NCBI GenBank assembly: GCA_032718865.1
Contig: JALUTQ010000001.1
Span: 1,736,001-1,800,000 of the forward strand
Reading direction: 5' to 3'
DNA length: 64,000 nt
From: Tilletia caries
Taxonomy: Eukaryota; Basidiomycota; Exobasidiomycetes; Tilletiales; Tilletiaceae
A program made the position numbers and the translations under genes. This document shows positions 1 to 64,000 of this stretch, piece after piece. Positions within the stretch are counted from its first letter, which is position 1. Each line of letters opens with the position of its first letter. The notes beneath the pieces were generated by a model. It saw only the letters and a program-made list of their open reading frames with translations. It searched no databases and was not told the DNA's origin.

Positions 1-1590
1 GTTGCGATTGGGGTGCAAAGATCTTTCGCATGGTGGAACGCAGCCAAGATGTTCCGGCATTCTCCCACCTATGGATCGAGAAGGATAAGATACACTGTCA
101 GAGAGCGAGGTTCTAATCGCGTCGAATGGCAAACAAAGGGAGGCAGTACTCACACTATGTTCACCCTTGCTGAGGTGCCCCTGCACCATCATTTCGAGGT
201 AATCAATGCTTCTCAGAAGGCTGGAAGAAAGAATGCCCAGTCCTTGAGGTCCGAGCGAGCGGGAGCCGCCCACGACCGTGCCGTGCGAAATTTCTCTTGC
301 CGCGATGTGTTCTGCCCATCTGATGATCCGAGATGCCTGAGCAGACACGTCTTCGGGATTGGTTTCAGGTCCAGTCAGCTCGTTGACCAGTATCGACAAT
401 TCCATCGGCGAAATCTCGTCGCTGACGTTGGAGGGTCGGTGAAGCGACGTAGTGAATGTCGCGGAATTTGGAGATGATACGTCGCTCGGGACGCCTCGCA
501 CAGACGAATCAAATTCGAGAGAGGACGGGTGGCCAGCGTTTAATCTGGGCGTCACTCCCGATGAGAATCCGTCCTCACCGGAAAGATTCGGGTTGCCGGT
601 TATCGGCGCAGCAGTCTGATTGAAGCCAAATCCGTGCGGTTTCATTGCAGCCAGGTCGAAAGGTTCCTCTGGTCTGCGTGAACCAGCTGTGAGTGGTCTC
701 CGAAGACGTTGCAAGACAGTACGGGCCCGCGAACGGGATGGCGCCCGGGGAGGGGGAGTAGGAGTTTCGGCTTGCAGACGTCTGTATTGCGATATCGTGT
801 CTTCGATGCTTCGTCGTGTATTGTGGATCGAGCTTGCCGAGCCGGACGAGGTCGAGACGGCGTCCTTAGCGGAGGTATCCATCGATCTCTTGCTAGAAAT
901 GTAACGAAGGGCAGAGGCGTGGTCGACACCTGAGACAACGGTCATATCGCTGAAAGCACTGCCCATGCCTGCTTCGCCATGCACGTCGTCCGATGTAGGG
1001 TCGATGGAATCGTCTGGGTGAAGGAACGAGGAGGACGACACTGCGAGCCGATCCTTGAGGACGACCAGTGAGCCGAGTGGGCTATCTCGGAAGGACCGAC
1101 ATGGACGGATCGTGTTTGCTGCGGATGCCGGTTCTCTGTTCCCTGGGAACTGCGCAAGTGATGGGGACGCCGGTGGACAGAGTTCATTCACTTGTTCTGT
1201 GTGGGAAGTAACAGTGTTGGATCGACCCTCGTCGCGACCCTGTCTTTTGTCAGCGTTCTGGTTGTTCCTGAACTTGCCGGGTAAATTTGGCAACTGAGGG
1301 CTAGACCTTGGAATGGCGAGAGAAGGTGTAGATTGAGATGGATGTGGAACGATGAACCCGTTGGCTGCGGGTCCTTTTGGCAGAGGCAGAGGATGCGAAG
1401 AAAAGCACTCCTTCTTCTGCTTCGTCGGCTGGGTATTGGATCGGGACCTGCGCGCAGCTCGAAAGGATGCATCTGAAGTGTGCGAGGAGGTAGACGAGGA
1501 TGGGTTGGAGTCATCGTCAGTTCCATAGTGGGAATGCGCATTCGAGGATTTTGCGGCCCTGTCCTTGATCATGTGGAAGAGTGTCTTCAT
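1..1590 (-). CDS. Ser/Pro-rich protein of unknown function, 5' part of gene (runs off left edge)
   Basis: An ATG at 1590 opens a 479-codon exon reading leftwards to 154, with no internal stop. It ends at a GTGAGT donor (153-148). An 85-bp intron follows, and a second exon (68-1) resumes in frame after CCATAG and is cut by the window edge. The protein is low-complexity in its first ~390 residues: a Ser-rich N-terminus with basic patches, a PPPRAPSRSRAR stretch near residues 279-290, and many SP/TP sites suited to phosphorylation. From about residue 395 it becomes ordered and helical (IIRWAEHIAAREI, SSLLRSIDYLEMMV, then CRNILAAFHHAKDL across the intron). I recognise no family. Consistent composition, a good splice pair and a pyrimidine-rich upstream leader argue for a real host gene. 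The frame has no stop before the edge, so stop-to-stop ORF searches miss it. Confidence 0.8.
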   Translation of the reverse strand, partial: MKTLFHMIKDRAAKSSNAHSHYGTDDDSNPSSSTSSHTSDASFRAARRSRSNTQPTKQKKECFSSHPLPLPKGPAANGFIVPHPSQSTPSLAIPRSSPQLPNLPGKFRNNQNADKRQGRDEGRSNTVTSHTEQVNELCPPASPSLAQFPGNREPASAANTIRPCRSFRDSPLGSLVVLKDRLAVSSSSFLHPDDSIDPTSDDVHGEAGMGSAFSDMTVVSGVDHASALRYISSKRSMDTSAKDAVSTSSGSASSIHNTRRSIEDTISQYRRLQAETPTPPPRAPSRSRARTVLQRLRRPLTAGSRRPEEPFDLAAMKPHGFGFNQTAAPITGNPNLSGEDGFSSGVTPRLNAGHPSSLEFDSSVRGVPSDVSSPNSATFTTSLHRPSNVSDEISPMELSILVNELTGPETNPEDVSAQASRIIRWAEHIAAREISHGTVVGGSRSLGPQGLGILSSSLLRSIDYLEMMVQGHLSKGEHSVSTASLCLPFDAIRTSLSDSVSYPSRSIGGRMPEHLGCVPPCERSLHPNRN

Positions 1591-1990
1591 GGCGGTAGTT
1601 GTGACTTGTGGGGAGGGTGTCCTGACGAGAAAGCCTGAAGTGAGGTTATGGCAGCGCCGCTGGTCTGTTAGCCTTTGGGACTTGGGGTAGGCTTTGAGAA
1701 TGTTGTCGCCGGTCGGTGAGTCGCTGTTGCACCGTAGACTTCAAGATCCTTTCTAGAGCTCAGTTCGCTCTCGAAGGCGGGGAAGCTGCTCGCTCTGTAA
1801 GGTCGAAAGCAGATCTGCGATAGAGACTTGTGTCTGAAGAATATCAGGGACGACGGCGAGGTCGAGAAGACGAGGGAGGAGGATGGTGGTGGTCGTGTTG
1901 TTTTGGGACGGAGTACTGAGAGGGTCGAAGGGGGGAGGAAGGAAGAGTCTAGAGACAAAGTGATCAGGGAAGGAAACAAATATGTACATA
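1591..1990 (-). promoter_or_regulatory. pyrimidine-rich leader/promoter of the leftmost gene
   Basis: On the minus strand the ~400 bases upstream of the ATG at 1590 are strongly CT-rich (purine-rich on the + strand, densest at about 1850-1970). This is typical of fungal core promoters and 5' leaders. No TATA box is assigned. The short ORFs here are composition artefacts. Confidence 0.4.
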
Positions 1991-3137
1991 GTTACATACC
2001 TACCGATGGGTCAGCGGTCAGCCCGAAGACACATGATACCGACTCTCGATCCTAGATATGTTAAAGCTGTAGTCGAGTCTCTCGCCTCATATCGTTGCCA
2101 CCTCATTTCATTTCATCACCTCATGCCATTGGCAGGCGGCGGTACATCTTTCATCTGCGCCACTGCAGATAAAGAGGTACTAGCCGCCTGTAGCCAAGTA
2201 TTATTAGTTATTACCAACAGAAGTCGAATCGTGCCTGCAAGAAAATCTGGATCTTTTTACATACTGCCCTATTGCTCATCTCAACGCACTGTTCGCTGCG
2301 GGTAGTGCTGCAGCACGCCGCCCGCCGAATGCCGACTTAGGCCTGCCGAGCGCAGATGATAGACCTTGTATGATAGATGTTATTGTCCTGCCCAATAAGG
2401 TATCATTGTCAATAATCCGGGGACTGGAATAATCGATCGCGCCTCAGCGCCTCAGCAGGTGGAAAGGTCGTGCAGGCGTAGATCATGCAGGTGTGCAAAC
2501 TGCAGCAGCGTAGTGTCCGTCTCCCTGCATAACTTGGAAGTTGGAATTGGGATGACTCAATAAGCCGGTGTGGACTGTGGAGTCAGGCAGGAGCACAATA
2601 ATGATGTGGGTGGGCTCCTGCTGCGGTTCCTGTTTCCCTTTGATTTCTGTGATCGGCGACTGGCGACTGGGCTGGAGTCTGAACGTGGTTGCGGGTGGGT
2701 TTCGGTCACAAACATGATCTAAAAGTCTAAGCCCCAAATCTGTGGGGTCGTGGCCCGTGGGGGAACGGGGAACACGCCGCCCACTTCTATTCACAGCATA
2801 CATGTTGCCGCGGCGTTATATATGTAAGTCGGCGAGCCCTGCCCTCCAGCAGCATCTAACATCTACTGGCCATCAGGGCAGCATGGGTCGATCATGGCAT
2901 CGTGCCTGCGTCAAGTCCAGTATATGTAGTGAGTGCACAATACGCATTGTTAAGTAGTCACGATGGGAGTCACAAGACGCCTCGCCCGCATGCCGCGGAG
3001 CAACTCCAGCATTGAACGATTTAATATGGCCGATATCATAATATGTGATTGAGTATAGTAGTTGGAAATTAGTACATATATAGTCTACTGAGATCATGTA
3101 CAGATACCGTTCACTTGGATTCCAAAATTGTTGATTA
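1991..3137. other. intergenic, nothing supported
   Basis: No ORF with splice signals or recognisable protein similarity was seen on either strand. It is probably intergenic sequence between the leftmost gene and the transposon at 3138. Confidence 0.4.
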
Positions 3138-3924
3138 CAGTCCCCTATCACCGAGTGGAACACTTTGCACCAGTTTTGCACCACTAACCCTCTGATAACC
3201 GTCACAATAACACAACGCAACCACATTCAGACACTTAGAAAGAATCATGCACCTCCCATAGATGCACCCGCTCCCGCTTTCCGTTTGTCAATTGGTCTCC
3301 TGGTCGAGCAGGAGGGTGGCCTTGAGTGGTGTCAAAAAAGTTGCACAAATGAGACAAACGGCGTATCACCCAGTGGAACACTTTCGATTTTCAAAATGCC
3401 AGGCCGTATTGTGTCCGCTAGTTTTCAGAACGACCTGGCGAGCCAGCGAGTCAGGCTATGGAGGAAAAGACTGGTAGAATTTTCAGCATCGTGTGAAATA
3501 CCCGTTCAGCGAGGAAAGCAAATGCCGACAGTGGATTTGGCGGTGGCCCTTACTGCCTAAGACTGCAACAGCCATAGCACCCTAACCATCCAACCTTTTC
3601 AAGGTCTCTAACTTGGAGTGTGCTCCATGCGTATATCGCTACTACTCCCGTCGAAGTCGCAGCGCTAGTTTATCATGTCAGTTCTCTGTGGGTGGTGTTC
3701 AAAGTGACTGTACAAATTTCTACTAATGGAATTCTGGCCCTTCTTCACCTTCGGAACACCATAACTCCCCGTAGACACCTCGCAGCGACTTCAAACTTGG
3801 AGAGGTTACTCTCTAGTACACAGTGCACAATGTCCTAAATTTTCAGCTCTGTAGCATTGTTTTGTGGTGTGTTGTGGTGGTGTTCCACTGGGTGATAAGT
3901 GTTCCACTGGGTGATAGGGGACTG
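3138..3924. mobile_element. non-autonomous Tc1/mariner-type element, 787 bp
   Basis: The termini are inverted repeats starting CAGTCCCCTATCACC; about 28 bp match with one mismatch. They are flanked on both sides by TA (3136-3137 and 3925-3926), the duplicated target of Tc1/mariner/pogo elements. The submotif TCACCCAGTGGAACACTT recurs internally near 3365 and is doubled next to the right end. No transposase frame survives, so this is a MITE-like deletion derivative. Family assignment rests on the TA duplication and the CAGT-type end and is inferred. Confidence 0.75.
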
Positions 3925-3926
3925 TA

Positions 3927-4927
3927 TGTGTGCTGTAACCTGCGAAGATGCTATTGGCAGCGCTGGGCCTGGGTCCTGGAAGGTGGGAAGCAAGGTATAC
4001 TTGCCGCTTTCCATCTGCAAATCATGTTGTTGTAGGTGAGTCTGGTGGGTCTGATCTGTGGGAAGTTCCCAGCTTCAGTGAGTTATTTACTTATTTTTCG
4101 TGTCTGAATCTGAGACGGGTGTCGGGAACGATTGTTGCCCAGGTCAGAGTGTCAGACGGCGTCGGTCAGTGACCAGAGCGTGCGTGTGGGTCCAAACAGG
4201 CAGGGCATACCGTGTGAACTTCGCATTGCGCTCGGGTCCTCCTTCATATTTCATACATCGACTTTGGGGCTCGTGCGGGTCTATGTGCTTCATGTTTTGG
4301 GCGGCAAGTTGCGTCGAGGTCATGTAGCAGGGCAATCAAAAGCGTGTCAGCGTGTACCCGACGCCCCCTTCAATCAAATGAGTACAGTACCATAAGACGG
4401 CAGGCCTCGTCCATAGCACAGGTACTTGTTATGTGAGACTGTCCGCCGCAGCACCATGGCCACGTAGGACACTCACAGTCTCACACTCGTCGACGAAGGA
4501 CCGTGAGATTTGGACATGACGAGGTCGAGGAATACATAAGGTGGGCCGGAAAAATTCGTTGGATTTACCTGTGAAATCGGTGAGGTAACATTTCCAAATG
4601 AGCTTGTTTATTGTTTACATAACCCAGGAACCGGCCTACGGAACGGGTGGCCTCGGGTATTGTCTGCGTTTATCCGAGTCCATAAATGCGCCCTCGCTGC
4701 CCTACCTGTCCCACCGCCGAGTGCCGACCTCCTGGCTTCCATCCTTATTATTCCGTGTGCATCAGTTCTTTCCCAATAATGGTCGTAGATCGTACGTTTT
4801 TTGACCTTCCACGGCCTACATAGTGGCCCGCAGCCAGGGGTATTGTTGCTCAGGGCAGGACTATATATGTACCTCTGCCTGTGACCTGACATGCCTGACA
4901 ATAGCATCGAGACGTCGACCTTCGAAT
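3927..4927. other. intergenic, nothing supported
   Basis: About 1 kb with only short overlapping frames and no convincing splice-linked coding sequence or repeat ends. Confidence 0.35.
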
Positions 4928-6652
4928 CATCGGGGATTAGGTAGTCAGTCGCACGGGGGTGCGCGAGCACCGTGCGAGGACCCCGCACACTGACTCCGTG
5001 CGAGGTCTGCGCGCCGCAGCGTTCGTGCGGTGGTCGCGCACCCCCGCGCGAGCCCTGGGGCGCGCGCAGACCGCGCGCAGGGCTCACCCATACCTCTTCT
5101 TCCATTGCAGCTCGCACTGCACTCAGACCTCTCACACACACACACACACCACAGTCCACAGAGATCGTGACAATCGAATGAAGCAATGAACATAACCAAC
5201 AAAGTAACTGTGATACATGATCGCGTCTGAACGTAACGGGAAGCAGAGTAGAAAGAGGGTTATGGAAAAGAAGTGGCTGCGGTCGAGCGTACTGAGGATG
5301 AGGGAAGATGCACCAGAGCGGTGGAGTACTGCGGATGATGGAGGACGACAAAAGTGTGGAGACTGGAAAGAATGGCGGAAGAGGTGTCAGCGATGTCAGT
5401 CAATGTTGGAGTGGGTGAAAGAAGTCAGCACATCTGTAGGTGGGGATGAATGGTGTTAGCACCGCAGCGTCACTGTGCCAAATGAAGTAGTTTCCAGTTG
5501 GTGGAAACTAATTGGAAATCCGCAGTTTCCATGGGGTTTCCATAGCGCTGGAAACTGGACCAGTTTTCGGGCAGTTTTCTTTGGATCCGAATACTGTGCA
5601 GTTTTCGAAGGGTTTTCGGTACTTGGAAACTTGGAGCGGGTCTGGGAGGTCGATGCCGGGCAAAGACCTCTTGGTTTCCCCAATTGGCATGACCCCGCTC
5701 AACAGTCTCAGGGTTTCTAGGTAACCGGCTTCAACCTCAGAAAATTCATAGCTGCTTCCTGACCGAAACGATGCTCATGTCTGACGACAGAAACCGTGGA
5801 ATTACTGTATTGCTACCTTTGTATACTTGTGTTGAGACATGCACTGGTCAGTGGTGAGTGTGGATGTGTCGAGTGGCACGGGTAGGCCGTGCCTGGGCAG
5901 CGACACCTTGAGACCAGGCGGTGGTAGCGCTTGACCCCACCGCGGTGGCGTGGTCTACAGGAGGCTTACATAAGGTGGCCCGTGCTACACCAAAGGGTTT
6001 TCGACATAGGAAAACTGTAGGAAAACTGCTGCGCATTATTTAGTTTTCGGCGGCGAAAACTATCGAGTTTTCACGGGGTTTCCACCAACTGGAAACTACC
6101 TTGGATGGCACAGTGCGTCACAGTCAGGGTGAGCAAGCCGCCAAGGCGTGATCTGGAGGGGAGAAGTGAGTGAGCGTTCCAATTTCCAAAGCGCTTGACG
6201 ACGAACGCGCGCGCAGTATGAGACTCGAAAGAGCAGCTGCTGAGGCACGCGTCCGTCTGAGAATGCAAGGAAAGGAAAGGAATGGTCGGCACGCGTTGTG
6301 GTGGTGGTGGTGCGCACGAGGGTCTTGGTGATGGTGGCGGGATGTCCTCAAAAAGGGGGTCCGGGCGGCAGCGCGGTGGGAATGTCACGTGAGGTGGTAT
6401 GGTCGTTCACTATTCACTTCTCAGAAAATTGACAAAGGTTCGGCTCGCGCGGATCTGCGCGCGCAATGTGTGCGGGAAGCAGCTCGCGCGGGGCCTGCGC
6501 GAGTGGTCAGCGCGAGCTATCCGCGCGCAGGCGCCCCGTGCGAGCCCCAGTGCGCGACCCTCTCACACAGGGTCAGATGCGCGAGACCCGTGCGACCATG
6601 CGGCGCGCGGGTCTCGCGCAGACCAGTGCGCGAAACCACCAAATCCCCGATG
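4928..6652. mobile_element. TIR element with GC-rich subterminal islands (interrupted)
   Basis: The left end begins CATCGGGGATTAGG at 4928 and the right end mirrors it (CCAAATCCCCGATG, ending 6652). The first 11 bp are identical, and about 21 of 27 bp match overall. AAT directly abuts both ends (4925-4927 and 6653-6655), a 3-bp duplication. Just inside each end lies a GC-rich island (about 4950-5095 and 6430-6640) built from repeated GCGCGAG/GTGCGAG motifs, as in CACTA-like subterminal repeat arrays. There is no coding capacity. It is interrupted by the 5471-6115 element. Class assignment (CACTA-like) is tentative. Confidence 0.55.
5471..6115. mobile_element. non-autonomous CACTG-ended (CACTA-like) element, 645 bp, nested
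   Basis: Both ends start CACTGTGCCA. The inverted repeats continue about 38 bp with a handful of mismatches, including a shared GTAGTTTCCAGTTGGTGGAA block. The 3-bp direct repeat CGT flanks the element (5468-5470 and 6116-6118), as expected for CACTA/EnSpm-like transposition. Subterminal AGTTTTC/GGAAAC motifs repeat on both arms. There is no transposase frame. It lies inside the 4928-6652 element, so it inserted later. Confidence 0.8.
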
Positions 6653-6655
6653 AAT

Positions 6656-7558
6656 GATAGTTGGTTCATGGTTGGCCTCATCGAGCGGTGAGATATCACT
6701 ACTCTGAGTCTGTTGACGGTTCTCTATTTCATTCTCGCCGCCGATCGCGCGCTGATCGCTGATCTGCTTCTTATTTGTTTGTCCACCTTGCTCGGCCTTA
6801 TGTACATATCTGCATCTTGCTCGCAGAGTTTGCTGCGAACTGCGAGGAGCGAGCACTGAGGAGTCCCTGTGCTGGCCAGGAGCAGATCAAATACGGGTGG
6901 TATACACCGCCGACCGAACCGGATGCTCCCCAGAGAGTTTGGCCTCCCAGACGTTGCCCGGACGTTTGGGCTGCGGGTCTGGAGACGATAATGAGAATGG
7001 TCTTGAGAGAAAACTCTCCGGTTCATTTTGAAACTGATCCACAAACATTTTGCGTTGACAAGATGAAGACTATCGCACAGACCATGCTCCCTGGATGATC
7101 CGGGTGCCAGAGCATCCTCAGACAATTCCCTCGAGAGCCTCCCTTGCCATCTGCCCAGGAAGCTCTGGACGAAGAGTCTTAACCCTCGGCCGTAAGTCGC
7201 TGATCACCCTTCGATCCACAGAGAAGGCGTGCTCGGGCTACCGATCGAGGCGGAGATGAGGGCAAGAGACGCGCACCCTCCCAGCTCACTGCTCACCGTG
7301 TCTCGTTCTTCATTTCAATCACAGCCCGCACAGCCCCCTTCTTCCCCCTTTTTGACCTTCCGTCTTCTCCTCTTCCCCTTCCTCTTCCTCACCACCACCA
7401 CCACTTCCACACCCATCATCTTTCTTCACGCTCGCATCGACGTCTATCTCCACAGCAACGGGGCACCTCAAGGTAAGTGTGTCGCCAAGCCCTCCGCACT
7501 GCTGACTATCTCTCTTCGCTGCTTCCGGTCTGCAGCGTCTTTGATTCCTCTTCCTCTG
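6656..7558. other. intergenic, pyrimidine-rich from about 7290
   Basis: No supported gene. From about 7290 the + strand becomes CT-rich and resembles a transcript leader with a possible intron (AGGTAAGTG at 7471 to a CTGCAG acceptor near 7535), but I could not identify a coding start. Confidence 0.3.
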
Positions 7559-7561
7559 GTG

Positions 7562-7672
7562 CTCTCTCTCCTCTCTCTCCTCTCTCTCCTCTCTCTCCTC
7601 TCTCTCCTCTCTCTCCTCTCTCTCCTCTCTCTCCTCTCTCTCCTCTCTCTCCTCTCTCTCCTCTCTCTCCTT
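7562..7672. repeat. minisatellite, 9-bp unit CTCTCTCCT, about 12 copies
   Basis: Near-perfect head-to-tail copies of a 9-bp unit. Because 9 is a multiple of 3, every frame stays open across it, which creates long spurious ORFs on both strands. Confidence 0.95.
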
Positions 7673-8179
7673 CCTCCGCTGACTCTCTCCCTCTCTCCTC
7701 TCTCTCATGCAGCTCAAACACGACCCGTTCTTTCCGTGGATGCGCCGCTTCTTCCGTCCGACGCGTCTCGGCCTCCTCCTTCCCTTCCCATCCGAAACAG
7801 CCCCCTTCCCCTTCCCTTTGACTGCTGATCCACTTAACCCTCCTCCCCCCCAAATTCTGATACCCTCTGCTCCCCTCTCGCCAGCTGTCCGTTGCCTGCG
7901 GCCCCTTTCCCCGGTTCTCTCCTTCTTCCGCCCACCCATCAGTGCAACGTCTCTCTCTCGTCTCATGCTTCCCCCTCGATCCCGTCCGGCTGCTGCCTCA
8001 GTCTCCACTGTAAATTATCATACCTATGCGCGTCTGCAGACAATCACAGCTGAGATGATATGTGTACACACCTGTGACTGAGCATGTGAGGATGGCTGAG
8101 TACAAGCGTGCATGTGGGTCATCTCGCTCAGCTGCTTTGGGGATGCTTAATTCAGGCGTAGATGTGGCCCATCTTTAGA

Positions 8180-8375
8180 GGAGCATCCCAGGATCCTCTG
8201 TGGGATCCTCTCCAGAGGAGCGGACGATTTCTGGCGAAAAAACATTAATTTGAGAGCATCTTACAATGTTTTCTCATTGAGGGTCTCAGTCGTCGGCGAC
8301 GAGATGCAACAGGGAGGGTCATAAGGCCCGGACCCTCCTCAAATATCCTGGGAATCATCCCAGGAGGGTTTCAAA
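8180..8375. repeat. small palindrome-rich segment
   Basis: Short inverted and direct repeats cluster here: GGATCCTCT twice near 8190-8215, and CCTGGGAATCATCCCAGG near 8348-8365. It could be a decayed MITE, but I see no target duplication. Confidence 0.3.
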
Positions 8376-8894
8376 CGGGCGGCGGTGTAGTGACCATATG
8401 GTTTGGGATCAACAGGATGCCCAAGCTCACCGCAATCCAGTAATGCAAGTTTGCAGACTGCAACTGCTGCGAGGCTCGTTCACCTCGGTCTCGACCTCAA
8501 CGCTCAACGCTCAACCTCTGGCTTACATGCATACCCAAAGTCTCCACAGTCTCCACACTGCGGTGCTTCAGCTTCAGGCTTGGGTTCCGGCTCGGACAAA
8601 CTTTTGGGCGATCATTTTATTTACGAGATTAATCGGGTCCCAACTCCCAGCAGAACCTACGACCTACGGGGGTCGAAGCGGGAGGCGTGAGCGCGTGAGG
8701 TATGAGATATGAGCGCAGGAAGGGGATATAGCAGACGACTAGTAAAATGAGCGCTTCGCGCTTTGGTCTATGGTGCAAATCACTGCAAAAGATCATGATC
8801 TTCCTGTGCTGGTTTCTTTGGGATTTGGAAGTCTCAGACGGGAAATGGTAGCCCCGACAGCCTATAGTACAGACTACAGTAAGTTCTCTTACGG

Positions 8895-9220
8895 TCAGGA
8901 CTCAGGAAAGAGAGGAAAAGGAGAGGGAGGAGGTGGGGTTTCGGGTGAGCCTCCCTTCTTGGCCATGGGGCACGTCTTGATCTCGACGTAGGAGTAGAAC
9001 TCATTGATCTCGTTCCGGAGCGAGTCGGTCTGAGGTCTCTGCGTGTACGGGGAGGTCGTACTGGCGCGGCTTGGGTCGGGGCAGGTTGTTGAGGAGGGGG
9101 CGATGTGGGCTGACCGGGTGCAGGAGATGGACGGGCACGAAGCGATCTCATCGTGCTGGAGGTCCTGGCAGGCCTTGTTTGTGGAATTGGGCTTCATCTT
9201 GCTGAGGACGTCAATGCTGA
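8895..9220 (-). CDS. possible isolated exon, unassigned
   Basis: A minus-strand frame contains LRNEINEFYSYVEI, which resembles the start of the N1221/FAR11 (STRIPAK component) domain, where a similar 'E..EFYSYVE' stretch occurs. Nothing downstream on the same strand continues that family, and the frame stops soon after. It may be a captured or decayed exon or a chance match. The surrounding frames are proline-rich and uninformative. Confidence 0.22.
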
Positions 9221-11280
9221 CCTTTGTGCAGCCAAGCGTGTCGAGTTCTAGAAGGCGTATGGAGGAGAACGTCAGCCAATGGTTGCGTCGGAGAAACGTG
9301 TCCTTCGTGGGTGCATAGACTCACTGGTGAATGGTGAGGGAAGCTCGCTGCAGAACAGTGCAGGTGTCTTTGGACACGGGGGGGAAGGCGGCCTAAGAAG
9401 AGCCGACAAAGGCGAGGATAAGTGCAGTACCGGCGGTGATCTGCATGATATGTATGAAACCGGGAGGGGGTGAAGTTTTCAAGGATGGGCTTGGGTAGGT
9501 GGAGGCCGGAGAGAAGGATAGAGCGGGCGAGGAAAGAAGGTTAGAACAGAGGACGGGCTCAAATGCATCTGGGCGGGTGCCGGACCGTCAAGGCGTCAAC
9601 ATAGCGACTCACTGGAGATCGGAGACTGAAGATTGGAGGGGGAAAAGGGCTTGATCCGAATCGCTGACGAACAACAACAGCCCCCGCGCTCCGTACGGTC
9701 TCCGCGAGGCGAATACTGGCGGCGAAAGTTCTGAGGACTACATGCTATGTCCTATGAGTCCTGAAGGATGTACGAAAAGTGAGTCAGCAACTCAGCACGA
9801 TCCAGAACAGTAGAAGCAATGAGCAGGCGAGCAAAACTCTGAATTGGAGCACGTTGTGGTGGCACGCCGCACGTACCGGTATCGAGCACCGGTTACCGGT
9901 GACCTGCAGGCTGCAGTCACGGAATGGGTTCGACGCCGACTTGCCCTGCCGCACTAAGCCGTAACTTGCGGTCGAGCTCCTGGAAGGATTGGGATGAGCA
10001 AATTGAATATTGAGCAGAAGCTATAAGGACAGTGACAGTCAGCAGCAGAAAAAGTCATCCCTACATCAAGTGCCAACTGGAAGAATTTTCTTGCAGAACC
10101 TGCAGGGTGCAGATAGTAGCAAAGGGCAAAGGCCAAGAAGTTGCTTGCCTACCCGTCTCAGCTCTTTCAAATCCCACAGGCCACAGCAAAGACAGGGCTG
10201 CGTAAGTCTGCCTTGCGTTAGCACCAAATCAAGCCATATACTTTCTCTTGTCATGCAATCTGGTCCGCAAGAGCAGGCAGCGCGCCTCCACTCTCCTTGC
10301 ATGGCAGCCAAGAGTCAAGAGTTTCTGAGTCTGGGGAGGAGATGATGTCGGAAAGCGCGGCGTAGATCACAGGTGTGATCGATGGTATCGTCAGGCTGGC
10401 CGCTGGGCTTTGGCTGAGCCGGGTATAACGGGCGGGACGGGAAGGGGGTCTGCCTCTTGCACATAGATCATCCCGCCGTCTGGGCCCCGACTGTTCGCTG
10501 CCGCTACCGTCGCCGTTTCTGATGAGATTGGAGTGCAATGCAGCTGTGAGTTGGAAGAGAGAGGATGGGTGCCGAGTGCGATGCAGATACTCACCGGAGG
10601 GAAAAAGCAACATAGTTCGCCAACAGCTTCGGACAGGTACTGTCGAGTGCCGCGTGATGAGTCCCTTCCGATGCGAAACGATCCGAATAGCGCGACTATG
10701 ACGGACAGTAAGTATTGGCTACCTGTTAGAGCCAGAAGAAGAAAAAGGGAAAGGCAATCAACAACTGTAAAATAAGAGAGAAGTGTCAGCTAATGGATGT
10801 CATTGTTTTGGTGCCAGGCGCTGTATAGAGCAGCTATGTACGTGGCTGAAGAGGCTTTAGTACTTGACACTTTGACAGGCAGAGAGATTGTACTCACTGT
10901 TCACTGAGACCAGATGAAGAACGGGTGGCCAACTTTACGACGCAGTACACACTGTGTAGGCTGCAACTGAGCTATGAAATCTGAAGCGTCAGCGCGTGAG
11001 CCTGCGAGGTACAACACGGAGGAGAAAAGAGGTAGAGACAATCAGCGGCTGCAGTTTTTACTCTGCAGTCTGATGAAGATAGAAGCGGATGCGAGTAACA
11101 GAGAAACAGAAGAAGACAGCAGGGTCATTTGCGGACGTCTGAAGAAGGATGAGCGATGAGGAGTCAGAGGCTGTAACGATACCCAATTATGCCACTCAAA
11201 CCGCACTCCCCGTTAGGTTAGCATAAAAGATGAAACGACATAAGAAGCTGGCTTGGGGTACCGGGGGGGCACAGCCCCCC
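9221..11280. other. unresolved intron-rich region
   Basis: Several minus-strand donor-like ACTCAC sites and branch-point-like GTCAGC (reverse of GCTGAC) recur, e.g. near 10590, 10786, 10893 and 10980, suggesting small exons of a minus-strand gene. One plausible exon on 10391-10544 contains GPDGGMIYVQEADPLP. I could not chain the pieces into one protein or name a family. Confidence 0.3.
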
Positions 11281-11285
11281 CCGCC
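11262..11285. repeat. G-run/C-run hairpin
   Basis: A run of seven G, a short CACA spacer, then eight C form a strong GC hairpin. A similar one lies near 63159. Confidence 0.6.
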
Positions 11286-11371
11286 CACCGGAAAAACAAT
11301 CAGCGAGTGGTAGGTGTGTTCGAGCCGTCCAGGGAGGCAAGAAGGGAGGGAGAGAGAGAGGAGATACTCAC

Positions 11372-11979
11372 ACTGTTCCCTGCGTCCTGAGCCTTGGCCC
11401 TTGATCTCCTTCGAAAAAAGTTTGCCAAAGAAGAAACTGGTAAGAACGGCTCGCCTTTTTGGATGGAATCAAGCTTGGATAAGGGGGGCGCTCTCACCTG
11501 ACAGCGTATGTATTGACACCCCAATCAGGTCGGTACTTTGTCTCGCACTCTGGCCAGGCCAGGCCGTTGTCGGAAGGGCCGATGGGCGCAGGAAGGCAGC
11601 TAGTGTCCTAGTGAAGGGAAAGAGCGCATTGACGTTGTCCTTGAGCCAGAACCGGGAAGCGTTGCAGTTGTCTGCACTCTGCAGGAGAAATGGAAGATGT
11701 TGGTCAGTCGGTGTTGATAGGTGTGTAGGACGACGAACCACCTCGATTCACCCTGACTCTGCGTTTGCCGTCCTAGCTCTTCCACTGATGACTGAACATA
11801 GTCCCGACTTCGACACACCGACGTGGATTGTGCTTGCCGCGGAAGAAGCTGCGGAGAGTGGAATTGAAGTAGAGGGAGTAGTCTTTGGCTGAGAAAGGGA
11901 AGGAAAAAGATGACGGGGCGATTCCAACTCACCGATCAATATTCTGGTCAAAAGGAAGCTGAAAGCCTGAAGCTTTAAT
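11372..11979 (-). CDS. partial multi-exon gene, unknown product
   Basis: Three minus-strand exons with good splice signals can be read. 11979-11933 contains ASGFQLPFDQNIDR and ends at GTGAGT. 11678-11498 is open throughout, contains SRFWLKDNVNALFPF and ends at GTGAGA. 11436-11372 contains SLANFFRRRSRAKAQDAG and ends at GTGAGT. The last two join in phase; the link between the first two may contain another exon. I do not recognise the protein and cannot find its start or stop, so it may be a decayed gene. Confidence 0.35.
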
Positions 11980-12827
11980 CTGCGAAGTAGAAGAAGAAAG
12001 AGAAAGAAAAAAGGAGTCAGCGCCTAGCGGCTGCACTCTGTCGGCTGCAGCAAGAGAGATATGTAAGAGGGTGTCAGCTAAGAGAGATACGGATGCAGTT
12101 GAAGGCTGTGGAGCGTGGGATGCGGGCGGTTACATTTATGATTTAGGCATCCAGGCTTGACGCTGGTTGGGGAGGAAAGGATGAGATGACTGTATGTGCG
12201 AAAGAGTCAGAATCAGATTCGATGCCAGCACAGGCCTCGCGCTCGGACCTGCTGCCCCTTTGCGTAACAACACGCGGCGTAATGTGAGACAGAAAGGTGC
12301 TGCTCGACCACCACCACCACAACTGCCCTCAGTATCCCACATTCCCTCCATACACTGCCAATGGTCGGCCGCTCTGGGTCAAGCCTGTGCGGCCTAAATG
12401 GCCAGGACCTTATTAATGAAAAGGCTTTGACAATACCTGGAGAAGAGAGGTCCGCGAGACTTTTGAAAACTGGCCTTGAACAAGCCTTTGACAGGATTTC
12501 CTCGCACAGTCCCTCAGGCAAAGGCTTGTCACAGGCTCACAAAAATCCTTGGAGGAGCCTCCGCCATAAGCCTGTTGAAAGACTTACCGGGCTGCTAGAA
12601 AGGCTTGACCAAGCATTCCTCGACGGATCGCCACTGCTTCTACATCTCTACGTGCCTCATTTTCCCTGATAATGCACCTTCCGTTGCAGCCATCGCCGGT
12701 CGCCCATCGTCAGCGGACTAATGAATCAGATACATCCAGAGCTTGCGCTGCTCCAGGCTGGGAAACAAGTGAGTGTGTTGCCATTCGAGGGAGAATGGAT
12801 ATGTATCGACCATATATAAGTCATGAG

Positions 12828-12842
12828 TATGGAACGCCGTTT
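12828..12842 (+). repeat. 15-bp match to the TIR tip of the 15282-17260 element
   Basis: TATGGAACGCCGTTT is identical to the first 15 bases of the long TIRs at 15282 and 17260. No partner end was found, so it is either a solo relic or one end of a related element. Confidence 0.45.
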
Positions 12843-12882
12843 TCATCACATCCGCTTTTCCCTTTTCGCTTTTCGCCAGCAC

Positions 12883-12946
12883 ATGCCCGACTTCTCGCTC
12901 TTCCAGCTGCCTACGCTCATCCATCGGTATCGAACACAGCAGAAAG
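12883..12946 (+). CDS. possible first exon of an unassigned + strand gene
   Basis: An ATG follows a TC-rich leader and opens a 64-nt exon (MPDFSLFQLPTLIHRYR, and a few more residues) that ends at AAAG|GTGAGG. Further exons downstream could not be joined. It sits just inside the TIR-like motif at 12828, the same arrangement as the exons inside the 15282-17260 element. Confidence 0.3.
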
Positions 12947-13798
12947 GTGAGGCGTGAACATAGCTACCTCAGGCAGATTGGAAGAAGATGGATCAGCTAG
13001 ACCAGAAAGGATCGCCAGAAATCAAAACACAAAGAAGAAAGTGTCAGAAGTGGCAGTTAGGCATAGCAGCGACAACACTTGGAGATGACAAAAGAGGGCA
13101 AGAATGGTGCGTTAGTATGCTGAGGTACTTCGGTAGGAGTTTGAGTGGCGTACATACTTTTCCGTCGGTATGAGAGCCGAAAAGCAAACAAGTACCAGAG
13201 GGCGCGAAGCGCCTATTGAGCTCGTGAGGGCGACAGAGGGTGGAAGGGTGCCGCGGCAAAAGGGGAAAGGACTACATTTCAAAGAAGCATATACTGTAGA
13301 TATCTCAGGGAGTAGGAGGTTATCAGGAGGAAGAGAGAGTGAGCAATTGAGATGGATGAAACTGGGTAAGTGAGCGAAATGATAGTATTCACGTACGTAT
13401 CTCCACCGCACAGAGAGGCGAGCAACTTGAGATCATTTCAAGTTTGATACAAACCATCACCAGATACTATTGATATAATAAAGAGTCAGTCAGCAATGGA
13501 GAATTCAGAGGTATAGCAGAACGAAGGCAAAGTCAGTGTTGATTGTTGAATGTCGATCGTCTTTGGATGTCAGCTTCACACATGCTCGTGTTGCATAGTC
13601 TGGCCTTCTTGCTGATGATCGACACGCTGCGGGAGGTCAGCCGAGAGAGAGAATTCCATGCAAAGTCTATCAAAGGTGTTATGTGAGGATAAGCTGTAAG
13701 GACTTAAAGAAGAAGAAAGTAAGTGAGGATGGGGAGACGCTGCCAAACGCACGATCGGTGCTCTTATGTGTCGCCTGTCGGTGAAGAGCGGGACGTAC

Positions 13799-14795
13799 CG
13801 TGTAACGTGTTAGTGGCGAGAGAGAAGTACATCTACTGGCGCTTTTTGTTAGCACCATCGCCCATTCGCCCTCGGTTTCTCTGAGGCCGCCACACTGCCT
13901 GCCAAATACTCCGCTCCAAATTCCAATCGCCTGGCCATAGTAGGAGAAGAGATAAAGGATCAGCATTCTCGTGCACGTTCGTCATTGACCCACTGCGCGT
14001 ATACTGACAATGCCGATAATGAAGCGATACGCAATGACTGTGTTGGGTCATCGTGTAAGTCAGTATTCTGAACGTTGGGACACAGGGTCAACCTTTAGCT
14101 TCAATTGTAAGCCCATCCAAACTTCCTTCGTCTCCATAAGCACTGGCCGACAGACGGAGAACATTGCCTGAAGAGTGAAGATTCAGATGCAACGGTAAGC
14201 GCTGCCTCTGCTTTCGAGCCACTCGTCCTCAATGATCAATCATCATGGAGAAGCCACTCACCAACCAGCACGAAGCAAAGATCATTCCGAACTTGCGTCC
14301 TATTTTATCGAACAAGACTCCGAACGTGAGCATGCCCAGGACGGTACCTGTGAAGGAGTGAGAACATCGTCAACATACTTCACGAGCTTGACAAACGGCC
14401 TTAGGAACCTACCTGCAAAGGCCAGGGAGCTGTGAAGCGGTCGAATGCGGGAGGGTTGGTGTCCCGGTAGAAGCGTCTCAGGATGGTGCCTACTGATCCA
14501 CTAGGTGCAGGGAAAAGGGACAGAACGATGCATCAGCGCGCTACTCTATGTTCCTTCACTTCCCCGACTGGAATATTCTCACCTGATCGCGTTAACGTAT
14601 CCATCGCTGAACAAGGCAGCGCCGCAAGCAAAGATGTGGGCAAAGCCTTGTAATCCGTGCTGCTTGACGGGCTCTGGAGCTGTGGTGGCGTGGATCTCGT
14701 GCTGAAGGGAGTCCGCTGGTGGTGTGACAGCGGACTCCCTTCTGAGGCGAGTCCGCCGGGGACGCAGCGCCTTTGTTCGGGGCGAACTGCGACAT
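13799..14795 (-). pseudogene. major facilitator superfamily transporter, N-terminal part, broken
   Basis: The ordered minus-strand exons read like the N-terminal half of a fungal MFS permease of the phosphate/glycerophosphoinositol type. First helix: FACGAALFSDGYVNAI, spliced (AG|GTGAGA) to SGSVGTILRRFYRD. Next comes the loop 2-3 signature GTVLGMLTFGVLFDKIGRKF, then VIAYRFIIGI, then fragments equivalent to the G.GAEY and VAASE motifs, then MYFSLATNTLHG. Breaks: the ATG at 14795 is out of frame with the first helix exon across a hairpin (14705-14741), an extra T in AATTT and an extra A in GAAA shift the frame, and an in-frame TAG precedes MYFSL. Two of these are homopolymer indels and may be sequencing errors. 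The C-terminal helices are not found below 13799. Confidence 0.65.
14705..14741. repeat. perfect 13-bp-stem hairpin inside the MFS exon
   Basis: AAGGGAGTCCGCT and its exact complement are separated by 11 bases. The hairpin lies where the reading frame changes in the transporter, so it may be a duplication footprint rather than a regulatory structure. Confidence 0.7.
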
Positions 14796-15059
14796 AATCT
14801 GTTGAAGTAGTTCTGATTCTGTCCATGTAAACAGTCGGGGAGATGGAAGGAAAGTTCAGCTGGGGCGCACGGAGGACGTGCAGTGGTCTTTCAAGAGGAT
14901 CTGCGCCTGCCCCTATTTCAGAGATATTTGTCAGTGTCAATATTTTCCCCAACGTCGTTCAGCACCTCTTGACTATTCTGGTCGAGCACATACCACGACA
15001 CCCCACTAAACAGTTATAGAGCGGATGATGTATCAGTACACGTGCTGATTGAAGAAGAA

Positions 15060-15281
15060 TGCAGTGTCTGAGGCTATTGACTCACGCCAAGGTTGGATTG
15101 GAAGCTGGCGTCGTCAGGAAGGATGGTGGCAAGGATGTAGTCGGAATACAGTCCGTCAAGATAGGTGACCCTACGTGAGCGAGCAAAAAGAAGCGGTTGA
15201 GCATACTGACGCACAGAGCGCAGAAGTAGACAGGCTCCTTAAACAGAAAACTCACCAATCATAAATCCACTACGCCAGCGA
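15060..15281 (-). other. coding-like remnant next to the Pack-type element
   Basis: A minus-strand stretch bordered by splice-like sites reads VTYLDGLYSDYILATILPDD, then continues. With the flank beyond 17260 (which reads GSDSLPYRWRSGFMIG across the insertion point once the duplication is removed) it looks like a host gene split by the element. I cannot name the protein; a second membrane transporter is possible. Confidence 0.3.
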
Positions 15282-15630
15282 TATGGAACGCCGTTTGGGT
15301 CAGCCTTTCAGGTCGCCCAACATTTTTCCAGGGTCGCCTACCACCAAAACCACTACCACAGCGAATCAATCCTCATCCACCGAGTATCTTCACATACACG
15401 AACACACCTGCGCACATGCGAGCATTACGTCCTACGCCTACAACAGCTGCGCGCGTGCTGCACCGAGCCCAGAACTTGCGTGCGCTGACCGCTGACGTCT
15501 CCTCGACTTTCTTTCACCCTCTCCTCCCCAGTCCTCCTCTTCTCCTTCCGCCTGCTCTGCGAGCCACTCAGCGCGCACTACTTACTCTCTTCCTTCTCAA
15601 CCTCTCCCCAGCAAACAGATACGAGACACG

Positions 15631-16018
15631 ATGGATCCATTCATGTGAGTGCCCCAATCCAAGCAAACAAGTTTTTCTCAATCTTGTGCTGATGCTCTTC
15701 CCCCTCCTCTTCCCCACTCTGGCTCCCATGACAGAAGTCTCAGCCCGCCCAGCATTGCTGCTTCTGTCGTTCATGCTCTGCTTCTGCCCGGCTGCCTTCT
15801 TTTCTCGGCTACCCTGGCCCTTGAGTCGTTGAGTGCAGTGCGTCAGTGAGTGGACAGGCGGCTAGACGCTAGTTGCTCAGCGCAGGTCGAAGGGACCATG
15901 CATGACCTTGTTGACCTCCCGAACACTTCTCTTTGCTTCCTACAGATACTTCGGCCACGTCCGTACGTCTACAATGCCGTTCCTGCTCCTTCGTTGCCTC
16001 CATTCGCACTCATCGTTG
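15631..16018 (+). CDS. captured gene fragment, putative membrane protein N-terminus
   Basis: A CT-rich leader precedes the ATG at 15631. The 14-nt first exon ends at GTGAGT (15645). Exon 2 (15735-15837) follows GACAG and joins in phase to give MDPFISLSPPSIAAS and then a hydrophobic stretch (VVHALLLPGCLLFSATLAL), probably a signal anchor. Exon 3 (15946-16018) reads ILRPRPYVYNAVPAPSLPP. No family is recognised and no stop-terminated ending was traced, so this is likely a 5' gene piece carried by the surrounding TIR element. Confidence 0.45.
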
Positions 16019-16838
16019 GTGACATGCTCTCAGTTCTGGTATTGCTCAGGCCAGCTAGGTCCTACAAGCCTATATGTACACAACAGTCGCATAAGTGATA
16101 AGACGTAACCCACTCACTCGTTCCTTGTTCGATGATGACATGATGGATGCGTGATAGAGTGCCAGGAAGCACAGAGCTGGGTGGCGAGGTTATCAGTCAG
16201 TGGAGTGAAGAGGTCAAGAGGATGGATGGGCTGGAGGCATCATTTCAATGTGCCGTTCTCATTTCAGTGCATGATCATGCCCGTGCATCGTTATGTGTCG
16301 CCATAGGTCGACGCGGGTGAGAGGTTGGGGGTATGCAACCCGGGGACGAGTCTGAAGAGGGGAGGTGTAGGTGGTCAGTGACTTGGTGCAGTCCCACGCG
16401 CAGACATGAATGGTGGAGCGACAGCTTACCTGCTTTGGCCTTTGGGATCTGAAACGGCGCAAAGCACAATATACAAAAGCTGTCAGCAGAGCATCGCACC
16501 GCGTGCGCAGTAAGGACTAATGCCTATGAACCTGCCTTCATATATTGGTATCGAGTCCGTTGAGCCCCGGTGTGTATGCCGTACAGCGTGCGAGTAGCTG
16601 TGGAAGATTGTAATCGATTATCAGTGAACGAAGTAATGGATGTATGCCGTGATTTGGGAAGTAGCCGTCTCACCTTACACAGCACCCGAGCCCTGATCAC
16701 ACGCGCACAGGACAGAGTGACTCGCCGGTCAATGATTCATCGTTGCTGCGCGGTCGTGTGGCTGTAAGGCAAGGTGCAGCGCAAGAGAATGGTGATGAGC
16801 ATTGAGCACTGTGCATGTAGGAAAGCGGGCGCACTCAC

Positions 16839-16878
16839 CTCAGGTCAAAAATGGATGGCCCTTGAAGCCTGCCGCCAT
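16839..16878 (-). CDS. possible first exon of a second captured fragment
   Basis: The ATG at 16878 follows a CT-rich leader reaching back towards the right TIR. It reads MAAGFKGHPFLT and then TGA, with a GTGAGT donor directly after. Either a tiny product or, more likely, a broken or captured gene start. Low confidence. Confidence 0.25.
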
Positions 16879-17736
16879 GACGAGATTCGAGAGCGCGCAA
16901 AGCGCAAGCTGTAGCCGGCAAGGAGCAGGCGTGAAGATCCGAAGAGGCTGCAACAATAAGGATTGAACAAGGTTGGAGATGACTGGCGAGAGAAGAAGTG
17001 ATCAGCGATTGGTACCAGCAGTAAGCACCCAGCTGGACAGCGGCGGAGAAAGGAGAAGGGTCCGCAGAGTCGGCAGAAAAGCGCGCGCGAGACGTGCTGC
17101 AAGACAGGCGCAGACGGATAGGCGCAGCAATAGGCGTTGCGTGGGTTTGAGGATGGGTAGGGGTGATTGGGCAGTGGTATACTTAGTAGTAGTGGAAAGT
17201 TTGGGCGACCCTGGAAAAATGTGGGGCGACCTGAAAGGCTGACCCAAACGGCGTTCCATACCAGCGATACGGCAGCGAGTCTGACCCAGTAGCGCTTGAA
17301 ACTAAGCCACCAGGGCATCTGCCCAAACTTGAGAATAAAAAGATGGGACAAAACGATTAGTGAAGGCATGCTGCAAAGTTGGCTAATATCTGGTGTGATA
17401 ATCGTCAGTGTTAGGCAGCAGGTGTGATCTGCAGACCATTGCAATCTGTGCAGCAGGCAAACGCGCTGGTTGGACCTGTTACAAGGAATGCACAAGTCGC
17501 GTACGATGGCCATCGTCAATGGAGAACTTCGCGATCGAATTGGCTGCTCTTCGTTTGGCTGCTGAAGCCTGAAGGGCATACATGAGCAAGCAGATGAAGG
17601 CTGAGGAACTCGGCAAGATGCAACAGGAGTCAACACTCAACTCGGCGAGGAACGCACGGAAAAGATTGTGAAATCAGACTCACAGGTGATAGGTCACGAA
17701 TGCGTCAATGATGACTGCTGATCCCAGCCTTGAGCT

Positions 17737-20700
17737 TCAATAGCCCTCGTCCATATCGTCAAACTCGTCTTCTTCCGGTTCCGATTCGGCTAGATCCTCC
17801 TCATCCTCCTCATCCTCACCTCCCTCTTCACTGACGTCGACGTCATGGTTTTCCGCACCTTCATTCACAACCTCCTCCTCCTCCTCCTCATCACCCATAT
17901 CTTCTTGCGTGCGCTTTCGCTTTCGCTTTTGCTTTCGCTTCCTCCGACCCCCGCCGCTGCCTGCGCCTGCTTCGATCGTTTCTTGCATGCCGAGTTCGTA
18001 GGCCTTCACGATATCCTTTGAGCTCGAAGGGTTGGCAGCAGGCTGCGGTTGACGAGGTCTGAAGGAAAGAGGGATGTTCCTGATCAACGTGTGATTGATT
18101 AGATGGCGGCGCTGTGGACCTCTCTCCAAGTGAATGATACTAGGCTTGCTGACGCCCGTACGGAGTCGTTCTTGTTCCACCTCACGACCTTCAACGTCGA
18201 TTTTGCACCGAGAATAGATGCAGTCGTGTGGAGCATTGACGATCCCAATAACTTCCTGTACGAGGAGAAGGAGGAAATCATTGACACATTAACGAATTCC
18301 GCAATACTGACATTCACCAGCCACCAGTGGAGATGCGAGAGCCGCGAAGAACTCACCGATGGTTTGATGGCAACTTGTCGCTCAGTTGAGCGAATGCTGA
18401 TCATGTTATATTTTTTGTTGAGCTGGTGCTGTTCAAAGTGTCGAATGATAACGCTGGCAGTCGACCTGTCTTGCATGACTACTTCTTGAATCTGGCCCAC
18501 GCTCAACTGAAGATAAGGTGAAAGGAGACTTTGTCAGCACTCAGCAGTCAGGCACTCACTCTCATCATGACTCAGGTAAGTTCTTCGCTACCTACCGGGA
18601 CCGTATCATCCTCATCTTCGTCTCCTCCGTCATCAGCCCCATCATATAGCACAAATGTGCCTACCTCACATCGTTCTCCTGACAAGCTCCATGTCGCACT
18701 AGCCCGGCCGGTTGACATGATCTCAGCTTGCCCTAAGGAAGAGAGAAGGATAGAGAAGGACAGCGGCTGTCTTCAGTAGGTGGGATAGCATCGCAACGCG
18801 CTTGGGACTGTATTCACCTTTTGGTTTTTCCTTCTCCGCAGCCTGCAATCCCCATCTCTGCCTGAACACGGTGTTTTTTGGGCTCTGTGTCACCTGAACG
18901 ATGGCTGCGCATGGAGTAGAAGGCTCCCCGGTGTTGAGAGACTTCCGCATGCCCCCCGACATGAGATGCCGAAGGAGCTGCTGATCAACGAGGCGTTGGG
19001 CAACATCTCTGGAGTTTGCCATCCTGTTGGTGTGAGCGACCGCTGCGCGTTGGACGGCGACAAAACTCTCTGTCCTCTCCGTCGCAAAGTTTGACGCAGG
19101 GCCGTATCTTCGTATCGCATCGCCTAGATGGATTAGCAGGTGAAACTTCGGCCTCGACAAGATGGACTTCGGGGCAATCCGCGCATGCGCCTCCATCATC
19201 GCCCAAACTCGATTTTGCAATTCATTCTGTCCATTGAGGGCGAAATGGAGATCCGAAGTTCAGTTATTCAGTTCAACTGGTAACATTCAACACGTATAGA
19301 GCAAGAATGCCAGTCCATGACAAGTCCACAACTCATAGCCCATAGGACACATGTGACATGACTCACTTGATATTCGTCCATCGCATCTCGATCGATAGAG
19401 TCTACCCACACAAGCTTCGCCAGCTCGGCTGTCCGAAGCCACGCATGCTGGAGATGTTTGGAGATAGAGCCAGCCTCTACCAGCGGGGCCATCGCGGAAG
19501 AAATCACTTGTGCGAGCGCCTTAAGCTCGCGGCCAACAAGTGAGTTAAGGTGCGCAAGAAAATAAGACGCTCTGAAGGTCTTGCCGCATTCAATTCCGTC
19601 TGTAGGCACTGCTTCCAGCCGGACTTGTAGTTGATCGCGCGCGTCATCGTTCAGTGTAGAGTCGGTAATCGCCGCCAAGTATTTGAGGGGTCCGAGTATA
19701 ATGGTGTGCAAAACCTCTGGAGGCATTTGTTGGTGAACGTCGAATTGCAGCTGTTCTGATTCTATAGGGAGAAGTCAGATTCAATTGGAAAGATACCTCA
19801 AGTGCCGAACAACAACCATCCAAACTCCACACACCATGTAAGTCCAAGAGAGACGATTTCCAATCCGTGGCCATGAGGCTGGCCTTTTCCTCAGCCATCA
19901 GTTTTTGGATCTGTGACGGTGAGAGTGGGTTACTGCGATTGTGAGGCGATTTCTTGGCCTTGCCGGAAAGCTCTTGATTCCGCTGGAAGAGGATTGTGCA
20001 ACACTCTGTTGTCTGTCGATCTTTGATACCAGTCGTCGCCCAACGAGACCTGATCTCGGCATCGCTGCAGTCCATGGCTGCGAGCTGCAGCTGCTTATCC
20101 AGCTCTTTTATTGTGCTGGCAGGGGTCCGAATCTTTCCGCCCTGATCAGACAGAGTATGTAGAAGAAAATGTGGTCATTTGCCAATTGCCATCACTCCTC
20201 ATAGTGCAAGATGTGATCGACAAACACTCATTGCTCACCTCAGCCATCGCCTTTACTCCTTTGCTCGTGTACTTCACTGCATTGGTGCCTCCCCAGCTAC
20301 ACACCCTACAGGGGAAGTTGGCCTTCATACCGGTTGATGCCGCCAGCTCCGCAGCCATTGGGTTGTCCGCAGAAACAACGAGCAGGTAGGGACGGATCCA
20401 TATCGTTGTATTTGTTTGGCAGTCCCAAAACTCCCCGGCAGCATCTCTTGATGAAAGAAGATGTTACGGTCAGAAACTCAGAACTGAGGAACTCGGGCTA
20501 GACATTGCAGTGCATAACACCATGATGATCTTTTGTCAATGACATCGTTCACTCACTGAAGGTCCTGGGTGAATGCTGCGACTAGCTCAGCAGGGGTTGC
20601 ATGGTTGGAGGCACCATACAAGTGGATGTTCTTCTCTTGATCCAGATCGGAACGTTCCAACCCCGCAAGCATGATCAAGAGGCTGTGATGAGGATCCCAT

Positions 20701-22362
20701 TTTTTTGAGCGCCCCCCTCCCCAGTCATCAATCGCCATGATTAGGGGCAGCGTCACGCAAAGTTGCCCCTTCCACTCGAGACGCAGATCGTTTGGCATGC
20801 AGATCATATGGCTAATGTCATCGCCTTGTTCGTTGTCTTTGAGGACCAGGAATCAGAAAACGTCAGCTATCATCCTTTTCAGAAACCAATCTTGATGTTG
20901 ACTCTGAAAGTCTGACCCTATCCATCTCGTTCCTATCGGTTGAATGTCTAACACTACTCACAGACATTTTGATCCGCAATCTGCTTCCACAACGTCCTGG
21001 TCGCCTTGTGATCGATGAGTTCTGGGTCGAGGGTGAACGTTCCTTCCACGAACGCGAGGCATTCTGGATCAATGGGGAGGGAAAACGCGTTGGCAGTGCC
21101 AAGTATTCGACCTTCGTCATCCTCCCACCACACAAATGGCACCATCACGCGCTGATCCGAAAGAACGACGGGCTCATGGAGGTAGGCGTACTGGCCACTG
21201 AGCAGCGTGACCATTGGCTGGACATGATTTGATGGAAGATTGTTGTCCACATTTTTCGCGCTGAAGATGTCTCCGTCGCAGAAGTGCTGAATAACATCAC
21301 CCCTTCGAGGGTAGAGATGTAAACGTCGGCGTACGTCAGGATTGCAGAACTGGCGGGCGACGATGCTGTGCAGGTCGACAGTAAAGAAGATGTTTCCGGC
21401 CGCTCCTTGTCTCTGCTTCAACCCGGTTGACATAGTCCGTAGCGCGGTGAGGGCTTTGAGATACCGATCATACGAGGGCACATTCTTGCCTCCAACTGCA
21501 CGCGCAAATGTCAGCATCATTTGCACGCCACCCACGCTCATTGGCGCTCGAGGGTTCAGAGCTGCAACTGCAACTAGGAATGTCTGAATCAATGGACAGC
21601 AAGTATGGTGCGTCAGAACTCAGAAACTTAGTATTTGTCAACATCACTCGGCGACTCACTTCTTTGTCTGGGAACGGTGCCCAGTCTTCTGGATCGTCGC
21701 TATTTGTGCAGGCCGACTTGAACGATTCCAGTAAGGCCTCTAGTGCCTCTTCATCGATGCCCTCTTCCTGAGAGTCAGCCGCGTCCGCCGTCCACAAGTC
21801 GGGCGGGTGTTTGGCATCTGATGGAACGTTACGCAGTCCTTCGCACATGCGCTGAAATTGAGATCTGTAGCCCGTGGGCATTGCCGCGGCGCTGGCCGCA
21901 ATGGCTTCAGGGTTAGAAGGAGGAGCCAAGACCAAATTTTGGCTGCGGGTAGCGGGCGGATGCTCGAGGCTATCATTAAATCCACCGTCTTCGTTTTCGA
22001 TCGACTCGACCCCGAGAATACTGCTGTTGCCCAAATCGGCTTCTCGTCGCGTTAAGCTCGTCATGGAAAGCGCCGACGCCGGTAGCCTCACACGGTGCTG
22101 GTGTCCGGCCTGCCGCAGGTGAGAATCGATCCTGCACAACAGCAACAGCGCTGGGTTCGGACAGACGCGGCATCGCGCATGCTCTCCATCATCGGAAAGA
22201 TCAAATTCTGAAGTTAAGACGCCAGAAAGAGGGATCAGCAACAAGCTCACCGCCTCGTGACTCCAGAGTCCAGACAGCCTCCAGCTATCAACAAGGGATC
22301 TCACCAGGAGGCACTTCCACAGGTTTGGGCTTATGGCGAGACCCGCCACGATGCTGTTCCAT
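17737..22362 (-). CDS. C2H2-finger, basidiomycete-expanded transposon-like protein
   Basis: A multi-exon minus-strand gene. The start at 22362 gives MEQHRGGSRHKPKP, spliced (GTGAGA...TTCAG) to an exon with a C2H2-like finger: CRVC, then HLRQAGHQH. Large exons follow: 22210-21659 (acidic), 21592-20954 (PSYDRYLKALTAL, later FTVDLHSIVARQF), and 20807-20553 with IMAIDDWGGGRSKKWDPHH. Later come a CRVCSWGG finger, PPEVLHTIILGPLKYL, and PKFHLLIHLGDAIRRYGPA followed by FATERTESF. The tail (to 17737) is rich in Lys/Arg and then Asp/Glu. The last motifs recur in very large, dispersed protein sets in basidiomycetes that behave like transposon genes. I see no terminal repeats around it, so its mobility is unproven. 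At least ten introns, some with GCTGAC branch sites. Confidence 0.6.
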
Positions 22363-23229
22363 GATGACTGGAATACTTCTGGTCGACAATGACGTCGTAA
22401 CGGAGCTCGTGTCAAGGAAAGAAAGAGGCGGCCACGCTCACTTCACCTGTGATTGGACTGAAGGAAGATGAATGAGGAGTAAAAGAAAGAAGTCGGCGCA
22501 AGGAAAGGTTGATCGACCGCGTCGCCCAGACAGGTCATGGGCTTCGCCATGTGGAGGAGAAGTCGTGTTCATGCGCGAGAGTAATTTCCAATAGGGGTTG
22601 TCACGCAGACGGAGGAACCCGAAGAAATGCCATGTCTTTCATTTAATTATGTAAGCAATTAGAGCTCGAAAGTGGCTTGGAGGAGCCTGGTGCGTGACCA
22701 GCCCCTCTCCGCAGAAGGTTTCGGCGATTTCGCGCATCCTTCGGGGTGTTCCACCATGGAAAAACGCGTCACGGACACCGGCACGCGTCGACCTATGCTG
22801 CTGGCGGTCACCACTTACCTTCGCCATCCTTCTGCAGCAATTCAGTGAGTCCTAAGAAGATCAACACTCTGCGCGTCCGTGGCTGACGCTCTCGAGCTCC
22901 TCTTTCTCATACCCTTCCATCAGATTCATTGCCCGTTTCTTTTTCGCGCCTCTGTGTGACCTGGAAGTGTTGTTTAGCAGTCTCTGGTTGCTGGTGTGAG
23001 TGCGTCGTCGGTGCGGCCTGACATCGCAGTCAATGGTCACGCGCCCCGTCTCAGTGTTTTTGGCGTGCTAATCCCACATGCCATATCTACCTATTGTTTG
23101 TGTGCAGTGAATCATCGGCGTCAGATATCAGGGCGTGAGTTTTCCAGCCTTAGGGCTAGGGGTCCTAATGCGCGAACCTACCCGTATGCTGCAGTATTGA
23201 CGCGTCTGTTTTTGATTGTTCAGTTCATC

Positions 23230-24963
23230 ATGCCTAGGAGGACTGTCCACCAGACGGCATACGATGACCTCCGGGAGGCATTCTATGCTGCCGAGGTCAT
23301 GGACGCTTTTTCCAGCGACCAAGAGGACTCTCTTTCCCTGCCTCGCTCGGTTCCGGTTCTTCGTCTTCCTTCTCTCAGAGCTGCGTCAGACAATACGATT
23401 ACGGAGGCCATGAGGGACGAGCTCGTGGATGAATATATTTACACGGCTACGCATCGGTATCTCGAGCCTCGTCAACCTGTGCCTCGAACAGGTGATCTGA
23501 TAGATATCATTTTTGATCATAAGAAAAAGTGGGTATTATTTACACCTCTACTACTACTTCTGCGTTGCCTATGCAGGACTAATGTGCCCAATGCTGACTA
23601 CTCTGTACTGAAATCCTCCCTATCCATGTGTTTGTTAGCCGTCCCAGTGCTTTTCGTGAGGAGCTGCGCGTCTCGGGTCCCGCATTCGACTTCATCCTCG
23701 ATCAAATCAAAGGGGACGATGTTTTTATACGGCGCCCGGAAAGACGCAAATCTCAGTCGAGGTTCAGCTTGCCGTGCTTCTCTACAGACTGGGGCACTAT
23801 GGGAATGCGGCTACTGAGGGTTCAATTGCGTCGCGGTTTGGATTAGGCAGGGGGGGACTGTGGTCAAATGCACGAATAGGGTTCTACAGGCGGTACTACG
23901 GTCGGAGACACTGAGGAACAGTGTACGATGGCCAGCGAAAGGGGGAGCCATGTGAGGCCTCTAAGAACGAGGCCGCGGCACGATCTACACCTGAATGGAG
24001 AGGAGGTTGGTGTGGGGTGGACGGTACGACGGTGCCTCTGGCCGAGAAGCCGTACCTGTACGGACCTGCTTGGTTCGATCGCAAGGGAAGGTATAGCATG
24101 AACGTCCAAGTGAGTCAAGATGCTACCCTCCGTGCTCTCCTTTCACACAACGGCTTGCGCTGACATGTATCTATCTCTCAGATTGTTAATGATCACCAGA
24201 TGAATATAATCGATTTCTCTGTGGGCAGGACGGGCAGTCGCTGTGACTCTGTTGCCTTTGAGGACACGCGACTGGCCCAACGTCATTCGGAGATGCTGGA
24301 AGCTGGAGAATGGTGCTGGGCAGACGCTGGCTATAAGAGACAGGACTGGTTGGTGAGTATGCGTTATGAACGCGATGAATGAGGAGGCCTCAGTCTGATG
24401 TACGTTCTCTCTGTTCAGGTTCTCCCTTTCACCCGACCTCTCAAAGACCCGACGCACAATCGTCACTTCAACTATCACCTGTCTCGAATCCGAATCAGCT
24501 CTGAGCACACCATTGGGTGGCTGAAGGGTCGGTTCCAATGTCTGAAAGAGTTGCGAGTGAGAATCAAAACTGAGGCAAGTAGTTACATCAGGATGGCAGG
24601 GGCATAGGTTACGATGCAAATTCTGACGTCTAAAATTACTACACTTCACAGGACGATGTACAATACGCTTGCTTGTGGCTTCGTGCTGCGGTACTGCTCC
24701 ACCAGACGGCCAAGTGGGTGGAGCAGGGTGATGCCTCGATGGACCCGTTCTATGCGGCGGGTACGGCCTGGGAAGCGGCGGACCGGGGGGACCAGGCCGT
24801 AGGGGCTCGCAATGAGAATGCTGAAGAACAGGGAGGCACCGGCAACGCTGCAACAGGAGAGTCTCGAGCGCGACAGCTCGCTCGAGCGCACAAGTTCCGA
24901 GACGGGCTCATGGCTATACTCTGCAAAGCCATCCCCCCTGGTCAGTCTCGAAGAACGTTCTGA
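23230..24963 (+). CDS. HARBI1-like (DDE_Tnp_4) Harbinger transposase
   Basis: The start MPRRTVHQTAYDDL at 23230 begins exon 1, ending at GTGGGT (23529). After TTGTTAG the frame resumes with RPSAFREELRVSGPAFDF. The catalytic core follows: WCGVDGTTVPLAEKPYLYG (first Asp), VGRTGSRCDSVAFEDT (second Asp), CWADAGYKRQDW, then PFTRPLKDP, and ISSEHTIGWLKGRFQCLKEL (third acidic residue, Glu). The last exon starts DDVQYACLWLRAAVL and stops at 24963. Apparent frame shifts sit in G runs (AGGGGGGG near 23850, GGGGG near 23942) and possibly near 23750. They may be sequencing errors, since the downstream core is well preserved. One intron appears to use a GC donor (GAG|GCAAGT, 24574). It cuts and joins element DNA in the nucleus. 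Confidence 0.8.
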
Positions 24964-25122
24964 CCACGCTTTCTATGATCTGCAAAACGTTCTTTCTCGT
25001 GACAATGAAACGACACATCACTCTTCTGACTGCTTTCAGTCCATACGTTCCAGGAGAGACATATCGTGAGATGAAAGTGAGATTGCATGGTGGGAAGATG
25101 GCATGGAGAAGAGGCTTCGTGC

Positions 25123-27019
25123 CTAGATGTCACGCTGCATCTGCCTGAGACGCAGCTGAAGCTGGAGCCGTTCGATCTCGAGCTCTGCCGTCTTCTGCTT
25201 CTGAACCTCGGTCTGGTGCTTGAGTCGCTCCATCTCCTGCTCCCGCTCCTGCTTGGCAGCCTCGTGGGCGATGAGATCTGCCCTCTCCTTCTCCTTGGCC
25301 TCCATTCGAGCCATGACCATCTCCTTCATCGAATCAACTGGCTTGCGTTTCTTGGGGGGGTTCGGTCCGCCAGGGCTGCTTCCCTCAGGGAGAGACTGGA
25401 AACAAGACAGAGGTAAGGTTGAGCAGCGCGGTCGTCTTCTTCCACACCATAGAAACTTTCAAACCATAGAAACATGGCAACGAAACAAAATTGGTTCTCA
25501 CCCTCTTAGCTCCATGGCGATCAGGAGTCGCAGGAACTTTGCCTTTGCCCTTCGCTCCCGACCCATCACTGCTTGATTCTCCACCACCACCACTACCATC
25601 TCCTTTCTGAATCGCACCACCCTCTCCATCCAGGCCTTCCTCTTCCTCTTCCTCATCATCTCCCTCACTGCCCTCCTCGTCCTCGCTGCTCTCCTCTCCT
25701 GATTCCTCTCCGTCGCTCTTCTCCTCTCCTTCCTTCGTCCCCTTCTTCTTCTTCTGCTTCTTACCTGCCTTATTGCGGGCATCCAAGACTGTGCTCGCGC
25801 CGTCCGAAGAGCTGTTCGTGACGGCGGCAGTGCCGATATCTAGTCGTGAACCGACGAGAGAGGCCAGCTCGAAGTACCAGGGCACCCTCTTACGGACTTG
25901 AACTGACATGAAAGAAAAGAAACGTGAACACAACAAAACCACAACGATCGATGAAGATTGCAGATAGTTCCACACGTTCCCATGCTCACCCCAAAGGTTG
26001 CTAGACTCGTCACTCAAGTCATGTTCAGATTTCACACCGTTACCAGTGATCTTGAGCTCCGTTCGAGCCTGATAAAAGAGAGTCAGAAGGCCACGGCCGG
26101 TCTTCTGACTGAATCAAGGATAAGAAAAACACCGTCAGCGCTCAGCAGTGTCAGCACCACGATCCACATGCAGGTGCAGGGAGCAGCTAGAGGACAAGGA
26201 CGAGTAGGAGCCAGGGGAGAATGGGAAGGGGGGCTGCTCACTCAATTTTTCTGCACAATACGAGATCCATAGTGCTTCAGACTCGCGCTTTTAGGGTCTG
26301 CAACGTGCTTCTTGAGCACGGTATCCTTCAGAAGCTGCACCGCAAGGCCCTTGCCGGCAGAAGACTTGTTCTCGTTCGAGTGTGCTTCGTTCTTGTGGCA
26401 GAACCAGACCTTGCGATACGCGTCGAATTCATGGAGAAGGGTAACGAGCTTGTGCTCCAAAGCAAATTCGTCTTCCTTCCACCTAAAACAAAGGGAAACA
26501 ACAGCATCCGTGATCAGTCATCTTAGCCCTTACAGCGAAGAGGTAAGAACGTGGTTAGGATATGATTTCGAGTGTCTTCCCACCCATCCACCCCCTAACC
26601 TCTCTGCGTCATGCGCTAACCCCAGCCTATGGTCACCGGTAACAGGACCTGGCTTCGCCATCCACAGACCACAGAATCCACAGCCCTCATTGACCCTTCC
26701 ATAGTCCCATTCGTCAGGCTCCCATGACAAGGCCCAAGGCCAACCAGTGAGAAACGAGACAGGAAAGGATGTGGATGGGAAATGAATTTTGGGCACGAGG
26801 AAAGTTAGGGAGCAGGGGAAGAATTGAAAAGAATTGAAAGGAGAGGGAAGGAAAGAGATTGGGGAGGAGAAAGGAAAGGAAAATACGAGATACATACGGA
26901 ATGACTGGCCACTTCTTCCCTCCTCCTTCCGCTCCTTCCTCTGACGGAACGGATGTGGCCGATGCCGGGGGATCAGTGCGCGCGGGCGGCAGCGCTGCGG
27001 GAGACGGTTGGGTAGACAT
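25123..27019 (-). CDS. Myb/SANT-like DNA-binding partner protein of the Harbinger element
   Basis: The start at 27019 reads MSTQPSPAALPPARTDP, and the exon ends KKWPVIP at a GTATGT donor. The next exon (from 26486) gives WKEDEFALEHKLVTLLHEF and, after a stretch, KHYGSRIVQK. A further exon has TLFYQARTELKITGNGVKSE, giving a tri-helical SANT-like domain of about 100 residues. An acidic low-complexity region (poly-Glu, Ser-Gly) follows, and the C-terminal coiled coil (EREQEMERLKHQTEVQ...) ends at 25123. An extra A in AAAAA near 26256 shifts the frame. In Harbinger elements such a protein recruits the transposase to the ends; the convergent order and enclosing TIRs support that role here. Confidence 0.7.
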
Positions 27020-27509
27020 GAAGCGCTGTAGAACTCGATGCTGGTGGCGATGCTGGTGGGTTTAGGAGAGTCACGGCAGCTGAGATGATGATGATGGTTC
27101 TCTTCACTACGGCTGAGCAAGGATGGGAGACAAGAAGACATATGCATCTACACGGTGTTGCGATAAATCAACACCCTGTCGCGAGACTGTTGTTGCTATG
27201 CGACAAGCCAAGAATCAAAGATGAAGGAATTTTTTCGGAGGAGGGTCAAAACAGAGGAGCTCCAGACCTCCTCTGTTCCTCCGTCCCATTTTCCTCGAGG
27301 AACCGCGCTAAAACCTCGCTTATAGCATTTCTTCGGGTTTAATCAGAGTTCCTCCGTCTGCGTGACAACCCCTAAAATTTTTGCCCCACTCTCGCTCCGC
27401 CGGGACCGCCGGGACCATCTCGGAGCGTTCCTTCGCCTCCTTTCACCTCCTCGCAATTCAACTTCCTGTCTGCTTCATGCTGTTCCTGCAATCCTGCTGC
27501 ATCTCAAGA

Positions 27510-28489
27510 ATGGTTCGGATTCACCCTTCGCGTCAAAACCTCGTAGACGAAGCGGCTGCATTGGCCCTCTTCCAACGCTGGCGAGAAAACAACTCGGGTG
27601 ATAGCAACGAATACCCTGTTCGCCCCTCTCTCTTTCATTGGGCTCATGTGAGCGACCTGCTCACACGTCGATATCTGGTAGAGCGAATAGAAGTTCCAAA
27701 GTCAATCGCTTGGATACTAAACATTCTTCCCGAGCTCGACGACGAACGATTTCGCAACTGGGTTCGAATGGATCGGAGCAGCTTTGCGTTCGTCCTTTCT
27801 TTGATCGAGGACGACCCTGTCTTCCAAGGGTCGTCTCGCTCGCCACAGGCTCCGGTGGCCAATCAACTTGCAGTTGCCCTTCATCGCATGGGTACAAATG
27901 GAGTAGGAGGTGCAATCAGAATGGAAGCAGGCCACTGGGGGACGTCGGAGGGTCACGTCTTCAACTGTGTTCGTCGCGTGGTCTCGGCACTTGCTTCTCT
28001 CAAAGACTCTTGGATCGTTTGGCCAGATGCAGCGGCGCGCATCCTGGAATCCGCCGACTCCAAGAAGCGAGCAGGCCTCAAGGGGGTCATTGGGAAGCTC
28101 GACGGCACGGATATCGTCCTGTACGAGCGTCCAGGCGAGTGTTTCCACTTCCTTGTTGCTCTCTCTTATGACACTATGCATTGACTCAGCTCTCTTTTTG
28201 ATGCTTGTGTACGTAGGCGAAGCCGCGGAGAGCTCAATGGGGATGAATTCTTCAATCGAAAACGCCGTTACGCAATCAATCTGACAGCGGTGTGCGATCG
28301 ACGGTTGAGGTTCATCTACACGCTGGTTGGCTGGCCTGGATCCGTCCACGACAGCCGCGCGTGGTCAGTGTCATCCATTCAGAGGGAGCCCGCCAGCTTC
28401 TTTGAGACGGGTCAGTTTCTCGTAGCGGACAGCGCCTATACCAACTCCGACATTGTCGTTACACCCTACAAGAAGCCCCTCGCCAACCG
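27510..28489 (+). pseudogene. second Harbinger (HARBI1-like) transposase, C-terminally truncated
   Basis: The frame starts MVRIHPSRQNLVDEAA at 27510. The family pattern follows: SSFAFVLSLIEDDPVF, QAPVANQLAVALHRMG, the core IGKLDGTDIVLYERPG (first Asp), an intron ending GTACGTAG near 28217, NLTAVCDRRLRFIYTLVGWP, SVHDSRAW (second Asp), and ADSAYTNSDIVVTPYKKP. It then runs straight into non-LTR retrotransposon sequence at about 28490, so the final Glu-containing H..E..IG..KGR block is missing and the enzyme must be dead. It is clearly different in sequence from the 23230-24963 transposase, and it lies just outside that element's right TIR. Confidence 0.75.
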
Positions 28490-29850
28490 CCGGATGGGTT
28501 CCCGCTCGTCCAGATCCGCTCGCGTTGGACTTCCCTTGGCACCTCCTCACCATTTCTGGCCAACGCCTCGCCCTCGTGTCAACGGCATCTGTCCGTCGCT
28601 CCCTCCAAGGCGCTCCCGGCCCGAGCTGCCCCCAATGGCCTACAATTTCTTTTTCCTCCCCCCTGCAGGCGTCTTCCTTCTGGTGGCAGTTCTGGACAGA
28701 ACTTAGCCGGCTCCCTCTCTCGGCCACCGTCCGGGCAACGTCCACCCTCGTGATCAATCGCGTCGCCTGGACCTTCCATCGGAAGCTTGCCGACAACACG
28801 GTATCACGACAATGCCCTCGAGGCTGCGCTTCAGACGACGGTATGACTCATGGATACTTCGATTGCAGCTCCGCCCAAGAAGTCTGGCGCGCTTGTCTTC
28901 CTATTCTCTCTCAACTAGGATGTCCATCCCCGCCGGAGTACTCGCCCGCCTCGCTCTTCATGGCGCCTCAGGTTCCCGCCTCTCTTCGCGCTCGCTTTGC
29001 GCTCTGGAGATCGTGTGTCCTACGGACCGTGTACGTCTGTCGCCACGCTGCTGGAGTCTCCGGTCGCGAAGCTGGTATCCCCCCCGATTTCTTCTTCCTC
29101 ACGGCCTCAGACGTTCTCTCCTCCACCGCCACCCTACTGGCCGATCTCCTCGCTGCGGCGTGGCTCAGGGTGCTGCAGCTACCCGACGAGACTCGCCCTG
29201 CCGCGGTCACAGCTTTCGGGAAGAAATGGGTCTCCGGCGGCTCGTTCGCCCTGCTGATCGACAACCGTCTCACATTCGCCGCCGTGTCCGTCGATCCCGC
29301 TTCGCTTTCGAACCCATGATATCGCCCACTTGCGTCCTCGCCGCGCTTTGCACCCTCGGGTGGGCCCTACCGCGAGGTCGCGGGCGCTACTGTGGACTCG
29401 ATCTCGATGCGTAAGTGACGTCCCTTCCTATCATCGGTGACGGCTGGACCCCCCGACGCGCCCCAACGAGATCGACGGTCGTAGCCTCCTCTAGCTGCGA
29501 CCACCGGGCCCATCGGCTCTCCTGCAACGGCAGCCGGCCTGCCCGCGACTGGAGGACGACGAGTGATGACTGACGACTCTCTCGGACCCATGGGTTCAGA
29601 CTTCAGACCGCCGACAGTCCCGGATACGACTCGCCTCTCGGTAATCGCTTTCGCCTTGCCTTGCACGATCATCACTGTCAGACGACATCGCGTTCCCCCT
29701 CTCTCGTCGCATATGCCGCCTCAACTCTACAGTCCGAGCACCATCTTTCATCTTCTTTTCGCCTTTTCTTTGCCTATTTTGCCTGCCTCGAACTGTTTTG
29801 TCTGGTATATCTTGTGACCCCAGCAATACATCCCCAAGTAGCAAAAAAAA
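28490..29850 (+). mobile_element. 5'-truncated non-LTR (LINE) retrotransposon, 3' end with poly(A)
   Basis: The + frame to 29319 matches the C-terminal part of LINE ORF2 proteins: a post-RT zinc-binding region with CPRGC, then HGYFDCSSAQEVWRACLPIL, the 'C..C...H.. .C..A..VW' layout of zf-RVT. A stop at 29317-29319 is followed by about 520 bp of 3' UTR and an 11-A tract at 29840-29850. Truncation at the 5' side and a 3' A-run are the hallmarks of target-primed integration. No clear target duplication was found. Confidence 0.65.
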
Positions 29851-29931
29851 AAAGCGATGGTCGAGGCCGACGGTAACCGTCTCCACGACCTCGTGATGAC
29901 CTACCCCTGGATCTCTCCCTAGGATGCCCAC

Positions 29932-30280
29932 AGTCCCTGGTCTGTGCCCCGGCAGGGCGCAGTGCAAGAACTACAGGGACTTCACGGACCTCAAGCGGCG
30001 CGGCCTTGCGCCTCCTCCCTCGCTTCAAGGAATCACGCCAGACGTGGTGCGTGCGACCATCAAGACGCTCAAGAATGACACCAGCGGTGGGGCCGGAGGA
30101 TGGACAGTTCCCCTTCTCCAGTTGTCGGCGAAGAGCGATCGGTTCTGTATGTTCATTGCTACGCTTACCCAGCAAATGGCAAACGAGACGGCCCCAGCAC
30201 GTCAGCAACTCACCTCCGCCATCCTCATCCCCTTTGCGCCAGCAGCAGCACCAGCCCCAGCGGCAGCATTACCCGGTTAA
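29932..30280 (+). pseudogene. reverse-transcriptase N-terminal fragment (non-LTR)
   Basis: A + frame reads ITPDVVRATIKTLKNDTSGG, then AGGWTVPLLQL, later LTQQMANETAPARQQLTSAI and LIPF. It resembles the first RT blocks of basidiomycete non-LTR elements (GxxGG.DGW, LTxxMA, LIPL). It then dissolves into a Gln/Pro/Ala-coding repeat and stops at 30280, so it is a fragment, possibly of a second LINE. Confidence 0.5.
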
Positions 30281-30813
30281 GCAGCAGGAGCTCCAGCCCA
30301 AGCAGCAGGAGCACCAGCCCAGGCTACAGGAGCACCAGGTCAAACAGCAGCAGCACCTGGCCACCTGCCCCACAAGTCGCCCAGGCAAACGGTGACCAAG
30401 ACCAGCAACAACAACAGGACCGTCAGGCACCAGCGGCCCAAGCACAGGCGGCAGGCCCCGCAGCAGACGCTGATCGTCAACCTCGCCAAGAAGGTGAAGA
30501 GGACGGCCAAATCAACGACCCTAACCTCAACGACGTCCCGGAGGGTGAACAGCAACGACACGAAGGACCTGACATTACCCCGGAACAGCTGGCCGAAGCT
30601 GAAGTCCTGATCGCCAACCGCAAGGCATGGTTCCAAGCGCTGGCCTCAGAGCTCGACAAGAAGGCCTGGAAGGACCTTACCGAGCTAGACCGGCGCAGAA
30701 GACCGCGTCTGACCAGTGACCGACAGACACACCGACCTGCCCACCAAGTAAGCACCAGAATGGGCGGAGTGTTCACCTTGCGGCTCCACACGCGCACGCC
30801 GACCAGGCACTGA
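30281..30813 (+). other. Gln/Ala-rich open frame, status unclear
   Basis: A CAG/CAA-rich tract (about 30240-30480) is followed by a more ordinary segment, GPDITPEQLAEAEVLIANRK then WFQALASELDKKAW. It could be a gag/ORF1-like or host fragment. No start with a leader or splice partner was found. Confidence 0.25.
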
Positions 30814-31410
30814 CCGTCGCGCTATCCGTTGCAGGAAATGGGAAGCGCGTGGAGCCAAAACAGCTAGGAGACCTACCTCCGATCGGCGCGGCTATCAGAG
30901 AATAGCATCGCCGTCTGGCCCATTCTGTCCGTTCAACTAACACGTGTGATCAAATGAATGAATTGCATAGAAGTGAGAGAATAGCTAGACCTTGACCTCC
31001 AACCGACACATGAGAGCGAAGGTACGATATCGAGAAGAAACGCGACGCGTGCGCGTAAACGCGGGAGCTCAGACCACTCGCGGAATGACCACGTTGTCTC
31101 GACGACCAGCGTCAAGACCATGCAAGTCCAGCCCATGGCCCATGGGCCCACCAGCTCGCGGTACGTGCTCTCAGTCATCAGTCATAAACTCATAAGCATT
31201 CACTCAACACGTCTCAAAATATGAGGTTGCGACACCCGAGTAGGATAGGGGCTCATGATGGATTTGCTTGCTCTAAATTGTGCTCAGTCCCTCCCTTCAT
31301 CTCAGCAGTAGTCTTCATCCTTCCTTCCCTCAGGTTTGCTTTCACCTCCTGATCCTCCACTCTGCCAGTTTTCCTTTGCTCCTCCTCTCGCCATTTCCTC
31401 TTCAGACACG
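30814..31410. other. intergenic, 5' leader of the next gene at the right
   Basis: No gene was seen. From about 31285 to 31405 the + strand is CT-rich, fitting the leader of the gene that starts at 31411. Confidence 0.4.
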
Positions 31411-33034
31411 ATGCCACTCAAGAAGAGTCGCACGAACCCTAGCACGGCGGTACTTGCCTTTTCCTCCGACGATGAAAACGTAGACGGCTTGAATCGAGCA
31501 CAGCCCCGCGGCAGAGACGTCCTGTCCCCAGCACCTTCAGCGTGCGAATCTTTCTACTCTGAACTTGCGGAGCATCCATCAGTGATGACAGCCGCCAGAA
31601 AGCGCAAACTGAACAACAAGACAACGCATGAGCTCAATGCCTTCGCAGGCTTGAGCCGTGAGGCTATGACTGTGGGTACTGTCGTCTTCTTCCTTGGACC
31701 TTGAGCATGCGGATTGCTGATCACTGTCGTCTTTCATTTCATGTCTTCGCTATGCACATCAGCCTGACGATCAGCTTGGTGATGACGTCGAAGACGGTGG
31801 TCACGTTTCCGCCCAAAGGCCAGCTCCCAGCATCAGCATGGCAATCGAGCAGCACAGTATTCTGCTGAGTATCATGGAATCCGTGCGAGCTCTGGAAGCC
31901 AAGATGACTCGCATGCAGGCACAGATCGACGACATCAATTCGAAGCTTCCTGTGTTGGTGGCCTTCTTGGTTGTCGACAACACTGTGAGCCATGATGGCA
32001 AGGTGAGAAACTCCAACTTGTAGTCTATTACATGACCATAATGTCTCCATGTCTGATTATCCCCTTCTCGCTCAACAGACGAACATCGACGCCGCTGTAA
32101 AGGCTGCATTCTGGTCTGCCAACTGCCCGGCGTACTCTCATTTTTCGAATGCTATAGAAGAGGTCGTCTTTGTAAGCACAGTGGTCTACAGTGCTCGGGG
32201 ACTGTGTAATGACTACTAATTTGCTGAATGGAACACTGATTTCTTTTTTCTAGGAGCTCATATTGAAGAAGAACGAAATTTTGGGTGCAAATGGTGCCCA
32301 GCTCATGGACGAAAACAACAAGGCCGGTCGCGATGCCGTGCGCCGCGCAATCAAAGTTTCTATCGACAATACACGATTCAGTGTCAAAGACTCAGTGAGT
32401 TGCTGAGGACTGTCGAGGGCGAGCATGATTCAATGAGCTTACAAGACGAACTTTTTCATTCTGGGAAGCTCCATGCTGCGGGTGGTGGCGATGATGGAGG
32501 GGACAAGGTCTTGCTCAAAGAATTCGTGGAAGACGTCCTCATTGCGAACCGGAACTTAAAGCTGACGTGGGGCTTGATATACCGTGCCGCGATGCTAGTG
32601 AGTAGTGCATACCCGCTTTCGATTTGGTCACTCTGAAGTCTCAAGGCATCAGTGGCAGGCCGCTGATGGATGTTCGCTCTTCTTTTACTCTTCAGTTGGC
32701 TTGCGCTATCAGATTTCCTCCCAAGGTCAAAGGTCAATGGAACAAGGCTTTTTGGGAAAAGATTGATCCCACCATTGCCGATCTGGTCGACAAAGCTCAA
32801 GGCAGTGCATCACAAAAGGATGAGGCAAGAAGGTACGCTTACGCAGCTCTAATGATTTGAGGATTCATTGCACATCAATTCACGCGTTCTATCTCCCTGC
32901 CTCGCCTCAGCATTCTCGACAAGGCGATGCTCACCTGCAATCGACATTATGGCCGGTGCGAGTTCGTCAACGTGGTTTCGGACGGCGAAACCGAGAAGAT
33001 CTTCAAAAAGCTTTTCGAAACGGGCGGACTCTGA
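31411..33034 (+). CDS. coiled-coil protein of unknown function, multi-exon
   Basis: The ATG at 31411 follows a CT-rich leader. Exons: 31411-31671 (MPLKKSRTNPSTAVLAFSS; donor GTGGGT), 31763-31984 (contains the helix ILLSIMESVRALEAKMTRMQ and beyond, a short coiled coil; donor GTGAGC), 32079-32171 (AVKAAFWSANCPAYSHF; donor GTAAGC), 32254-32394 (LKKNEILGANGAQLMDENNK; donor GTGAGT), one around 32445-32600 (LIANRNLKLTWGLIYRAAML; donor GTGAGT) whose 5' limit I could not fix, 32696-32832 (RFPPKVKGQWNKAFWEKIDP), and 32910-33034 (CNRHYGRCEFVNVV, ending at TGA). The first four join in phase. No known domain is recognised; the WNKAFWEKID block looks conserved. It may be a host gene or an accessory TE gene. 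Confidence 0.6.
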
Positions 33035-34747
33035 CCATCCTTTTAGAATCTTTTGCTCTGGTCCTTCCAACTCCACCGTCGACTCTGCTCCGGCCTCTCC
33101 ATCTGATTCATCATCCATCATACGGATTCCGACGTCCCTCGATATCCTTGCCTTCAAGATTCGACTCGACTCGTTCCGTGACCTAACCTCCTTGTCTTCA
33201 TCCCTCTCTATTACAGTCTGACCTAACGCCTCTCGACTTCACGACTTTACGACTTTACGACCCTGACGTTTCCATCTACAAGACCTTCCATCTTCACGAC
33301 TTCAGGATTTTATACATCCAACGAATGACCCGTATTGTGATTCAACGCGTCTCACTTTCAGCTGTGTTTGAGCTTTCCCCTCTTCTTGCAGTTTGCACTT
33401 TATGTTCTCACCATCCCCGAGATAAACGTGCTCTGATGTGCATGTCTTACTAACGTACTCTGCCTTCGTCCTCCCAGCTGCTCAGCATCAGATAACAGGT
33501 ATGTGACTTTCTTCGTCCGGCAGGCCTCCATAATCCCTTCAGACACTGCTTGATGAATTCTGATCTTATGAACAGTCCAAATTCCAGTCATTGCGAACAA
33601 CACATACGACCACTAGTGGTAGGCCAATGTATATTGTATCTGCCGGAGTCGGGAGTACTGATCACGCCTGTGCAACGCTGAGTCCGGCTGCCCTCCGCTA
33701 ACCCGTTTTCCTCCTTTTTTTGGAATCCTCCTATTCGCTCACGAGCCGTGTATTCCACTCTCTGATGAACTGATGGCTCTGACGGCTGACCTCGTCTTTC
33801 CAGGATTGATATCATGCTCTCCGACCTTCCCATCCTGTTTTGCTCAATTTTCTCTTTGGCTGAACGGTCTCCTTCGTTGACTCACAAGTCACGGCTCACA
33901 CTTGATTTGTTCATTCCAATACATGCTTTCAGCTGCCGCTCCTCCCCGTTTCCACTGGCCCCCGGGCAACCCTCTGGCAACGCAATTCGCGCACATTCAC
34001 AGGCTTTATTTCTCTGCCCTGGTTTAGATAACACGTTTACCTCTTTTCCACAGCAGTCGCCTTTGCTCGGTCTGCTTTCCTCCTTGTCCAGTGTCCACAG
34101 ACCACAGGTTTCCAGAAAGGCGCGAAATCTGAGCACTGAAACCTCAAGCCTCAAGCGACTGTGGGATTGGTCGCAATAATCATGCCGTTCACCAATCACC
34201 AGTAGCCTTCAGGTTGCGTTACTGCTCGTCGACCGTCGTTGTCTCTTCCCATACCAACGAGAATCATGCATCATGCTTTCTGTCAATCCTTCCGCGAGTG
34301 ATGTGCGTGATGCTCAGGAGAGCGTGGCTCAACAGAACAGGCAGAGGCTTATACGTGAGAGTGTCAAAGGATCCATAATGAGCATCGCAGCAGCCATGCC
34401 GGAAAGCACTATGTGATTCCTCATAGTAGGCCTTCTCTGAGGCTTGGCGGGCAGCCTTCACTGAGGTCAGTCATCAAGCCTCCAGTGGGGCACATCAGTA
34501 ACCCACTGGTGTACCCTGTCAGTGATCCTTGCCCAAGGCTTTGTGGCCAGCCTTGCCCAAGGCTGGCAACCAAACCTTTGAAAAGCGTTTGAATATTCTC
34601 AGGAAGGCATTTTTTTGCATGTTTCTAGTATGGGATAAGACTCAGCTGGCTTAGGTGGGGTGAGCCTCATGTGAGCCTTGGCCCTGATCCCTTCAAAGCC
34701 TTTCGATTCATTGGCAGTGTACTCACTGCTTCGTGCCCTGTTGTCGT
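33035..34747. other. intergenic, with a repeat-like AAGGCTT-rich segment
   Basis: No supported gene. From 34440 to 34720 short motifs such as AAGGCTT, CCAAGGCT and CAGCCTTG recur in both orientations, as they do near 12375-12620 and 52640-52800. It is possibly a decayed small element. Confidence 0.35.
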
Positions 34748-34752
34748 GGGCC
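34748..34752. repeat. target-site duplication GGGCC, left copy
   Basis: It abuts the first LTR. The identical GGGCC lies at 47664-47668, directly after the third LTR. Confidence 0.85.
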
Positions 34753-35033
34753 TGTAACGGCAAGGTTGCGCGCTACTTACTTCTATTCGGTTCAGACGGT
34801 GCTGACCAGAAGCGATGAATAAGAGTGGTGTTGAATGATGGAGAGAGAGAGAGAGCTAAGTACAACGAGAGCGAGAAGTTGCTATGCGACAGTGCAGAGA
34901 AGAGCGTGGGAGAAAAGAGGGAAGCGAGAAGGGAAGCGAGACCATGTGGAGTGAAGCAGCCATGATGAGAGAGAACGGAACGGAACGGAGCGGAACAGAG
35001 AGAATAGAGAGAAGTCATAGAGAGCCCATCACA
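34753..35033 (-). repeat. LTR 1 of the Ty3/gypsy array (3' LTR of copy A)
   Basis: 281 bp. On the + strand it begins TGTAACGG and ends CATCACA, a TG...CA LTR. It differs from LTR 2 by about one base (A versus G near 34929). Coding is on the minus strand, so this is the downstream LTR. Confidence 0.95.
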
Positions 35034-38000
35034 TCCCCCCCGAAAGAAGCTCGCCGTCCCGGGCGAGCCGGTGGATCACGGACGAGCCGAGACAGCGCGT
35101 CCACATTGACGTGTAAGCGGCCTGGGCGATACACGATGCGGAGGTTGTCGAGGTGAGGGCGGAGGATCGTACGTGCGCGCTCCACTGCATGCCCGTAGGG
35201 CAGAGCTCCAGGACGAGAATGGAGCATTCCATGCACCGGAGCGTGATCAGTCACAACAGTGACCTTCGCACCCTCGAGCATGTGCTGCGATCGCGTAAAC
35301 GCCCAACAAATGCACGCGAGCTCGAGCTCAGCGCCAGCCAGCTTCGATTCTGCGAAGGTCGTCGTTCGCGACATGAAGGCAACCGGCCGCTCGACCATTT
35401 CCATGCGGGTGCCCTCCCAATCAACGATCTTCGCCCTTGCGATCGGGTCTGCGAACGCGTCGGCAGACTGGGAGAGGATCGGGGTGGAAAGGTCTGGGCG
35501 AAGCGCATTTACTTCGTACGTCGGGTCACGGACGATGAGCGCCGGCTGACGTTGTCGCTGGCCGCGACGAGGGAATATCTCGGAAGAGGCGGCTGGCGGA
35601 TCCACTTCAGCGACTGCGGGCTGAGGGCTCGATGCAGACGCTGATGTGGAAGGTGCTGTCGGGTCCAAGTCGCGCTCGTCCTCGAACGGATCGTCTCCAG
35701 TGGGATGTGGCTCCAGCTGGGATATGTCGAACTCGTCGTCGATATTAAGCTCGGGCGGTACGTCGACCAAGACACGGTGCGGTGACAGCACACGACGCAC
35801 AACGAACGGACCCAATCGGACCGGATCCATCTTCCCTGATGGGGCGGATCGGACCGGTCGATCGCGCAGCCGGATCCAGACGGATGAGCCGGGAGCTAGC
35901 GCGGGCATGGCGGCGTGTCGTTCGTCGTACCCTTCCTTCTGACGCAGGCGCTCGGTCCGGATGCGCGTGCGAGCTTCCGACAGCCGAGCACGAGCGAGAC
36001 GGAATCGTTCCGCCTAGTCACCAACGCCGTCATGTCCACCGTCGCGGAGAAGAGCGTCTAGCAACCGTGGTGAGTCGATGAAGATCGCATCGAAAGGCGT
36101 CAACCCCGTCGCCGTGCTGACCGAGCTATTGATTGCTAGCTCGACAGCCGGAAGAACTTCGTCATCCCAGAGGCCGGAACGAGCGGTACTCATCGCCCGA
36201 AGAACGCGCTGAACGATCTGGACGTGCCGTTCGACTGGATTCGCCTGGTGGTGGTGAGGCGGTGTCGCGGTGATGCGAGCACCCAAGAATCCGGCGAGCT
36301 GCTGGCCCGCCTCGCCGATGATCCGCATGTCGTGATCGGATGTCAGCCGCTCTGGACGCCAACCGAGGCGCACGATCCTGTTCATGACGAACTTAGTGAC
36401 ATCCGTCGCCGTGAACGCGGACGTGCAAGGCTCGAGGAGTACCATTTTCGAGAAGGTGTCCACCGCCACCAAGTACGCGTCGTTTCGGCGTCGAGAGGAC
36501 GGGAGGCCAAGCACGATGTCGATGGACACATGCTGGAAAGGACGAACAGCATCGTGATCGATGTCCAGAGAGCCCGTCTTCCTCCCGCACTTAGTTCGCA
36601 AGCAGACCCCGCAATACCGAACGTACGCCTCGACGAGACTCGACAGACGGGGATGCCAGAACTGCGTGGCGACCAGGGCGTATGTCTTGCCGAAGCCGAA
36701 ATGGCCACCGTCGTCGTGCGCGTGACGAAGCACGGCGAGCAGCATCGAGCGAGGGACGCAGACCCTCCCGTCGTCGCGCCGAATCAAGATCCCATCCTTC
36801 ACGGCGTAGACACCGTCGTCGTCCTCGGTCGTTGGTGATGCAGCGAACCGTCGCATCGTTGGAGCAAACGTTGGATCACGAAGAAGAGCATCGGACCAAG
36901 CGAGTGGGTCCAACGGAGGCGTTAGGTTGGGCCATGCGGGAGCAACGACTGTCGGAACAGAAGGGACCGGATGGACGTGGATCTGATGAATAGCGGCGGC
37001 GAAGCCACTCTTGCACGCGTCCGTATACAACAGAAAGGGTCGGTCGTAGTCGGGATGCGCCAGAGTGGGCGGGCTGATGAGAGCAGACTTCAGATCATTG
37101 AATGCTGATTCCTCTTTGTCTGACCATGCGAGGAGCTGGGCTTGTTTCGATGTAGGTGTACCGTCGGACCGTAGCAGTCTCCAAGCACTGCCAACACGCT
37201 GATACGCGAGACCTTTTGTGAGGGCCGTAAGAGGAGCTGCGCGTTGTGAGAAGCGTGGAATAAATGAACGATAATAGGATAACAGACCGAGTGTATGGTA
37301 TAGCTCCTGGAGGTTGCGTGGGCGAGGCAACTCTCTAACCGCAGCCGCGCGATCCTCCATGACCCCAAGGCCAAACCCAGACACCTTCCTACCCAGCAAT
37401 GTGAGTTCCCGAACCGCGAACGTGCATTTAGCGGGACTAAATCGTAGTCCTACTCGCTCAGCCTCCGACAGAACGTATTTCAACGCGGTGAGGTGTTCGG
37501 CAAGGGAGTGCGTAAACACCACGATGTCGTCCAAATACACGAGTGCGGCGATCCACCGAATGGGACCCAGGAGAGCGTCCATCATGCGTTGGAAAAATGC
37601 TGGAGCGGCAGTCAATCCAAAGGGAACTCGGCGGTATTGGAAGAGACCGCGATGTGTTGCGAAGGCGGTTTTCCAACGATCTTCAGGATGGACGTCGGCC
37701 TGATGGTAGCCGCGGACGGCGTCCATACTGCTGAACCAGGAGTGGCCACGCAAGGTTTCGATGACGTCGTCCACGCGGGGGAAGAGGGTATCGATCTGGA
37801 GTAGTCGCCTTATTCAATGACCGGTAATCGACACAGAAGCGAAGCTTGGTGCGCTGTTTGACCAGATGGACGGGCGCGCTGACGGGACTCGTGCTTTCTT
37901 CCACAACTCCCCATTCCAGCAGCTGCGCCAGCTCCTTGTCGATCGCTTGTCTCTTCTCCGGACTAACACGCCGGGGCGGGTCCGCCTGAAGCTGGGCGGT

Positions 38001-39580
38001 GTCCTCCACTGGAATCCGCATCGCCACGTCTTGCACGTGTCCAGGACGACCGTCGAGAGAGAAGGCCTCCTTATGCTGACGAAGCAGCGCCACGACTTCG
38101 CGATGTGGAATGCCGCCGTCGTCCACCCCGACCCGAAAGACGTCATCAACGATGATCGTCGCGTTCTCTTGTGCGCGAGCAGCGAGAGGTTGTTCGTCGA
38201 ACTCGAACTGATCGAGCGGGGAGCCTGGGGGTGTCGAGAACGGTGCAGGGATGGGGGTGGTGTCGGATAGTGGAAAGGCGTATGCCTGGAGAGTGGAGAC
38301 GGAGCCTGGACCGCAGGCCGTGGCCTCGCCAAGCAGAGTGCGGCTCGGAACCTCGAGTGCCTCATCGCTGAAGTTGGTGACGAGGATGCGAGAGGTCTGG
38401 CGGTCCATGATGCAGGGAATGGCGACTGCCATTTGTTGTTGTGCTGGGTCCAAGTGCCAAGTCGGATCGAGAGTGTAGTCGACGTCGGCAATGAGCGCAG
38501 CGCAGTCGACCGGCACCCAGGTATGATAACCGGGGGCGAGTACAACCGCTTTTTCGAGTGCAGATCTTGCCCAGGAAGGTATGTGCTGGAGGCTTGTCAC
38601 TGCGCACTCGGAAGTGATGCCCCCTGCATCGAAGCTTTGTTGCTGGAGGGGTCGACGACCAGACCGTGACCTGAAATCCAATCCTGTCCAAGAAGAATGC
38701 CCGGCGCAAAGGATGGAACGACATGGAAGTCGTGGTCGAAATCCAGTCGGACGGCTCCGTCGGTGTCGTCCGTGCCTTCAATACTGAAAGACAACGTGAC
38801 GAACCCCAACGTGCGCTCGGTCCCAATGCCATTGATGCTCAGTGTCCCTCCCGAGGGAGCATGTCCGAGTCTCTCAGCCAGGCTTGCGTCAATCGTGGAC
38901 AGCGAAGCACCGGTATCGACGAGACAAGGGACAGGTGCCAGGTCAGTGTGAGGGAACTGGACCTGACAGGACGTCGGAGCATGGCGTAGGTGACCGAGAC
39001 CAGAGCCCGTCTCTACCAGGCGGGATAGCTTGACGCCCCGAACCTCACCTCGCGGGCGCTTTGGGGACACCGCGATTGTTGGCGAGGTCGTGGGTTGTCG
39101 AAGCCATTGATCCGCTAGGTAGAGAACGGGAGACTGACGATAGTCCCTAGCCTGAGTGGAAGGCAAAGGGGTATCATCAGTAGAACTCTGGTCAGACGCA
39201 ACGTTGGGAAGGCAAGTGTGATACTCGCCTTGGGGGTGACCCCGGGTTGTCTGGTCGGATGAGGGCCCATGTCCTCCGCCAGGTCCCAGGGTCGGGATCG
39301 TGCTGTACCCGTCGTCGCGGACCTCCCTTGGGCCCAAGGAGGTCGCAACCCTCTCGACGACGCTCTTGCATCCCCCGGCTTCCATCTCCTGCCGAGGGGG
39401 GGGGTTGCAGCAGCTCAGGGAAGTGTAGTCCGAGCCGCCAGGTTTTTCTTCTCCAGCACTCCCGGCACCCAGCACTGGCTGAGCCAAGAAGGCGGGGGGC
39501 GGGGGAGGCTCTGCCGGCTTGTCCTCGAGAGGAACAAAGCCGGGTGGTGTAATTAGTTTATTGTCATTACGGACATTCAA
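35015..39580 (-). CDS. pol polyprotein, copy A: PR-RT-RNaseH(N half)-IN-[TAG]-IN C-term-RNaseH(C half)
   Basis: Order along the protein: protease with VPCLVDTGASLSTID near 38930-38890; reverse transcriptase LRFCVDYRSLNKA, PFGLTAAPAFFQRMMD and catalytic VYLDDIVVF; then FLLYTDACKSGFAAAIHQIH (37033-36977), the first strand of RNase H with its Asp. The fold stops there and integrase begins: HDDGGHFGFGKT...YCGVCLRTKC zinc region, DIVLGLP, TSDHDMRI, ANPVERHVQ. An in-frame TAG at 36016-36014 follows GGHDGVGD. Beyond it the same frame goes on through GSSVWIRLRDRPV (IN C-terminal domain) to the rest of RNase H: RPVAFMSRTTTFAESKLAGA, ELELACICWAF, VVTDHAPVHGML, HVNVDALSRL. Frameshifts relative to copy B at about 37778 (G5 vs G4), 38552 (T5 vs T4) and 38620 (C5 vs C4). 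No ATG at its start, so expression depends on gag frameshifting. Confidence 0.9.
35034..35041 (-). promoter_or_regulatory. polypurine tract, copy A
   Basis: A G-run on the coding strand directly precedes the downstream LTR. It also encodes the Gly-Gly of the pol C-terminus. Copy B has six more bases here. Confidence 0.6.
36014..36016 (-). other. in-frame TAG inside pol, copy A
   Basis: Codons on both sides are in one frame and both sides look like integrase sequence (GGHDGVGD, TAG, AERFRLARARLSEARTRIRT). The same TAG occurs in copy B (42318-42320). Confidence 0.9.
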
Positions 39581-40974
39581 AAACCCGTGTCCTCGGTGCA
39601 GGGATAATCCTCATCTGCTTCGATGGCGAGGACAGTCGGCACCGTGTTCTTAGAACAGTGCTCGTGGGCGAAACCGAAGTGGTCTCCCCGACAGTGGTCG
39701 CAGGGACGGACACACCACATAAGGCGAGTGGTGTCCGGAATCTTGTACGCCATCATCATCCTCTTGAGTTCGGGATGCATGCGGATGGCGAGGTTCGCGG
39801 GGGTGAAGTCCGACCGAATCGAACGACCGCGACGCGGGTCTGAGCTGGCGGTGTTGGGCCGAGGAGCTTGAGGGAAAGCGTCGGCCGAAGGTGAACCTGA
39901 CTGAGTGTCGGCTTGAGCAATAAATGCGCTCACGGTCGGGGCGGACAAAGGTGCCACCAGACTGTCGTATGCCGGAACGCCAGCAGCAGAAGATGCGTTC
40001 GCCGGACGAGACAGAGGCCGACCGTACTCCGCGCGCCAGTACGTCTCCTGCATGCGCAGCTCGCTTCGCAGTGCAGAGAGTGTGGGGTCGGCTCGGAAGG
40101 GAGTCTGAACGAGCTTGGCAATAGATGGGTCGATGCCCTCCATCACTTCGCTGACGAGCTCGTCCTCCCCCATGTTCTCCCAGCCGGTCTTGAGCATCGC
40201 GGCCTTGACGAACGTATAGTGTACGACGTCTTCTGAGTCGGGGAGCCAGCGACGAGCTCGTGCTTGTTGACGGATGACGGCAATGGGGGGGCGGAAGTTG
40301 GTCCGGATCGTCGCGATGAAGGCGTCTAGGCTGGTGAGCGAAGACTTGCGCTGCTCGGGAGGTAGCGCGGCGAACCAGAGTCGGGCAGGGCCACGCAGAG
40401 TGCGTGGAAGCGCCCGCAAGATGGCCTTGTCCCACCCGGAGTCGGTCTCCGAGACGCGCATTGCCTCAATGTTTGAGAGAAACAGCGCCGTGTCTTCTGG
40501 TACGCCGTGGAAGAAGCCGAGCTCCTCGGGTTTGATGTTGAAGGAGCGGCCGGACTCCTCGGCGTCAGGGAGCTGAATCCGTATGTTCTTGCCGACGGAG
40601 ACGGAAGAGGGAGTCATCCCACCTCGGAAAGCAGCCTCGGCGCTGTTCCATTTGGGTGTGACGGGCGAAGGCGGGGTGGATGCGGCGTCGAAGGTGGACG
40701 ACGCGGTGGATGCGCCGGTGGTTGATGACGCGAGAGTGTGGGTGGAGGCTGGCTCGGTCTTGGTTGTCACCGGATGGGCGAGGCGGTTCAGAAGCTCATC
40801 GAACTTGGAGTGAAGTGAGCCGACTTCAGCCTTGAGGGAGCCAATGTCGGAGTTGTTCGAGTCGATGGAGTTGCGCAGCGCCGACACATCACCGTCGAGT
40901 TTGGCGCGGGCGGCGTCGAGCGCCGCGAACTCGTCTCGAGTGGGTGTGTCGGGGGGTGCTTTGGGCGGAGCCAT
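39577..40974 (-). CDS. gag, copy A, intact
   Basis: The ATG at 40974 gives MAPPKAPPDTPTRDEF, 465 residues, ending DEDYPCTEDTGF at TGA. The N-terminal ~60 residues form a coiled coil (KLDGDVSALRNSIDSNNSDI...). The middle holds the retrotransposon gag helices (ILRALPRTLRGPARLWFAAL, then LDAFIATIRTNFRP). The C-terminus has a Cys/His cluster, CVRPCDHCRGDHFGFAHEHC, a non-classical nucleic-acid-binding knuckle. The start precedes any other ATG downstream of the primer-binding position. This is the only copy of gag in the window with an unbroken frame. Confidence 0.9.
   Translation of the reverse strand: MAPPKAPPDTPTRDEFAALDAARAKLDGDVSALRNSIDSNNSDIGSLKAEVGSLHSKFDELLNRLAHPVTTKTEPASTHTLASSTTGASTASSTFDAASTPPSPVTPKWNSAEAAFRGGMTPSSVSVGKNIRIQLPDAEESGRSFNIKPEELGFFHGVPEDTALFLSNIEAMRVSETDSGWDKAILRALPRTLRGPARLWFAALPPEQRKSSLTSLDAFIATIRTNFRPPIAVIRQQARARRWLPDSEDVVHYTFVKAAMLKTGWENMGEDELVSEVMEGIDPSIAKLVQTPFRADPTLSALRSELRMQETYWRAEYGRPLSRPANASSAAGVPAYDSLVAPLSAPTVSAFIAQADTQSGSPSADAFPQAPRPNTASSDPRRGRSIRSDFTPANLAIRMHPELKRMMMAYKIPDTTRLMWCVRPCDHCRGDHFGFAHEHCSKNTVPTVLAIEADEDYPCTEDTGF
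39580..39586 (-). promoter_or_regulatory. -1 ribosomal frameshift heptamer GGGTTTT, copy A
   Basis: Read as G GGT TTT in the gag frame, it fits the X XXY YYZ slippery rule and is followed immediately by the gag stop TGA (39579-39577). Slipping back one base enters the pol frame, which is open and lacks an ATG. The same sequence is at 45879-45885 in copy B. Confidence 0.75.
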
Positions 40975-41050
40975 TGTGGGTGAGGAAAGCCAGGTCTGTA
41001 ACGAAAGGGAGAAAGACTTGTTCGTCAGATTCAACCCAATCTCATCACCA

Positions 41051-41331
41051 TGTAACGGCAAGGTTGCGCGCTACTTACTTCTATTCGGTTCAGACGGTGC
41101 TGACCAGAAGCGATGAATAAGAGTGGTGTTGAATGATGGAGAGAGAGAGAGAGCTAAGTACAACGAGAGCGAGAAGTTGCTATGCGACAGTGCAGAGAAG
41201 AGCGTGGGAGAAAAGAGGGAAGCGGGAAGGGAAGCGAGACCATGTGGAGTGAAGCAGCCATGATGAGAGAGAACGGAACGGAACGGAGCGGAACAGAGAG
41301 AATAGAGAGAAGTCATAGAGAGCCCATCACA
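41051..41331 (-). repeat. LTR 2, shared by copies A and B
   Basis: 281 bp, TGTAACGG...CATCACA. It serves as the upstream LTR of copy A and the downstream LTR of copy B. Confidence 0.95.
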
Positions 41332-44300
41332 TCCCCCCCCCCCCCGAAAGAAGCTCGCCGTCCCGGGCGAGCCGGTGGATCACGGACGAGCCGAGACAGC
41401 GCGTCCACATTGACGTGTAAGCGGCCTGGGCGATACACGATGCGGAGGTTGTCGAGGTGAGGGCGGAGGATCGTACGTGCGCGCTCCACTGCATGCCCGT
41501 AGGGCAGAGCTCCAGGACGAGAATGGAGCATTCCATGCACCGGAGCGTGATCAGTCACAACAGTGACCTTCGCACCCTCGAGCATGTGCTGCGATCGCGT
41601 AAACGCCCAACAAATGCACGCGAGCTCGAGCTCAGCGCCAGCCAGCTTCGATTCTGCGAAGGTCGTCGTTCGCGACATGAAGGCAACCGGCCGCTCGACC
41701 ATTTCCATGCGGGTGCCCTCCCAATCAACGATCTTCGCCCTTGCGATCGGGTCTGCGAACGCGTCGGCAGACTGGGAGAGGATCGGGGTGGAAAGGTCTG
41801 GGCGAAGCGCATTTACTTCGTACGTCGGGTCACGGACGATGAGCGCCGGCTGACGTTGTCGCTGGCCGCGACGAGGGAATATCTCGGAAGAGGCGGCTGG
41901 CGGATCCACTTCAGCGACTGCGGGCTGAGGGCTCGATGCAGACGCTGATGTGGAAGGTGCTGTCGGGTCCAAGTCGCGCTCGTCCTCGAACGGATCGTCT
42001 CCAGTGGGATGTGGCTCCAGCTGGGATATGTCGAACTCGTCGTCGATATTAAGCTCGGGCGGTACGTCGACCAAGACACGGTGCGGTGACAGCACACGAC
42101 GCACAACGAACGGACCCAATCGGACCGGATCCATCTTCCCTGATGGGGCGGATCGGACCGGTCGATCGCGCAGCCGGATCCAGACGGATGAGCCGGGAGC
42201 TAGCGCGGGCATGGCGGCGTGTCGTTCGTCGTACCCTTCCTTCTGACGCAGGCGCTCGGTCCGGATGCGCGTGCGAGCTTCCGACAGCCGAGCACGAGCG
42301 AGACGGAATCGTTCCGCCTAGTCACCAACGCCGTCATGTCCACCGTCGCGGAGAAGAGCGTCTAGCAACCGTGGTGAGTCGATGAAGATCGCATCGAAAG
42401 GCGTCAACCCCGTCGCCGTGCTGACCGAGCTATTGATTGCTAGCTCGACAGCCGGAAGAACTTCGTCATCCCAGAGGCCGGAACGAGCGGTACTCATCGC
42501 CCGAAGAACGCGCTGAACGATCTGGACGTGCCGTTCGACTGGATTCGCCTGGTGGTGGTGAGGCGGTGTCGCGGTGATGCGAGCACCCAAGAATCCGGCG
42601 AGCTGCTGGCCCGCCTCGCCGATGATCCGCATGTCGTGATCGGATGTCAGCCGCTCTGGACGCCAACCGAGGCGCACGATCCTGTTCATGACGAACTTAG
42701 TGACATCCGTCGCCGTGAACGCGGACGTGCAAGGCTCGAGGAGTACCATTTTTCGAGAAGGTGTCCACCGCCACCAAGTACGCGTCGTTTCGGCGTCGAG
42801 AGGACGGGAGGCCAAGCACGATGTCGATGGACACATGCTGGAAAGGACGAACAGCATCGTGATCGATGTCCAGAGAGCCCGTCTTCCTCCCGCACTTAGT
42901 TCGCAAGCAGACCCCGCAATACCGAACGTACGCCTCGACGAGACTCGACAGACGGGGATGCCAGAACTGCGTGGCGACCAGGGCGTATGTCTTGCCGAAG
43001 CCGAAATGGCCACCGTCGTCGTGCGCGTGACGAAGCACGGCGAGCAGCATCGAGCGAGGGACGCAGACCCTCCCGTCGTCGCGCCGAATCAAGATCCCAT
43101 CCTTCACGGCGTAGACACCGTCGTCGTCCTCGGTCGTTGGTGATGCAGCGAACCGTCGCATCGTTGGAGCAAACGTTGGATCACGAAGAAGAGCATCGGA
43201 CCAAGCGAGTGGGTCCAACGGAGGCGTTAGGTTGGGCCATGCGGGAGCAACGACTGTCGGAACAGAAGGGACCGGATGGACGTGGATCTGATGAATAGCG
43301 GCGGCGAAGCCACTCTTGCACGCGTCCGTATACAACAGAAAGGGTCGGTCGTAGTCGGGATGCGCCAGAGTGGGCGGGCTGATGAGAGCAGACTTCAGAT
43401 CATTGAATGCTGATTCCTCTTTGTCTGACCATGCGAGGAGCTGGGCTTGTTTCGATGTAGGTGTACCGTCGGACCGTAGCAGTCTCCAAGCACTGCCAAC
43501 ACGCTGATACGCGAGACCTTTTGTGAGGGCCGTAAGAGGAGCTGCGCGTTGTGAGAAGCGTGGAATAAATGAACGATAATAGGATAACAGACCGAGTGTA
43601 TGGTATAGCTCCTGGAGGTTGCGTGGGCGAGGCAACTCTCTAACCGCAGCCGCGCGATCCTCCATGACCCCAAGGCCAAACCCAGACACCTTCCTACCCA
43701 GCAATGTGAGTTCCCGAACCGCGAACGTGCATTTAGCGGGACTAAATCGTAGTCCTACTCGCTCAGCCTCCGACAGAACGTATTTCAACGCGGTGAGGTG
43801 TTCGGCAAGGGAGTGCGTAAACACCACGATGTCGTCCAAATACACGAGTGCGGCGATCCACCGAATGGGACCCAGGAGAGCGTCCATCATGCGTTGGAAA
43901 AATGCTGGAGCGGCAGTCAATCCAAAGGGAACTCGGCGGTATTGGAAGAGACCGCGATGTGTTGCGAAGGCGGTTTTCCAACGATCTTCAGGATGGACGT
44001 CGGCCTGATGGTAGCCGCGGACGGCGTCCATACTGCTGAACCAGGAGTGGCCACGCAAGGTTTCGATGACGTCGTCCACGCGGGGAAGAGGGTATCGATC
44101 TGGAGTAGTCGCCTTATTCAATGACCGGTAATCGACACAGAAGCGAAGCTTGGTGCGCTGTTTGACCAGATGGACGGGCGCGCTGACGGGACTCGTGCTT
44201 TCTTCCACAACTCCCCATTCCAGCAGCTGCGCCAGCTCCTTGTCGATCGCTTGTCTCTTCTCCGGACTAACACGCCGGGGCGGGTCCGCCTGAAGCTGGG

Positions 44301-45879
44301 CGGTGTCCTCCACTGGAATCCGCATCGCCACGTCTTGCACGTGTCCAGGACGACCGTCGAGAGAGAAGGCCTCCTTATGCTGACGAAGCAGCGCCACGAC
44401 TTCGCGATGTGGAATGCCGCCGTCGTCCACCCCGACCCGAAAGACGTCATCAATGATGATCGTCGCGTTCTCTTGTGCGCGAGCAGCGAGAGGTTGTTCG
44501 TCGAACTCGAACTGATCGAGCGGGGAGCCTGGGGGTGTCGAGAACGGTGCAGGGATGGGGGTGGTGTCGGATAGTGGAAAGGCGTATGCCTGGAGAGTGG
44601 AGACGGAGCCTGGACCGCAGGCCGTGGCCTCGCCAAGCAGAGTGCGGCTCGGAACCTCGAGTGCCTCATCGCTGAAGTTGGTGACGAGGATGCGAGAGGT
44701 CTGGCGGTCCATGATGCAGGGAATGGCGACTGCCATTTGTTGTTGTGCTGGGTCCAAGTGCCAAGTCGGATCGAGAGTGTAGTCGACGTCGGCAATGAGC
44801 GCAGCGCAGTCGACCGGCACCCAGGTATGATAACCGGGGGCGAGTACAACCGCTTTTCGAGTGCAGATCTTGCCCAGGAAGGTATGTGCTGGAGGCTTGT
44901 CACTGCGCACTCGGAAGTGATGCCCCTGCATCGAAGCTTTGTTGCTGGAGGGGTCGACGACCAGACCGTGACCTGAAATCCAATCCTGTCCAAGAAGAAT
45001 GCCCGGCGCAAAGGATGGAACGACATGGAAGTCGTGGTCGAAATCCAGTCGGACGGCTCCGTCGGTGTCGTCCGTGCCTTCAATACTGAAAGACAACGTG
45101 ACGAACCCCAACGTGCGCTCGGTCCCAATGCCATTGATGCTCAGTGTCCCTCCCGAGGGAGCATGTCCGAGTCTCTCAGCCAGGCTTGCGTCAATCGTGG
45201 ACAGCGAAGCACCGGTATCGACGAGACAAGGGACAGGTGCCAGGTCAGTGTGAGGGAACTGGACCTGACAGGACGTCGGAGCATGGCGTAGGTGACCGAG
45301 ACCAGAGCCCGTCTCTACCAGGCGGGATAGCTTGACGCCCCGAACCTCACCTCGCGGGCGCTTTGGGGACACCGCGATTGTTGGCGAGGTCGTGGGTTGT
45401 CGAAGCCATTGATCCGCTAGGTAGAGAACGGGAGACTGACGATAGTCCCTAGCCTGAGTGGAAGGCAAAGGGGTATCATCAGTAGAACTCTGGTCAGACG
45501 CAACGTTGGGAAGGCAAGTGTGATACTCGCCTTGGGGGTGACCCCGGGTTGTCTGGTCGGATGAGGGCCCATGTCCTCCGCCAGGTCCCAGGGTCGGGAT
45601 CGTGCTGTACCCGTCGTCGCGGACCTCCCTTGGGCCCAAGGAGGTCGCAACCCTCTCGACGACGCTCTTGCATCCCCCGGCTTCCATCTCCTGCCGAGGG
45701 GGGTTGCAGCAGCTCAGGGAAGTGTAGTCCGAGCCGCCAGGTTTTTCTTCTCCAGCACTCCCGGCACCCAGCACTGGCTGAGCCAAGAAGGCGGGGGGCG
45801 GGGGAGGCTCTGCCGGCTTGTCCTCGAGAGGAACAAAGCCGGGTGGTGTAATTAGTTTATTGTCATTACGGACATTCAA
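41313..45879 (-). CDS. pol polyprotein, copy B (same split RNase H layout)
   Basis: Open from the frameshift site at 45879 to about 42750 (1060 codons), covering protease, reverse transcriptase, RNase H N half (YTDAC near 43318-43332) and most of integrase. One extra T (T5 versus T4 in copy A, about 42750) breaks the frame in the integrase core. Beyond it the copy A frame continues to the shared TAG (42320-42318) and the C-terminal extension with the RNase H C half (about 41700-41360). The C-terminus has two more Gly than copy A because the polypurine G-run is six bases longer. Taken with copy A, every pol segment is intact in at least one copy apart from the TAG. Confidence 0.9.
42318..42320 (-). 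other. in-frame TAG inside pol, copy B
   Basis: Identical in position and context to 36014-36016 of copy A. Confidence 0.9.
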
Positions 45880-47270
45880 AAACCCGTGTCCTCGGTGCAG
45901 GGATAATCCTCATCTGCTTCGATGGCGAGGACAGTCGGCACCGTGTTCTTAGAACAGTGCTCGTGGGCGAAACCGAAGTGGTCTCCCCGACAGTGGTCGC
46001 AGGGACGGACACACCACATAAGGCGAGTGGTGTCCGGAATCTTGTACGCCATCATCATCCTCTTGAGTTCGGGATGCATGCGGATGGCGAGGTTCGCGGG
46101 GGTGAAGTCCGACCGAATCGAACGACCGCGACGCGGGTCTGAGCTGGCGGTGTTGGGCCGAGGAGCTTGAGGGAAAGCGTCGGCCGAAGGTGAACCTGAC
46201 TGAGTGTCGGCTTGAGCAATAAATGCGCTCACGGTCGGGGCGGACAAAGGTGCCACCAGACTGTCGTATGCCGGAACGCCAGCAGCAGAAGATGCGTTCG
46301 CCGGACGAGACAGAGGCCGACCGTACTCCGCGCGCCAGTACGTCTCCTGCATGCGCAGCTCGCTTCGCAGTGCAGAGAGTGTGGGGTCGGCTCGGAAGGG
46401 AGTCTGAACGAGCTTGGCAATAGATGGGTCGATGCCCTCCATCACTTCGCTGACGAGCTCGTCCTCCCCCATGTTCTCCCAGCCGGTCTTGAGCATCGCG
46501 GCCTTGACGAACGTATAGTGTACGACGTCTTCTGAGTCGGGGAGCCAGCGACGAGCTCGTGCTTGTTGACGGATGACGGCAATGGGGGCGGAAGTTGGTC
46601 CGGATCGTCGCGATGAAGGCGTCTAGGCTGGTGAGCGAAGACTTGCGCTGCTCGGGAGGTAGCGCGGCGAACCAGAGTCGGGCAGGGCCACGCAGAGTGC
46701 GTGGAAGCGCCCGCAAGATGGCCTTGTCCCACCCGGAGTCGGTCTCCGAGACGCGCATTGCCTCAATGTTTGAGAGAAACAGCGCCGTGTCTTCTGGTAC
46801 GCCGTGGAAGAAGCCGAGCTCCTCGGGTTTGATGTTGAAGGAGCGGCCGGACTCCTCGGCGTCAGGGAGCTGAATCCGTATGTTCTTGCCGACGGAGACG
46901 GAAGAGGGAGTCATCCCACCTCGGAAAGCAGCCTCGGCGCTGTTCCATTTGGGTGTGACGGGCGAAGGCGGGGTGGATGCGGCGTCGAAGGTGGACGACG
47001 CGGTGGATGCGCCGGTGGTTGATGACGCGAGAGTGTGGGTGGAGGCTGGCTCGGTCTTGGTTGTCACCGGATGGGCGAGGCGGTTCAGAAGCTCATCGAA
47101 CTTGGAGTGAAGTGAGCCGACTTCAGCCTTGAGGGAGCCAATGTCGGAGTTGTTCGAGTCGATGGAGTTGCGCAGCGCCGACACATCACCGTCGAGTTTG
47201 GCGCGGGCGGCGTCGAGCGCCGCGAACTCGTCTCGAGTGGGTGTGTCGGGGGTGCTTTGGGCGGAGCCAT
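45876..47270 (-). CDS. gag, copy B, frame-broken
   Basis: Same protein as copy A gag, with the start at 47270. Two homopolymer differences break it: G5 instead of G6 at about 47250, shortly after the start, and G5 instead of G7 at about 46585 in the gag core. The TGA and slippery heptamer at the 3' end are unchanged. The copy is either inactive or mis-sequenced. Confidence 0.85.
45879..45885 (-). promoter_or_regulatory. -1 ribosomal frameshift heptamer GGGTTTT, copy B
   Basis: Same G GGT TTT TGA arrangement as in copy A. Confidence 0.75.
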
Positions 47271-47346
47271 TGTGGGTGAGGAAAGCCAGGTCTGTAACGA
47301 AAGGGAGAAAGACTTGTTCGTCAGATTCAACCCAATCTCATCACCA

Positions 47347-47663
47347 TGTAACGGCAAGGTTGCGCGCTACTTACTTCTATTCGGTTCAGACGGTGCTGAC
47401 CAGAAGCGATGAATAAGAGTGGTGTTGAATGATGGAGAGAGAGAGAGAGCTAAGTACAACGAGAGCGAGAAGTTGCTATGCGACAGTGCAGAGAAGAGCG
47501 TGGGAGAAAAGAGGGAAGCGGGAAGGGAAGCGAGACCATGTGGAGTGAAGCAGCCATGATGAGAGAGAACGGAACGGAACGGAGCGGAACAGAGAGAATA
47601 GAGAGAAGTCATAGAGAGAGCGGGACAGAGAGAATAGAGAGAAGTCATAGAGAGCCCATCACA
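47347..47663 (-). repeat. LTR 3 (5' LTR of copy B) with 36-bp internal duplication
   Basis: 317 bp. Identical to LTR 2 except for an extra GAGAGCGGGACAGAGAGA-type block near 47615-47650, duplicating the adjacent GAACAGAGAGAATAGAGAG stretch. Followed directly by GGGCC. Confidence 0.9.
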
Positions 47664-47668
47664 GGGCC
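47664..47668. repeat. target-site duplication GGGCC, right copy
   Basis: Matches 34748-34752. No duplication brackets the internal LTR 2, so the whole array occupies one insertion site. Confidence 0.85.
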
Positions 47669-47911
47669 GTCAACCGGTCGCCGAATCCGGTATGTTCGAA
47701 AGCATGCGCACAACTTCTGACACTTCTGACACCGGGCGGCCGCCAGTCAGTGTGAAGCGGAACGCCAAACGCCGAACGCCATCTCACTACGCGCTGCGGC
47801 AATCGCCGAGATGTTTTGTAAGTCGGTCCAGGTGAAGTTGTAATCGAAATGAGGATATGCACGGTACGGACCATCTGGGAAGGTCGAATATACTTACTCT
47901 AGAGATGGAGG
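47669..47911. other. spacer between LTR array and MULE
   Basis: Short spacer with no gene; contains a few GC-rich inverted motifs. Confidence 0.4.
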
Positions 47912-47920
47912 GCGAGGAAG
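47912..47920. repeat. 9-bp target duplication GCGAGGAAG, left copy of MULE
   Basis: Identical to 52478-52486. Confidence 0.9.
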
Positions 47921-50900
47921 GACGCCCTTATCGCCTTCCTCCCCAATTCCACGTGGCCTTCGGCCACGTTGTCTCACTCACTCATTCTCAAAGCCCGTCG
48001 CAAATGAATCAAATATGCTATGTATGTATAGATAGAATTCCATCAAGCACGATTGTTGGAGGAAGACAGAGACTCAGATGCTCGACGTGCCGATACAATA
48101 TCTGCCAGTATCTCCTCCAGCTTGCTCCTCGCAGTGTTTCGAAGCGTGGTCGTAGATCGTTGATTGCGACCCAGAGACTCGGCCAGGCGACGAACCTCGT
48201 CCAACGCTTGACTCAGTAGGTCCTCCTTGTGCTGATGCTGTCTCTGCTCGATCTCCGCGTTTCCATGAGTGGAATTGGCGGGCAGAGTAGGCAGGGTCGA
48301 TGCTGTTCCGTCTGCTGTCGATGAGAGAGGGATAGTGGACGGCTTCCAGCGCAAGACAGGCAGACCCAAGAAGCGACTGCCCATAAAAAGGTGCTTACAT
48401 GCGAGACTGGTGGCCTTGAATGCAGGACAGGAGCAATGCGACAGGTCAAAGCTGACCCTGTACGCATTGCCCGCGACACCATCGCTGCCTCGGATTGCCA
48501 GCTGTGTCAAAACAATGCGAAGCGAAGTAGAATTCAGTGACTAGCATTGATCAATAATAATGAAGAACGATAGACCGTGCTAGGCACTGAGTGATTCAGA
48601 TTCTACTCACTGAACCTTTCACATCTCCATCAACTCTTTCAAACAGCTCCGTCCAGCTCAATCCAAAAGCGCGCTTTCGCGCAGACTTCTCCTGGGAGCA
48701 CAAATTCTTTTTCTGAACACCTGAGAAGCGCAACCCCGAAGGCAAAGGTGTCAAATCGATATACAGAGTCACAGCGTGGGTCATACTTGACTCACCAAGT
48801 TGACATTGCAATAATCGTCGTGCATAGTCAGGTATGACCTCTCGCGCAAGAACGAAGACCACATGGTCCACTCGCTGTTTCCGCAGAAGGCCCAGGTAGT
48901 TGACCTGCTAATTCCCAGGTTTCGTACACAGGTTAATCATGAGAAGGCTGAGTATGGCTTCAGAGTAAATGCTCCAAGCCTTCAACCACAATGATCGCCA
49001 CAACTTCACCTTTAGAGAACCATGCCAACTCTCGATATAATTGTTGGTATCAATTCCGTAGTGAGCGTGCTGTGTATGAAGGCAAGGTGAGGTGAGGTAT
49101 AAGCATCAATAGCAGTGAGGAATCGGGTGCAGCGGCAAGCGGGTAGGTGGAAGACGCTCTCACCTGTCTGAATGCCATCGACCACAGTGATGGTGGTCGC
49201 TTCGTAACCCATTCGCGCTTGAAATATGCGACGAAGACCGAAAATGCAGGGCTCCATTCCGCTTCAAATGCCGTCATCAGCTCGTCGAATCGCGCGGGCG
49301 TCTCCGCATAGACCAGAAGTCGTAGGTCCGCACGGCATCGCGACTGCAGCTGTTGTGATTTTTCCCGCGCGTCATCCTCCAAGCCTGTAGTTTCAAAAGA
49401 AAAGGAAACATCCCTGTCAATGTTAGAATTCGAAACAGCCCAACACTGAACGGCAGTCGGCAACAGATGACCAGAATCCAGATGCAGGCTGCAGTAACTG
49501 AGGACTACAGTTCCAGCTGCTGCAGTGCGCACTGCAGGGATCAGCAGCAGAGAGACTGGGGGAGCGAAGGTCATGGAGAACGTAGTATGGGGCAGAGCAG
49601 GGAAAGGTCAATGCACGCATCATCCAACGACAATGTCCCACGCGTCAACGCAAGTAGTGCTGACATTGTCTGGACTCAGGCAGCTCTCGCCAGCGTGTGC
49701 GCGCGCGAGTCCATGCGAGTACCAGCAGCCCCTAGACACGTAGGGAGTGCAGCGGCAGCGGAGTGGAGGAGAAGAGAGGTGGATGGGCAGGAGGAGGAGA
49801 CGAGAAAGGAGAAGGGGGTAATGACCAAAATGTACTCACTGAGAACGCGGATCTTGTCCTTGATGTTATCCTCCCAGGCTCGTAAGACGTGCCATTGACA
49901 CAAGAGGATGCGGGGTGGAGTGGGAAGATGGTTGAAGGCTCTATTGATTGCTGCCTGCTCTGTCGTGGAGCAATCGACCACGATGTCGCTCGGTGGTGGA
50001 ACCTGGTTGCCGAGCCAAACAAGAAAGTGCGTCAAGGGTATTCTGTGCAGCACCAATGAGAGATTGCTTGTCAGAAAATCACATTCAGCAGCTCGCAAAG
50101 TCGCAACCGTCTTCATCACCCAGTACAGCTTCCCGACGGCCTGCCCTCCACAGAAACAACATAACCCAGACTGACCCAGACCATGAGCTTGCGCTTCGCG
50201 ATTTGCGCGTCTGTGCCAGGGATCCCATCGCCTGTGTGATGGATGTGCCCCTGGGCTATGGCGTCCGTACCTGTACGACGCCGACAGTTGACGGGGGCAG
50301 CAGGGAGAACTGCGGAGCGCAAAGCAAGGCGGATCGGAAGCCGGAGGCCCGGAGCAGAGGGAGGAGAAGGGAGGCAGGGAGGGGACGACGGACGACGGAC
50401 ACCTGTACTCACTGTGTTTCTGAGGGTGTGATCAGTAGCGCAGCAGGAAATCCGGTGCCAGTTGCGAGGCTGCGCACGATGATGGTGGAAAGAAAGATCT
50501 TTTGACTCTTGATCATGCCGAAGCCAGTGTTGTGAGTCGAATCAAGACACCAAACTCGAGAAGATTGCTCCGCCAAAATCTGGAAAGGGAGGATCAGAAG
50601 ATGGTTGACTGTGAGCAACCTAAGTTCCCTACCAGGCTGCGACAGTGTGCACAATGCACAGCAGCACAGCAGCTAGCGGGTATTGGGTAAGGCTCACCTC
50701 TTTGCCGACTGGTGGAAGTAAGAACAGGGCCCATACTGACTCCGCGGTCGCGCTGAGCACTGTGGAGTCGCAGAACAAGCTGCTCCACCCCTCCGCAGCC
50801 AACTCCGCTGCCCACAGACGACAGGACTCCCACCCGTCAGCAGCTTTTCGCGCCTGCTCGACCTTCAATCGTCGGATCACGTTGTAGACGTCTTGATAAC

Positions 50901-52477
50901 GGACTCGTATGCTCGCATCAATGGCTGTTGTGGAAGTTCGAACCTAGGAAAGAATGAAAGAAGCATGCTTTGATAAGAACCACGCCGCCAATCATGAATG
51001 CCAATTGCCATCGACCATACTCCACAGGCACAATGCAAGCATCTCAGGAGTGAAGCCAAAGCTCACCTTCTGCAGATCATCCAGACTAAGACGCACCGAG
51101 CGCATGATCTCCTTCATGCTGCGACCTTCAGATACCTGCCTCTCAATCCACTCTCGCACCTCTCGACAGGTACGTTGCTGGGCAGCGTCAATCCACGAAC
51201 CGGGATCATGGTTCGTGTGCTTCCAGTAGTAGCTGATCGTGACGATGCTGTCTTCTCGAGGGGGGCCAGGGAGAGAGAAGGTAGAATCCTGCAGCCACTC
51301 AAATAAAACCATAGAGAACAATGAGAAGGTCAATGGTGTTCAATTCGCGGGCCTCGAGGGCTCGAGCAACATCTCTCGCGGATACTCACGCCAGTGGTAG
51401 AGCGCGCATGCGACGTGCTGCCGCCCGCACTCGAATCGATACCGACCGCGATGGAAGGTCCAGTGGAAGGCAAAGATGCGGAATCTGTGCTGCTGCTGCT
51501 AATGGCTGCTGTGGACAACGGCGCGTTGACCTTGATGCAGATCTTTGCCTTACACCCGACCTGGGGAAGACAACGCGAATATGAGATAGGGATGAGATTG
51601 CAAGACGTTAGATTGATGCTCAAAAAAACAGCAAGCCAACTTCTGCAGCAGCATGGCCGCCAAAGAACAGGAAGGGTGTGCTCACTTTGTAGGAAGATGA
51701 ACCCTGGCCCGTAATCCGACGCTTCTTGGGGGACAACTCCTCATCCTCGTCGCGACGATCTCGGTACTGCCCGGAGCAGCTACAGGCGCTGACAAACGTA
51801 GCCTCGAAGTGCGTGGCCGCCTTATGAGAGTAACGGCGTGCATCTGCATTGCCCCAAAAGAGAGGGAAGCACAACGAGAGGAAGAGAAGTTATAGAACGT
51901 CAGCAAATGAGTGTGGAAAGATGCGCATCGGCCAGGGTGCACAATTAGACCTCCACGGACCACAATGGTCATGGTCTCTTCCAGCGGGGCAACAGTTCGC
52001 GTCCACGGTAAAGGAGAAGGAAAGTCGAAAGGGGATTAGAGTGAGGACTGAGGAGGGAGATGGATTGATAACCAGGTAGGGAAAAACGGGAGGACACCAT
52101 CCATCCTGATTCTTGTTGCCTACAGTTCACTTACCCTCTTTTTTACGCGTCTTTCGCTCCTTGTTGTTGTGTGAGGGTCGCAAGAAGACTGCGTACTGTC
52201 TCTCCTGCTCGAGGAACGCGTCGACCTCGGACTCGAGCATGGTGAAAACTTCTGGGTGATTATCGAACAGTCGCTGTCCAAGGTTCTTGAAGACATTAGG
52301 GCCGCTATTGACGTTCAGATTTGCACTTGCCATGTCGTTTGAGCCGCTGATAAGATGGTGGTGATAGTACTACATACAGAAGACGCGTAAAGAGAGTCGA
52401 CGCGTCTTTCGTCGCTTTCCGTCAGCCACGTGACCTTCGGCCACGTGGAATTGGGGAGGAAGGCGATAAGGGTCTTC
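47921..52477 (-). mobile_element. Mutator-like element (MULE), complete, 4.56 kb
   Basis: The inverted termini share CCCTTATCGCCTTCCTCCCC and a further ATTCCACGTGGCC (47926-47958 versus 52472-52440), about 33 identical bp behind a slightly diverged tip. A perfect 9-bp direct repeat, GCGAGGAAG, flanks them, the size typical of Mutator transposition. The TIR's inner edge is itself a palindrome (ACGTGGCCTTCGGCCACGT). The single gene inside encodes a MULE-domain transposase. Confidence 0.9.
48043..52333 (-). CDS. MULE transposase with SWIM zinc finger, multi-exon
   Basis: The ATG at 52333 (MASANLNVNSGPNVF) lies about 145 bp inside the right TIR. Roughly a dozen short introns follow. Recognisable parts in order: a helical N-terminal DNA-binding segment (DAAQQRTCREVREWIERQ, near 51190-51130); the DDE core with WCLDSTHNTGFG (about 50540, first Asp); VVDCSTTEQAAINRAF (about 49970, second Asp) followed by LLCQWHVLRAWED, the CxWH insertion typical of MULEs; HYGIDTNNYIESWHGSLK (about 49060-49000) with the third acidic residue; and near the C-terminus a SWIM finger, DLSHCSCPAFKATSLACKHL (C-x-C...C-x-H, about 48440-48390). 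It ends SSSNNRA at 48043. Catalytic residues look intact. It catalyses excision and 9-bp-staggered integration. Confidence 0.85.
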
Positions 52478-52486
52478 GCGAGGAAG
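52478..52486. repeat. 9-bp target duplication GCGAGGAAG, right copy of MULE
   Basis: See 47912-47920. Confidence 0.9.
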
Positions 52487-53180
52487 CGAAAGCTCTGCGC
52501 CGGGGCCCTCGGCGGGCTCAGCGGAACGCTATGATTTCCGCGCGTTTGAGGCCCGTGGGGGAAGTGAAGCTCAAACGCTCAAATAAGACTACATCAGACC
52601 CAAGCATGTCTTCTCGACGACACCGCCAACGAAATCTCAGTCTCATTAGGACTTGGGGAGAGACTTGACAGATCCTTGGGAAACATAAGACCCGAAAGGT
52701 GCAACGAAGTCTAGCGCCCCTTTTGGAGAAGTCTTGTCAAGACAGGAAAAAAATCTTGAGGAAGACTTGGGGGAGCGGCTTGGGGAAGCACTTGCCAGCT
52801 TATGTAATGCACTCTGACCAACTCTATTTTGGGCGCCGATCTGAGCTAGCGCGTCTCAGCAGACCGTGGCGTCTGGCTGTGTCCACCCATGACCCACGCA
52901 TGCCATCCTGCTTCACCATGCAGCGTCCTCACCATCCAGCCTCAACACCTCCAGTCACCTACATGTTATGATGACCCGCCAAAGACGGCGCTGTGGCGTG
53001 TTGCCTTTGCACCTTTGCTTGCTCCTTGTCGAATGCGACAATGTTCGATAAAATTGCAAAGACCCGTGACTCGGGTTCGCTGCGAGACTCACGCTAAAGA
53101 CCAGCCATTTGAACGTCACGTGACAAGAAGCTGCGTGCCGCTCGAAAATGAGCAAAAAGCTGCCAGAAGTCTCCCTCAGG
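52487..53180. other. intergenic, with CAAGACTT-type repeats
   Basis: No supported gene. GACTTGGGG/AAGTCTTG motifs recur at 52648-52800, and similar ones resume right of the next element (59724-59760), consistent with that element having inserted into an older repeat. Confidence 0.4.
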
Positions 53181-53189
53181 GCTCCGTGG
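53181..53189. repeat. 9-bp target duplication GCTCCGTGG, left copy
   Basis: Identical to 59705-59713 and directly adjacent to the TIR on both sides. Confidence 0.9.
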
Positions 53190-53443
53190 TAGTCTCATCG
53201 TATCAGCCAGTCATGCGGATGAGCCACGCGCCTCGAATTACAATTTGGCTTTGTATTGCTCGTTACAAAAAATTGAAACTCCGCAACCCGCCTAATGCTT
53301 TGCGAGCTCTGTCCGCAGGACAGTCTGATTCCCAAGTGTAAGGACACTTAGTGGAGTGCAGCGCCCACCCAAGACCAACACCTCCAGCCAGTCACCACTC
53401 AACCGCATACATCATTGCAGACAGCATACATCCCATTGCAGGC

Positions 53444-55802
53444 ATGCGATCCCACAGCTGGAAGCCCCCCTTGTGCGCAGTTCCTCAGAATCCCGCACGG
53501 CGAGCGCATTCAGGCGCTAGTAGCTCCATCCTAGGCAAGCGGAGAGCGCGCGACGAGCCAGAGGAAGACACCCGCTGGTCGAAGCGTGCCAAGGTAACCC
53601 ATAGATCTCCTCTTTACTCTTCATTCCTTCTCAGCTGGTTGTCTTGATTATGCTCATGCTCATCTCTTATGTTCTCTCTTTCCTCTATTCCCTTCTTCTT
53701 CTGTCTCTTCTCTCTGCAGCTTTGCTATCCTTCATTGCAGATCCTCGAGAAGACCAAGCTACAGTTCCAGCCCCGTCCGCATCAAGTGGTGGCGTCGGAT
53801 GCGATCCACCGAGGATGGGATGTCGTCTTCAAGTCCCCCACGTCTACCGGGAAGAGTCAGGTTATCGACTACCTCGACTGTCTCCTTGATGACGGGGTTA
53901 TCATCACCATTGGACCCCTGCGAGTTCTGCTGAAAGAATACGTTCAAAGGTGTGTATTGATCAGTCATCGAGCACCGCAGCTTCCTCTGTTGATGTCTCC
54001 TACATGCGACTCACAGATTTGGGGATCGAGCGACGCATGTGGACGCCAACCACAAAGACCCAGCGCTGCTGGCTTCAATTCGCGACGGGAAGTTCCGGTT
54101 TGTCTTCACGACTGCGGAGTCCGCCACGGAAGGCGCCTTCCTCAACCAGGTCCTAATGCACGAGAAGTTCAGGAAGAAGGTCAAGGCATTTGTCTTTGAC
54201 GAGGCGCATACACTCGATCAATGGGGAAGAGACTTCCGCCCAAAGTTCCTTCAGCTCGGTCATGTGCGCAAGCATCTCTCAGCGCCCGTACTCATCATGT
54301 CGGCAACACTCACCAAGGTTGCGCAGCAGCTCTGCGAGACGACCCTTCAGCTCTTCAAGCCCCTCGTCGTCGACGTTGGAACCGACAGACCGAACATCTT
54401 CCTCCGAGTCCAGCCAATCATGTACGCGGAGAGCAGCTTCCTCGACATCTTGACGGCGTTGCCTCAGCTGTGGGAGCCTGCCGGGGATGAACAGACCATG
54501 GACCAACGCAGACAGGAATTCCGACCGACCGTCATCTTCGTCAACAACAAGGAAACGGCGACCTCGATGGTATATCGGCTGCAACAGTGGTGCAAGAGAG
54601 CCGGGTTCGGAGACGTCGTCGACGTATTCCACGCAGACATGTCGGAGAAGCACAAGGGTATCGTGCGCGAGCGCCTTGATAACGGGTCGACGCTCATTGC
54701 AGTCTGCACCGATGCGTTTGGAATGGGCGCCAACTGTCGTGTTCTCCTCGACATGTTCCAGTGGAAGATGTACGGAGGGGTCTCGGCTTACTGGCAACGG
54801 ACAGGAAGGTGCGGACGGAAGTTCAACGATCGCGCTGTGGCCACTCTCTTCGTCGACAGTACTCACATCGACTCGGAACTCAAGAAGACCTTGACGACCA
54901 CGGGCCAACTCCCAGGCGACGATGAGGCGGAGGATCGAGCTCGAGAGTCGACATCGCTCGAAGAGGACGTTCGAATGATGCGAGGCGAGAAGAAGGCAGG
55001 GGATCGACAAGTTGCAGACGACGAGATGATTGCTCTTGCTCGGCATGGTCTTGCTCGGGATGCATGTCTGCGCAAGCTTGTCCTTGAACACCTTGGTCAG
55101 CCCAGCATTGACAAGTTGCCCACGCTTGCTGAGCTGTTTGGCGCTGGGCCTAACGACGACGGATCGGACTTACCTTGCTGCTCAACTTGTGATCCATACG
55201 ATCTTTCGGTTTTGCCGAAGGATCTACATGCGCCAAAAGAGAACGTTCCGCTTTTAAAGGACCTCGTTGCCACACAGAAAATCCTTCGGCCTCGCCTGGA
55301 GGAGTGGCGGCGCAAACAATACAAGGAGTCGTGGAGACGCGCTGGTGGAGCTGGACGGTTGGGAATCAACGCTTATATGAGCTTGATGGATATCGATGCG
55401 GTTGTCTGCAACTTAAAAATCATTGCGAACAACATCAGCAACGGAGACTCACGCTTAAGCGACATCGTCAACATGCCCTTCAAGGAAACGGTGCTTGGCC
55501 CACTGGAGGTCGAAATCAAAAACGTCCTGCGGGAGGCAGAGGACGAACGAGAAGCTGCAAGGAAAGCACAAGAGGAGCAACGTCGTCAGCGGGCTGAGGA
55601 CACAAGGAAGCGTCAGGCGGACAGAAGGGATCAGCGAACTAGAGCAGAAATGCAACAGAGGGTTCAGCAGGCGGAGAGCTCGAGCTCTTCATCGTCGACA
55701 CGAACTCGAGCATGCACAACGTGCACGGACATCAATAGTCATCTACCGCCGACCGACGAGAAGCTCGAGGCACGAGGACACAATAGTAAGGCTTCTGACT
55801 GA
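53444..55802 (+). CDS. RecQ-family DNA helicase carried by the TIR element
   Basis: Three exons: 53444-53593 (MRSHSWKPPLCAVPQNP; donor GTAACC), 53741-53949 (an acceptor 21 bp earlier is also possible) and 54017-55802, about 714 residues, phases consistent. Helicase motifs in order: 0/I region QPRPHQVVASDAI and SPTSTGKS (Walker A), FVFTTAESATEG, DEAHTLDQWGRDFRPKFLQL (motif II with the RecQ-type continuation), LIMSATLT (III), PTVIFVNNKETATSM (IV), VCTDAFGMGANC (V), YWQRTGRCGRKF (VI). Then DLPCCSTCDPYDL, a reduced RecQ zinc-binding region, and a long Lys/Arg/Glu coiled coil at the C-terminus. No HRDC domain was seen. It resembles the telomere-linked RecQ helicases of fungi. ATP-dependent 3'-5' unwinding in the nucleus is expected; inside this element it may process transposition or replication intermediates. 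Confidence 0.85.
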
Positions 55803-56013
55803 TCACTGAACAACCAGCAACATTGGGGCACGAGAGCTCACCTATTCTTCTTTCCGACCCGTTTCTGCTGACAGAGAGCAACCGCATTTGTCCTGGGAGG
55901 ATTTGGCTGGAGAATCGCAAGCCATTGGATGGGGAGGACTGGGCAGAAACGTGGATGAAAGTGTTGTTTATTCTGGCCAACCCCAGGCCTCGTCCTACTG
56001 CGCAATGAACCAA

Positions 56014-59000
56014 TCAGCAAACATCGTCCTCTAGTTCCTCGAAGCCAGCTGTGGATGATGATAAGCCTATATATGCAAACCCCTCTTCTGCAGCGGCACC
56101 TTCCAATACTGGTTGATCAGCGTCGGCATGTGTCGCTGCCGCGCCCTCCTTGCCCAATGAGAGGGCTTGTCTTGCCTTCCATCGGTCGTATGAGCCACTT
56201 CCGGTTGACGTTCCGGATAGCTGAAGCATTCCGCTTGCCCACGCGTCGCATGCCATTGTCTTGCTTTGGCGGATGTGCTTGGTGCTTTTTCCTGCTGCCT
56301 GTAAACTGGATCGTTCTTGACGAACTGCGTCGCCTCGCATGACCTCAAACTCGGAGCCTGCTCGTCCCTGGTCGTCCCACTCGAAGATCTTGAGTCGGTC
56401 GAAGTCTCGCTGCAGAGCCGTGATGGTAATGGCACGCTTCTTGTCCGAATGATTCTGTGATTGCGACGCGATTCCCAAGTCCTCCCACAGGCCCATCTTC
56501 ATTCCAGCGAGGACCTGGAGCAGCGAGCCGATGACCTGCTTGTACTCCAGAGACTTGGTCGTTCCTCCCACCGGCCAGGTATGTTTCAGGTCGAAGACGA
56601 AGTTCTCTTGGAGCAAATCTGTCGGCACGAATGTGTTTCGGCCGCCGTCCGTGTTGACGAAGAGGGATGCGACCATGATTGCACGCAGCGCAGGAGGCAT
56701 CTCGAATCGAAGCGAGACGATGATCTCCAGCAATTCCGACACATAGTTGTGCTGTCCAGTCGACTGAAAGCGTGGGACGAGCATCTTCATGGCGAGGATC
56801 AGACGTCCTGCACCTCCCACCTTGATCGCAGCCTGGAGCTCGATGAACAATGCGACATCGGCAAACATGGTTCGGCTGTGCAGGGCGATGTCGTCCCGCT
56901 TCTTTCCGTCCTCCTCCTGCTCGTCAAGAAGGTCTTGTGCGCTGTACTTGAGGAGATCGCGGATGGCTGCGTTGCTGATCCGCAGAAATGTCTCATGGTC
57001 GAGCCGACCCTTGAACTCCTCTGCGGGATGTTCCGCGTCATTCTCGCCTCCCGGATGCCGTGCTCGTCGCTCTGCGGTTCCTCGAGCTGGTTGGGCGGCA
57101 TGAGCTGGATTGTCCGCAGGCTTGTCGGCAGAAGATGCGGTTGACAGTGGATCCAGGTGCTTTCGAACTGCCTCTTCGATGACAGAGTTGCACGCAGCGG
57201 CGAACCAAAAGTGAAGGAATCGAGATGAGTCGTGGAAGTTGTAGGGCTGGGTGAGGAGGTTTCGAAAGCCGACCCGCTCGGAGAGATGCCGGAAGCTGAT
57301 GGCACTGGGCTGATCTTTAGCCCCGCCGTGATTGAGGAACAAGCATCGGATGTACGCATACTGAACAGAAAGAATCAATCTTGAATCAGATACAGTCAAA
57401 CGAGCTCTATCGTAAAGGGGGTGCATGCTCACCATGAGATGCCAGGGCGCAGCCCATGGCTGCTGGGCGTCAAACTTGTCAAAGGAGTCCGGAGAACGGT
57501 CCAGGTTTCGCGTCCGCTGGGCTTGCTTGATCTTCTCTGTCGTGAAGGCATCGGCGATGATCGAGAGAACTCTGTCTCTCCAGAAGGAATTCGGAACCTT
57601 GACGTGCTTGTCGAGGTATTGCTTGAACACCTCGATGTTGCCTTCTACGGATCCTTCGTCGACATCAAGGACTGGAAGCGTGTGGACGACGGTCTTCCGA
57701 GGCGTCAAGGGCCAGATCTGAGGGGGCTCGGGAAAAGGATGGTCGTAGTCGAGGTATTGATGCTGCGTCAGGAAAGCCTTGCGCGCGTGACTGACGACAG
57801 ACAGTACGAATTGCTCGTCGTCTGTCTCGCTGCTGAGAAGTGAAAAAGGGTGGATGTCCGGCGTTGCTTGCTTCCTCATCTGATCCCGCTGCTCTCGAAT
57901 CTTTGGCCACAGACCGTCCGGGTTGTGTGCTCGATCCGCCAGGTTGGTCGGCGTTGTTGATGGCTTTGGCATGTCGGATCCGAAGATCTCGTCGACCACA
58001 AGAGGATCGCAGACGGGATGCTGGGGTCCTTCTTGTAGCTGAACCGACGCGTCTACCTCGTAAACTACGCCGTGGACCGCAGCTCGCATCGTGTTGGTCA
58101 CCGTAAGACCCTTGTTCCGTGCTCGCTGCAACCAGTTGATATTGTCGTAGCCAAGCGCGAGAACGGAGAAGGGGTCCTTGATCTTGGCGATGAGCTGGCG
58201 GCGCGCGGATCGAGACAGTGCCTTGACCGCCCGATGAATGGTCAGGTACGATGCTGAAAGCCCCATCCTACCCAGAGCTTCAATCGTCCGCCGTCCCGTT
58301 CTTGAGGCAAACAAGAAAAGGCCGAGGTTCAGGCCAAATCTGCCGTTCCGATTGTTGCGGCCCATGAGCAGGCACAGTGTGTTGGCGGCTGCCACCTAAA
58401 GGAGTATCGAATCAGCGTACAGATTCTACAAGGCCAAAGGAAAGGAGGCTACTCACGATCTTGGGGTTCCTCTTCCCTTTGCGTCGTCGTGACACCGGAG
58501 CTGTCTCTTTCGGTTCCGCTTCCGTCCCGTCATTGCCATCCGCAGTGGCAGGTTGCCCCTCTTCAACATCGTCCCTAATATCCTCCCCGACATCGTCCCA
58601 TACATCTCGGAGCTCATCTTCCTCGGCAGCGGCCAAGTCCGACCCTGAGTCTTCCAAAGGTTGCAGTTCACTGTCCGAGGCTCCTTCGTTTAAGGCCTCC
58701 TCGTCGTCAGCGGTTGATGCGAGCGGAGCCAGCGTCGACATGGCCTCTTCGACTGCAGTGGATGTGTTTTCGACCGGCGCATCGTCGTCTTTCCCTACTC
58801 CTGCGATGGCTTGTGTGACCGCGAAGGTGATAGGCAAATTGCTTTCGAGTATGTCGACAGCGGACTTGAGTCGGAAGGTCCTAATGTCTTCAGCGCGGCT
58901 GTGGCCTTGTGGTCGAGAGATCTCTGGAAGCGCGGAAGCCTTGGAAGCCTCTTTGCGAACCTGCCGCAGTATGTAGTTGACTGCCGATTCTTGCGCGCTG

Positions 59001-59305
59001 GGGCAGTTGTCGATGAACGACTTGGCCGCTATCGTACCGAAGAAAGGATTGACCCGGGATCGGACCTGTCGGAGTGTGTCCTTGGAGAAGCTGGATTGCG
59101 CGGGGTCGAACAATGCCCTGAGTAGGGCGCTGCAGGAGATGTTCCGTCCTCCGAGCCAATCAAAGAACGATTCCGCGTCGGCATCTTGTAGGTTTCTGCG
59201 CCGCCGAGAAGACGCATTTTGAGGGCCAGAGCTTTCGGCGGGGACGGAGGAGAGCGAAGAGAGCGAGGAAGTGCTCCATTCCGGAGAAGGACTGCGGCTG
59301 TCCAT
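56014..59305 (-). CDS. DUF6589-type protein, candidate transposase of the element
   Basis: Three exons: 59305-58457 (MDSRSPSPEWSTSSLSS), 58395-57433 and 57360-56014, introns GTGAGT...TTTAG and GTGAGC...TTCAG, phases 0, about 1052 residues. Residues ~1-280 are Ser-rich, with a helical part (SALLRALFDPAQSSFSKDTL) and then an acidic segment. The core resembles the basidiomycete DUF6589 family: LGLFLFASRTGRRTIEAL, GLSASYLTIHRAVKAL, VLALGYDNINWLQRARNKG, TNTMRAAVHGVVYEVD, and near the C-terminus YVSELLEIIVSLRFEMPPAL followed by FVPTDLLQENFVFDLKHTW. The YDNIN block and later conserved acidic residues could belong to an RNase H-like nuclease core, but I cannot prove this. Family assignment is from memory of its motifs. 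Confidence 0.75.
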
Positions 59306-59704
59306 ATCTGTAAGACTGTAGGGAGAGAAAAGTAGGTTGGCAGACAGGGAAAAGGTGGAAAAAGAAGCAAGCAGAGATGTAAGAAGGTCAGCAAGCAGCG
59401 CATCAGGAAGCCTGAAAGCCGGCGGTGGGGTAAGGAGGTGCGCACATGTTATCAGGGGAGGTCAGACAAAAAAAACTGATGCTGTTGATGGTGTTGTGGT
59501 GAGCCTGATGGGTTTGTGGTGGTGGATATGCTGTGGCGGAGGTGTCGAAATGCGCATCTCCCCATTCTCCACTACTTTGGAATCAGACGTCCTAGCGGAC
59601 TGGCTGACGCCCTCTCATAGGCGTGAAGCGGAGTTTGAAATTTTTAATTTAAAGCTCACGTGGCAGGGGTTTATCCGCTCTGGACGTCTGATACGATGAG
59701 ACTA

Positions 59705-59713
59705 GCTCCGTGG
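59705..59713. repeat. 9-bp target duplication GCTCCGTGG, right copy
   Basis: See 53181-53189. Confidence 0.9.
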
Positions 59714-60474
59714 CAGGGTTTGCCCAAGTCTTGATGGGGCGAGCCTTGTTCAAGACTTTGGTGCTCAGACTGCCAAAAGTTCCCATGCGCAGTCTCATCG
59801 AGCCTCCATATGATGATTTCCAAAGAATTAGGCCCCCCAGGCTTATACAAGACTGGGATTTCGTTGGCGGTGGAGCTCTCGAAGCTCTGTGCTCGCACTT
59901 CATTATTCATCCCTTCCTCATCTACATCGTTGCCCATTTCGAACGTTTGGATCTTGCCTTCGCTGGCTGGGACGACACCGCTCTTACGGCCAGGTTCACT
60001 ATGAGCAAGATCGGGCTGCCGCGACCTCATCAAGAACACCGACCTGCAGATGGCGTCAGAGCAACTGGAAGTGTCGCACAACATGTACCCGGACTTTGAC
60101 ACGGATTTTGGAAAGATGCTGCGCCTTGCCAGCTGCCAGCTTGGCAATGCTTCCTGACCACCATCCCCTCTCCTTGCGCTGCTGAATCACTGAGGTAGCT
60201 TGCTCTCAGCGCGCGGCTTTTGAGTCTCTTTATCTCTGCTTGTCGACGCTCGTCCTGACCGCCTGACCCCCGACCTCATCCCATCAAGTGGCTCATCCGT
60301 TCTTCCTCGGGTTGTTTCCCTCGCAGCGCGACTTCACTCCCCTTCCTCGCGCGAACCCATTCAGTCCTCTCACAGCGGCCTCTCGTCCTCGCTCGGCGGT
60401 ATCGAAGGTGCAAGTCGCCAACCTCTCTGGGCGCTCATATAGATACAAGACGTTCACACGATAAACGTTCGGCC
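59714..60474. other. intergenic; leader of the NADAR gene at its right end
   Basis: Overlapping frames of about 130-160 codons on both strands have no recognisable similarity and no splice support. From about 60210 the + strand is CT-rich, the likely promoter/leader of the gene at 60475. Confidence 0.4.
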
Positions 60475-61587
60475 ATGGCGGGTTCAACAAACGTTACAAA
60501 TGCTAGCGACCAAGCATCGTCGTCCTCATCACCAACCAGCTTCTGGCTCAGGAAGCCCGGCATCCTGAAGATCCGGTCCCAGCGCCGAGCAAGTGCTCCC
60601 AGTATTGAAGAGGGTACGTCTAAGGCCTCGCTCACCACCCTTCTGTTTTGTCGGGTAGGCTGACATATCTGCTTCTTTGGACGAACGGGGTCACGAATCA
60701 GATCCGGCGGGTCAGCACGCGGAAGAGCACATCGACGACGACGCAGGCGCCGCGCCTCCCCGTCAACTCCGCCCCGCAAGCACCCTAAACGGCTCACGAA
60801 GTGGAAGTGCAACCCCACTCGATCCTCGGGACTCTCCCGCTCTTCAAGCTCAAGACCAATCGCTCGGTCTCGATGGTGGGAAAGATGAGATCGAGGAATT
60901 GGACGAAGTCGTTCCGGACCGTATCGAGTTTTTCGCGCCGCACCAACCGTACTTCTGGCTGAGCAATGCCGCTCCATACGAGATTGTTCTGGACGGGGTC
61001 AGGTATCCGACGGCTGAGCATTGCTTCCAGTGAGTCTGCTTTGCTTTGCCTTCACAGTTCGATGAGGGCAGGATGCTTCCAGTCTCACATACACCCCGCT
61101 TATCCCCTTCTGATCTGCTTGATCAGGAGCCTCAAATTCCTTCCGCATCGACCGGAGATCGCCCGCAAAGTACGCAAGGCATCAACACCTGTCGAAGCTG
61201 TGCGAACAGCGCGAAAGCACACAGCGGACGTTCAGCGTGGTTGGCGAAGGGACGGTTTGAATCTGGTCAACGTGGGTTATATCCCTCACATACCATCGCG
61301 ATGGGACCCCCAAATTTGACTGACGTTTCCTTTTTGCCTCCATAATGAACCCATATGCTCAGATCCGACGGGTAATGCTCCTCAAGTTCTCTCAGCACAC
61401 AGCGCTCCGCAAAGCCCTGCTCCAGACGGGGAATGCCCAGCTGGTGAATGCCGTACCGACCGACGTGTTCTGGGGAAACGGCGGCGGGAGGGGACGGAAC
61501 GAGTTTGGGAAAGCACTGGCTAGTGTGCGTGAGGTGCTTCGGACCATCGATCTACTTGGGGCGGGAAGCGGAGCCATTACGGTCTAA
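60475..61587 (+). CDS. NADAR-domain (YbiA/DUF1768) protein
   Basis: Four exons with consistent phases: 60475-60613, 60702-61029, 61127-61271, 61363-61587, 278 residues. Residues ~1-130 are Ser/Pro/acidic and probably disordered. The NADAR fold follows: RIEFFAPHQPYFWLSNAAPY, VRYPTAEHCFQ and SLKFLPHRPEIARKVR, spliced to IRRVMLLKFSQHTALRKALL, NAVPTDVFWGNGGGRGRNEF and VREVL. The conserved phrases F..LSN, YPT.EH.FQ..KF, and FWG.G.GRG.N match the family, whose members cleave N-glycosidic bonds in riboflavin-pathway intermediates or ADP-ribose-type substrates. Which of these this fungal protein acts on cannot be told. The first intron uses a TCACGAATCAG acceptor; the alternative upstream AG is out of phase. 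It is an ordinary host gene at the edge of the transposon island. Confidence 0.88.
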
Positions 61588-62596
61588 AGACCTCCGCAAC
61601 GAGTTCTTTGATTCGCCTCCCACACCACGGGACACGGCATCCCCACGTCCGATGGGATGCCAGGGGTTCCATTTTCTATACATTTAATCTGCCTGCCTCA
61701 CCTCATTGACTGCCACAGTAGACCTGTCATACACAGCCCTCTCCTTGCCCGAGAAATCACAACAGCTCCGTCCTTCATTGTTTCATCCGCGCAGAAAAGA
61801 GAGTGGCACGGCACGTCTGGCCCTCATTCGTGCATTGTAAAACGTGGCTTGATTTGGGGCGACCAATGGAGACAGGGCAAGAGTTGGATACGAGGAGGTG
61901 GGGACCAGAGAGACCGATGCAGGGAGTACTGTCGGAAGACGGAGAGACAGTGTCCGAGGTGGCCGCGGTACTGACGCCCTGGAGGCTGGAGCTCCTTCCT
62001 CCCCATCGACCTTCGCTAAGGTAGTCAAAGGTAACCCGTGCAGATGAAAAACTCGTGTGGAGAGGACGAGAGTGCCGACCCGATGAGCGTGCTCCTGCAA
62101 GATCCAGACGTCTTGCCATTGAGCGTCCGAACATGTAGGCTCCGATACGAACACCGCTCCATCTGCAGACGTCCTGCTTGATACTGGTGGTGATGTTGAG
62201 CAGGGTGCTCTTCGGGGATCTGTCTCCGTGTCTGTGGCTGTGGTTGTGGCTGTTCTTGCGATGATATGACGACGTGGTAACGCGAAAACGCAGATCCTCG
62301 TTCTCGTCGTGGCGTCTACGATGCGTGCTTCTGCTTCTTCAGCACGTAGCTGCTTGCGGAGCTGGTTGACGAGGAGGGCGAGTCATCGCGCTTGTCCTGC
62401 GACTTCTGGAATATCACGAGAGACGAGACCGCGCCGATCCGCTCATCGATGTGGCGTTTGACCGGCTGAATTCGTTGCGTTCATTAACTAGTCGAGCCCG
62501 AAATCGATGGCCAGCATAGTGTCGAACGCTGTGCGCGGTGGAACGGAGACGAATAGGGCGTGTGTCGAGAGAATTCGACAAATTCGACCTGGCTCC
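61588..62596. other. intergenic, nothing supported
   Basis: Long overlapping frames occur on both strands (61783-62154 and others), Ser/Arg/Pro-rich, without a leader, convincing splice chain or known motif. Part is the 3' flank of DPH3. Confidence 0.35.
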
Positions 62597-62884
62597 TCAA
62601 GCGGCTATCGCAACGGGCTGAGACTGAACCTCGGCTTCCTCTACACCAGCCTCGACGGGAACGTCATCCTCATCCTCGTCGTCCTCAAAGTCGAGGGGGT
62701 CATAGACGACGCGAATGATGAGGGAGCAGGAGGGACAGCGTGCGATGTCTTCGGCGTCCTTGAGCTGGCGGCGTGAGATTTCGAAGCGGTCGCCGCAGGG
62801 ACACGGGTAGTGGAAGACGCGCTTGACGTCGTCGTAGCTCATGTCCTCCAGCTCGATCTCGTCGTAGATGCTCTGCGCAGGCAT
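62597..62884 (-). CDS. DPH3: diphthamide biosynthesis protein 3 (CSL zinc finger)
   Basis: 95 residues, no intron seen. The start [15 protein letters not shown] at 62884 is chosen because it matches the family N-terminus (YDEIE.EDM); the upstream in-frame extension has no family match. The CSL finger is complete: [16 protein letters not shown] and [15 protein letters not shown] supply the four zinc-binding Cys. The acidic tail (EDDEDEDD) is typical. Dph3/Kti11 is an electron-carrying partner of Dph1-Dph2 in the first step of diphthamide formation on elongation factor 2, and of Elongator in tRNA modification; cytosolic. Length and motifs agree with the family, so this is a functional host gene. 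Confidence 0.95.
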
Positions 62885-64000
62885 CTTGCTTTCCCTCCCT
62901 GTCTTGCTCCTGCTTCGATGTTGTCGCCCAGAAGCAGTTAGCAGAAGAAAAAGATTCGCCACCCAAAAAAAAAACGAGCGAGCGGATAAACGGATGTCTG
63001 CTTATCTCAGCCGGATCATGAGTTTTTCCGGGCGAAAAACGGGACCAGAACAAGCTTGTCCCACTACTCGCACGCACATAATTCCTCGAATCTCGGCGAT
63101 TCGGCGATCGATATTTAGGCCAATCCCTGGTACACGTGACCCCACTTCCAGCTCGGCGGGGGGGCAAAAGCCCCCCCGGAACCCCCCCAACCAAAAGGAC
63201 AGTCTTGTCCGTCTCCATTGCTGTCATGTCTAATCCTGTCCGCTACGCGCTAACTCTAACCCGAAAAAAAAATGGTGTCCAGCATCTAACTTAGCAACCA
63301 AGTTGGAAAAAAGGGGAAAGAAAGAAAAAGGAATGTCCTGACACAGACTCTAACCGCCGACCTGCAGAATCGTCTTCCACATCACTAACCGCCATGCTAT
63401 GAGGGAAAGTTGATGCAGTTTCTGATTTGCGATTAAATATAAACAACCCCAACGCGAGCGGGCTAAAGATAGTATCAAATCGCGCTAACGCGCGCCCCGA
63501 TCGCGCTTAATCGCCGAACCTCCGGTTCGGGGCGGCTTGTCGCCGCCTTGTCGCTTCGAGGAAATATGGCCTTCCGTCAACACCAACACCGCCGCTGTCC
63601 GCTTCCTTCTCACGATCATCGTCCCCGAGCTCATCGCTGCTGTCCCCGCTGTCCTCGCTGCCACCGCCGTCACCGCCGGGACAAGGGAAAGTGCTTGTCG
63701 TGAAGGAAGAAGCTGTGACGGAGAATCGGTTGCGTCTTGCCGGGAAGCTGGGCGAGGTTCTGACTTGCCAACTCGACGTGGCCACTCTCACACGACCGTG
63801 GACCGAAGGACACCTAATCACATCTTTCTAATATCTTTCATTCCCCCCGCCGCAACTGGAAGCTTCCTGTGAGTCATATGCGACGGCGCCTCTCCTTTTT
63901 GCTGCCCCCCCCCATCTGCGCTGACGCCTCACTACTTCAGCAGATAAAGGGACGTCAATAATGCAGCAGCATTCAACACACCGGCTCCCCTTCGCCGATA
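62885..64000. other. DPH3 upstream region and intergenic sequence to the right edge
   Basis: A strong G/C-run hairpin lies at about 63157-63190 (GGGGGGGC AAAA GCCCCCCC, then a second C-run). The short frames at 63485-63872 on both strands are low-complexity, with no recognisable protein. Confidence 0.4.

What the first reader, a model, noticed from the sequence alone, without database searches (positions are those of the whole stretch)
53181..59713. A TIR- and TSD-bounded element carrying a RecQ-like helicase and a DUF6589-type gene
Seen directly: 17-bp perfect inverted termini (TAGTCTCATCGTATCAG) at 53190 and 59704, immediately flanked by an identical 9-bp word, GCTCCGTGG. Exactly two convergent, intron-containing genes fill the interior. 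Known: RecQ-like helicases are abundant near fungal telomeres, and DUF6589 proteins are multi-copy in basidiomycetes with no assigned role. Inference: the pair is a self-mobilising DNA transposon of an undescribed kind, with the DUF6589-type protein as transposase and the helicase as accessory factor. No known recombinase is present in the element.
Basis: partly seen in the sequence, partly recalled or inferred. Interest (0 to 1): 0.95.

Follow-up and report, generated by a model that had tools for sequence, protein, structure and literature searches.

The report
Helicase-carrying DNA transposon in bunt fungus
This is a real jumping gene in a bunt fungus, carrying a helicase and a likely DNA-cutting enzyme that databases list only as a protein of unknown function; it most probably belongs to a group described in 2020 (AcademH), so the kind is known but the unknown protein now gets a likely job.

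Summary
A 6,515-bp element (53190-59704) has perfect 17-bp inverted ends, an exact 9-bp duplication, and two convergent, intron-containing genes without internal stops: a RecQ-like helicase and a DUF6589 protein. It is mobile: the 17-mer occurs 21 times exactly in the 38-Mb host genome; of 11 end pairs chosen by the ends alone, 8 have exact 9-bp duplications; nine places elsewhere match the empty insertion site at 98-100% (printed), and the four fetched hold one copy of the 9-mer. The gene pair is a unit: 40 of 48 DUF6589 loci lie within 6 kb of a related helicase locus, 39 convergently. Two other end families in the genome have 10-bp and 9-bp duplications. DUF6589 aligns with invariant D, D, E; a low-confidence model resembles the hAT transposase Hermes most.

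AcademH transposons encode a helicase, occur in Basidiomycota and make 9- or 10-bp duplications, according to passages seen here. Not met in the papers seen: DUF6589 as transposase, and the terminal dyad symmetry of part of the ends.

The parts
53181..53189 (.). left 9-bp target-site duplication GCTCCGTGG
   Evidence: identical to 59705-59713; present once in each of the 4 empty sites fetched
53190..53206 (+). left 17-bp terminal inverted repeat
53444..55802 (+). RecQ-like SF2 helicase gene, exons 53444-53593, 53720-53949, 54017-55802, 721 aa, no internal stop
   Evidence: motifs TSTGKS, DEAH, MSAT, QRTGRCGR present; best PDB relatives RecQ, RECQ5, BLM
56014..59305 (-). DUF6589 gene, probable DDE transposase, exons 59305-58457, 58395-57433, 57360-56014, 1052 aa, no internal stop; candidate triad D367 (codon 58146-58144), D565 (57552-57550), E856 (56607-56605)
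59688..59704 (-). right 17-bp terminal inverted repeat
59705..59713 (.). right 9-bp target-site duplication GCTCCGTGG
52621..59872 (.). multicopy host repeat (itself with inverted ends CACCGCCAACGAAATCC, 1 mismatch) into which the element is inserted

Best explanation
A cut-and-paste-type DNA transposon of the AcademH kind. Shown: defined ends, insertion leaving a 9-bp duplication, empty sites, recent low-copy spread, a conserved convergent gene pair. Inferred: the DUF6589 protein is the DDE transposase (D367, D565, E856) with an RNase H-like core and a large helical insertion before the last E; it binds the termini, which are partly palindromic, cuts them and joins them to target strands 9 bp apart (10 bp in another family of the same genome). 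The RecQ-like helicase is an accessory that opens the ends or target, or resolves the gapped intermediate. Short gene-less copies with the same ends are moved in trans.
Confidence: 0.84

Rival explanations
1. A transposon superfamily not described so far, with DUF6589 as founder transposase, that only resembles AcademH in carrying a helicase and making 9-10 bp duplications.
For: No Academ sequence could be compared; no paper in the library holds the term DUF6589; a profile search of the PDB found no DDE relative; three protein searches found only Tilletia members.
Against: The two TSD lengths in one genome (9 and 10 bp) equal those printed for AcademH, in a phylum where AcademH is reported, and the helicase has the Pfam domains listed for AcademH, KolobokH or Helitron.
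Confidence: 0.11
2. A KolobokH transposon (fungal Kolobok with RecQ helicase).
For: RecQ helicase, found in fungi (PMC9587614 section 3).
Against: [quoted passage not shown] here duplications are 9 or 10 bp, not TTAA, and the helicase is a separate convergent gene.
Confidence: 0.01
3. A non-autonomous element moved by a Mutator-like (MULE) transposase, DUF6589 and the helicase being passengers.
For: 9-bp duplications; copy L014 with the same TIRs contains MULE and SWIM matches.
Against: In L014 the MULE stretch is a nested insertion with its own different TIRs and its own 9-bp duplication CTAGGACGT, element positions 565-6209. DUF6589-helicase pairs occur with three distinct TIR families. No MULE match at E<=1 in the window protein or 11 relatives.
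Confidence: 0.02
4. Host or subtelomeric RecQ and DUF6589 genes that lie between chance repeats.
For: RecQ genes are known near fungal telomeres (PMC4522978 passages).
Against: Genome-wide linkage 40 of 48, duplications, empty sites, ends shared by gene-less copies.
Confidence: 0.01

Closest known systems
AcademH (Academ superfamily DNA transposons with a helicase, Kojima 2020; paper itself not seen)
   Same: Helicase with DEAD and Helicase_C domains, TIRs, 9- or 10-bp TSDs, Basidiomycota
   Different: No difference found, but transposase homology was not testable, and whether published AcademH elements have the convergent order and terminal dyads could not be checked.
KolobokH
   Same: Fungal, RecQ helicase plus DDE-type transposase
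   [quoted passage not shown] neither here
hAT (Hermes)
   Same: Best structural rows of the first DUF6589 model; large helical stretch before the last E
   Different: 8-bp TSD and no helicase (both recalled); no hAT match in Pfam at E<=1
Mutator-like elements
   Same: TSD of 9 bp (for MULEs in general recalled; seen for the nested one)
   Different: No MULE or SWIM match in the element's proteins at E<=1; the MULE in L014 is a separate nested insertion

Membership tests
AcademH | 9- or 10-bp target-site duplications | tested here: met
   8 of 11 TIR-chosen pairs exact 9 bp; 10 bp in 5 loci and 9 bp in 2 loci of other families, of 20 fetched
AcademH | encodes a superfamily II helicase | tested here: met
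   PF00270, PF00271, RecQ/BLM relatives; helicase within 6 kb of 40 of 48 DUF6589 loci
AcademH | Academ-type transposase by sequence homology | not testable with these tools
   no Academ reference protein at hand and the founding paper not held
AcademH | DDE triad on an RNase H-like fold | tested here: inconclusive
   D, D, E invariant; low-confidence models, Hermes the best whole-core rows
AcademH | terminal inverted repeats | tested here: met
   17 bp, 21 exact copies in the genome
KolobokH | TTAA 4-bp TSD | tested here: not met
   9- and 10-bp TSDs, not TTAA
Mutator-like element | MULE transposase domain | tested here: not met
   no PF10551 match in the window protein or 11 relatives at E<=1
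hAT | 8-bp TSD (recalled) | tested here: not met
   9 bp

The most novel reading that the evidence does not exclude
DUF6589 is the transposase of a superfamily separate from Academ, whose termini are dyad-symmetric (TA plus a 13-17 nt palindrome) and are opened by the element's own RecQ-like helicase, so that the helicase is an obligate part of end recognition rather than a repair helper.
Probability: 0.1. Interest if true: 0.75.

Novelty: new member of a known kind. Interest (0 to 1): 0.45.

Why it matters
DUF6589 is a Pfam family of unknown function. Its tight linkage to a helicase, inside elements with ends, duplications and empty sites, gives it a likely role as transposase, so genes annotated DUF6589 should be suspected of being transposon genes. 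The genome holds several families at once with 9- and 10-bp duplications, gene-less derivatives and a 99%-identical deletion copy, which makes it a good place to ask what the helicase does.

Tried and rejected
MULE as mobiliser: L014 carries MULE and SWIM matches, but these lie in a nested insertion with its own ends and duplication. KolobokH: rejected by duplication length and gene order. Wider homology: three protein searches returned only Tilletia proteins; each scored only about 8,000 candidates, so absence elsewhere is not shown. PDB profile search: one hit, E 0.83, a ribosomal protein. Foldseek against PDB and viral models: nothing at E<=0.001. Ends with duplications were not found in 13 of 20 fetched gene-pair loci; one hit in L034 (13 of 17, one TSD mismatch) is of the kind the control also gives and is not counted. 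L021 and L029 have a right end like the window's (two mismatches) but no left partner with a duplication. L041: no ends found at first because its right end lies outside the fetched stretch; the pair came from the 2-mismatch search. Eight further inexact places were left unpaired. dN/dS among recent copies was uninformative. Papers: the AcademH paper is not held (nothing seen). PMC10799480, PMC10045372, PMC10294476, PMC8290104, PMC12210899, PMC12730594, PMC4522978: passages only (in PMC8290104 and PMC12210899 AcademH appeared only in the reference list); PMC9587614: passages and section 3.

Full report
What is there. The window lies in a 38.1-Mb, 40-contig genome held as G000. Its DUF6589 protein is 100% identical, over 98% of the searched region, to an unnamed Tilletia laevis protein, with 49-54% relatives in T. 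maclaganii, T. indica and T. controversa, so the host is a bunt fungus of that genus (inference). The element spans 53190-59704 (6,515 bp). Its ends are perfect 17-bp inverted repeats flanked by GCTCCGTGG on both sides. The helicase gene (+) and the DUF6589 gene (-) converge, each with two introns by my reading and no internal stop. The helicase keeps the TSTGKS, DEAH, MSAT and QRTGRCGR motifs (motif roles recalled) and is nearest RecQ, RECQ5 and BLM in the PDB. The other protein is DUF6589 (PF20231, E 1.6e-61).

It moves. The 17-mer is found 21 times exactly in the genome, reversed control 0; 33 times with up to two mismatches, control 2. Eleven inverted pairs were identified from the ends alone: nine with exact ends and two with two mismatches at each end. 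Exact 9-bp duplications flank 8 of the 11: the window, L013, L015, L017, L018, L019, and the C5:161204-169231 and C5:81928-90320 elements. L014 has one mismatch; L016 has a 9-bp match shifted by 3 bp; the 11.5-kb L010/L011 pair has none and contains copia-type genes. Three exact ends are solitary, and eight of the inexact places are unpaired. The copies include short gene-less ones of 551, 1,171 and 1,309 bp. L013 (2,574 bp) is a deletion derivative 99.2-100% identical to the window element over the shared parts, at another site with its own duplication, which points to recent activity.

Empty sites. I joined the flanks of 14 insertions with one copy of the duplication and searched the first 7 whole sites in the genome. 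For the window copy, nine places match 290 of the 291 positions end to end at 98-100% identity as printed. Three full-length empty places were found for L019 and five for L014; none for L013, L015, L017 or L018. Nine empty sites were compared letter by letter (four for the window, three for L019, two for L014): all nine run straight through the junction with one copy of the duplication. The two for L014 carry the left form of its duplication, so the single mismatch in the right copy looks like a later change. The window copy sits in a multicopy repeat that has its own inverted ends at 52621 and 59872.

The gene pair is the unit. Independent searches with the DUF6589 family (75 segments) and the window helicase (72 segments) were clustered to 48 and 48 loci. 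Forty of 48 DUF6589 loci have a helicase locus within 6 kb, 39 of the 40 convergent; the one tandem case is next to a helicase already paired with another DUF6589 gene. About 1.7% of the genome lies that near a helicase locus, so under one pair is expected. Eight DUF6589 loci and nine helicase loci are unpaired. The counts are lower bounds by the tool's own note.

Other families. Twenty of the gene-pair loci were fetched with 2-3 kb flanks. Seven show inverted ends and exact duplications: five with TAGTCTGGTMACACCAGACC-type ends and 10-bp duplications (L025, L028, L030, L032, L033), two with TAATCAC-type ends and 9-bp duplications (L036, L039). Left flanks paired with right flanks of other loci gave such a hit, with one TSD mismatch allowed, in 5 of 380 cases. 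The other 13 loci gave nothing I count.

Terminal dyads. Many of the ends are TA followed by a palindrome. The 10-bp family has 7-bp arms around 3 nt (one end of L033 is weaker); the TAATCAC family has 5-bp arms that are kept at both ends even though the two ends differ from each other; the window family has 6 of 7 arm positions at its right end and 5 of 7 at its left end. In random sequence the scores of the first two families are reached at about 0.1% and 0.6%, and the window's right-end score at 1.3%; the window's left-end score is reached at 12%, that is, it is not remarkable. Requiring dyads, TIR and duplication together gave 7 of 21 loci and 0 of 420 control pairs. I take the dyads as likely dimer binding sites; that is inference.

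Known or new. PMC10045372 states that AcademH makes 9- or 10-bp duplications and AcademX 3 or 4 (passages). PMC10799480 reports AcademH as low-copy in Basidiomycota, Ascomycota and Mucoromycota, and lists DEAD and Helicase_C among domains from AcademH, KolobokH or Helitron (passages). Helicase, host phylum and both duplication lengths are met here. The founding paper (Kojima 2020) is not held, so the transposase link could not be tested; my memory of it is a lead only. KolobokH, the other fungal RecQ transposon, is excluded by its TTAA duplications. A MULE inside copy L014 looked like a rival mobiliser but is a nested insertion with its own ends and duplication.

Verdict. A real, recently mobile transposon; most likely AcademH; DUF6589 most likely its DDE transposase, helicase most likely an accessory. 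A new member of a known kind, with a useful annotation consequence for DUF6589.

Noticed in passing
window 52621-53180 and 59714-59872: The element is inserted in another multicopy repeat with inverted ends CACCGCCAACGAAATCC (one mismatch); copies elsewhere serve as empty sites. No clear duplication was seen around this outer repeat.
   Followed up: partly
L014 element positions 565-6209: A MULE-type transposon (MULE/ZSWIM RNase H-like match, weak SWIM match) with ends GGAGGGCCTTGTTTCCCCGAA / GCACGGCCTTATTTCCCCGAA and 9-bp duplication CTAGGACGT is nested in a copy that lacks the helicase and DUF6589 genes.
   Followed up: yes
L010 727-9013: Copia-type gag, integrase and reverse transcriptase matches inside the 11.5-kb end pair that lacks a duplication.
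   Followed up: partly
window 36014-47337, - strand: LTR-retrotransposon-type ORFs: two ORFs with reverse transcriptase, RNase H and integrase-type matches, one of them also protease.
   Followed up: partly
C1:1606190, C4:725434, C40:1437854: Three solitary exact 17-mer ends; the C40 one lies beside a broken helicase gene 50-73% identical to the window's in pieces.
   Followed up: no
L014, L016, L018, L019, L010/L011: A subfamily without the two genes shares the 17-bp ends and 88-100% identical inner stretches among its members; against the window element no match beyond the tips was found at E<=1e-5.
   Followed up: partly
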